The position numbers and the translations under genes were made by a program. The notes below the pieces were generated by a model. The model made no database searches and was not told the origin of the DNA. It worked only from the letters and a program-made list of their open reading frames with translations. Shown piece after piece: positions 1 to 36,776 of a stretch of DNA of 36,776 nucleotides. Origin of the DNA: Candidatus Chloroploca sp. Khr17 (GTDB lineage Bacteria > Chloroflexota > Chloroflexia > Chloroflexales > Chloroflexaceae); NCBI RefSeq assembly GCF_004138165.1, contig NZ_RYFF01000050.1, positions 1 to 36,776 of the forward strand, in the 5' to 3' direction. How positions within the stretch are numbered: the first letter of the stretch is position 1; the number at the start of each line of letters is the position of its first letter.

Positions 1-16
1 AGGCCGAAATAACGAA

Positions 17-36
17 GCGCCCTGGTGACGGGGCGC
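17..36 (-). terminator. Weak hairpin downstream of the SGNH hydrolase gene
   Basis: GCGCCC (17-22) pairs with GGGCGC (31-36) around an 8-nt loop. Read on the minus strand it lies 56 nt past the hydrolase stop and is followed by TTCGTTATTT, which is only moderately T-rich. It could end the long minus-strand sugar locus, but it is short and the T tract is imperfect. Confidence 0.3.
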
Positions 37-91
37 GTCCTGATGCCACTGCGTAGTCCCTAATGTGTATCGGTCTCCCCACATTTCTCAC

Positions 92-655
92 TCACCCCCC
101 GATCAACCGCACCAGCGCCTCGTTGAGCATCGCGTAGCCTGCGGCGCTCAGGTGCAGTTCGTCGTCGGCATAGCGGCTGTAGACAAAGCCGTCTGGCCCG
201 CAGAGCACGGCGGCGCTGTCGAGCAGGTGTACGCCGTCGGTCACCAGGGCCGGTAGCCGCGCATTCACGGCCAGAATCGCGGCCTGAACCTGCGAACTGG
301 CCCATGGCCCGCGGGCCAGCGGAAAGATCGTGGTGAGAACGACCTGCGCGGCGAGCTGGCGCGCCTCGGTGACAACCGTTGCGATCGCGGTAAACACAGC
401 GTCTTGCGTTGCGGTGCCCGGCGACCAGCCGGCGAGATCGTTGACGCCAAGCTGGAGCACGATCACATCGGGGTGCAATGGCTCGACCATGCGAGTAAAA
501 TGGCGTGCCAGATAGGCAGCACTGCCACCCGGCACCCCAGCGTTGACAAAACGCAAACCAGCGAGCTTCGGCGTCAGCCACCAGTCCGCCCGCGAGTCGC
601 CAAAGAAGACCACACGGCGTACAGGTGAGGGTTGTGGAGGTGATGATGGTTGCAT
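92..655 (-). CDS. SGNH/GDSL-family hydrolase (probable esterase)
   Basis: 187-residue protein with the SGNH landmarks: GDS at residues 19-21 (nucleophile Ser21), the block II Gly in NAGVPGG near 39-44, GVND at 70-73 (block III), and DELH with Asp165 and His168 as the remaining triad members. The family hydrolyses ester bonds, often O-acetyl groups on sugars. There is no signal peptide or membrane segment, so it should be cytoplasmic. It is the last gene of the minus-strand sugar locus and is separated from the PIG-L gene by a tandem repeat (671-790), so it may be transcribed on its own. No clear Shine-Dalgarno lies before the ATG. A role in removing acyl esters from an imported sugar is inference from the neighbourhood. 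Confidence 0.85.
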   Translation of the reverse strand: MQPSSPPQPSPVRRVVFFGDSRADWWLTPKLAGLRFVNAGVPGGSAAYLARHFTRMVEPLHPDVIVLQLGVNDLAGWSPGTATQDAVFTAIATVVTEARQLAAQVVLTTIFPLARGPWASSQVQAAILAVNARLPALVTDGVHLLDSAAVLCGPDGFVYSRYADDELHLSAAGYAMLNEALVRLIGG

Positions 656-670
656 AGAGTTAAACCAAGA

Positions 671-790
671 TCTTTGCGCCTTCGCGCCTTTGCGTCAAAC
701 ACCTTGCGCCTTCGCGCCTCTGCGTCAAACACCTTGCGCCTTCACGCCTCTGCGTCAAACACCTTGCGCCTTCGCGCCTTTGCGTCAAAA
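671..790. repeat. Four head-to-tail copies of a 30-bp repeat
   Basis: Four consecutive 30-bp units begin at 671, 701, 731 and 761. Each contains TTGCGCCTTCGCGCC followed by TGCGTCAAA. The two middle units differ from each other by a single G/A change (at 744). The unit is an expanded form of a short element found elsewhere in the window (4308-4335, 25271-25290, 33221-33297, 34791-34866). There are no unique spacers, so it is not a CRISPR array. It fills the gap between the PIG-L and SGNH genes. Confidence 0.9.
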
Positions 791-818
791 AAGCCGTCGT
801 GTGCGAAAAAGAGCGGGC

Positions 819-1631
819 CTATACCCAGATCCGCTCGGCGGGCAGCGCCCCCCCTACCTGATGCGCATACGCAGCGATCGCAGCGGTCAGCGCCGCACTC
901 GCGTCGGTTACGGCATCCACCGTGAGCCCGAGTTGGCTCTGGGCCAATTCAACCATCTGGCTCGTGTAGGCCGCAATCGCGGCCAGTTTGGTGTCGAGCG
1001 TTGCGTCGATCACAATGATTTGCTTATTCAATGGTAGGTCAACTTTTGCAAGTCGCTCGGCGAGTGCGCCGAGACGTATCGCATACGGGATATCCTCATA
1101 GTAGATGAGGTTCGTCCCTAACACAGTACGCGCCGCAGCATGCGTCAACAGGTGATCGACATGTGCCCCGATACCCAGTGGGGCATAAAAGGCTGCCTCG
1201 GGCAAACGCTCGCGGAGGGCGATCAGCAGCGGCGTGATCTCACTGTACAAAGGGTCATCGGCCGCAGGCTGATGAAAAAGCGTGGCCCGACTGGTGTAGG
1301 TCGTCGGGTGACGATAGATGGCATCGAGACAACCAGCCCACAGGCCATCGGCCCCAAGCAGCGCCATGGCTGCCTCGTCCTCACGCAGCCGGGTCGCCAC
1401 AACCGCGGCAGGGCCAAGCCCCCAGGCGGTATGAAAGGCCTGCGCGAGTTCACTGAAGGGGCCTTCCGGCGACGGGGTTGCGGTGCAGAGCGTCACGACC
1501 AGCACGCGCTGCCCCGCATGTTGTTGCGCAGCGATCACCCCGCCGCACGACAACGCCGCGTCATCGAGGTGCGGCGAGAGGTAGACATGGTCATAGGTAT
1601 GGCTCAATTCGTTCAGGGAATGGAAGATCAT
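819..1631 (-). CDS. PIG-L family N-deacetylase
   Basis: 270-residue protein of the PIG-L/LmbE zinc deacetylase family. The metal-binding motif PHLDD is at residues 20-24, followed by AALSCGG, and the second metal motif HVDH is at 157-160. RLREDE at 81-86 matches the conserved R-x-x-E region. The family removes acetyl groups from N-acetylglucosamine moieties of lipids, thiol precursors or chitooligosaccharides. No signal peptide is present. The start has GAGG upstream, and only 15 nt separate it from the stop of the SIS-domain gene, so the two are probably co-transcribed. Adjacent SIS and hexosaminidase genes favour free GlcNAc or a short GlcNAc oligosaccharide as substrate, in the manner of archaeal diacetylchitobiose deacetylase. 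Bacillithiol or mycothiol-type deacetylation is a less likely alternative. Confidence 0.88.
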   Translation of the reverse strand: MIFHSLNELSHTYDHVYLSPHLDDAALSCGGVIAAQQHAGQRVLVVTLCTATPSPEGPFSELAQAFHTAWGLGPAAVVATRLREDEAAMALLGADGLWAGCLDAIYRHPTTYTSRATLFHQPAADDPLYSEITPLLIALRERLPEAAFYAPLGIGAHVDHLLTHAAARTVLGTNLIYYEDIPYAIRLGALAERLAKVDLPLNKQIIVIDATLDTKLAAIAAYTSQMVELAQSQLGLTVDAVTDASAALTAAIAAYAHQVGGALPAERIWV

Positions 1632-1646
1632 GTCGTTTTCCTCGCC

Positions 1647-2684
1647 TCAGTGCGTCAACGTAACTTTGTTCAGGCCACGCGGTGCAGCCGGATCGAGCCC
1701 GCGGGCGATCGTAAGATGGTGGCAAAAGAGTTGGGCAGGGATGATACTGACGAGCGGCATCAGCCACGGTGCCACGCCTGCGGGCAGCCGCAACCCGACC
1801 GTTGCTTCTTTCAGCGTCGCTGGATCATCCGAAAGCACCAGCAACTGCGCCCCCTGGTTCGCACGCATCCGTATGAGCAGATCTCGCACCGGGGCAAGCC
1901 CAGGATCGGTTGGGGCGACCGCGAGGATGGCAAAGCCTGGCTCAACCAGCGCAATTGGCCCGTGTTGAAACTCGGCGGTTGAGTAACGCTCGGCGATGAC
2001 ATAGGCCAGTTCCTTGAGTTTGAGTGACCATTCGAGGGCAGTCGCAAAGTGAAAGCCGCGCCCTAGCACAACACATTCACGCATCGCCCGAAAATGCTCG
2101 GCTGCCGCCACAATCTCAGGGTCAAGCCGCAGCGCCTCGGCAGCGGCGGCCGGTACCCGCTCGAGCGCTACCCACATCGCGGGGTCGTCGGCGAGCGCGG
2201 CGGCGAGCAGCGCAAAGAGCATCAATTCGCCGGTGTAGGTCTTGGTGGCGGCCACCGCTCGCTCGGGGCCAGCCTGGATCGCCAGGCTCAATTCGGCAGC
2301 CTCGGCTAGTGGCGACTGTGGATCGTTCGTGATCGCCAACGTCAGTGCGCCCTGCCTTCGGCCTTCAGCCAGGACGGCGACAATGTCAGGTGACTGCCCC
2401 GACTGCGAGACGCCGACAACGAGCGCGTTGGCGAGTTGCGGCGGGCGTTCGTAGATAGTAAAGAGCGAGGGCGCGCCTAGGGCAACCGGGAGACCATTGA
2501 AAGCCCCTAAAACGTACTGCCCATAGATACCAGCATGTTCCGAGGTACCACGGGCCACGAGATACACATATTGTACCCGACGCGCACGGATCGCGGCGGC
2601 GACCGCTGCGACCTGCGTGCGGGCATGATCAAGCAGACCCTGCAGCACGGCAGGTTGTTCACGAATTTCTTCGAGGAGGGTCAT
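1647..2684 (-). CDS. SIS-domain aminosugar isomerase/deaminase (GlmS-isomerase-like, no glutaminase domain)
   Basis: 345 residues made of two SIS domains like the isomerase half of GlmS, without the N-terminal glutaminase domain. Visible signatures are ARGTSEHA (44-51), SQSGQSPD (93-100), TKTYT (147-151), GRGFHFATALEWSLKLKE (208-225), FQHGP (239-243) and the C-terminal GLDPAAPRGLNKVTLT (329-344). Stand-alone proteins of this type act as glucosamine-6-phosphate deaminases (archaeal GlmD, bacterial NagB-II) or related ketose/aldose isomerases such as AgaS. Deamination of GlcN-6-P to fructose-6-P fits the context best. The gene starts 18 nt after the NagZ stop and is followed 15 nt later by the PIG-L gene, so the three form a tight unit. 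The ribosome-binding site is weak. The exact substrate cannot be read from the sequence. Confidence 0.87.
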   Translation of the reverse strand: MTLLEEIREQPAVLQGLLDHARTQVAAVAAAIRARRVQYVYLVARGTSEHAGIYGQYVLGAFNGLPVALGAPSLFTIYERPPQLANALVVGVSQSGQSPDIVAVLAEGRRQGALTLAITNDPQSPLAEAAELSLAIQAGPERAVAATKTYTGELMLFALLAAALADDPAMWVALERVPAAAAEALRLDPEIVAAAEHFRAMRECVVLGRGFHFATALEWSLKLKELAYVIAERYSTAEFQHGPIALVEPGFAILAVAPTDPGLAPVRDLLIRMRANQGAQLLVLSDDPATLKEATVGLRLPAGVAPWLMPLVSIIPAQLFCHHLTIARGLDPAAPRGLNKVTLTH

Positions 2685-2702
2685 AGTTTGGTTTCTTTCA
2701 CG

Positions 2703-4265
2703 TTAGACACTCACCGGCACGGGCAGACAGCCTGGTGCATCCGCCCGCCCAAAGAGGGTGTCGGCAAGCGCGGTAAGCGCTGATGGTGCGATGCTGTAGG
2801 TGCAGAGACAAGTAGGTGCCGACAGGTAGGTCATCGTATCGTAGGGTAGCCGCAGTGCTGCCGCAATCACAGGCACCCCTTGCTGCACCAGCGCCTCGAC
2901 CAGCGCCGCCTGGCCGCGGCGCGTGGTGGCGTTGATTGTTCCGATGATCACGAGATCATAGTTGGCCAGTTCCACGCCGAGCGCAGCCACCTCATCCGCC
3001 GCCGGGTCTGCCGCGATGACCAGTTCATCGGTGCGCGCATGGTAACGACGGACAGCCTCGCCCAGGGCGCAGTGTTCGTAGCTCGAGGTATCGGCAGGTG
3101 TCAGGTCAGCCAGTTCAGGCGTAACCACAACGAGGCGGGCCTCGGCAGGCAAACGCAAGGGCAGACGACCAACCCGATCACGCACCAGCGTGATCGCCCG
3201 CACCGCGACCTCAGCCGCGAGCGCCTGATGCTCGGCACATCCGACAACGCTCAGATCTGGCTGCACCTGGGTCGCCAGCCAATGCTTGAGTGCCGCCACC
3301 CGCCCGACGGCAGCCTCCAGATTCGCCGGGGCGAGATGGCCGGCTTGCGCTGCAGCGCACAGGGTTGCATACGCCTGCTCAGGATCGTTCGGTTCCGCTA
3401 GCAGCAACAGATCGACGCCAGCCGCTGCCGCCTGTACCAGACGGTCGTTCCACGCGGCTTCCGTGCCAAAACCCGCCATGTTCAAGGCATCACTGACCAC
3501 GACCCCGCGAAAACCCAGCGTACCGCGTAACAGATCTTCCAGCACCCCCGGGGCCAGCGTCGCCGGCAAATCAACCCGCCCGGTCAGCGCTGGCACCGCC
3601 AGATGCGCCGCCATCACCAGCCGTGCGCCAGCCGCAATCGTCGCCGCAAAGGGGGCTAGTTCATGTTGCTGCAGCCGCGTCATGTCGTGCGGCAGCACGC
3701 CCAGCGCATGGTGCGTATCGGCGACGGTATCGCCGTGCCCAGGGAAATGCTTGGCTGTCGCGGCGATACCACTCGCTTGCAACCCCTCGACCAGCGCTGC
3801 GGCAAGTCGCCCGACCAACGCAGGATCAGCGCCAAACGAGCGCACCCCGATCACCGGATTGGCCGGGTGGCTCTGCACATCAACGACTGGCGCAAAATTG
3901 ACGTTGACCCCAAGCGCCGCCAGTTCGCGGCCAAGCGCCGCCCCGACCCGCCGGGCCAGTTCTGCATCACCGGTCGCACCCAGCGCCATGTTGCCCGGAA
4001 ACGCCGTTGCCCCCGCCACCGCCTGCAACTGTCCACCCTCTTGATCGGCACAGATCAGCAGCGGCAGTTGCCCCGCCGCCCACGCTGCTCCCTGTAGTGC
4101 CCCGGTGAGCGCTCGCACCTGCGGCGGTGTTCTCAGGTTGAGTTTGCGAAAGAGCGTCACGCCTCCAATCGGGCGCTGCCGCACCAACTCCAGCAACGCT
4201 TCCGGAGCCTCATACCCCTCAAACCAGAGCAAGAGCCGCTGGCTGATCTGATCTTCACGTTCCAT
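2703..4265 (-). CDS. nagZ: GH3 beta-N-acetylhexosaminidase (NagZ-like)
   Basis: About 520 residues. In numbering from the upstream GTG at 4277, the GH3 catalytic barrel shows ADQEGG (77-82), NVNFAPVVDV (125-134), the NagZ-specific loop KHFPGHGDT (176-184) with Asp187-Thr-His189 acting as the acid/base dyad, and the nucleophile motif VVVSDALNMAGF with Asp263. A further region of about 170 residues forms a GH3 C-terminal domain, so it is longer than the roughly 340-residue single-domain E. coli NagZ. It removes terminal beta-linked GlcNAc. No signal peptide is seen, pointing to a cytoplasmic enzyme. The ATG at 4265 is preferred over the GTG at 4277 because GGAAG lies at proper spacing only for the ATG. 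It heads the NagZ-SIS-PIG-L cluster. It may serve peptidoglycan recycling or glycan catabolism. Confidence 0.9.
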   Translation of the reverse strand: MEREDQISQRLLLWFEGYEAPEALLELVRQRPIGGVTLFRKLNLRTPPQVRALTGALQGAAWAAGQLPLLICADQEGGQLQAVAGATAFPGNMALGATGDAELARRVGAALGRELAALGVNVNFAPVVDVQSHPANPVIGVRSFGADPALVGRLAAALVEGLQASGIAATAKHFPGHGDTVADTHHALGVLPHDMTRLQQHELAPFAATIAAGARLVMAAHLAVPALTGRVDLPATLAPGVLEDLLRGTLGFRGVVVSDALNMAGFGTEAAWNDRLVQAAAAGVDLLLLAEPNDPEQAYATLCAAAQAGHLAPANLEAAVGRVAALKHWLATQVQPDLSVVGCAEHQALAAEVAVRAITLVRDRVGRLPLRLPAEARLVVVTPELADLTPADTSSYEHCALGEAVRRYHARTDELVIAADPAADEVAALGVELANYDLVIIGTINATTRRGQAALVEALVQQGVPVIAAALRLPYDTMTYLSAPTCLCTYSIAPSALTALADTLFGRADAPGCLPVPVSV

Positions 4266-4307
4266 CGCTTCTTCCACTTCCCCTTGAAGGTGTCACACGG
4301 TCATAAC

Positions 4308-4335
4308 GTTGCGCCTTTGCGCCTTTGCGTCAAAA
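4308..4335. repeat. Dispersed GCGCCTTTGCGTC element overlapping a stop codon
   Basis: GCGCCTTTGCGCCTTTGCGT followed by CAAAA is a single copy of the family also seen at 671-790, 25271-25290, 33221-33297 and 34791-34866. Its TTTTGACGC end on the minus strand supplies the TGA stop (4330-4332) of the GH38 gene, so the element has landed exactly at the end of that gene. It lies between the GH38 and NagZ genes. Confidence 0.8.
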
Positions 4336-7089
4336 CAACCGCCTACCCAAGGGGCCATGATCTTGCCCCACTAACCGCAAGCTCACAATCTGCTTGGCTC
4401 CCATCACCACTTCAAACACACCCTCGCGCACCGGCATCGGTGCCTCAAGCGGGTCGCCCGCCAGATTCACCCGCTGGGCCTGGCGGATCGCCGGGGGCAC
4501 ATGCAACGTCGCCGTGATCTCAGCCTCTTCAGGATTAAAAATCCGCACCTCCAACCCCAACGCCGTCTGTGCGAGACTACTCAAGAGGGCCCCCCCACTG
4601 AGGCGCAACAGGCTCGCACTCGGCGGCAGGGGCGACGGCGGTTGCGTAACGAGCCTATCGCCAGCCACGCACTGACTCGTGCGCAAGCCAGATGCCAACT
4701 GCTGCGCCAATGCGCCCAGGGCGGCCCGGTCAGGGGCTTCACTCAGTGGCACCAGCCAGTAACGTACCGAGAGTTGCTCACCGAGCAATTGACCATCCGG
4801 CTCACCATCGGTCAACACGGTGCGCCCGGTACTGCGATAGAGCGTCAGGGCGAGCGGGCGGTCAGGCCGATCGAGCACTGCCGTTTCCAGTTGCCCCGGC
4901 GCAACGACGGCCAAGCCACGCCCTCCTGCATAGATCGCGCTCCAATTCAGTTGGGGGCGACCTTCAACTTCCAACTCACGGTAGGTATGCGCGTCGGCAC
5001 GCAACGCCACTGGCCGTTCGAGCACATCAAATGCGCCATCAGCAAGATAGGTTGTGGCGTCTATACCACTCGGCAACAGGACGCGCAGCCGATGGTCAGA
5101 CGCCGTGTTACGCACCGTCGTCGTGACTTCCACCCGCGCACAGCCGGGGCGCAGACTCAGCAGCGTATCAAGCTCCAGCGTTGCCAGCGTCTCGGCGCGC
5201 ATTCCGCGTGCGAAAGCAAAATGCTCGGGCACACGTAGCGCCGTCCGCAAACGGAAGGTCGTCACATACGGGCCGTTCTGCACCAGGGCCACGCTCGTCG
5301 CGGCGCCACACGAGCTATGCGCCGCATCGGCCACGGCCAGGCCGTGGAACCAGCCATCGCCAATGTCGGCGCAATCTTCAAAGCGCAACAGGTGTTCGTA
5401 GATAGCTCCATTCCGTCGATCATGCAGGCGCAACGTACCATCAAGCGCAATGGCAACCTCGATCAACTCGTTCGCCATCGCACGATCGCTGGTCGCCAGA
5501 CCGCGCCCGGGATGGCGCGTTGGCTGCGCGATCGGGCGCGGACTCTGGTGGGGCAGCAGCGGGTCGAGTTCACCCGGGCGCACGGTGAGACTCACGTAGC
5601 CAAGGGCCGGCAGCGCCAGCGGCAGGCTCACGCGCACCTCATTCACCTGAACCCCCTGCGGGAACTTGTGCGGATCGAGGCGCGTTCGCGTCACCCCGAG
5701 GCGCTGGCTCAGGCGCTGGTACGGTACCTCGTTGCCCGCCGGATCGTAGATGCGAAAGGCCGGCAGATCCTCAAAGCCAAAGAACTCGGTGAAAGCCGGC
5801 CAGGTATGCGGAAGATCCAGGGTAAGCTCAACCGTCTCGTTCAGCGGCTGAACCAGCGGGTTAAAGACCACCACCCGCACTTCGTCGGAGGCCACCTCGC
5901 CCTCAATCGCCAGCGCGAGCGCCCTGGTCGCCTCGGTAGCAAGCAGATCGGCAATCTGCCGACACTGGCTAAAGCGGTAGAGCATATCGCGATGCACCAG
6001 ATCAATGCTACAGCCGCCAAGCGAGTCGTGCGGATGGTTCTGGAGCAGCCAGCGCCAGGCAATTTCGAGCAACTGGTGCGGATAGGGCCGCCCGAGGGCG
6101 TGCGCCGCCCAGACGCTGAACGGCTCGGCCCAACGGGTCAGCAGCGTCTCGCAGGCCGCATTTTCCTGCTTGAGCGGCACGCGACTCGCGAGCACGCCCG
6201 GAATGAGCCAGGCCTCGTTCTCGGCCCGCGGTGGCAAACCCGGCTCGCGCAGTTCACCAGTGATCGTCGCGGTGATCGCCGCAGGATCAGCCAGCAGGTC
6301 GTCAAGATAGGCATCGAGGCTCGTATGGCTCAACGCAACGGGCGCACCAGCATCCTGGCTATAAGCCGTCACAGCCTCATAGACCGTCGCATCCCAGGCC
6401 AGATGATCGCCGCCATCAAAGACGAGCAGCGGCGCAACCGTCGTCACCGCGGCCTCGGCGGCAAGGTACGCCTCTAGCCGCGCCCGCGCCTCGGCGGCCT
6501 CCACGCGCCGCCCCGGATCATCGGCAGCGCGCACCTCAAACGCAAAGGCCGAATAGCCGCCGCGCCCAAAGCGATAGGTCGGCAAAATGGTGCCATCAGA
6601 TCCTCGCCAGTGAAAATGCCGCCCCGCCGCGAAATTGACCCCGCGCCAGAGAAAAACCCCGCGCAACCCAAAGCCAGCAAAGATCTGCGGCAACTGACTA
6701 ATATGGCCAAACTGATCACAAACCCAGCCTGCCGACGAGGGCACCGCCCCAAAACGACGCGCCACCGCGCACCCATAGCGCAGGTTACGCACCAGCGCCT
6801 CACCAGACACCAGAAACTCATCAGGCACGGTATACCATGGTCCAATGATGAGCATGCCAGCGCGGGCCAGCGCCTCAACCTCGGCGCGGCGCTCGGGGCG
6901 CACCTCGAGATAATCCTCGAGCATGATCGCCTGGCCGTCAGTCGTAAACGGCCCATGCAACTGGCCTGTTGCCAACGCCTCAAGCACCTCATCGAGCAAC
7001 GCCACCAGCGCCGAGCGAAAATGCTGCATCGGGCGATACCACTCACGATCCCAGTGGCTCGAAAGAATATAATGCGCACGTCGTTGCAT
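4330..7089 (-). CDS. GH38 alpha-mannosidase-family glycoside hydrolase
   Basis: 919 residues from the ATG at 7089, which has GAGG upstream and starts 17 nt after the permease stop. The frame is open further upstream, but that part only overlaps the permease gene. The zinc site is HWD at 12-14 plus NHPHDS at 351-356. The nucleophile is Asp125 in CDQFGHISQLPQI. DGQAIMLEDYLEVRPE (51-66) and LIIGPWYTVPDEFLVSGEAL match bacterial GH38 enzymes of the MngB (mannosylglycerate hydrolase) kind. The remainder is the long all-beta GH38 C-terminal region. No signal peptide, so it acts inside the cell on an imported alpha-mannoside or related sugar. It sits directly downstream of the importer genes. The substrate is unproven: mannosylglycerate, mannosyl oligosaccharides or another alpha-glycoside remain possible. 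The TGA stop falls inside a dispersed repeat. Confidence 0.92.
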   Translation of the reverse strand: MQRRAHYILSSHWDREWYRPMQHFRSALVALLDEVLEALATGQLHGPFTTDGQAIMLEDYLEVRPERRAEVEALARAGMLIIGPWYTVPDEFLVSGEALVRNLRYGCAVARRFGAVPSSAGWVCDQFGHISQLPQIFAGFGLRGVFLWRGVNFAAGRHFHWRGSDGTILPTYRFGRGGYSAFAFEVRAADDPGRRVEAAEARARLEAYLAAEAAVTTVAPLLVFDGGDHLAWDATVYEAVTAYSQDAGAPVALSHTSLDAYLDDLLADPAAITATITGELREPGLPPRAENEAWLIPGVLASRVPLKQENAACETLLTRWAEPFSVWAAHALGRPYPHQLLEIAWRWLLQNHPHDSLGGCSIDLVHRDMLYRFSQCRQIADLLATEATRALALAIEGEVASDEVRVVVFNPLVQPLNETVELTLDLPHTWPAFTEFFGFEDLPAFRIYDPAGNEVPYQRLSQRLGVTRTRLDPHKFPQGVQVNEVRVSLPLALPALGYVSLTVRPGELDPLLPHQSPRPIAQPTRHPGRGLATSDRAMANELIEVAIALDGTLRLHDRRNGAIYEHLLRFEDCADIGDGWFHGLAVADAAHSSCGAATSVALVQNGPYVTTFRLRTALRVPEHFAFARGMRAETLATLELDTLLSLRPGCARVEVTTTVRNTASDHRLRVLLPSGIDATTYLADGAFDVLERPVALRADAHTYRELEVEGRPQLNWSAIYAGGRGLAVVAPGQLETAVLDRPDRPLALTLYRSTGRTVLTDGEPDGQLLGEQLSVRYWLVPLSEAPDRAALGALAQQLASGLRTSQCVAGDRLVTQPPSPLPPSASLLRLSGGALLSSLAQTALGLEVRIFNPEEAEITATLHVPPAIRQAQRVNLAGDPLEAPMPVREGVFEVVMGAKQIVSLRLVGQDHGPLGRRLF

Positions 7090-7106
7090 ACAACCTCTGC
7101 CCCAGC

Positions 7107-7979
7107 CTACCCCTTCACTGCCCCCGAAAGCCCGGCCACAAAGTAGCGCTGCGCAAAAATAAAGGCGATCAGAATCGGGATGATCACCATCACCGCCCCA
7201 GCCGCGATCAGGCGAAAATCGGCGGTAAACATCCCCCGCAACGCCATCAAACCCACGGGCAACGTATACAGTTCCCGCGTACGCAGCATCAGTGACGGCC
7301 AGAGCAGCGCGTTCCACGACGTGACCGCCGTAAAGACCGCCGCCGTCGCCAGCGAGGGCCGGATCGTCGGCGTCAACACTGACCACCAGATCCGCAACTC
7401 GTTCGCCCCATCGATCCGCGCCGCATCAATCAGATCATTCGGCACCGTCTTGTACGCCTGGCGCAACAGAAAGATATTGAACGCACTGAAGACACTCGGA
7501 AAGATCAGCGCCCAAAGCGTATCGTAGTACTGAAAGACCTGCACCGCCAGCAGATACCCAGGAATAAAGGTCAGTTCAGCCGGCACAATCAGTGTCGCCA
7601 GCAGCAAATAAAAGATCACCTCGCGCCCAGGAAAATTCATCTTGGCGAGCGGATAGGCCGCCAGCGACGAAACCAGCACATTGAGCGTCACGGTCAGCGC
7701 GGCTACAAAGAGGCTATTGAGGAAAAAGCGCCAGATCGGCAATTGATCCCAGACGCGGGCAAAATTTGCCAGTGTTGGCTCACGCGGCAGAAACTGCGGC
7801 GGAAAGCCAAAAACCGCATCACTCGGTCCCTTCAACGCCGTCATCAGTAACCAGAGAAATGGCAACACCGTCACGATGCTCGCCAGCAACAACAAGCCAT
7901 ACCAGAAGAGATGGCGCGTCCACGCGGGACGAACGGAGCGCGTCCGGCCTGTGGACATTGGCTCAGCAACTGTGCTCAT
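7107..7979 (-). CDS. Sugar ABC transporter permease, MalG/UgpE type
   Basis: 290 residues with about six transmembrane segments and the inner-membrane permease EAA loop DAARIDGANELRIWWSVLTP at 185-204, which docks with the ATPase. The N-terminus is MalG-like (LFWYGLLLLASIVTVLPFLW, 24-43), followed by a periplasmic loop and the binding-protein-dependent transport domain. GGAGGA precedes the start, and the gap to the partner permease stop is only 11 nt. Together with the next gene and the solute-binding protein it forms a CUT1-type carbohydrate importer. The ATP-hydrolysing subunit is not encoded in this window, as is common for importers that share an MsmK/UgpC-type ATPase. Confidence 0.93.
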   Translation of the reverse strand: MSTVAEPMSTGRTRSVRPAWTRHLFWYGLLLLASIVTVLPFLWLLMTALKGPSDAVFGFPPQFLPREPTLANFARVWDQLPIWRFFLNSLFVAALTVTLNVLVSSLAAYPLAKMNFPGREVIFYLLLATLIVPAELTFIPGYLLAVQVFQYYDTLWALIFPSVFSAFNIFLLRQAYKTVPNDLIDAARIDGANELRIWWSVLTPTIRPSLATAAVFTAVTSWNALLWPSLMLRTRELYTLPVGLMALRGMFTADFRLIAAGAVMVIIPILIAFIFAQRYFVAGLSGAVKG

Positions 7980-7990
7980 TCCAGATCCTC

Positions 7991-8869
7991 CTATCCTTCC
8001 CCTCGCTCAAGCATCCGCACATTAATGATCGAGAAGGTCAGGGTGATCACCAGCAAGACCATCGCAATCGCCGAGGCGTAGCCAACATTTTGCAAGCGAA
8101 AAGCCTGCTTCCAGAGGTAAAACACCATCGTCGAACCGCTATTGAGAATGCCACCCGTTCCATTCGTGAGCACATAGATCTCATCGAAGACTTTGAGCGC
8201 ACTGAGGCTCGAAATCACGGCCACAAAGACAATCGATGGGCGCAACCCTGGCACACTGACATGCCAATGCTTCTGAAATTCATTGCATCCGTCGATGCGC
8301 GCCGCATCATAGAGATCCTCTGGGATCGATTGCAACCCGGCGAGAAAGACGACCATATAGTAGCCAACGCCCATCCAGGTCGTCATCATCATCGCGATCG
8401 GCAACGTCCAGCCTGGCTCGGTCAGGAAGATGATTGGCTTCTCGATCATCCCCGTCGAGAGCAGCATGCCATTGATCGGGCCGCCACTTCCATCAAAAAG
8501 GAATTGCCAGGCGATCCCAACCGCCACTGCCCCCGTGATCACCGGGATATAGTAGAGCGCCCGGAAGACCCCGATGCCCAGCAAGGGGCGGTTGACAACA
8601 ATCGCCAGGGCAATCGCACTCACAATGATCACCGGCGTCACCAGCAAGTAGGTGAACGAGTTGCGCAACGACAGCCAGAAGACCCCGTCGCCGATCAACC
8701 GCTGGTAGTTGGCTAGTCCTACCGGCTGCGGTGGACGCAAAATGTTGTACTCAGTGAAACTCAAATAGCCAACACTCGCCAACGGATAGAGCGTAAAGGT
8801 CGCCATAAAGAGCAGCGCCGGAAGCAAAAAGAGATAGGGTGTCAGGCGCGAGCGCAACGTATTGCTCAT
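7991..8869 (-). CDS. Sugar ABC transporter permease, MalF/UgpA type
   Basis: 292 residues from the ATG at 8869, chosen because GAGA lies 6 nt upstream. An ATG at 8875 and a longer frame to 8938 exist but lack support. TPYLFLLPALLFMATFTLYP forms the first membrane segment, and the EAA loop DAARIDGCNEFQKHWHVSVP is at about 188-207. About six transmembrane helices are seen. It is the membrane partner of the MalG-type permease that follows 11 nt downstream. A 280-nt gap containing a GC-rich hairpin separates it from the solute-binding protein gene, which may lower permease expression relative to the binding protein. Confidence 0.92.
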   Translation of the reverse strand: MSNTLRSRLTPYLFLLPALLFMATFTLYPLASVGYLSFTEYNILRPPQPVGLANYQRLIGDGVFWLSLRNSFTYLLVTPVIIVSAIALAIVVNRPLLGIGVFRALYYIPVITGAVAVGIAWQFLFDGSGGPINGMLLSTGMIEKPIIFLTEPGWTLPIAMMMTTWMGVGYYMVVFLAGLQSIPEDLYDAARIDGCNEFQKHWHVSVPGLRPSIVFVAVISSLSALKVFDEIYVLTNGTGGILNSGSTMVFYLWKQAFRLQNVGYASAIAMVLLVITLTFSIINVRMLERGEG

Positions 8870-8997
8870 GATCATTCTCGTTTCTGCCCTTAGATCAGGT
8901 TTCAGGCTACTGTTCAAGCGTACTTTGGTGTAGCACACCTGGACGATGTGCGTCTGAGGAGTGTCGGCTTATGGTCTATCAAAAATGAATCCGCTCC

Positions 8998-9015
8998 AGC
9001 CCGCGCCGGCGGGCT
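8998..9015 (-). other. GC-rich hairpin between binding protein and permease genes
   Basis: AGCCCGC (8998-9004) pairs perfectly with GCGGGCT (9009-9015) around a 4-nt loop. It lies 135 nt downstream of the binding-protein stop and upstream of the permease start. No T tract follows, so it looks more like an mRNA-stabilising or partial-attenuation hairpin, as known between malE- and malF-type genes, than a full terminator. The rest of the 8870-9149 gap shows no gene. Confidence 0.45.
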
Positions 9016-9149
9016 TCGCATCCCATAGCCGAGGGCGTTCGCCCCACGCCATCGGACGCATACCGGATTATCTCCTTGACAACCATTAGCCGACCCTCCT
9101 GTTTGCAACCTTGCCAGGACTGCTACATACGGGTGAACGAAAACAGGCA

Positions 9150-10550
9150 CTATCGAATCAAGCCATTGGCCTGCTGCACCGCGTCGCTCAGCACGGTCTG
9201 CGGATCGGCACCGCCGAAGATGGCCGCCTCAATCGCCTGGCGAACAATGTCGTTCACTTCAGCCGGGCTTGGAATTTCGGGCAAAATGTTCTTTTGCTGC
9301 GAAATAATGCCTTCGGCCAGCGGGCGAATCTGATCCTCGATCGCGACTGGCTGCTGCGTGAAGAAGGGATCTTCGTAACTTTCCGGGGTCGAGGGGTAGA
9401 TCGCGACGAGCTTGGCAAATTCGAGCATGCTCTGCGGGTTCGAGAAGAAGGCCGCTAGCGCCGCCGATGCCTTCGGATACGCGGTGCTCTGGCTCACGAC
9501 AATCGACATCGAGACGGGCGGCAAGGCCCCCGACCGCCCGATCGCCCGCGGGGCCAGGGCCAGGTAGCCATAACGACCAGGGTTGCCCTCGCGTACCAGA
9601 CGGATCAGCTGCGGGCCGGTTACATAGAAGGGCATCTGCGCTGCGGTGAAACGCTCCAGACCAATGCGGTCGTCGGCGTCGTTCAACAGGATCAGGTCGC
9701 GGTGGATTGCCCCAGCCTCGTTCAGATCAACATAGTCCTGCAACCACTGTACCGCTTCGGGTGAGTCAAAGGTGAAGGCGGTGCCGTCGGCGTTCATTAC
9801 TTCGACATTGCCCTCGTAGGCCATTGTCTGCAACAGGTTGCCGGTCTGCATGCGCAAACCACACGGGATACCGCTCGCCTCGTAGAAGTCGAGACAGAAT
9901 TGCTTCTGCTCATCGAAGGTCGTGGGCAAATCGTCCATGGTATACCCGGCGTTCTCGAGTACGTCGGTGTTGGCCAGATAGGCGTCAACCGCCTGGTACC
10001 AGGGCACCTGAAAACTCGACCCGCCAACATTGGTCTGGTTGAACAGATCAGGGAAGTACTGCTCCTGCACGGCTGGGGGCAACGCTTCGCTCATGTTCAG
10101 CAGTTGATCGTTCTGGGCAAATTCTTGCACCCAACCCGTTGGCACGTTGACGACATCCGGCGCGTTGCCGGCCGCCAGGCTGTTGCGATACTCCTCCTGG
10201 AGCGTAGCCTGACGATCTTCCCACTTCACCGTGACGCCTGGGTAGGCTTCGTTGAAGCGGGCAATCGTGCTCTGAATATACTCATCGAAGGTCGGCGAGA
10301 GGAAGAAGGTCCAGAAGGTGATCGTAGCCCCTTCCTCAACCTCCATCACTGCCTCGGGGTTTGGCCCGGGGGTTGGGGTGACCACCACTTGCTGTTCAAC
10401 AACCTCGGTCTGCACGACAACTTGGGTCTGCACGACAACCTGAGGTTCAGCGGTGGCCTGGGTCGCTGGGGCGGCTCCGCCACAGGCAACCAGGATCATG
10501 GCGAACATGGTCAGAAAGATGGTGAACGCAACACTTCGCTTGCGGATCAT
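9150..10550 (-). CDS. Extracellular sugar-binding lipoprotein of ABC importer (SBP_bac_1 type)
   Basis: 466 residues from the ATG at 10550, which has AGGAG ten nt upstream. The ATG at 10568 has no such site. A lipoprotein signal peptide ends in LVAC with the lipidated Cys at residue 23. A low-complexity linker rich in Val, Gln and Thr (about 33-62), ending TPTPGP, tethers the domain to the membrane. Such linkers are frequent in Chloroflexota. The ligand-binding body starts with TITFWTFF and resembles family 1 carbohydrate-binding proteins. Motifs such as NAPDVVNV, FQVPWYQAVDAYLANTD and TFDSPEAVQWLQDYVDL fit the family. It captures the sugar for the two permeases downstream. The sugar specificity cannot be read, but the GH38/NagZ genes suggest a mannose- or GlcNAc-containing oligosaccharide. 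Confidence 0.93.
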   Translation of the reverse strand: MIRKRSVAFTIFLTMFAMILVACGGAAPATQATAEPQVVVQTQVVVQTEVVEQQVVVTPTPGPNPEAVMEVEEGATITFWTFFLSPTFDEYIQSTIARFNEAYPGVTVKWEDRQATLQEEYRNSLAAGNAPDVVNVPTGWVQEFAQNDQLLNMSEALPPAVQEQYFPDLFNQTNVGGSSFQVPWYQAVDAYLANTDVLENAGYTMDDLPTTFDEQKQFCLDFYEASGIPCGLRMQTGNLLQTMAYEGNVEVMNADGTAFTFDSPEAVQWLQDYVDLNEAGAIHRDLILLNDADDRIGLERFTAAQMPFYVTGPQLIRLVREGNPGRYGYLALAPRAIGRSGALPPVSMSIVVSQSTAYPKASAALAAFFSNPQSMLEFAKLVAIYPSTPESYEDPFFTQQPVAIEDQIRPLAEGIISQQKNILPEIPSPAEVNDIVRQAIEAAIFGGADPQTVLSDAVQQANGLIR

Positions 10551-10732
10551 AGGGCTCTTGCTCCTCATACTTTGTGGTCGGCGGTACGTTGCTCGACAAG
10601 GGGCCTACAACATCAAGGATGTCGTCCCCCGTACGCCTGGCCCCGCCAACAAAAAACAGACCGTAACGTGGTGCCTAGTATCGTTGCTTAGCCTAACATG
10701 GCGAGCGGCAATCACCCCCTTTCTGTGGCCGT

Positions 10733-12271
10733 TCAAACAATGGCTTCCAGGTCAAAATCAACCTCGAAGGTGCGTCCCCAGGGGAACCGGACGCTTGCCT
10801 GATCGAGGCGGTAGCGTTCAGCAAAGCCTGGCAACGTGGCGAGAAAATGCGCGAGTCCAGTTGCACTCCGTTGCCGCGCTAACTCGGCCCACGCCGGGGT
10901 GATGGGATCGTGGTGGCCGGTCTGCTGGGTGAGCCAGGCTCGCACGTCGGCCCGGATGATATGTTGATAGCCCCAATCTTCGACCAGGCGGTGTAGCAGT
11001 AGCTGTTCGTGCGCAACCGCCCCGGCAGGCGTGCTGATCAATTGGGCGGCAAAGGCCTGCGCCAGCGTGGTGCCGACGGTATTGCCAGCCGTATTCCAGG
11101 CCCCGTAGGCCGTCAGTTGGGCCAGCAACACACGCTCGCTCAGCACCTCCATCAGCGACGGGTCGGCCCCATTCGGGTAGGCGACATCGGCAATGGCGAT
11201 CGCCTGCCCCATCGCCAGCCGGCAGGCCGCTTCATCAGCAAGCCTGTTCAATGAGGGGAGACGTGCGGTCTTCTCCTCTGCTGCATGCGCCGGATCCCAC
11301 TCGGCCCGTCGCGCTACCGGTGCATTCACCCCCACCCAGATCGGCGCATCACTCTCGACCAGATGACCTCCCACTGCGGCCACTTGCCGCGCCACAGTCA
11401 GCCGGATCGGACCATCTTCATAGGCCGCCACCTGCGCGGCACCCTCCGCAGGCGCATACGCCACCGTCACCGCTGGGCACACCCCGGCCCGCTCATTCAA
11501 CAGCCGCGCGACCAGCACAGACCCCACCTCATCGGCACCGGGGTACATCAAAAGGGCGGGGGTTGACGGAGCCTGGTCAAGCGTAGCACCCGGGCGAGCC
11601 AACAAGGCGCCCCAACTCGCCAGCCAGCCCTTTTCCCGCGAGGGCAAGCCAAACGGACTCGTATCGTCAGAACTGAGCACCAGCAGGTCAAGCGTGCCGT
11701 CATCCAGCAGGCCGAGGGCCGCAAGATTGACGGTATGGTTGCGGAGACGCCGGGCGAGCAGATCGCGCCGGATCGTCGCTGGGATCGACGCCTCGGCTGC
11801 CGCCAACGCCTCGGCAACCGCCTCGCCCCGCCCGTGCCGATCAAGCAACTGCGACAGCGCATAGAGCCGTGCGCCATACTCGGCCCAGTAAGCGGGCTCT
11901 TCGACGGCGTCATTCGCGTTGGAAACCCGTGTGACGACATTAAAGGCGTAGATCGGCAGGCGTGGCGCAAGCGAGCGCACCGTGCGCAAGACCTCCAGAC
12001 GGTTCAAAACAACCGCCACCGGCTCATCAGAGATGCGCGAGGCGATCAAGCCACCATAGCCGAGTTGTTCGAGCGCAACAATCAGCCCATCAAGCTGCGG
12101 GGCCGTTGCCATCAACCAGGCCGCCAACATCTGGGCATCGCCCGGCTTGCGCCCCGTACTCAACGCCCCCGGTGGCGGCAGCAGCACCTCGGCACCCGCA
12201 ATCGCCGCCACCATCACCGGATAGCGCGTATTCGCCGGTCGCTCATCAAGGGGAATCAAACCAAGCTTCAT
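10733..12271 (-). CDS. DUF4127 family protein
   Basis: 512 residues. The family signature is clear: PLDERPANTRYP at 7-18, SSDDTSPFG at 200-208, YPGADEVG at 243-250, ADVAYPNGAD at 361-370 and AYGAWNTAGNTVG at 388-400. No signal peptide or membrane segment is visible. To my knowledge DUF4127 has no established biochemical activity. The many conserved Asp, Glu and Asn residues suggest an enzyme, possibly metal-dependent. The start codon is 3 nt past the stop of the epimerase gene, so it is translationally coupled to it and is part of the ROK-controlled transcript. Being embedded among aminosugar and mannoside enzymes makes it a candidate for a missing catabolic step. That role is inference. Confidence 0.88.
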   Translation of the reverse strand: MKLGLIPLDERPANTRYPVMVAAIAGAEVLLPPPGALSTGRKPGDAQMLAAWLMATAPQLDGLIVALEQLGYGGLIASRISDEPVAVVLNRLEVLRTVRSLAPRLPIYAFNVVTRVSNANDAVEEPAYWAEYGARLYALSQLLDRHGRGEAVAEALAAAEASIPATIRRDLLARRLRNHTVNLAALGLLDDGTLDLLVLSSDDTSPFGLPSREKGWLASWGALLARPGATLDQAPSTPALLMYPGADEVGSVLVARLLNERAGVCPAVTVAYAPAEGAAQVAAYEDGPIRLTVARQVAAVGGHLVESDAPIWVGVNAPVARRAEWDPAHAAEEKTARLPSLNRLADEAACRLAMGQAIAIADVAYPNGADPSLMEVLSERVLLAQLTAYGAWNTAGNTVGTTLAQAFAAQLISTPAGAVAHEQLLLHRLVEDWGYQHIIRADVRAWLTQQTGHHDPITPAWAELARQRSATGLAHFLATLPGFAERYRLDQASVRFPWGRTFEVDFDLEAIV

Positions 12272-12274
12272 ACA

Positions 12275-13438
12275 TTACGCCCCATCACGATCAATCGCCT
12301 GGAGACTAAAGAGCAACGCTCGCGGCACATGGAAAAAGCCCTTGTAATTGCCACCTTTGCTTGTCAGCGCCAGATCGCCCCATCGATCGCAGTACCCAAA
12401 CCACTCGCCATAGACCGGATCAACAAAATGAGCGTAGGTATAACGATCCACCCGCTCGAGCCAGGTGAGCCAGCGCGCCTCGCCAGTCAGCGTATAGGCC
12501 AGCACCAGCGCATAGATCGCCTCGGCATGCGGCCACCAGAGCTTCATCGTGGCCTCAAGTTGGAGCGTCGGGCGACCCGCGAGATCCATAAAATAGAAGA
12601 GGCCGTCGTACTGCGTGTCCCAGCCTAATTCAAGCGCCCCCGCCAGAGCCGCGAACGCAACCTGCTGCGCCTGGGCGTCGGGGTTACGGGCAAGCATCTG
12701 CAACAGAATCCAGACCGTCTCAATCGTGTGCCCAGGGCTAAAGAGCCGCCCTTCGGGAAGCGCCGTCAGATCACGGCCATCGTAGGCAACCACCTCGCGG
12801 AAGACCCGATGCGCCGCATCATAGTGACGCAACACCCCGGCCACCGTCGCACGCAGCACCTCGTCATAGCGCGGATCATCAAACTGGCGGGCAAGCTCAA
12901 GCGCCATCATGCCTACCACCAACCGATCCGCCAGTTGACTCACTGCAACCTGGCCGGGCAACGCCAGGCGCCCAAGCAACGTCGGCTGCTCGATCCATGC
13001 CACAATGCGCCAGAAGAGCGCCACGGCCTCATCAAGACACGCCTGATCGCCCGTCGCCAGTCCATACTCAAACAGACCCATCTGCACAAAAACGGCCGCA
13101 TACGGCTTGCGCTGAAAAAAGAAGGGCTGGCCCTCGCGCGTCAGGCTAAAGAAGATCCGGCCCTCGGCGTCGCGCCCATGGCGGCGGATAAAATCCACCC
13201 CGAGCCGCGCCGCCGTCAGCCACTCGTCACGTGGTTCCAACTCACGATAGAGCCGGGCGAACATCCAGACCGCACGTCCCTGGAGCCACATATATTTACG
13301 CGGATCATAGACCGTGCCATCGCGATCGAGACAGGTAAAGTACCCGCCGTGCTCATGATCGAGCGCATGGCGGAGCCAAAAAGGAATCACCGCGTCAACG
13401 AGATCGCGCCGGTAGCGCTCTGCATAAGCCTCTAGCAT
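12275..13438 (-). CDS. N-acylglucosamine 2-epimerase (AGE) family protein
   Basis: 387 residues from the ATG at 13438, which has GAGG five nt upstream. The frame is open to 13516, but that part lies in repeat-like intergenic DNA. The protein is an (alpha/alpha)6-barrel of the AGE/RnBP/cellobiose 2-epimerase family. Conserved His237 (SPGHTIETVW), His304 (WWPHAEAI) and His370 (FFHVPR) correspond to the catalytic and substrate-binding histidines, and the His237-His370 spacing matches the family. Members interconvert GlcNAc and ManNAc, glucose and mannose units, or epimerise cellobiose or mannobiose. It is cytoplasmic. It lies between the ROK regulator and DUF4127, coupled to the latter with a 3-nt gap. 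Which sugar is epimerised is not visible. GlcNAc/ManNAc or Man/Glc conversion would both suit the locus. Confidence 0.9.
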   Translation of the reverse strand: MLEAYAERYRRDLVDAVIPFWLRHALDHEHGGYFTCLDRDGTVYDPRKYMWLQGRAVWMFARLYRELEPRDEWLTAARLGVDFIRRHGRDAEGRIFFSLTREGQPFFFQRKPYAAVFVQMGLFEYGLATGDQACLDEAVALFWRIVAWIEQPTLLGRLALPGQVAVSQLADRLVVGMMALELARQFDDPRYDEVLRATVAGVLRHYDAAHRVFREVVAYDGRDLTALPEGRLFSPGHTIETVWILLQMLARNPDAQAQQVAFAALAGALELGWDTQYDGLFYFMDLAGRPTLQLEATMKLWWPHAEAIYALVLAYTLTGEARWLTWLERVDRYTYAHFVDPVYGEWFGYCDRWGDLALTSKGGNYKGFFHVPRALLFSLQAIDRDGA

Positions 13439-13530
13439 CATTGCCTCTGCTTGTGATCCACGTGTTAGACCAATTGGAATTGAGCGATCCGCATCGGTAG
13501 GGCTGCCCGAGCGCATTGGAACGTCATATG

Positions 13531-13569
13531 CGGCAATCTGCCATCCAAAATCTGCAATCTGAAATGGTA
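13531..13569. repeat. Short AATCTG-rich repeat between ROK and epimerase genes
   Basis: AATCTG occurs at 13535, 13549 and 13556 within a 30-nt AT-richer island. This resembles the simple AATCTGAAATC-type intergenic repeats common in environmental genomes. It creates the spurious N-terminal extension of the epimerase frame on the minus strand. No promoter is evident in the 131-nt gap. Confidence 0.4.
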
Positions 13570-14763
13570 TTATGGCCTGAAAAGGCGTTCAATCCCCAAT
13601 TCAAACGTCAAGAGTGGCGCTGCCGCGCCGAGCAGCGGCGCGTCTGGGCCAAGGGCAACGACTTCGACAACCGTTGCGCCGGCCAAAGCCGGCAGGCAAC
13701 GTCGCGCCAGATTGGTCACAACCGCCTTGCGCAACAGTTCACCAAGCGGGGCGACATGGCCGGTAATCAGCACTCGCCGAATATTCAGCACGCTCACCAG
13801 ACTCGCCAGCGCAATGCCAAGGTAACGCCCGGCATCGGCAATCACCGCACGCGCCAGCGGATCACCAGCCTCGGCCAGGTGCGCCAGTTCCTCCAGCGTT
13901 GGCTCGGCCGAGAGTGCCGAAGCCTGGGTCAAACGCAACTCACGCGCCTGGCGCAGGATCGCCGCACTGCTCGCCACGGTCTCCAGGCACCCACGATTGC
14001 CACACTTGCACAACGGCCCATCTTCCGCGACCACCAGATGTCCAATCTCACCGGCCCCATTGCCTTCACCCGTATACAGGCGATCACCGAGCACAATGCC
14101 TGCCCCAATACCATTGCCAACCTTGACCACAATCAGATCGGGGGTGCCCTGAGCCTGCCCAAACATATACTCGGCCAGGGCCAGACTATGGCTATCATTC
14201 GCCAGATAGACCGGCAACTGACAGCGCTCTTGCACCAGTGCGCGCAAAGGCAGGTCAACCCAGCCAAAATCAACCGCGCGCACCACCGTCCCGCGCTCAA
14301 CATCGATCAGGCCCGGCGTATTGATGCCAATGCCCAGCAGGGGATATTCCGCCGTCTGTCGCAACTGATTCGCCACCGCATAGATCGTCTCAAGCACAGC
14401 CGCCCCATCACCCGACGGCACCGCCCGCGTCACCGGTGAACGCAATTCACCGCGCAGATTGACCAGCGCACCCATCACCTGCGCCTTCGTCACACTGATC
14501 GCCGCCACCTGACGCGCATCCGCGACCACACTGAGCAAAATCGGCGTCCGCCCAATACCCACCGTCCCGTGGCCGACCTCCTCAAGCAACCCTCGCTCGA
14601 GCAACTCGCCCACCGCGTCCGAAACCGTCGCCCGCGTCAACTGCGTCAGACGCGCCAGATCAGCCCGGCTAATCGCGCCGTACTCATAGATCGTGCGCAA
14701 CAAGAGACGACTGTTGTGCTCTTTGGTGTGCTGGCGGGTCGCCTTTTCGAGCAACGGATCCAC
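13570..14763 (-). CDS. ROK-family transcriptional repressor (NagC/XylR type)
   Basis: 397 residues starting at a GTG with GAGGG upstream. An N-terminal winged helix-turn-helix spans about 30-62 (ISRADLARLTQLTRATVSDA). The C-terminal sugar-binding ROK domain shows NTPGLIDVERG near 148-158, LANDSH at 187-192, GEIGH at 238-242 and the zinc motif CKCGNRGC at 252-259. The ATP-binding DxGGT of ROK kinases is replaced by ISVTKAQVMG, so it should be a regulator, not a kinase. NagC/XylR-type proteins bind an operator until a sugar ligand releases them. It is the first gene of the minus-strand sugar locus and is preceded by a good promoter with a near-palindromic AT-rich site, which suggests self-regulation and control of the downstream genes. 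Confidence 0.92.
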   Translation of the reverse strand: MDPLLEKATRQHTKEHNSRLLLRTIYEYGAISRADLARLTQLTRATVSDAVGELLERGLLEEVGHGTVGIGRTPILLSVVADARQVAAISVTKAQVMGALVNLRGELRSPVTRAVPSGDGAAVLETIYAVANQLRQTAEYPLLGIGINTPGLIDVERGTVVRAVDFGWVDLPLRALVQERCQLPVYLANDSHSLALAEYMFGQAQGTPDLIVVKVGNGIGAGIVLGDRLYTGEGNGAGEIGHLVVAEDGPLCKCGNRGCLETVASSAAILRQARELRLTQASALSAEPTLEELAHLAEAGDPLARAVIADAGRYLGIALASLVSVLNIRRVLITGHVAPLGELLRKAVVTNLARRCLPALAGATVVEVVALGPDAPLLGAAAPLLTFELGIERLFRP

Positions 14764-14788
14764 AGTTTTACCCTCAACCTATTTAGAT

Positions 14789-14801
14789 AGTTCAATAAAC
14801 T
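14789..14801. promoter_or_regulatory. Candidate ROK operator
   Basis: AGTTCAATAAACT is an imperfect palindrome with AGTT/AACT arms (10 of 13 positions symmetric). It lies between the -10 box and the GTG of the ROK gene. AT-rich palindromes of the form AGTT...AACT are typical of NagC/XylR-type operators. I did not find the same motif upstream of the epimerase or the binding-protein gene. Function is inferred. Confidence 0.45.
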
Positions 14802-14809
14802 TACAAAAG

Positions 14810-14837
14810 AGTGTAGCATATTTTCAGGGGCTGTCAA
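14810..14837 (-). promoter_or_regulatory. Sigma-70-type promoter of the ROK gene
   Basis: On the minus strand a perfect TTGACA (14837-14832) is followed after 16 nt by TACACT (14815-14810). The start codon is at 14763, leaving a leader of about 40 nt that contains the candidate operator. Confidence 0.75.
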
Positions 14838-14959
14838 GTAGGTTTGCAACCATTCATAGGCGGATTATGTACTAGCCAGGCGCTGAAGCTGCTGGGCTTT
14901 ACGCCCTATTTTCGTAATGCCATGGTAATGCATCCATGATACCCTCGAGTCAGTGTACA

Positions 14960-15016
14960 AGCGGTAGCTTAGCTACTGCTATGCAGTGCTATGGCAAGGG
15001 CGCAACCCTCTTTGCC
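14960..15016 (+). other. Structured 5' leader of the giant secreted protein gene
   Basis: Two hairpins precede the start codon. AGCGGTAGC (14960-14968) pairs with GCTACTGCT (14972-14980) apart from one G-T wobble. GGCAAGGG (14993-15000) folds back on CCC...TTGCC (15006-15016) with a 3-nt bulge. No known riboswitch core could be matched. The 14764-15058 gap otherwise holds the ROK promoter. No convincing plus-strand promoter was identified. Confidence 0.35.
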
Positions 15017-15058
15017 TGCGAACCAGGACCCCACATCTTACCCAGTTCGAGGTACACT

Positions 15059-18000
15059 ATGAATGCACGAACCTGCTTGCTTCTCCTCAGTGTAGGCTTA
15101 TGTCTCCTGCTCGCGACCGATATGCCGGTGTGTCATAGTCAGGCAACGCCGACGACGCACACCTTCGTGGTCAATGCGCCCAGCGACCAGGGCGATCCCT
15201 ATGGCGACGATAATCTCTGTGATATTTGCCATAATCCAGGGGCGGATCCGCCCGTAGGCCCGTGCAATGTCTGCACGCTGCGGGCTGCCATTGAGCAGGC
15301 CAATCATAGCCCAGGGGCGGATGCGATCGTCTTTAGCTATCTGGCGCAGCCGATTCAACCAGCGTATGCGCTGCCGTATATCGTTGAGGCGGTGACAATT
15401 GATGGGATGGATCTGGGCACTGGCCAATCGGTGCAACTCGATGGCAGCAATGCCGGTCGTGGTGTGAATGGCCTGATCCTCTCGGCCCCCGGTTGCACCG
15501 TACGCAATCTGACCATCACCCGCTTCCAGGCCGACGGCGACTACGAGGGCTTTGGTCTCGTTATCTGGCGCGGCAATGCGGTGATCGAGGGCAACTATCT
15601 TGGCACGAATGCCGCTGGAGCGACGGGCCTCGGCAATGACACCGCCGGGATCTATCTCGCCGGAACCAGCAGCGGCGGCAACCAGATCGGCGGGACGACC
15701 GCCGCCCAGCGCAACGTGATCGCTGGCAACGGCACCTCTGGCATCCAGATCGGTGATCCGCAGAGCGGTGGCATTGGCTCGGCCAACAACCGCATTATTG
15801 GCAACTATATCGGCGTAACCCCCAATGGCAACACAGCGCTACCGAATGGCAAAGCCGGCATTGGCATCTCGCACGCGGGTTCCATCGGCAACCAGATTGG
15901 TGGGACGAACGCAGGTGAAGGCAATGTGCTGTCGGGCAATGGCTGGCACGGCGTTGTCATCCAGAATGGGGCGAGCGGGACGCTGGTACGCGGCAATCTT
16001 ATTGGTCTAAATGCAGCTGGGACAGCCCGGATCCCCAACGGCATTCTCGGCGTCCAGATTGTGAGCGCATCCAACAATACGATCGGTGGCACGCTCACGG
16101 CGGCGCGCAATGTCATCGCTGGCAATGCGGGCGGCATCAGCATTATTGGCGAGACCCCAAGCCAGGCAACGTTATCCGTGTTCACGCATGAGTGGCAACC
16201 GGGTCGGGTTCGTGGGGTGCGTGAGACCACGCCACAAAGCGTGACCGCTCCCGCAGCGGCGTCCGGAAACTACATCCAGGGCAACTATATCGGCCTGAAT
16301 GCCGCCGGGACTGCGCCACTCGGCAACACCGAAGATGGCGTGACACTCTGGAATGCCTCGGGCAATACGGTGGGCGGCGCCATCCCTGGTGCAGGCAATG
16401 TCATCGCGGCCAACCGGATCGGCGTGCGCATTGTCGCTGATGAAGGGAAAAGTGCCACCGATAATCTGGTGCAGAGCAATCGGATCGGCACTGATCCTAC
16501 TGGGACGCAGACTGATGCCGATGATGAGTTCGGCAACGGCAATGAATGGGGCAATGGCTTGGCGGGGGTCTTGTTGCGCAACGCGGCCAACAATACCATT
16601 AGCCAGAACACCCTCTCCGGCAACGGTCATGGCGTCATCTTGGTAGACGAGGGCACCACGGGCAATCAGTTGCAAGGTAATCGCATTGGCACCGATAGCC
16701 AGGGGGCGCTGCTAGCCCAAGGGCCGGGCAACCTGGTCGCCGGGGTCTTCATCGAGCGAGCAGCGCAGAACCGGATCGGCGGCACAGACGCCTTGAGCAA
16801 TACGATCGCCTTCAACCTTGGGCGTGGCATTCAGGTGCTGCTCGGCGAGCGCAATGATCTGCGCAACAACCGTATCTTTGGCAACACCGAACCAGCCATT
16901 GATCTGTCCAATGAGCGTCGTACACCCAACGATCTCAATGATACCGATCTCGGCCCTAACACCTATCAAAACTATCCGGTCTTTACCCGGCGCGAGGGGC
17001 TATATCTCTGGGGCAACTTCAGTGGACAGCCCAACGCCACCTATAGCCTCGATCTCTACACCTACCGCGTCTGCAACGCGCAGCCCTGGCCCGGCTTTGG
17101 TGAGGGCGAGCAGTGGTTGCTGACGCAAGCCATCCCCACCGACGCCCACGGCCACGCCGTTTTTATGCTCACCCTGCCCAGTGAGCCGCCTGCGGGCTAC
17201 GCCCTCGCGGGCACGCTCACCGATCCCAGCGGCAATACCTCCGAGTTCTCGAATGCACCCTATCGCCTCAACGTCACTGGCTTTACCAGCAGCGACGCGC
17301 TTACCCTCACTGGGCGGCTCGATCCGCTGCAATTGCCCGCCCTGCGCTCGTGCCAGAATCTCTTCACCGATCTCTATGTCGTCGTTGACGGCGATGCCAA
17401 CAGGCCGCTCAAGATGGAGTATCTGCTCGATGAGAGCGGCGACAGTCGCCTGCGCTGGACGCCGACGCAGACGGAAACCCACATCCTCGATCTCTATCTC
17501 ACCTCAATGAACGCCGGGTTCAGCATGCCCTTCTTCAACGATCGGCTCTGGCTGGCTCCGGCACCGCAGGTCACTTTTTACGAGCCAAATTTCCCCGATA
17601 TGCAGACGTGGATCCCCGTGGGCAGCCAGGGCACCGTCGATGGCAACCACGTCAACCTTGCGATCGCCGTCCACAATCCTAGCCCCGAGGATTTCACCTC
17701 TGAAGTGCAGATCGTGGATGCCTCAACGGGGCAACCCTTGCCGGGTGCGTTCGTTGCCCCCAGCACCGCGACCCGGCACACCTTCTATGGTGGGGTGACG
17801 ACCACCGTCACCTTCCAGTGGGACACCACTGGTTTCGCCTGGAGCGATGACGGCGAGCCGGTCCTGGCGCGTACGATCCGGATCACCCTGCCCGAGCAGG
17901 ATGGGCGCAACGTCGTCGTTCGCCCGGCAGAGGCTGAGTTGAAACTTCGCCCCCGCCCCGCCGTGCTTGTCCACGGGCTCTGGAGCAACGCCGAGGTCGG

Positions 18001-21000
18001 GTGGGGCAAGTATCAGGGCTTTCTCACCAGCATCCGCCCCGACTGGAAAGCGTATGCGGTGGGCGATGAGCAAGTCTGGGGCCACCTGAACACCGGCGCA
18101 TTAGCTAGCCCGTTGCAACCCGCCAATAGTCTGCGCCAAAACGCCGAAGAGCTACGCCACTATATCGAGCGGGTGCGTGAATTGGAGAACGCCTGGCATG
18201 TCGATCTGGTGGCACATTCGATGGGCGGCTTGATCTCCCGCGATTACCTGAGCAGCCTAGTCTGGAAAGACGTTCCAACTGATGGCTACCCGGTCGCCAA
18301 CCACCTGATCATGTTGGGGACGCCGAACCTCGGCTCGCCATGCGCCGACGATTTGCCAGGGTTATGGCATCCGGCCATTATGCAGTTGCGCCCCGACATT
18401 GTGCTGGAAAAGAATAAAATCTGGCGCCAACCGGTGGATGTGCCCTTCTCGATTTTCGCGGGTACCAGTTTCAATTTTACCTGCCGTATCGCTGGACCAG
18501 GCGATGGGGTCGTCGAAGTTTATAGTGCCACGGGTGAAGATGCACTTGGCCGCAATGTGTACGCCCCCAAACTCCAATGGATCTACAAACGTGCGCTTGA
18601 TCACGTTGCGATGACCGATTCCGAACAGGATTTTCTGGCTTATGTGCTGCCCGTCCTCGCTGCCGGGCCCGATCGTGCCCACGAACGCACGCTGCCCACG
18701 TCACTCAATGCTGCTACGTTTGATGCACAAGCCAACCCAGCGTCGTCAGCCAAACCGCCTCAGGTCATAGAGCGCGTGTGGCTTGAGTTGCCTGCGGGTG
18801 CACGCCGGGATCTTGCGATCACCGTGCCCGCCGGCGAAGCACTGGTCGTGACCCTGGTGGCCTCGGATACGGTGCAGGCCCAATTGCGCACACCTCAGGG
18901 CGCTGCCGCCGAACCCTTTACCGGGTCGTTGTTCCGGAGCGTCTGGGCGAGCACCCCGATCACCGGCAACTGGACGGTCGCGCTAACAAATACCGATGTC
19001 ACCACCGCTTCCGTTGTGCTCGGGGCGGTTATCCTTGAACCAGTCGAAGAACTGGTCGTCACCGTGGGTGAACCGGATTGGGACGGGATGACCCTCATTA
19101 CGGCGACGCTCGCCGCGACCAACGACCCACAGCACTTGCGTGCGCAGACGACTGTGGCGCTCACGCTGACGGCGCGCCTGACCAGTGAGGCTGGCGATGA
19201 GTTGCTGGTGGAACTGCGCGATGACGGTGCGCACGGCGATGGCGCAGCCGATGATGGCGTCTACAGCGCGCGGATCGGGCCACTCGATCCTGCTCTGTAC
19301 GATATCTTTGTCTACGCGCTGGGGCCAGGTTTCTATCGTGGCACAACAGCCGGTGTGCATGTGCCATTTGCGCGGATCGCCAAAACGGTTACACCCGAGC
19401 ATCCCGTGGCGCAGGGTGATCCACTCACCTATACGCTCGTCATCTCTGGCCCAGCAGGGGCGACAGTGGGCCTTTTTGACCCCCTCGAAGATCTGGATTT
19501 CGTGCACTTCCTGGATCAGCCCCCAGGCATCCTCTATGCGAACGGCGCACTTACCGGGACAATCACGCTGCCTACCACCACACCGGTCTCCGTGACCTTT
19601 GTCGCCACCGTCGCGGTGCCAGAACTGGCCGACCTCGTCACGCTCACCAACCACGCCTGCGCCTATCCAGCTGCCGGAAGCGTTGAAGACTGCGTCTGGT
19701 CACCACCCGTTACGACCGATGTTCATGTTGTCGCGACAACCCATGCCATCTATCTGCCGCTGATGCTGCACGATTACACGCCCAGGCTCGCGCTCACGCT
19801 CGAGTACGGTACCTACTTTGGCGGCGTAGATGAGGATCAGATCAAGGATATCGCCATCGGGCCAGACGGATCTTTGTATCTGACCGGGGCGACCTACTCA
19901 ACCAAACCAGGGCCAGACTCGCTCGGCCGCAGCTACAGCCAGGTCTTTGTCGCCAAACTAACGCCCGACGGCAAGACGCTGGTCTACTACCAGCAGTTTG
20001 GCGGCACCGCCGATAGCGGCGGCAACGCGCTCGCCGTCGATGCAGTAGGCAATGTCTACGTGACCGGCTACACCCAGAGCGCCACCTTCCCACGTACGGT
20101 AGGTGCCTTCGATCAAGATTTCAACGGCGGTGCAGAAATAGCAATGGATGCCTTCGTGACCAAACTTGATGCGACAGGCAACATCGTCTACAGCAGTTAC
20201 CTGGGCGGGAGTGGCTACGATATGCCCGGGGCAGGAGCCAGCGGCGGGGGCGATCGCGGAACCGGCATCGCTGTGTTGGGCGAGTACGTCTATGTGATAG
20301 GATGGACCGAGTCGAGCGACTTCCCCACGACAGCGGGCGCATATGACCAGGTCTACGCCGATGTTGATTGGGGCCTGAATACCGACCTCTTCATCGTCAA
20401 ACTGAGCCTGGGCGGGCAAGGCAGCGCCGACTTGGTCTACGGCACCTTTCTGGGCGGGGGTGCCTCCTTCGAAGAAGCGTCCGACCTTGCCATCGACAAC
20501 GCCGGGCGGCTCTACCTCACCGGCAGTGTCGAAGATCAACTCAGCATCGGCGAATTTCCGGTCACATCAGGAGCGGTGGATACAACCCCACCCGCCGGTT
20601 GGGGGATCAAGAAGGCCTTCTTGATCGTCTTCAACCCGGTCGGTGGCGGCCAAAGCGATCTGATCTACAGCACCTACCTGGGCGGTACCGATAGAGACCA
20701 GGGCCACGCACTGGCTTTGGGCAGCGATGGGACGGTCTATCTTACAGGAAGCACTGCTTCCCTCGATTTTCCCACGACCGAGGGGGCCTTTGATCGCGCT
20801 TGCGGCACCAATAGCACGTGCAACGAAGGTCGCAGCGATGCCTTTGTCGCGTGGATCAACCCCGATCCGGCAGGCAGTGCGCAAGCGAACCTGCGTTACA
20901 GCACCTATCTTGGCGGTGGTGGCGGCGAGAACTTTGCCCAGGGAACCATTGCGCTGATCGCGCCGGGCGAGGTCTACGTCGCTGGCGATACCGGCTCGTT

Positions 21001-21322
21001 AACCTTCCCCACCACGCCCGATGCATATGCACAGGAACGTAACGGCATTGGAGACCTTTTTCTGGCCCGGTTGAAATTAGCCAGCCAGGGCGTAGAGGAT
21101 CTGGTCTACGGCACCTACATCGGTGGAAGCCACGATGACGAAGCGACCTATGGCCTGGCCCGCAGGAGCGACGAGACGGTGACGCTTGTTGGCGTCACCC
21201 GTTCCACCGATCTTCCTGTCGGACCAGATCCACTCTATGCAACCTTCAATGGTGGGTACTATGATGGTTGCCTGCTCCAGTTTGGGTTAAGGAGCGTCTC
21301 ATGGCGGGCTGGCCCTCCATGA
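15059..21322 (+). CDS. Giant secreted multidomain protein: beta-helix, lipase-like hydrolase, DUF11-like, SBBP repeats
   Basis: 2087 residues from the ATG at 15059, which has GAGG at good spacing. The frame is open upstream but lacks a signal peptide there. A Sec signal peptide covers about 1-28. Next is a CSLREA-like motif, CTLRAAIEQAN (72-82), then a right-handed parallel beta-helix to about 630 with recurring GNYIGLNAAGT / NRIGTDPTGT turns. An alpha/beta hydrolase spans about 965-1200 with VHGLWSN (oxyanion side), AHSMGG (Ser1054), GPGDG (Asp1149) and DHVAM (His1182), a plausible lipase triad. Beta-sandwich modules follow, including DGAHGDGAADDGVYS near 1390 and a DUF11-like domain at 1438-1540. 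After the linker motif YLPLML (about 1565), SBBP beta-propeller repeats (YGTYFGG, YLTGAT, DFPTT) run to the end. No LPXTG or C-terminal membrane helix is seen, so it is probably released or surface-associated. Lipid ester hydrolysis is predicted, not shown. Confidence 0.9.
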   Translation: MNARTCLLLLSVGLCLLLATDMPVCHSQATPTTHTFVVNAPSDQGDPYGDDNLCDICHNPGADPPVGPCNVCTLRAAIEQANHSPGADAIVFSYLAQPIQPAYALPYIVEAVTIDGMDLGTGQSVQLDGSNAGRGVNGLILSAPGCTVRNLTITRFQADGDYEGFGLVIWRGNAVIEGNYLGTNAAGATGLGNDTAGIYLAGTSSGGNQIGGTTAAQRNVIAGNGTSGIQIGDPQSGGIGSANNRIIGNYIGVTPNGNTALPNGKAGIGISHAGSIGNQIGGTNAGEGNVLSGNGWHGVVIQNGASGTLVRGNLIGLNAAGTARIPNGILGVQIVSASNNTIGGTLTAARNVIAGNAGGISIIGETPSQATLSVFTHEWQPGRVRGVRETTPQSVTAPAAASGNYIQGNYIGLNAAGTAPLGNTEDGVTLWNASGNTVGGAIPGAGNVIAANRIGVRIVADEGKSATDNLVQSNRIGTDPTGTQTDADDEFGNGNEWGNGLAGVLLRNAANNTISQNTLSGNGHGVILVDEGTTGNQLQGNRIGTDSQGALLAQGPGNLVAGVFIERAAQNRIGGTDALSNTIAFNLGRGIQVLLGERNDLRNNRIFGNTEPAIDLSNERRTPNDLNDTDLGPNTYQNYPVFTRREGLYLWGNFSGQPNATYSLDLYTYRVCNAQPWPGFGEGEQWLLTQAIPTDAHGHAVFMLTLPSEPPAGYALAGTLTDPSGNTSEFSNAPYRLNVTGFTSSDALTLTGRLDPLQLPALRSCQNLFTDLYVVVDGDANRPLKMEYLLDESGDSRLRWTPTQTETHILDLYLTSMNAGFSMPFFNDRLWLAPAPQVTFYEPNFPDMQTWIPVGSQGTVDGNHVNLAIAVHNPSPEDFTSEVQIVDASTGQPLPGAFVAPSTATRHTFYGGVTTTVTFQWDTTGFAWSDDGEPVLARTIRITLPEQDGRNVVVRPAEAELKLRPRPAVLVHGLWSNAEVGWGKYQGFLTSIRPDWKAYAVGDEQVWGHLNTGALASPLQPANSLRQNAEELRHYIERVRELENAWHVDLVAHSMGGLISRDYLSSLVWKDVPTDGYPVANHLIMLGTPNLGSPCADDLPGLWHPAIMQLRPDIVLEKNKIWRQPVDVPFSIFAGTSFNFTCRIAGPGDGVVEVYSATGEDALGRNVYAPKLQWIYKRALDHVAMTDSEQDFLAYVLPVLAAGPDRAHERTLPTSLNAATFDAQANPASSAKPPQVIERVWLELPAGARRDLAITVPAGEALVVTLVASDTVQAQLRTPQGAAAEPFTGSLFRSVWASTPITGNWTVALTNTDVTTASVVLGAVILEPVEELVVTVGEPDWDGMTLITATLAATNDPQHLRAQTTVALTLTARLTSEAGDELLVELRDDGAHGDGAADDGVYSARIGPLDPALYDIFVYALGPGFYRGTTAGVHVPFARIAKTVTPEHPVAQGDPLTYTLVISGPAGATVGLFDPLEDLDFVHFLDQPPGILYANGALTGTITLPTTTPVSVTFVATVAVPELADLVTLTNHACAYPAAGSVEDCVWSPPVTTDVHVVATTHAIYLPLMLHDYTPRLALTLEYGTYFGGVDEDQIKDIAIGPDGSLYLTGATYSTKPGPDSLGRSYSQVFVAKLTPDGKTLVYYQQFGGTADSGGNALAVDAVGNVYVTGYTQSATFPRTVGAFDQDFNGGAEIAMDAFVTKLDATGNIVYSSYLGGSGYDMPGAGASGGGDRGTGIAVLGEYVYVIGWTESSDFPTTAGAYDQVYADVDWGLNTDLFIVKLSLGGQGSADLVYGTFLGGGASFEEASDLAIDNAGRLYLTGSVEDQLSIGEFPVTSGAVDTTPPAGWGIKKAFLIVFNPVGGGQSDLIYSTYLGGTDRDQGHALALGSDGTVYLTGSTASLDFPTTEGAFDRACGTNSTCNEGRSDAFVAWINPDPAGSAQANLRYSTYLGGGGGENFAQGTIALIAPGEVYVAGDTGSLTFPTTPDAYAQERNGIGDLFLARLKLASQGVEDLVYGTYIGGSHDDEATYGLARRSDETVTLVGVTRSTDLPVGPDPLYATFNGGYYDGCLLQFGLRSVSWRAGPP

Positions 21323-21372
21323 GGCAATCACACCTTACTAGGCTGTCAACAAAGGTTTCTGCTCTAGGCATT

Positions 21373-21443
21373 GGCTTCGACAAGCTCAGCCACCGGCGGA
21401 CGATGGGCGTTGCGAACGGACGGAGGCTGAGCCTGTCGAAGCC
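21373..21443. repeat. Inverted repeat of the CTGAGCCTGTCGAAG type
   Basis: GGCTTCGACAAGCTCAGCC (21373-21391) and GGCTGAGCCTGTCGAAGCC (21425-21443) are inverted copies with 18 of 19 matches around a 33-nt spacer. Repeats with this core are widespread intergenic elements in environmental bacteria. It lies between the convergent giant gene and acyltransferase gene and might assist termination. Confidence 0.85.
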
Positions 21444-21455
21444 CCCGACAACAAC

Positions 21456-21537
21456 GGGGCACCCTGTAGGGGCACCCTGTAGCGGCAGCCCTTGCGGGGG
21501 CCCTTGCGGGGGCACACACGGAAGATGCAATCGCCCT
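21456..21537. repeat. GC-rich short tandem repeats plus a 26-bp dispersed element
   Basis: GGGGCACCCTGTA occurs twice in tandem (21456-21481) and CCCTTGCGGGGG twice in tandem (21489-21512). They are followed by a 26-bp stretch (21512-21537, core ACACGGAAGATGC then ATCGCCCT) that reappears at 31655-31680 with two mismatches, again next to GGGGCACCC-type repeats. No gene is visible in 21323-21565. Confidence 0.8.
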
Positions 21538-21565
21538 GCTGCCGTGTGCAGGACGTTCAAGCCCC

Positions 21566-22162
21566 CTACTCGCTCGTTCGCCGTATCTCGCCCTGCCGTG
21601 CTGGTATCGCACCCGTGATCTGCGCATAAAAGGCGCGGTAGCGTTCGAAATCAGCGTCAATATCGCCCGCCGGCATATAGATCGGGCCAAGGCCAACCCG
21701 ACGCTTGGCATAATCAGCATACCCGAGCACAACAGGAACCCCGGCCCCGGTCGCAATGTAGTAAAAGCCAGTCTTCCAATGATCAATATACCGGCGCGTC
21801 CCTTCGGGCACAATCGCGATCCGCAGGTCTGGGTACTGGGCAAATTTCTCCACGATCTGCGCAACAAAATTGGCCCGTGCCCCACGCAGAACTGGCATCC
21901 CCCCCAGCGCACGCAACAGCCACCCGAGCGGTGGGCGAAAGAGTTCAGCTTTCGAGATCCAGCGAAACCGAACCCCTGTGGCCCCCATCAAAAGCAAGGT
22001 CAGGATCAGATCGAACCATGTCGTATGCGGAGCACCGATGATCACACACTGCTTTGGCAACGGTGCGGCAACCTCAGCCCGCCATCCCCTGAGCGCAAGC
22101 AGGATGATGCAAAAGTTCTGGAACAACGTCTTACGGCCAGGTGATGATACTGAATACGGCAT
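21566..22162 (-). CDS. PlsC-like acyltransferase (1-acylglycerol-3-phosphate acyltransferase family)
   Basis: 198 residues. The acyltransferase motif I H-x4-D is APHTTWFD (His46, Asp51), and motif III is VPEGTRR (EGTR at 120-123). FRWISKAELFRPPLGWLLRALGGMPVLR matches the region between them. The protein is short for full PlsC and looks like the compact group often annotated as 1-acyl-sn-glycerol-3-phosphate acyltransferase. It would act at the inner face of the membrane, transferring an acyl chain to a lysophospholipid or related acceptor. The start has GAGGA close upstream and follows the MoxR stop by 25 nt, so the two are probably co-transcribed. It converges on the giant secreted protein gene. 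Confidence 0.85.
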   Translation of the reverse strand: MPYSVSSPGRKTLFQNFCIILLALRGWRAEVAAPLPKQCVIIGAPHTTWFDLILTLLLMGATGVRFRWISKAELFRPPLGWLLRALGGMPVLRGARANFVAQIVEKFAQYPDLRIAIVPEGTRRYIDHWKTGFYYIATGAGVPVVLGYADYAKRRVGLGPIYMPAGDIDADFERYRAFYAQITGAIPARQGEIRRTSE

Positions 22163-22187
22163 TGTATCCTCGGGTGACTTTCTAGGA

Positions 22188-23150
22188 TTATTCTACCGGC
22201 ACCGGGATCTGGGCAAGGATCTCGGCGATCAAAGCACTGCTCTTGCGGCGGCGCAGGCGTGTTTCAGCGGTCAGCATCAACCGATGACCAAGCACCGCCG
22301 GAGCCATAACTTTGATGTCGTCGGGCAAGACGAAGGTGCGTCCACGTAGCGCCGCATACGCCTGGGCCGTCTGATAGAGCGCCAGCGAACCACGAGGACT
22401 GGCCCCGAGTTCGATCTCGGGGTGGGTGCGGGTGGCGCGTACCAGTTCGACCATATAGCGCCGCACCTCTGACGTCACCGCAACCATGCGCACATCCGCC
22501 TGCATCTGCAGAACCTCCGCTGCAGTGAGCACCGGGGTCAGGTCGTTCAGCGGATTGCCTCGTTCAAAGCGCACCAGGATCGCTTCTTCCTCCTCAAGGC
22601 TCGGATAGCCTGGCTCAAGCTTGAGCAAAAAGCGGTCGAGTTGCGCCTCGGGCAGTGGGAACGTCCCCTCGAGTTCAACCGGATTCTGGGTCGCCAGCAC
22701 AAGGAACGGGCGCGGCAACGGGCGGGTTGCCCCATCAACTGTCACCGTCCGCTCTTGCATCGCCTCGAGCAGCGCACTCTGGGTACGCGGCGTCGCCCGA
22801 TTAATCTCGTCGGTCAACACAACCTGCGCAAAAAGCGGCCCCTCGCGAAACTGAAACGCCCCGATCTTCTGATTGAAAAACGCAAGCCCGGTCATATCCG
22901 AAGGCAACACATCCGGGGTACACTGAATGCGCTGAAACGTGCAACCAAGCGAAGCGGCCAGCGCACGCGCCAGCGTCGTCTTGCCCGTACCAGGCACATC
23001 TTCCAGCAACACATGGCCTTCACAAAGCATCGCGACGAGCAAGCGATCAATCAGTTCCTCTTTGCCCACCATCACCCGCGCTACACTCGCCCGCGCACGG
23101 TCTACCAACTCACTGAGCACCTGCACACGGTCACGACTCAATTGCTGCAA
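22188..23150 (-). CDS. MoxR-type AAA+ ATPase
   Basis: 320 residues from a TTG start at 23150, chosen because AAGGAG lies 8 nt upstream and the length fits the family. The frame is open to 23390, but the extra 80 codons cover a hairpin and a divergent promoter. Walker A is VPGTGKTT (52-59), Walker B is VVLTDEINR (110-118), and ATQNPVELEGTFPLPEAQLDRF matches the MoxR sensor region. The C-terminal lid carries GASPRGSLALYQTAQAYA. MoxR ATPases act as chaperone-like motors, usually with VWA-domain or DUF58 partners to load metal or mature cell-envelope proteins. No such partner is present here. The downstream neighbour is a PlsC-like acyltransferase. Its role is therefore open. Confidence 0.9.
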   Translation of the reverse strand: MQQLSRDRVQVLSELVDRARASVARVMVGKEELIDRLLVAMLCEGHVLLEDVPGTGKTTLARALAASLGCTFQRIQCTPDVLPSDMTGLAFFNQKIGAFQFREGPLFAQVVLTDEINRATPRTQSALLEAMQERTVTVDGATRPLPRPFLVLATQNPVELEGTFPLPEAQLDRFLLKLEPGYPSLEEEEAILVRFERGNPLNDLTPVLTAAEVLQMQADVRMVAVTSEVRRYMVELVRATRTHPEIELGASPRGSLALYQTAQAYAALRGRTFVLPDDIKVMAPAVLGHRLMLTAETRLRRRKSSALIAEILAQIPVPVE

Positions 23151-23194
23151 GCTCTTGTCTCCTTGGTTCGGGCCGCCGTCCCCGGATCTTACAC

Positions 23195-23239
23195 ACTCTG
23201 TGGGCAAAAACCAGGAATAGCTGGTTTTGCCCACAGAGT
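23195..23239. promoter_or_regulatory. Long inverted repeat in the moxR/DUF507 divergent region
   Basis: ACTCTGTGGGCAAAAACCAG (23195-23214) and CTGGTTTTGCCCACAGAGT (23221-23239) form a near-perfect 19-bp stem with one bulged A and a 6-nt loop. On the minus strand its outer end overlaps TATACT (23242-23237), a possible moxR -10 box. Transcripts starting there would open with this hairpin. No matching -35 was found. It could be a regulatory hairpin, a protein-binding site or a terminator-like insulator. Confidence 0.6.
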
Positions 23240-23249
23240 ATACACGATC

Positions 23250-23278
23250 CAGACAATGTACACACGAAATGGTATAAT
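23250..23278 (+). promoter_or_regulatory. Promoter of the DUF507 gene
   Basis: A consensus TATAAT (23273-23278) with an extended -10 TGG in front (23270-23272) sits 17 nt from CAGACA (23250-23255), which matches 4 of 6 positions of TTGACA. The start codon is at 23323. Confidence 0.75.
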
Positions 23279-23322
23279 GCTCGCGTGTCAGGTCACCCGG
23301 ACACAAGCAAGAAGGAGGAGCG

Positions 23323-23622
23323 ATGCGCTTATCAGAGGATAAGGTGCGCCGGATTGCCGAGCGTTTACATGACGAACTGGCCCAGGGCAACTTGCTTGCC
23401 TACCGCGAGTCAGCCGGGGCCAAAACTGGCGTCGGACGCGCCGCCCGCGTGAAGGCAATCTTTGATTTCATTGTCGAAGATCTGCGCCGCGAAGATGAGC
23501 TTGACGCTGAGGTAGAGAAGGTGCTCGCCACCTATAGCCGCGAAATCAAAGGCACTGAACGCGATATTCTCTTCCGCAAACACAAAGAGGAGATCGCTCG
23601 CAAAAAAGGGTATATTCTGTAA
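23323..23622 (+). CDS. DUF507 family protein
   Basis: 99 residues, MRLSEDKVRRIAERLHDEL at the start, mostly helical and highly charged. It fits the DUF507 family of small cytoplasmic proteins (typically about 90-100 residues per unit) whose function is unknown. GGAGGA precedes the ATG at ideal spacing. It has its own near-consensus promoter and an excellent terminator directly after the stop, so it is a strongly expressed single-gene unit. It is divergent from moxR and convergent with pspC. No catalytic motif or membrane segment is visible. Confidence 0.85.
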   Translation: MRLSEDKVRRIAERLHDELAQGNLLAYRESAGAKTGVGRAARVKAIFDFIVEDLRREDELDAEVEKVLATYSREIKGTERDILFRKHKEEIARKKGYIL

Positions 23623-23623
23623 C

Positions 23624-23680
23624 ATGCTGACGACACACAAAAAAGCCAGCGTCGCTGGCTTTTTTGTGTGTCGTCAGCAT
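23624..23680. terminator. Bidirectional intrinsic terminator with a 27-bp perfect stem
   Basis: The arms 23624-23650 and 23654-23680 are perfectly complementary over 27 bp around a GTC loop. The inner stem is GCCAGC/GCTGGC, preceded by AAAAAA and followed by TTTTTT, so both strands read a GC stem followed by a T tract. It starts 1 nt past the DUF507 stop and ends 10 nt before the pspC stop, so it serves both convergent genes. Confidence 0.95.
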
Positions 23681-23690
23681 TGCTGCTAAC

Positions 23691-23960
23691 TTACTGCTTT
23701 TTGACTGGCTGGCCGGTGTAGGGGTCGTACTGCCATTCGCCCGTCGGATCAACCGGCGGCTGAAGCGTGTTCTGCACGCGGGCCTCCTCGGGCATCACAA
23801 TCCAGAGGATGAGATAGAGCAATGGGCTGAGGCCGCTCAGCACGGCGAGCACAAAGACCAGACGCACAATCGTGGCATCAATATTGAAATACCGGGCCAG
23901 ACCGCCACACACCCCACCAAGCATACGGTTGCTTGAACTGCGTACCAGACGATTTTCCAT
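23691..23960 (-). CDS. PspC-domain small membrane protein
   Basis: 89 residues from the ATG at 23960, which has AAGGAGA upstream. The frame extends to 24005 without support. RMLGGVCGGLARYFNIDATI is the PspC signature, followed by one hydrophobic membrane segment of about 20 residues (VRLVFVLAVLSGLSPLLYLI) ending in ILWIVMPEE. A hydrophilic tail with TGEWQYDPYTGQPVKKQ follows. PspC proteins of the phage-shock family sit in the inner membrane and respond to envelope stress. In many non-enteric bacteria they occur alone, as here. The gene follows the Ca2+/H+ antiporter gene by 94 nt, with a hairpin between, so it may be expressed separately. Confidence 0.9.
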   Translation of the reverse strand: MENRLVRSSSNRMLGGVCGGLARYFNIDATIVRLVFVLAVLSGLSPLLYLILWIVMPEEARVQNTLQPPVDPTGEWQYDPYTGQPVKKQ

Positions 23961-24014
23961 CACTGCTCTCCTTGCTTGCACTGACCTCCACTCAACGAAG
24001 GTCACTGTTCTTCA

Positions 24015-24038
24015 CTTGCCCATATGACGACGGGCAAG
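24015..24038 (-). other. Hairpin after the antiporter gene
   Basis: CTTGCCC (24015-24021) pairs perfectly with GGGCAAG (24032-24038) around a 10-nt loop. It lies 16 nt beyond the antiporter stop on the minus strand. There is no T tract, so termination would be partial. Confidence 0.4.
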
Positions 24039-24054
24039 CGAGATAGTTGCAAGA

Positions 24055-25215
24055 TTAGCCCATTCCTGGCAAAAGCATTCGGAGCGTCTCGGCTTCGGGC
24101 ACATTCGCGAGCAAATAGAAGAAACCCAGCGCAATAATCGCATACACCGCCAGGAGTTGCGCCCCCTCAAGCCAGTTACTTTCGCCATCCACCGAGATGA
24201 TGGTTGCAATAAGCACCGACAATGCCAGCGCTACGACCTCTATCACCGTAAAGAAGAGCGTGAGTTCAGGCCCAAAGAGCAAACTGACAAAGACGAGCAG
24301 TGGCCCCACGAGCAAGGCGACCTGCATCGACGAACCCATCGCAATCGTGATGGCAAGATCCATCTTGTTCTTGATTGCCATCTGGACAGCGACAATATGC
24401 TCGGCCACATTGCCCACAATGGGAATAATGATAATGCCGATAAAAAATTCGCTCAAGCCCAGCGCCTCAGCAAAAGGCTCGACTGCACCAACCAGAAACT
24501 CACTCAGAAAAACAATGCCCAGGGTACTGATCGCAAGCACACCTACTGCAGTACGAACACTCCAGCGTGCAACGTGGTGCTCGCCATTATCGAGTTTTGC
24601 ATCTACCCCCGCATGCCCCCCCATGCCGCGTTCAGGTTGGCGAAACGTGAATAGAAGATTGAGCATATAGAGCGCAATCAGGATCGCAGCCACGCCGAGG
24701 CTGAGGTTATTGAGGGCCGGGTCATCGACGGCGGTGCTGAGCAGGTCAAGCGTCCCAAACTGCACTTCACGCACAACCTCAAACATCGTCGGGACGATCA
24801 AGCCAATCACGGCAAGGGTCATCATCGAGGCAGCGACCCCCGCCGCCTGGCGATCAAAGCGCTGGATGCCATTCCGTAGCCCCCCCAGCAGCAAACTGAG
24901 ACCCAGGATGAGCAGCAGATTGCCCAGAATTGATCCGGTAATCGAGGCCTTGACCAGTTCTAACTTGCCCTGTGAGAGCGCTACAATCGCAATGATCAAC
25001 TCGGCCGCATTGCCAAGCGTGGCATTGAGCAAGCCACCCACCTTTGGGCCAGTATGGACAGACAATTCTTCGGTTGCTTCACCAAGAAAACCAGCTAACG
25101 GCACCAGACCGAGACAACAGACGACAAACAGCAGCAGGTCATTCTTGAGCGCCGGGACAAACTCTAACAAAAAAGCCACCGGAACGAAGATTGTCAAGTA
25201 GCGGAGCCACTTCAT
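24055..25215 (-). CDS. Ca2+/H+ antiporter, CaxA/ChaA family
   Basis: 386 residues with about 11 transmembrane segments arranged as two homologous halves. The two c-repeats that bind cation are GNAAE at 68-72 (LLNATLGNAAELIIAIVAL) and GNVAEH at 268-273 (IVGNVAEHIVAVQMA), with the key acids Glu72 and Glu272. An acidic, His-containing cytoplasmic stretch (VDAKLDNGEHHVAR, about 204-217) separates the halves, as is usual for CAX proteins. It exports calcium in exchange for protons at the inner membrane. AAGGGAA precedes the ATG. A candidate promoter (25260-25288) lies directly upstream, with a -35-like box inside a dispersed repeat. Confidence 0.93.
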   Translation of the reverse strand: MKWLRYLTIFVPVAFLLEFVPALKNDLLLFVVCCLGLVPLAGFLGEATEELSVHTGPKVGGLLNATLGNAAELIIAIVALSQGKLELVKASITGSILGNLLLILGLSLLLGGLRNGIQRFDRQAAGVAASMMTLAVIGLIVPTMFEVVREVQFGTLDLLSTAVDDPALNNLSLGVAAILIALYMLNLLFTFRQPERGMGGHAGVDAKLDNGEHHVARWSVRTAVGVLAISTLGIVFLSEFLVGAVEPFAEALGLSEFFIGIIIIPIVGNVAEHIVAVQMAIKNKMDLAITIAMGSSMQVALLVGPLLVFVSLLFGPELTLFFTVIEVVALALSVLIATIISVDGESNWLEGAQLLAVYAIIALGFFYLLANVPEAETLRMLLPGMG

Positions 25216-25259
25216 ACGGGTTCCCTTGGATCAGACATCGAAGCCTTTAAGCCAAACCT

Positions 25260-25288
25260 ATGGTATCAGGAAAGACGCAAAGGCGCAA
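25260..25288 (-). promoter_or_regulatory. Candidate promoter of the antiporter gene
   Basis: Minus-strand TACCAT (25265-25260) with TGA before it (extended -10) stands 17 nt from TTGCGC (25288-25283). The -35 matches only 3 of 6 positions and lies inside a dispersed GCGCCTTTGCGTC repeat. Confidence 0.4.
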
Positions 25289-25290
25289 AG
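25271..25290. repeat. Single copy of the GCGCCTTTGCGTC dispersed element
   Basis: AAAGACGCAAAGGCGCAAAG is the reverse-orientation copy of the element seen at 671-790, 4308-4335, 33221-33297 and 34791-34866. It lies between the SDR and antiporter genes. Confidence 0.75.
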
Positions 25291-25335
25291 CGGCGGATGG
25301 AGATCCAGCCCCTATTCGTTTCTTCGTGATGGGTA

Positions 25336-25361
25336 TTCGTGGTCGGCGGTGCTACCGGGAA
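25336..25361. repeat. 26-bp direct repeat, copy 1 (downstream of SDR gene)
   Basis: The 26-bp sequence starting TTCGTGGTCGGCGG recurs at 26506-26531 in the same orientation with two mismatches. The two copies bracket the SDR gene. Confidence 0.8.
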
Positions 25362-25379
25362 ACTTCATTCCCAGACTAC

Positions 25380-26234
25380 TCAGAGCATAATCGGCGTATC
25401 GTTGCGCACGAGTTCTTCGCTCAGTTCCCAGAGGCGCGTCTGCGCGCCACGGTCATACGAGGCGAGCGAGCTCGTCTGCGCGGTGCGTTTGGCAAAATAT
25501 TTGCCGGTGACGCCCTCGATCTCGGATGATGAGGCAAGGAAGATCGAGGTGTCGGCACCCTGTTCAGGGCTCAGCATAAAGATGCGCCCCAGGTTGAAGA
25601 AGACACCAAAGAGCCCTTTGGTCTCGGCGGCAAAGTTCGAGTTGACGGCCCCGGGGTGCAGACAGTTGGCCGTGACGCCAGTCCCTTCGAGTCGGCGGGC
25701 AAGCTCGTAGGTAAAGAGAATATTGGCAAGTTTCGAGTCGGCGTAGGCGCGGAAGCCGTTGTAGCCACGCATCGCCCGCGGGTCATCGAAGCGAACACCG
25801 CCTCCCATATGCGCTCCCGACGAGACCGTCACAATCCGCGAAGGGGCGCTCGCCTTGAGCGTTTCGAGCAGCAGGTCGGTCAACAAAAAGGTCGCCAAAT
25901 GGTTGACCGCAAAGGTCATTTCGTAACCATCAACGCTGACCTGGCGCTCGTCAAGGTAGAGCCCGGCATTATTGACCAGCACATCAAGGCGCTGATGCCG
26001 GCGCTTGAACTCATCAGCGGCAGCACGCACCGCCTCAAGCGACGCAAAATCGGCAAGGATGAAGTCAACCTTCTCATTGCCGGTCTCCGCAATGATCGCA
26101 TCGCGGGCAGCCTCGGTGCGCTCACGATTCCGTCCGAGCAACACAACCGTCGCGCCCATCCGGGCCAGTTCGCGGGCCGTCACCCGACCAATGCCAGAAC
26201 TGGCCCCTGTGATCAGGGTGATTTTATTTTCCAT
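25380..26234 (-). CDS. Short-chain dehydrogenase/reductase (retinol-dehydrogenase-like)
   Basis: 284 residues with a complete classical SDR set: TGASSGIG (9-16) for the dinucleotide, NNAG at 88-91, catalytic Ser139 region VTVSSG, and Tyr164-x3-Lys168 (YADSKLAN). GRNRERT after the second strand suggests NADP(H) preference. Sequence features such as FDDPRAMRGYNGFRAYADSKLANILF and LHPGAVNSNF place it with the retinol dehydrogenase/WW-domain oxidoreductase-like SDRs. AAGGAAA lies upstream of the ATG. It is a stand-alone gene bracketed by intergenic repeats on both sides, and its substrate cannot be inferred from context. Confidence 0.9.
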   Translation of the reverse strand: MENKITLITGASSGIGRVTARELARMGATVVLLGRNRERTEAARDAIIAETGNEKVDFILADFASLEAVRAAADEFKRRHQRLDVLVNNAGLYLDERQVSVDGYEMTFAVNHLATFLLTDLLLETLKASAPSRIVTVSSGAHMGGGVRFDDPRAMRGYNGFRAYADSKLANILFTYELARRLEGTGVTANCLHPGAVNSNFAAETKGLFGVFFNLGRIFMLSPEQGADTSIFLASSSEIEGVTGKYFAKRTAQTSSLASYDRGAQTRLWELSEELVRNDTPIML

Positions 26235-26271
26235 GGGGGTTTCCTTTTTTTATTTATGCTAAAGACGGTTT

Positions 26272-26292
26272 GGTGGCGGCTTCGCCGCCACC
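26272..26292. repeat. Perfect GC-rich hairpin
   Basis: GGTGGCGGC (26272-26280) and GCCGCCACC (26284-26292) pair fully around a TTC loop. It lies 38 nt upstream of the SDR start on the opposite side from the ribosome-binding site and is not followed by a T tract. Confidence 0.8.
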
Positions 26293-26293
26293 T

Positions 26294-26360
26294 CCCTAGG
26301 AGCACGGGCGTCCCGCCCGCTGTTGCTCCCGAAGCGGGCGGAACGCCCGCACTCCCAGGG
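26294..26360. repeat. Inverted repeat of the GGGCGTCCCGCCCGCT type
   Basis: Two 28-nt arms (26294-26321 and 26333-26360) are inverted copies with four mismatches around an 11-nt loop. The core GGGCGTCCCGCCCGCT faces AGCGGGCGGAACGCCC. It resembles a hairpin element widely scattered in environmental genomes. Confidence 0.85.
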
Positions 26361-26505
26361 CGCGAAGGATCATAAAACGTACCTTACACACTACTTACTA
26401 GTCTGGAACGTACGTTTTCTGAGGTCGTTCGCCGACCACGCATGGGGCCATGAAGAAACGAATACGTACGTCACAACGCCCATATTCGTATATTCGTGCG
26501 TGTTC

Positions 26506-26531
26506 TTCGTGGTCGGCGGCGCTACCAGGAA
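26506..26531. repeat. 26-bp direct repeat, copy 2 (upstream of SDR gene)
   Basis: Matches 25336-25361 at 24 of 26 positions in the same orientation. It ends 18 nt before the lon stop codon. Confidence 0.8.
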
Positions 26532-26549
26532 CTGTATTGCCTAAACTTC

Positions 26550-29021
26550 TTACGCAACAGGCACCGCCACGACTGGCACGTCGCTGGCAACAGCAGTCAG
26601 CGCAATTTTCAACACCTCATCCATTGACGAAACCGGGATCAGGGTCAGGTCGTTCCGTACTTTTGCCGGTAGGTCAATGATGTCTTTGGCATTCTCTTTG
26701 GGCAGAATGAAGGTGCGAATGCCAGCCCGATGCGCCGCGAGGGTCTTTTCTTTCAAGCCCCCAATGCCCAGGACTTTGCCCCGCAAGGTAACTTCGCCGG
26801 TCATCGCGACGTCACGGCGGACGGGTTTGCCCGTCATTGCGCTGATCAGCGCGGTGGTCAGGGTGATCCCCGCCGAAGGTCCATCTTTAGGTACGGCTCC
26901 CTCGGGAATATGGATGTGAATATTGTGCTCTTCAAAGTAGTTTGGATCGATGCCAAGCTCGGTCGCACGGTAACGCACATAGCTTACCGCGGCCTGCGCA
27001 CTCTCTTTCATCACATCGCCGAGTTGCCCGGTCAGTTGCAAGCCGCCTTTGCCTTTGACCGGCAACACCTCGATGCTGAGGATATCGCCGCCGGCGGTTG
27101 TCCAGGCGACGCCCGTTGCGACCCCAATTTCGTCCCGCTCTTCGGCAAGCCCGAAGGTGAAACGCTCGGGGCCAAGATAGGTGGCAACATCACCCTCGTC
27201 GATAGCAAAAGATGTTGGCCCGCCTTCTGTCCCAGGCTCGCTGGCGGCAGCGACCTTGCGGGCAACTTTGCGGCAGAGACTGGCGATTTCGCGTTCAAGG
27301 TTACGCACCCCGGCTTCGCGGGTATACTCGCGGATGAGCTTGATGACCGCGTCGCTGCTGATCGTCAGTTGTTCGGCTTCGAGACCGTGAAACTCGCGCT
27401 GCTTGGGAATAAGAAAGCCCCGCGCAATTTCGAGTTTCTCGTCTTCGGTGTACCCCCCGATCTCAATAATCTCCATCCGATCACGCAACGGGCCAGGGAT
27501 CGGCTCAAGTTGGTTGGCCGTTGCAATGAAGATGACTTTGCTCAGATCAAAAGGTATTTCAAGATAGTGATCCGAAAACGTACTATTCTGCTCAGGGTCA
27601 AGCACCTCGAGCAACGCTGACGTGGGATCGCCACGGAAATCGGTGCCAACCTTATCCACTTCGTCGAGTACATAGACCGGGCTGTTCGACTTGACCGATT
27701 TAATGCCCTGGATAATGCGGCCCGGCATCGCCCCAATGTAGGTACGGCGATGCCCACGGATCTCGGCCTCATCGCGCACACCACCAAGGCTCGTGCGGAT
27801 AAACTGGCGATCAAGCGCCCGTGCAATGCTGCGCCCGAGGCTCGTTTTGCCGACCCCGGGAGGGCCAACAAAACAGAGGATCGGGCTACGCATCTTGTTG
27901 CCAGCGAGCTTGCGCACGGCCAAATACTCAAGGATCCGCTCTTTGACCTTTTCGAGGCCATAGTGATCCTCATCAAGCACCTTCTGCGCCTCGAGAATGC
28001 TAATCTCACCGTGCGGCTCTTCGCCCCATGGCAAATTCGTCAACCAGTCAAGGTACGTCCGGATCACCCCGGCTTCGGGGCTATTCATGCCCTGTTGCGC
28101 CAGCCGCTTCACCTCATGAAGCGCCTGACTCTTCACGTACTCAGGGGCCTCCATCTCATTGATCTTGCGGCGCAACTCATCAATGGGATCATCGCTATCA
28201 TCGTCTTCACCGAGTTCACGCCGAATAACGCGCATCTGCTCACGCAGAAAATATTCGCGCTGGCTCTGGTCGAGCACCTCTTTGGTGTCCTGCTGGATCT
28301 TCGCACGCAGCTTGAGCAACTCGAGCTGGCGGGCCAGCACAAAGTGGGCTTTGCGCAAGCGTTCGAGCGGATCGAGCGTATTCAGAACCTCGAGGCGGTC
28401 TTTGAAATCAAAGGCCGGTCCCCAGGTCACAATGTCGGCCAGATGCCCCGCCCGTTCAATGCGATGCACAAACTGCACCGCCTCTTGCGGTACCTCGCCA
28501 AGGTGATCAACAAATTCATCAACCTGCTGCTTGACCGTATCCATCAGCGCGTGAACTTCCATGCCTCCCGTTTCGGGGTCAAAGGCAGGGATACAGCGCA
28601 CCCGGTAAAAGGGTGTGACCTGAAGCGCCCCCTGGATCTGAGCACGGTGCAACCCCTCGAGGATCACACGCGCCGTGCCGTCTTGCAACTTGGCAAACTC
28701 ATCGAGCCGCGCAATCACCCCGATCGGCGGCAATTTTTGCGGATTTGAACTCTTATAGCCATCAAGCTCATATTCACGGACAAAGATCAGCAGCACCTCG
28801 TGGTGATCCTCTTGCCAGGCCTGCTCCATCGCCCGGTACGATTTGCCAGGGGGAACCTGCAGCGGGATCGTCATATGGGGCATGATGACCATTTCACCCA
28901 GCACAACCAGAGGCAGATCTCGCCCTTCGAGCAGCGGCTCATCTGGTTGCAATATGCCAGGAAGCGCCTCTTCAGGGATCGTAGTGGGCTCAACGGAAGC
29001 ACGACGTTTGTTGGTAGACAT
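26550..29021 (-). CDS. lon: ATP-dependent protease Lon
   Basis: 823 residues from the ATG at 29021, with GAGGAG upstream. A TTG one codon earlier is less likely. Domains in order are the LON substrate-binding N domain (about 35-240), a coiled helical linker, the AAA+ module with Walker A GPPGVGKT (386-393, Lys392), Walker B VYVLDEVDK, and the C-terminal protease with catalytic Ser716 (PKDGPSAG) and Lys759 (GGLKEKTLAA). The 43-residue Ser-Lys spacing equals that of E. coli Lon. It degrades misfolded and regulatory proteins in the cytoplasm. It starts 15 nt after the stop of an ABC exporter gene and is the last gene of a marR-exporter-lon transcript, an uncommon setting for lon. Confidence 0.97.
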   Translation of the reverse strand: MSTNKRRASVEPTTIPEEALPGILQPDEPLLEGRDLPLVVLGEMVIMPHMTIPLQVPPGKSYRAMEQAWQEDHHEVLLIFVREYELDGYKSSNPQKLPPIGVIARLDEFAKLQDGTARVILEGLHRAQIQGALQVTPFYRVRCIPAFDPETGGMEVHALMDTVKQQVDEFVDHLGEVPQEAVQFVHRIERAGHLADIVTWGPAFDFKDRLEVLNTLDPLERLRKAHFVLARQLELLKLRAKIQQDTKEVLDQSQREYFLREQMRVIRRELGEDDDSDDPIDELRRKINEMEAPEYVKSQALHEVKRLAQQGMNSPEAGVIRTYLDWLTNLPWGEEPHGEISILEAQKVLDEDHYGLEKVKERILEYLAVRKLAGNKMRSPILCFVGPPGVGKTSLGRSIARALDRQFIRTSLGGVRDEAEIRGHRRTYIGAMPGRIIQGIKSVKSNSPVYVLDEVDKVGTDFRGDPTSALLEVLDPEQNSTFSDHYLEIPFDLSKVIFIATANQLEPIPGPLRDRMEIIEIGGYTEDEKLEIARGFLIPKQREFHGLEAEQLTISSDAVIKLIREYTREAGVRNLEREIASLCRKVARKVAAASEPGTEGGPTSFAIDEGDVATYLGPERFTFGLAEERDEIGVATGVAWTTAGGDILSIEVLPVKGKGGLQLTGQLGDVMKESAQAAVSYVRYRATELGIDPNYFEEHNIHIHIPEGAVPKDGPSAGITLTTALISAMTGKPVRRDVAMTGEVTLRGKVLGIGGLKEKTLAAHRAGIRTFILPKENAKDIIDLPAKVRNDLTLIPVSSMDEVLKIALTAVASDVPVVAVPVA

Positions 29022-29036
29022 CAATTCTCCTCACTT

Positions 29037-30938
29037 TTAGGTCAATTCAGCGAGCAACGGTAATAATTCCTGGTCTTCGGGGCGAAACTGAAGGGCATAC
29101 AGTCGGGCATAGAGCCCGCCCTGAGCCACGAGTTCGGCATGGCTGCCTAGTTCGACAAGCTCACCGGCGACAATCACCGCAATGCGGTCGGCACGTTTAA
29201 TTGTACTGAGACGATGGGCAATGATCAGGCTCGTTCGCCCGTGCATCAAGCGCTCAAGGGCTTCTTGCACGAGACGCTCGCTCGCACTATCAAGGGCGCT
29301 CGTTGCTTCATCAAGAATGAGAATGCGCGGATCTTTGAGGATCGCCCGGGCAATCGCTACACGCTGGCGCTGCCCACCCGAGAGCTTCACCCCGCGTTCC
29401 CCAACTGGAGTGGCATACCCCTGAGGCAATTGCTCAATAAACTCATGAGCATTTGCCGCCCGTGCAGCCGCCTCCAGGTCCTCCTGGCTCGCGTCAAGCC
29501 GCCCATACCGAATATTCTCGGCAATTGTGCCATTAAAAAGCTGTGTCTCCTGTGGCACAATACCGATCTGCGCACGTAAACTCTCTAGGGTCACCTCACG
29601 GATATCATAGCCATCAATCCGCACGCTCCCCTGTTGCACATCATAAAAGCGAGGCACCAGACTCGCGATGGTGCTCTTGCCAGCCCCACTCGGGCCAACC
29701 AGGGCCACCACTTCGCCAGGACGCACATCCAGACTAAAGGCTTTCAGCACCGCCGGGGCCGTAGGGGGCGGGGCTTCCGCGTCCTCAGACGCAGTGTCAC
29801 TCGGATAGGCAAAGGTAACGACATCAAAGGTCACACGGCCAGCAAGCGTCGCCAGCACCACGGCATCCGGTTGGTCAGTTATCTCGGGCGGGGTATCGAG
29901 CAATTCAAAGACGCGGGCAACAGCCCCAAGTGCCTGTTGAAGCTGGCTAAAGAGACCCGAGAATGAGGCCAGCGTGCCGCTGATCGCCCCGGCATAGAGC
30001 AGAAACGTCACCAGATCGCCCGGCAACAAATTTCCCTCTAGCACCAACTGCCCACCAGACCAGAGCACCAGCACCAGGGTGCCCCAGGCCGCAAAGCCAA
30101 TCAACGGTTCAAAGACTGCGCGTACCCGCGCACGGCGCATTGCGGTCTGAAAGGTCGTCTCGATCGCCTCGGTAAAGCGCCCAATCTCATACGGTTCGCG
30201 GGCAAACGACTTCACCACCCGCACCCCCACGACCGTCTCTTCCAGCACGCTCGACGCATCCGCGAGGCGATCCTGCACCGATGTCGAGAGGCGCCGGAGC
30301 TTACGGCCAAAGAAGATCGCCAACACCGTAATCGCAGGCACCAGCAGCAACGCCAGCCCCGTCAGTTGCCACGAGACCATGAGCATCAGGATCAACGCCC
30401 CAACAAACTGGATAATCGACCCAAGCAGGGTCGCCAGATTTGTCGTCACGGTCGTCTGGATCAGGGTGACATCATTCGTCACCCGGCTCGTCAGTTCGCC
30501 AGTACGACGGCCATTGAAAAACCCGAGCGACAGACTCTGCAAATGGGTATAGGTCTGGATGCGCAGATCGCTCACCACCCGTTCACCCACAAACGACAGC
30601 GTGTAGCTCTGGATCAGCGTAAAAAAGGACTGCACCAGCACGACAACCACCAACAAGATGGCAACCTGATTCAGGTTAAACGCAAAGCCATCGGCGACAA
30701 TCGCATTGATCAATTGACCAACAGCAAGCGGCAAAATGAGGCTAACGCTCGTAGCAATGAGCATTGCCACGAGGGCAAGAACCATCCACCAACGGTAAGG
30801 AGCGACATAGCCCAGTAAACGCCGCCAGCTTACGCCCGATAGCGGAGCCAAGGCAAACCGCTGACGCCAACGCTGGCGTGGCGCATCAGCCGGGCGAGCG
30901 TCGGTAGCGCGACGCGAAACCGGAAGTGAGCGTTTCAT
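29037..30938 (-). CDS. ABC exporter, fused membrane and ATPase domains (MsbA/BmrA type)
   Basis: 633 residues. An N-terminal transmembrane domain with six helices (about 45-340) precedes an ATPase with Walker A GPSGAGKST (Lys421), signature LSGGQRQR (519-526) and Walker B ILILDEATSALD (Asp543, Glu544). The layout is that of homodimeric multidrug or lipid exporters. A small insertion rich in Ala and Pro (SDTASEDAEAPPPTAP) sits before the ATPase core. The ATG overlaps the MarR stop codon as ATGA, giving translational coupling. MarR control of an exporter suggests efflux of toxic compounds or a lipid. The substrate cannot be read from the sequence. Confidence 0.95.
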   Translation of the reverse strand: MKRSLPVSRRATDARPADAPRQRWRQRFALAPLSGVSWRRLLGYVAPYRWWMVLALVAMLIATSVSLILPLAVGQLINAIVADGFAFNLNQVAILLVVVVLVQSFFTLIQSYTLSFVGERVVSDLRIQTYTHLQSLSLGFFNGRRTGELTSRVTNDVTLIQTTVTTNLATLLGSIIQFVGALILMLMVSWQLTGLALLLVPAITVLAIFFGRKLRRLSTSVQDRLADASSVLEETVVGVRVVKSFAREPYEIGRFTEAIETTFQTAMRRARVRAVFEPLIGFAAWGTLVLVLWSGGQLVLEGNLLPGDLVTFLLYAGAISGTLASFSGLFSQLQQALGAVARVFELLDTPPEITDQPDAVVLATLAGRVTFDVVTFAYPSDTASEDAEAPPPTAPAVLKAFSLDVRPGEVVALVGPSGAGKSTIASLVPRFYDVQQGSVRIDGYDIREVTLESLRAQIGIVPQETQLFNGTIAENIRYGRLDASQEDLEAAARAANAHEFIEQLPQGYATPVGERGVKLSGGQRQRVAIARAILKDPRILILDEATSALDSASERLVQEALERLMHGRTSLIIAHRLSTIKRADRIAVIVAGELVELGSHAELVAQGGLYARLYALQFRPEDQELLPLLAELT

Positions 30939-31438
30939 GCGAGACGACCACCCTCAGCCCGTTCGAGGGTACGCGCCATACCCGCCAAAACTCGATCAAG
31001 CAATAACATCAACGCCTCAATTTCAGTTTCAGCAAGGTGAGCGAGCGCCATTTGCATCTGTTCACGACGGGCCTGCTTGATCTCTGCGACAAGCTCACGG
31101 CCATAGGTAGTCACTGCCACCATCACCTGGCGGCGATCTTTGGCATCGCGCACCCGTTCAATTAACTGTTTTTCATCAAGCCGGTCAACGACCCCGGTCA
31201 ACGAAGCAGCCGACTGATGCGTCGCCTCGGCAAGATCAGACATCTTGCAGGCCTCGGTAAGCGGTTCAAGGTGGAGTAACGTATAAAACTGCGGTACCGT
31301 CAACCGAAAGCGCTCGTCATCGAGCAACTGCATAAACTGGCGCTGGGCCAGCCAACTGATCTGCATAAGCGAGCGCTCAATCTCATCAAAGGGCGTCCGT
31401 TCACCTTCCGCATGCTGCTCACGATGGACCTGGGTCAT
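30935..31438 (-). CDS. MarR-family transcriptional regulator
   Basis: 167 residues. A winged helix-turn-helix at about 48-115 includes MSDLAEATHQSAASLTGVVD as recognition segment and RVRDAKDRRQVMVAVT as the wing with the conserved D-x-R-R. Flanking helices form the usual dimer interface. MarR proteins repress efflux or stress genes until a small phenolic or lipophilic ligand binds. It is the first gene of a transcript with the ABC exporter (4-nt overlap) and lon. A clear promoter lies at 31486-31514, and self-repression is likely. Confidence 0.93.
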   Translation of the reverse strand: MTQVHREQHAEGERTPFDEIERSLMQISWLAQRQFMQLLDDERFRLTVPQFYTLLHLEPLTEACKMSDLAEATHQSAASLTGVVDRLDEKQLIERVRDAKDRRQVMVAVTTYGRELVAEIKQARREQMQMALAHLAETEIEALMLLLDRVLAGMARTLERAEGGRLA

Positions 31439-31485
31439 GGGCTATCCTGACTATTCCTCGACCCTCTAGATAATCAACAACATTT

Positions 31486-31514
31486 AGTATATCACTCCTT
31501 AAGTATGCCCGCAA
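31486..31514 (-). promoter_or_regulatory. Promoter of the marR-exporter-lon operon
   Basis: Minus-strand TTGCGG (31514-31509) and TATACT (31491-31486) are separated by 17 nt, with TGA directly before the -10 (extended -10). The marR start is at 31438. A near-palindrome, TTGATTATCTA, lies between the -10 and the start codon and could be a MarR site. Confidence 0.7.
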
Positions 31515-31573
31515 GGGCAACGCAGCCGTGGGGTAGGGCAATTGCATCATACGAAACCGGATACAAAAAGACC

Positions 31574-31656
31574 AGGGCACCCGCCAACAACGGGGGCACC
31601 CGCCAGGGGTGCCCCTACCGGGCCGGATCCGGTGTAGGGGTGCCCTGGCGGGGTGC
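31574..31656. repeat. Nested GC-rich inverted repeats of GGGGCACCC type
   Basis: GGGGCACCC (31593-31601) and GGGTGCCCC (31607-31615) form a perfect 9-bp hairpin. A larger fold pairs the region around 31596-31618 with about 31633-31656, centred near CCGGATCCGG. Related GGGGCACCC tandem units occur at 21456-21481. Confidence 0.75.
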
Positions 31657-31715
31657 ATACACGGAAGATGCCATCGCCCTAGCCTTTGCGTCAACAGCGA
31701 ACGTATCGGCACTAG

Positions 31716-31736
31716 GCACACGCCGTGTGCTACAAT
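31716..31736 (+). promoter_or_regulatory. Palindrome and -10 box upstream of lpd
   Basis: GCACACGCCGTGTGC (31716-31730, two 6-nt arms) directly abuts TACAAT (31731-31736), a good -10. No clear -35 was found. The palindrome sits where an operator or activator site would contact RNA polymerase. Confidence 0.45.
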
Positions 31737-31796
31737 AGCAGTGGTTTGTGCAAAGCTGCACAGAAATGCGCAAGTGAGGGTAGAAAGGTCCATATC

Positions 31797-33206
31797 GTGA
31801 GTGAAGCTGTGTACGATGTGGTGATTGTGGGTTCCGGACCGGGCGGGTATGTCGCCGCTGTGCGCGCAGGGCAACTTGGTATGCGGACGGCCATTGTCGA
31901 GGCCGGGCCAATGGGGGGTGTCTGTCTGAATGTCGGTTGTATTCCGACCAAGGCGTTGCTCCACAGTGCCGATCTGCTTGATGAAGTGAAAGAGGGTAAG
32001 CGCTTCGGCGTTATGGTCGAAGGGGTGAGCTTCGATCTGGCCGGGGCCATGAAGCATAAAAATGCGGTCGTCAAGGCAAGCAGCGATGGCGTCAATTTTT
32101 TGATGAAGAAAAATAAGATCGAGGTCGTCAACGGCTGGGCTACGCTCACTGGGCGCGGTCAGGTGCATGTCAAGCTCAATGCCGGCGGCGAACGTACCCT
32201 TCAGGCTAAACATATTCTGGTGGCTACCGGTGCGCAGCCCCGCCCCTTCCCCGGGGTTCCCTTTGACCATACCAGGGTGCTCTCGTCAACTGACGCGCTG
32301 CAGTTGCCTGCGGTTCCGCAAAGCTTTATGTCAATTGGCGCTGGGGCCATCGGGATCGAGTTTGCGTCGATGTACCGGGCGTTCGGGGCCGAGGTGACGG
32401 TCGTCGAGGCGTTGCCACGCATTGTGCCCAACGAAGACGAAGAGGTTTCGGCGGAACTCGTCAAAGCCTTCCAACGCCGGGGCATCAAAACCATGGCCGG
32501 GGCCAGGGTCGAGGGCATTGATACAAGCGGCGAGCACATCGTGGTCAACGTCACGGGCACCGATGGCAAAACCACCGCGATCACGGTCGAGAAGTTGCTG
32601 GTGGCGATTGGCATTCTGCCCAACACCAAGGACATTGGCCTCGAAGCAGCGGGTGTGACGCTTGATCAACGCGGTTTTATTACGACCGATGGCTACATGC
32701 GCGCTGCCGACGGCATCTATGCGGTAGGTGATTGTGTGGCCGCCACGCCCTGGCTAGCGCACAAAGCCAGCGCCGAAGGCATTCTTGCGATCGAGCATCT
32801 CGCCGGGCTGCACGTCACGCCCATTGACTATGGCAAGATCGCGGCCTGCACCTATTGCAGCCCCGAGATCGCCAGTGTTGGCCTCACCGAAGCGAAAGCA
32901 AAAGAGCAGGGCTACGAGGTCAAGGTCGGCAAGTTCCCCTTCTCGGCCAACGGCAAAGCGCGGGTGCTCGGTCAGAACCGCTTTGGCTTTATCAAGATCG
33001 TCGCCGACAAACAGTACGACGAGATCCTGGGTGTGCATATGATCGGCCCCCGCGTCACCGAAATGATCAGCGAAGGCGGCCTCGCCCTGACCCACGAAGC
33101 CACCGGCGAGAGCATGCTCCAGACGATCCACGCCCACCCGACGCTCTACGAAGCGATCGGCGAAGCGGCGCACGCCCTCGTCCACGGCGCGGCGATCCAT
33201 ATCTAA
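31797..33206 (+). CDS. lpdA: Dihydrolipoyl dehydrogenase (E3)
   Basis: 469 residues from the GTG at 31797, with AAAGG 8 nt upstream. The frame is open 24 codons further but without support. FAD-binding VGSGPGG (11-17), redox disulfide CLNVGC with Cys43 and Cys48, NAD-binding SIGAGAIGIEFASMYRAFGA, the second FAD motif YAVGDC, and the C-terminal active-site HAHPTLYE with His447 and Glu452 are all present. It reoxidises dihydrolipoamide in 2-oxoacid dehydrogenase or glycine cleavage complexes, using NAD+. No E1, E2 or GcvH gene is adjacent, so it probably serves complexes encoded elsewhere. It is a single-gene unit, divergent from marR and convergent with the decarboxylase gene. Confidence 0.95.
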   Translation: MSEAVYDVVIVGSGPGGYVAAVRAGQLGMRTAIVEAGPMGGVCLNVGCIPTKALLHSADLLDEVKEGKRFGVMVEGVSFDLAGAMKHKNAVVKASSDGVNFLMKKNKIEVVNGWATLTGRGQVHVKLNAGGERTLQAKHILVATGAQPRPFPGVPFDHTRVLSSTDALQLPAVPQSFMSIGAGAIGIEFASMYRAFGAEVTVVEALPRIVPNEDEEVSAELVKAFQRRGIKTMAGARVEGIDTSGEHIVVNVTGTDGKTTAITVEKLLVAIGILPNTKDIGLEAAGVTLDQRGFITTDGYMRAADGIYAVGDCVAATPWLAHKASAEGILAIEHLAGLHVTPIDYGKIAACTYCSPEIASVGLTEAKAKEQGYEVKVGKFPFSANGKARVLGQNRFGFIKIVADKQYDEILGVHMIGPRVTEMISEGGLALTHEATGESMLQTIHAHPTLYEAIGEAAHALVHGAAIHI

Positions 33207-33220
33207 CATTTCCTGCTGAT

Positions 33221-33297
33221 TTGACGCAAAGGCGCAGGGGCGCGAAGGTTTGATGGATCTCCATACTCAACTTTGCGCCTCAGCGCCTTTGCGTCAA
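33221..33297. repeat. Inverted pair of the GCGCCTTTGCGTC element between convergent genes
   Basis: The arms 33221-33248 and 33270-33297 match in 24 of 28 positions, with a perfect outer 15 nt (TTGACGCAAAGGCGC against its complement) and a 21-nt loop. The left arm begins 15 nt past the lpd stop, and the right arm ends 3 nt before the decarboxylase stop codon. It may act as a two-way terminator, though no T tract follows. Confidence 0.85.
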
Positions 33298-33299
33298 TC

Positions 33300-34712
33300 C
33301 TACATGCTTATTTCAGCACACATCGCCTGCCACAGATGCGCCACATCTTCGTGGGTCGTCAGTTCGGCCCCGATGCTGATACGCGCCATCCAGCGTCCAT
33401 CCAGCACGGCCGGGGTCAGATAGGCTACCCCCGAGGCATTAAGCCGCCCGATCCAGTCGAGGGTGTGGCGATCAAGGGCATCATCGGCGAGCCCAGGTGG
33501 CTCGTGCCGCACACAGACTGTCTGAAGATGCACCGGATTGAGGCGCACCCAGCCCTCGGTCGCGTCGATCTGTGCGGCCAGCCACTGCGCCAACGCAAGA
33601 TCCCGCCGGAGCCGCGCCCGCAGCGCTTCGGCTCCCTCCAGCCGCAACAGGAACCAAAGTTTCAACGCACGGAAGCGCCGCCCCAGCGGCAAGCCCCAGT
33701 CGCGATAGTTGGTCACGATGCCATCGGCTGAGGTTTGCAGATAACTGGGATTCGTTGACATCACCTGGATCAGATGTTGCGGATCGCGCACATAGTAGAG
33801 CGAGCAGTCAAAAGCGACGCCCAGCCATTTGTGCGGATTGAGCACGAGGCTATCGGCCTGTTCGACGCCCTGCCACATCCAGCGACACTCGGGCAAGATC
33901 ATCGCCGAACCGGCCATCGCCGCGTCAACATGCAGCCAGAGGCCATGCTCACGACAGATCGCAACGATGGCTTCGAGCGGATCAACCGCCGTGGTTGCCG
34001 TGGAACCGATCGTCGCCACGACGGCGCAGGGGCGACGGCCCTCGGCGAGATCACGCTGAATCGCCTCGCGCAGCGCCTCGGGGCGCAGCGCATGCGCCGC
34101 ATCAGTCGCGATGGCACGCAAGTTGTCGCGCCCAAAGCCAGCGAGCAGCGCCGCCTTCTCGACCGAGCTATGGCTCTGGCCCGAGCAATAGACCGTCAAG
34201 GGCAATTCTTCGGCCTGCAGACCACCCCGGGTCGCCCCGTGACTTGTCATCCGTTCACGAGCGCAGATCAACGCCACCAGCGTCGACGTACTGGCGGTAT
34301 CCTGAATCACGCCGCGCCATCCATCACCGAGCCCAAGCAACCGACGCATCCACTCGGTCATCTGCTCTTCGAGCTCGGTCAGCGCCGGGCTCGACTGCCA
34401 ATTGAGGCCCAACTGACCAAGGCCCGTACTCACCATATCACCGAGCACCGACGCAAGCGCGGCATTCGCCGGAAAATAGCCAAAGAACCGCGGATGCTGC
34501 CAATGGGAAAGACCGGGGAGGATGATCTGCTCGAGATCGGCAAGCACCGCCTCGAACGACTCAGGTTCCTCGGGTGGCTCCAGGGGCAACTGCGCACGGA
34601 TCGCCCCTGGAGAGACATGCGACCAGACCGACAACTCGGGCAAGCGCTCACGGTAGTGCGCAATCCAATCGACGAGGGCATGCCCATAGGTACGAAAAGT
34701 TTCAGGTTTCAT
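33300..34712 (-). CDS. Group II PLP-dependent amino-acid decarboxylase (aromatic-L-amino-acid decarboxylase-like)
   Basis: 470 residues from the ATG at 34712. The open frame runs 69 codons further, but that part is a translated repeat with AKAQRRKG. The start fits MKPETFRTYGHALVDWIAHY, the usual N-terminus. HPRFFGYFPA, the VDAAMAGSA segment and the PLP lysine in NPHKWLGV (Lys295) are family hallmarks. IQDTASTSTLVALICAR matches the cofactor phosphate-binding region. The family decarboxylates tyrosine, tryptophan, DOPA or related amino acids to amines, and some members act as aldehyde synthases. Substrate cannot be assigned. It lies downstream of ilvD on the same strand but across a repeat-filled gap of about 200 nt. 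Confidence 0.92.
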   Translation of the reverse strand: MKPETFRTYGHALVDWIAHYRERLPELSVWSHVSPGAIRAQLPLEPPEEPESFEAVLADLEQIILPGLSHWQHPRFFGYFPANAALASVLGDMVSTGLGQLGLNWQSSPALTELEEQMTEWMRRLLGLGDGWRGVIQDTASTSTLVALICARERMTSHGATRGGLQAEELPLTVYCSGQSHSSVEKAALLAGFGRDNLRAIATDAAHALRPEALREAIQRDLAEGRRPCAVVATIGSTATTAVDPLEAIVAICREHGLWLHVDAAMAGSAMILPECRWMWQGVEQADSLVLNPHKWLGVAFDCSLYYVRDPQHLIQVMSTNPSYLQTSADGIVTNYRDWGLPLGRRFRALKLWFLLRLEGAEALRARLRRDLALAQWLAAQIDATEGWVRLNPVHLQTVCVRHEPPGLADDALDRHTLDWIGRLNASGVAYLTPAVLDGRWMARISIGAELTTHEDVAHLWQAMCAEISM

Positions 34713-34721
34713 TGTTTCTTC

Positions 34722-34735
34722 AGGGCTGACGCCCT
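34722..34735 (-). other. Small hairpin in the decarboxylase leader
   Basis: AGGGC (34722-34726) and GCCCT (34731-34735) pair around a 4-nt loop. On the minus strand the hairpin ends 9 nt before the decarboxylase ATG, so it could affect ribosome access. Confidence 0.3.
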
Positions 34736-34790
34736 TCCTTGTTCGAGGCATCCTGGAAGGGGTGCCGGGCGATACTATGCAAAGAAGCTC

Positions 34791-34866
34791 ACGCGAAGGC
34801 GCGAAGGCGCGAAGGGTTCGCTCAACTACGCGACAACCTTTGCGCCTTTGCGCCTTTGCGTCAAAA
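34791..34866. repeat. Inverted pair of the GCGCCTTTGCGTC element between ilvD and decarboxylase
   Basis: The left arm (34791-34816, ACGCGAAGGCGCGAAGG...) and right arm (34837-34866, CCTTTGCGCCTTTGCGCC...) are inverted copies differing by systematic C/T changes, with a 20-nt loop. Translated on the minus strand it gives the false peptide AKAQRRKG in front of the decarboxylase. Confidence 0.85.
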
Positions 34867-34915
34867 GAGCCGCCTTCTTTGCAAGGTACTGGTACTAGCC
34901 CCGTCGCCGCTTCGC

Positions 34916-36592
34916 TCACAAATCGGTCACGGCCCCGAGGCTCGCCGACGAGACGAGGCGCGCATACTTGGCAAGCACACCACGGGGATAACGTGAGGCT
35001 GGGGGTTGCCAGGCCGCACGCCGACGGGCGAGCTCGTCGTCAGCAACATTGAGTTGCAGCAACAGCGTATCAGCATCAATCGTAATGCTATCGCCCTCGT
35101 GGACAAGGGCAATCGTGCCACCGACAGCCGCCTCGGGGGCGACATGGCCGACCACGAGGCCATAGGTGCCGCCCGAGAAGCGCCCATCGGTAATCAGGCC
35201 AACCGCATCACCGAGGCCGGCCCCGATAATGGCCGAGGTCGGGGCAAGCATCTCGCGCATCCCCGGGCCACCCTTGGGACCTTCATAACGGATCACCAGC
35301 ACATCACCGGCGACAATCTTGCCCGCAAGGATCGCCTCCAGACACTGCTCTTCCGCATCAAAGACCCGGGCTGGCCCGGTGATTTGACGCTGCTTGATCC
35401 CCGTAATCTTGGCAACACAGCCCTCTTCCGCCAGATTGCCCCGCAGAATCGCCAGATGGCCTTGGGCATAGAGCGGCGCATCCCACGGGCGAATGACATC
35501 CTGGCCCTCGGGCGGCGCATCCGGCACATCGGCCAGCGTTTCGGCAATGGTCTGACCCGTAATGGTCAGGGCATCGCCGTGCAGCAAACCGGCCTTGAGC
35601 AACATCTTCATCACCTGCGGCACGCCGCCAACCTGGTGGAGATCGGTCGCCACATAGTGGCCCGACGGCTTGAGATCGCAGAGCACCGGCACCTTGGTGC
35701 GGATCGCCTCAAAATCATCAATCGTCAGCGGCACCTCGGCGGCATGGGCAATCGCCAGCAGGTGCAACACCGCATTGGTCGAACCACCCAACGCCATCAC
35801 GACCACAATCGCATTCTCGAAGGCCTCGCGGGTCAAGATCTGGCGCGCGGTACGGCCAGCCCTGATCGCCTCAACCAGCACCTCGCCCGAGCGAGCAGCA
35901 CTTTCGGCTTTCTCAGCATCCTCAGCAGCCATCGTCGACGATCCGGGCAGGCTCAAGCCGAGGGCCTCGATCGCCGAAGACATCGTATTGGCGGTATACA
36001 TCCCGCCACACGACCCCGCCCCTGGGCAGGCGCGACGCTCGACTTCAAGCAACTCATTGCCATCAATCGTGCCAGCGCTATACTGACCAACGGCCTCGAA
36101 GGCACTGACAATCGTCAAATCGCGACCATCATGATGACCAGGCTTGATCGTCCCGCCATAGACAAAAATGCTTGGCACATCGAGCCGGGCCAGCGCAATG
36201 AGCGCACCAGGCATATTCTTATCACAGCCACCGACCGCGAGGATCCCGTCCATCCGCTGGGCATTGACCACCGTCTCGATTGAATCGGCAATCACCTCGC
36301 GGCTGACGAGTGAGAACTTCATCCCCTCGGTGCCCATCGAAATGCCGTCGCTGACCGTAATCGTGCCAAAGGTCTGAGGCATCCCACCAGCCGCCTTGAT
36401 CGCCGCTACGGCCCGCTGCGCCAGTGGATCAAGTGCCGCATTGCACGGCGTCAGCGTACTATGCGCATTCGAAATACCCACAATCGGCTTCTGAAAATCC
36501 TCATCACCAAACCCCACCGCACGCAGCATCGCACGATTCGGCGAACGCTGCGGCCCCTCAGTAATCAGTTTACTCCGACGATTCTCGGCCAT
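34916..36592 (-). CDS. ilvD: Dihydroxyacid dehydratase
   Basis: 558 residues from the ATG at 36592, with AAAGGAG 8-9 nt upstream. The open frame to 36769 is not supported. The three iron-sulfur cysteines are Cys50 ([10 protein letters not shown]), Cys123 (GGCDKNMPG) and Cys195 ([14 protein letters not shown]), the pattern of [2Fe-2S]-type IlvD enzymes. [14 protein letters not shown] and [10 protein letters not shown] are further family signatures. It dehydrates 2,3-dihydroxy-isovalerate and -methylvalerate to the 2-oxoacids in valine and isoleucine synthesis, in the cytoplasm. No other ilv gene is adjacent. An extended -10 promoter lies upstream, shared in the same gap with the divergent gene at 36721. 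Confidence 0.97.
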
Positions 36593-36626
36593 GCGTATAA
36601 CTCCTTTCGGCACAAACAATTGCCTT

Positions 36627-36635
36627 ATCATACCA
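36627..36635 (-). promoter_or_regulatory. Extended -10 promoter of ilvD
   Basis: Minus-strand TGGTATGAT (36635-36627) is an extended -10. No good -35 is found at 16-18 nt. A small hairpin, CCTGC/GCAGG (36645-36657), lies where the -35 would be. Confidence 0.55.
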
Positions 36636-36684
36636 GAAATCTTGCCTGCGAGGCAGGTAGGTCGAGCGACGCCTTCGTCGGACA

Positions 36685-36693
36685 TGGTATACT
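36685..36693 (+). promoter_or_regulatory. Extended -10 promoter of the gene at the right edge
   Basis: TGGTATACT (36685-36693) is an extended -10 located 28 nt upstream of the ATG at 36721. No clear -35 is present. CGACG/CGTCG (36667-36680) forms a small hairpin just upstream. Confidence 0.55.
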
Positions 36694-36720
36694 TGACCCA
36701 CACACGACCAGGAGGAAGCC

Positions 36721-36776
36721 CATGCCACGGCGATTCAATGTTGCCGGGCCGTGCAAGCCCGAATTGCACTACATGC
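36721..36776 (+). CDS. Start of a gene cut by the window edge, AAA-family ATPase-like N-terminus
   Basis: ATG at 36721 has AGGAGG at ideal spacing and an extended -10 upstream. The 18 complete codons read [18 protein letters not shown]. The FNxAGPxxPxxHY pattern resembles the N-terminus of a group of uncharacterised AAA-like ATP-binding proteins common in Chloroflexota and other environmental bacteria. Only the first residues are available, so the family call is from memory of that N-terminal pattern and is tentative. It is divergent from ilvD. Confidence 0.6.

Follow-up and report, generated by a model that had tools for sequence, protein, structure and literature searches.

An operon of Candidatus Chloroploca sp. 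Khr17 probably imports an oligosaccharide containing N-acetylglucosamine (GlcNAc) and channels its GlcNAc into glycolysis by a route independent of NagA; judging from sequence, we give this reading a probability of roughly 0.7. We propose that a PIG-L (LmbE-type) protein serves as a catabolic GlcNAc de-N-acetylase in NagA's place and that a SIS-domain protein encoded next to it is a glucosamine-6-phosphate (GlcN-6-P) deaminase. There is good genomic evidence for a GlcNAc route that dispenses with NagA; the route's substrate, step order and kinase we infer. In the proposed scheme, an ABC importer would take up the oligosaccharide, a GH3 enzyme (GH20 in one relative) would free GlcNAc in the cytoplasm, PIG-L would deacetylate the free GlcNAc to glucosamine, a general ROK sugar kinase encoded elsewhere in the genome would phosphorylate glucosamine, and the SIS protein would convert GlcN-6-P to fructose-6-phosphate and ammonia; a GH38 enzyme and an epimerase might feed in alpha-linked mannose or N-acetylmannosamine (ManNAc).

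The window, that is, the whole stretch of DNA analyzed, comprises positions 1-36,776 of the forward strand of contig NZ_RYFF01000050.1 (assembly GCF_004138165.1); the host is a green filamentous bacterium. On the minus strand, three open reading frames at 819-4277 encode the PIG-L deacetylase, a GlmS-like SIS protein and a NagZ-type GH3 enzyme, with intergenic gaps of 15 and 18 bp. An earlier note on this DNA had described three such tightly packed genes, which the reading frames, Pfam matches and motifs confirm; it placed them from 819 to 4265, a position within the GH3 frame, which is listed to 4277, and the operon reaches 14763. The trio is the end of a longer co-directional sugar-uptake operon that runs from 14763 down to 819 and also encodes a NagC-like ROK regulator, a GlcNAc 2-epimerase-like protein (AGE), a DUF4127 protein, an ABC transporter and the GH38 enzyme (Table 1). 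Because adjacent copies recur in relatives, with 48-97% identity for SIS and 51-90% for PIG-L, the grouping reflects more than chance. The SGNH/GDSL hydrolase gene, which adjoins PIG-L in one of 80 PIG-L loci scanned (L113), probably lies outside the cluster core.

Table 1. Features of the operon region, in window coordinates. The GH38 frame is listed to 7386; we infer its start at 7089.
Feature	Coordinates	Strand	Length	Basis
SGNH/GDSL hydrolase	92..655	-		PF13472
PIG-L (LmbE-type) deacetylase	819..1631	-	270 aa	PF02585 40.5 bits, cut-off 28.2
SIS protein, NagB-II-like	1647..2684	-	345 aa	PF01380, sole Pfam match
GH3 NagZ-like beta-N-acetylhexosaminidase	2703..4277	-	524 aa	PF00933 275 bits
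GH38 alpha-mannosidase-like glycosidase	4330..7089	-		PF01074/PF09261/PF07748; nearest PDB 2wyh, 3lvt
ABC sugar permease (UgpE/MalG-like)	7107..7979	-		PF00528; NCBIfam under cut-off
ABC sugar permease (UgpA/MalF-like)	7991..8938	-		PF00528; NCBIfam under cut-off
ABC solute-binding protein, lipoprotein-like	9150..10568	-		PF13416/PF01547; lipobox-like LVAC by eye
DUF4127 protein	10733..12271	-		PF13552 456 bits; conserved in operon, 43-90% identical in relatives
AGE, N-acyl-D-glucosamine 2-epimerase-like	12275..13516	-		PF07221
ROK regulator, NagC-like	13570..14763	-		PF00480 + MarR_2; winged HTH
Operator-like inverted repeat AGTT-N5-AACT	14788..14803	-		between promoter-like site and ROK start
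Sigma-70-like promoter TTGACA-N16-TACACT	14810..14837	-		promoter scan

The PIG-L domain is recognized above the curated Pfam cut-off, and the metal motifs pointed out earlier are borne out: PHLDD (H21, D23, D24) and HVDH (H157, D159, H160) are present, with all six residues invariant across 40 homologues. The zinc ligands H21, D24 and H160 and the Asp base D23 match, respectively, His16, Asp19, His164 and Asp18 of the teicoplanin deacetylase (numbering from the consulted part of PMC4101496). Inspection by eye revealed no hydrophobic stretch at the N-terminus. The predicted structure (pLDDT 96.5) matches the teicoplanin/A40926 deacetylases with Z 27.4-29.1 and the archaeal chitin-route deacetylase Dac with Z 19.4-20.1, and Dac is absent from the five phmmer matches of the protein (to E 1). 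In sequence and modelled structure, this PIG-L is nearest to the glycopeptide-antibiotic (teicoplanin/A40926) GlcNAc deacetylases. PIG-L proteins are nevertheless functionally mixed, and three further PIG-L genes are present in the same genome, one of which, at C104, adjoins FemAB and HEAT-repeat genes; the protein could accordingly serve thiol (bacillithiol-type) or cell-envelope biosynthesis and adjoin SIS by chance or for some other reason. This is very improbable: on the BshB1 model the protein scores 28.2 bits, far under the cut-off of 182.5 for bacillithiol deacetylases, and a bacillithiol role was rejected on that score; PIG-L lies within 300 bp of SIS at all 11 PIG-L-linked loci among the matches listed, despite changed transporters and hexosaminidases; and the six of 80 scanned PIG-L loci with SIS nearby all fall within the seven best-scoring.

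As the earlier note held, the SIS protein resembles the GlmS isomerase and lacks a glutaminase domain, none being found by Pfam. Its top score among 14 models is on NF046059 (NagB-II; 247 bits, cut-off 430), compared with 226-236 bits on GlmS models and 68 bits on the GlmD model (cut-off 580). Because it is under the curated cut-off, and because the SIS proteins of two relatives (L060 and L061) score best on GlmS, we call it NagB-II-like without assigning it to the NagB-II equivalog. The nearest PDB entries are 3fj1, 7kqa and 8eol. The protein consists of SIS domains alone, and E218, K222, E225, H241 and K340 are invariant in nine orthologues; E225, H241 and K340 are those expected of a GlmS-type isomerase, and the roles of these residues (active-site Glu, His, C-terminal Lys) are presumed from GlmS. 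The GlmS scores lie near the NagB-II score and the deaminase/synthase reaction is reversible in principle, which would fit an anabolic, ammonia-dependent GlcN-6-P synthase in a cluster serving amino-sugar synthesis; such a role is hardly credible given that the genome has a separate GlmS-like gene (648-codon frame, at C12) and that the operon of SIS also encodes an importer, glycosidases and a regulator resembling NagC. The same GlmS-like gene led us to reject the SIS protein as the genome's own GlmS.

The identification of the third enzyme as NagZ-like also stands: in addition to its Pfam match, it carries KHFPGHGDTVADTH (KHFPGHG....DTH), which we take to fit the NagZ-type hexosaminidase signature, and its nearest PDB entry is 6k5j, a GH3 beta-N-acetylglucosaminidase; on the NCBIfam beta-N-acetylhexosaminidase model it scores 190 bits (cut-off 207). 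No signal peptide was seen by eye. This signature and the nearness to N-acetylglucosaminidases, together with the replacement of GH3 in one relative (G028) by GH20, a family that requires the N-acetyl group, make it unlikely that PIG-L acts in a Dac-like manner on an oligosaccharide (chitobiose-like or a mannose/ManNAc glycan) before cleavage, leaving GH3 or GH38 to cleave the deacetylated product. The precedent for such an order is Dac itself, a PIG-L enzyme whose substrate is (GlcNAc)2 (consulted parts of PMC6566704 and PMC4101496), the fold of which is shared by our PIG-L model. The AGE protein scores 367 bits on NF052547 (cut-off 600), and its nearest PDB entries are the GlcNAc 2-epimerases 2gz6, 6f04 and 1fp3 (294-313 bits), with cellobiose epimerases at 71 bits or less. 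No ABC ATPase gene was seen within the cluster. For the DUF4127 protein, a fold prediction from a two-row alignment gave pLDDT 36.8 and was not used, and no paper was found in the open literature searched.

In GlcNAc use, bacteria classically deacetylate with NagA. A genome search for nagA and nagB, called for in the earlier note, yielded no NagA match at E 0.001 in a loose search that gave a match in 14 of 14 controls (above cut-off in seven), and a single NagB-I match of 29.8 bits (cut-off 236.9); in the same genome, no BadF-type kinase or MurQ scored above cut-off and YdjC had no match. Since a complete nagA/nagB set, named beforehand as evidence to the contrary, was sought and not found, the suggestion of a GlcNAc route not using NagA is supported, and PIG-L beside SIS agrees with it. 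As PIG-L carries the acetyl removal in the proposed route, it would be a non-orthologous replacement of NagA; as it would make free glucosamine if deacetylation comes first, a general glucokinase would be enough, and NagK and NagA would be unneeded. Elsewhere the genome has three ROK kinase-like genes, each under the cut-off of its best model, and a ROK kinase-like gene at C54 has a DIGGT motif. ROK proteins can be GlcNAc kinases, so these genes also suit the usual kinase-deacetylase-deaminase order, in which PIG-L would act on GlcNAc-6-P, the step of NagA itself, and would adjoin SIS as NagA does elsewhere; moreover, G028 has MurQ and no NagA above cut-off, so something there may handle GlcNAc-6-P. 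We nonetheless regard this order as rather unlikely. Among the matches listed, a BadF kinase gene occurs within 5 kb at 19 of 49 NagA loci and at none of 11 PIG-L loci (Fisher p 0.012, without kinship correction and with some PIG-L loci cut by contig ends). Two genomes with PIG-L and SIS (G016 and G031) keep a NagA; its presence there counts against our main reading, though it adjoins MurQ, the product of which is GlcNAc-6-P, and a BadF kinase. The nearest solved PIG-L relatives use an unphosphorylated GlcNAc unit (consulted part of PMC4101496).

Of 41 family genomes, the 10 that have PIG-L (at least 259 bits) are also the 10 that have SIS of this kind, with the caveats that the PIG-L border (259.5 bits and above; next 223.9) was chosen after viewing the score list, that the neighbour classes were likewise set after the data were viewed, and that family members are not independent. 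SIS scores at least 310 bits in nine of the 10, whereas G010 retains a 77-residue remnant of it; G031 carries PIG-L and SIS on different contigs. At L085 and L116, the transporter is 24-34% like that of the window, while GH3-SIS-PIG-L is retained.

Comparison of gene neighbourhoods across Chloroflexota, also suggested at the outset, places PIG-L beside SIS where NagA adjoins related SIS proteins elsewhere in the phylum. Among 131 SIS loci (outside the family, the best 120 places among the matches listed, the 24 lowest-scoring being left out), the deacetylase within 5 kb is NagA in 49, PIG-L in 11 and YdjC in four, with none in 67, and two kinds never share a locus; neighbours were called above 40 bits on profiles built from one seed each, and many loci stop at contig ends. 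YdjC may be under-counted, since its profile found only five proteins, and L089 is counted among the 67 and as a PIG-L partner in the SIS tree because its PIG-L is on another contig. Given these 67 loci without a recognized deacetylase, SIS need not imply local deacetylation. GH3 or GH20 is present at 10 of the 11 PIG-L-linked loci among the matches listed. In quick tree searches without bootstrap, the PIG-L partners spread over two SIS lineages (130 rows; the remnant L091 dropped), the second of which rests on one adjacent pair (L092), again because of the separate contig at L089; in the PIG-L tree (94 rows; six loci of genomes already present dropped, rows below 100 bits left out), five PIG-L rows in a starred 17-row set have no SIS link. 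A fourth deacetylase was sought at six loci where GH3 adjoins SIS but NagA, PIG-L and YdjC are all lacking (L209, L236, L241, L243, L247, L283), few of whose other neighbours were scanned, and nothing telling emerged; an ATP-grasp/Ddl-like gene is next at L236 and L243, and likewise at L227 and L230.

The ROK regulator scores 212 bits on the NagC model (cut-off 650), and a motif check found no DxGxT ATP motif in it. The operator-like repeat also occurs upstream of the ROK gene in three of six relatives examined (L313, L314, L085) and was not found there in L086, L202 and L315. In its own genome, at up to two mismatches, the site matches itself alone (three matches for the reversed control pattern), so this search does not point to the kinase. 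The promoter evidence is weak because the scan finds three such sites against 3.9 in shuffles; terminator sites, too, are no commoner than in shuffles.

A broader picture is possible but tentative, and we hold it at somewhat under even odds: in Chloroflexales, GlcNAc would be deacetylated and then phosphorylated; the deacetylase slot beside NagB-II-like genes would be swappable in Chloroflexota, taking NagA, ChbG/YdjC or PIG-L, and a single kind of PIG-L would have partners in two NagB-II-like lineages; and GH38 and the GlcNAc 2-epimerase would extend the route to ManNAc-containing glycans. NagA is among the usual markers by which genome annotation recognizes GlcNAc use; as none was found here and PIG-L would do its step, Chloroflexota may use sugars from chitin and peptidoglycan more often than annotations suggest. 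This pattern is a testable instance of one pathway step passing between enzymes of unrelated fold, and it may represent a bacterial route with deacetylation ahead of phosphorylation. No description of a PIG-L-for-NagA route was found in the open literature searched, which is weak evidence of absence, subscription papers being mostly outside its scope.

The cluster had been labelled archaeal-like, a description that is not supported: the SIS protein is nearer to NagB-II (247 bits) than to GlmD (68 bits), the SIS-type deaminase of the archaeal chitin route, PIG-L is nearer to the teicoplanin/A40926 deacetylases than to Dac, and the glycosidase is a GH3 enzyme. Close kinship to Dac and GlmD was rejected on these bit scores and the Z values above, and the archaeal resemblance is analogy only. 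What the cluster shares with the archaeal ChiA/Dac/GlmA/GlmD route is a PIG-L-fold deacetylase combined with a SIS-type deaminase; in archaea the glycosidase is the exo-glucosaminidase GlmA (consulted part of PMC6566704, for Dac and GlmA), in place of which the clusters described here have a GH3 or GH20 hexosaminidase, with no GlmA exo-beta-D-glucosaminidase among the cluster proteins scanned. The Thermotoga maritima ChiR regulon (ROK ChiR, chiEFG, cbsA, nagAB; consulted part of PMC3750489) likewise has an operon that combines genes for GlcNAc catabolism with those for a ROK regulator, an ABC importer and a glycoside hydrolase, whereas here PIG-L stands for NagA and GH38, AGE and DUF4127 are added. 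The Shewanella NagK-NagA-NagB-II pathway, in which NagB-II activity has been confirmed according to the consulted part of PMC2996990, has a SIS-type GlcN-6-P deaminase, the type on whose model the window SIS scores best; unlike that pathway, the present genome has no NagA and no BadF-type kinase above cut-off, and its SIS falls under the NagB-II cut-off. The deacetylases Orf2 and Dbv21 (teicoplanin and A40926; consulted part of PMC4101496), the nearest solved PIG-L relatives, have the same zinc and catalytic residues but act in antibiotic biosynthesis rather than in a catabolic operon. Finally, two clusters (L201 and L203) from a different family within the same order, arranged ROK-ABC-GH20-NagA-SIS, follow the same logic with a homologous SIS, but have NagA rather than PIG-L beside it and GH20 rather than GH3.

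The three genes singled out in the earlier note (GH3, SIS and PIG-L) are genuine and closely spaced on the same strand (-), and are the final genes of a set opened by a ROK regulator. The region directly 5' of the regulator gene contains a promoter-like site together with an inverted repeat; the repeat is also found 5' of the ROK gene in three of six relatives checked. After the regulator, the predicted operon encodes an AGE-family protein whose nearest relatives are GlcNAc 2-epimerases, a protein of the DUF4127 family, subunits of an ABC sugar importer (no ATPase among them), and a glycosidase of family GH38. The GH38 enzyme and the epimerase-like AGE protein suggest that the actual substrate is a glycan containing mannose or ManNAc. 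The DUF4127 gene is kept in this sugar operon across several genera, and no paper naming DUF4127 was found among the open-access papers searched. The PIG-L/SGNH gap is filled by approximately four tandem copies of a unit of about 30 bases, and the GH38/GH3 gap contains a similar stretch (both by eye).

Coordinates of the operon genes and of the other loci discussed
Feature	Sequence	Coordinates	Strand	Remark
Tandem copies	window	656-818		
PIG-L	window	819-1631	-	deacetylase
SIS	window	1647-2684	-	NagB-II-like
GH3	window	2703-4277	-	nearest: GH3 N-acetylglucosaminidases
GH38	window	4330-7089		
DUF4127	window	10733-12271		
AGE	window	12275-13516		
ROK regulator	window	13570-14763	-	NagC-like; first gene of co-directional set
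PIG-L with SIS remnant	L091 (G010:C155)	9395-10634		
Second PIG-L paralogue	L093 (G000:C104)	72041-77033		own genome
ATP-grasp after SIS	L227	7144-8181		
ATP-grasp after SIS	L230	7168-8139		
ATP-grasp after SIS	L236	7125-8132		
ATP-grasp after SIS	L243	5011-6033		

In the genome (6.38 Mb in total, the window being one complete contig), the search for nagA and nagB agrees with the earlier proposal of a GlcNAc route that does not use NagA: there are zero matches to NagA, with a search that finds 14 of 14 controls (seven over the cut-off), and a single match to NagB-I (29.8 bits, cut-off 236.9). BadF-type kinases likewise yield one match (21.7 bits, cut-off 31.5) and YdjC/ChbG none, and the only MurQ match (30.8 bits, cut-off 302) is the SIS gene of the window itself. 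A separate GlmS-like gene, in a frame of 648 codons, is located on contig C12, and four ROK proteins are encoded, including the operon regulator and one on contig C54 in which the ATP motif DIGGT is present; the remaining two are on C104 and C61.

This PIG-L (at least 259 bits) is represented in 10 of the 41 family genomes, and the same ten encode a SIS protein of this kind. Eight of them have a full-length SIS match adjacent to PIG-L. The SIS gene next to PIG-L in G010 is a remnant, of which just the 77 C-terminal residues were found, and in G031, the two genes are on different contigs. Chloroflexus islandicus (L117) encodes orthologues of both proteins. NagA over the cut-off was detected in two family genomes, G016 and G031, both PIG-L bearers. 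In G031, MurQ and BadF matches directly precede NagA on the same contig; in G016, NagA belongs to a MurQ-NagK-NagA cluster, a predicted MurNAc/GlcNAc-6-P route distinct from the PIG-L/SIS pair, which this genome bears as well. The latter cluster (L094, contig C295) also includes GH3 and ABC permease matches. In G028, GH20 takes the place of GH3 as the hexosaminidase, and in L085 and the AL-N1 MAG (L116) the GH3-SIS-PIG-L order is kept with a transporter just 24-34% like that of the window. In a scan of named genomes, SIS was found near 6 of 80 PIG-L loci, all six among the seven best-scoring. A second PIG-L group is common across the family, and the examples checked do not adjoin SIS; the paralogue in the source genome adjoins a FemAB gene, and a ROK protein is encoded close to it there and in L097, L098 and L102.

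Among 400 Chloroflexota genomes, the SIS family is present in 162 (E 1e-80) and NagA in 178 (E 1e-40). We examined the neighbors of 131 SIS genes, 11 from the family and AL-N1 and 120 from elsewhere (the best-scoring among the matches listed). NagA lies within 5 kb at 49 loci (within 300 bp at 46 of these), PIG-L at 11, always within 300 bp, and YdjC within 5 kb at four; 67 loci have none of the three within 5 kb, and none of the 131 combines two deacetylase kinds. Outside the family, 1 of the 120 is linked to PIG-L, in G324, a genome of the same order, together with GH3 and a ROK regulator. YdjC/ChbG represents a third deacetylase kind near NagB-II-like SIS genes (L197, L199, L212, L231). In one Chloroflexota family, a D-Ala-D-Ala-ligase-like ATP-grasp gene lies 3' of SIS, with none of the three deacetylases nearby.

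In a quick-search tree of 130 SIS proteins, the starred branches require two positions for the PIG-L partners: nine rows group with the window SIS (the fork itself 88), and G028 and G031, the latter paired within the genome and not as adjacent genes, fall within a starred 37-row clade that includes 20 NagA-linked rows. In the PIG-L tree, the 12 SIS-linked proteins belong to one starred set of 17 rows, the other five being unlinked. Thus, one kind of PIG-L goes with two NagB-II-like lineages, via repeated pairing or exchange of the SIS gene, and this twofold partnership, whichever its origin, is the strongest sign that PIG-L and SIS share a pathway.

The SIS protein scores 247 bits against NagB-II, 226-236 against GlmS models and 68 against archaeal GlmD, every score being below the curated cut-off; one of its nearest solved relatives, 8eol, is named glucosamine-6-phosphate deaminase. 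PIG-L aligns with teicoplanin deacetylase with the zinc and catalytic residues retained, Arg75 being alignable only to within one residue (residues as given in the excerpted text of PMC4101496). In structural comparisons, the PIG-L model (mean pLDDT 96.5) reaches Z 27.4-29.1 with the pseudoaglycone deacetylases for teicoplanin and A40926, 20.6-20.7 with BshB and 19.4-20.1 with the diacetylchitobiose deacetylases of archaea.

BadF-type kinases are encoded within 5 kb at 19 of 49 NagA loci versus 0 of 11 PIG-L loci (Fisher p 0.012, uncorrected for kinship). Since glucosamine can be accepted by a general glucokinase and GlcNAc less so, this distribution fits deacetylation before phosphorylation, the order envisaged in the earlier note, and is suggestive only. 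The G028 genome, in which MurQ is present and no NagA scores over the cut-off, would allow for GlcNAc-6-P as a PIG-L substrate.

Taken together, the gene content and neighborhoods make a real genomic non-orthologous displacement of NagA by PIG-L well supported; the biochemical steps of the PIG-L/SIS pathway are predicted and unproven. Among the matches listed from the open-access literature (titles and abstract openings), none described PIG-L as part of GlcNAc catabolism in bacteria. For Shewanella, NagB-II activity is reported to have been confirmed (PMC2996990, in excerpt). The archaeal route has both enzyme classes in common with the operon of the window but differs in that Dac acts on chitobiose and GlmA is involved (PMC6566704, in excerpt). 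Among described systems, the closest is the Thermotoga maritima chitobiose operon, which is under the ROK regulator ChiR and includes an importer, cbsA and nagAB (PMC3750489, in excerpt); the operon in the window is of the same kind, with NagA swapped, and the PIG-L route is a novel version of an already known type of pathway.
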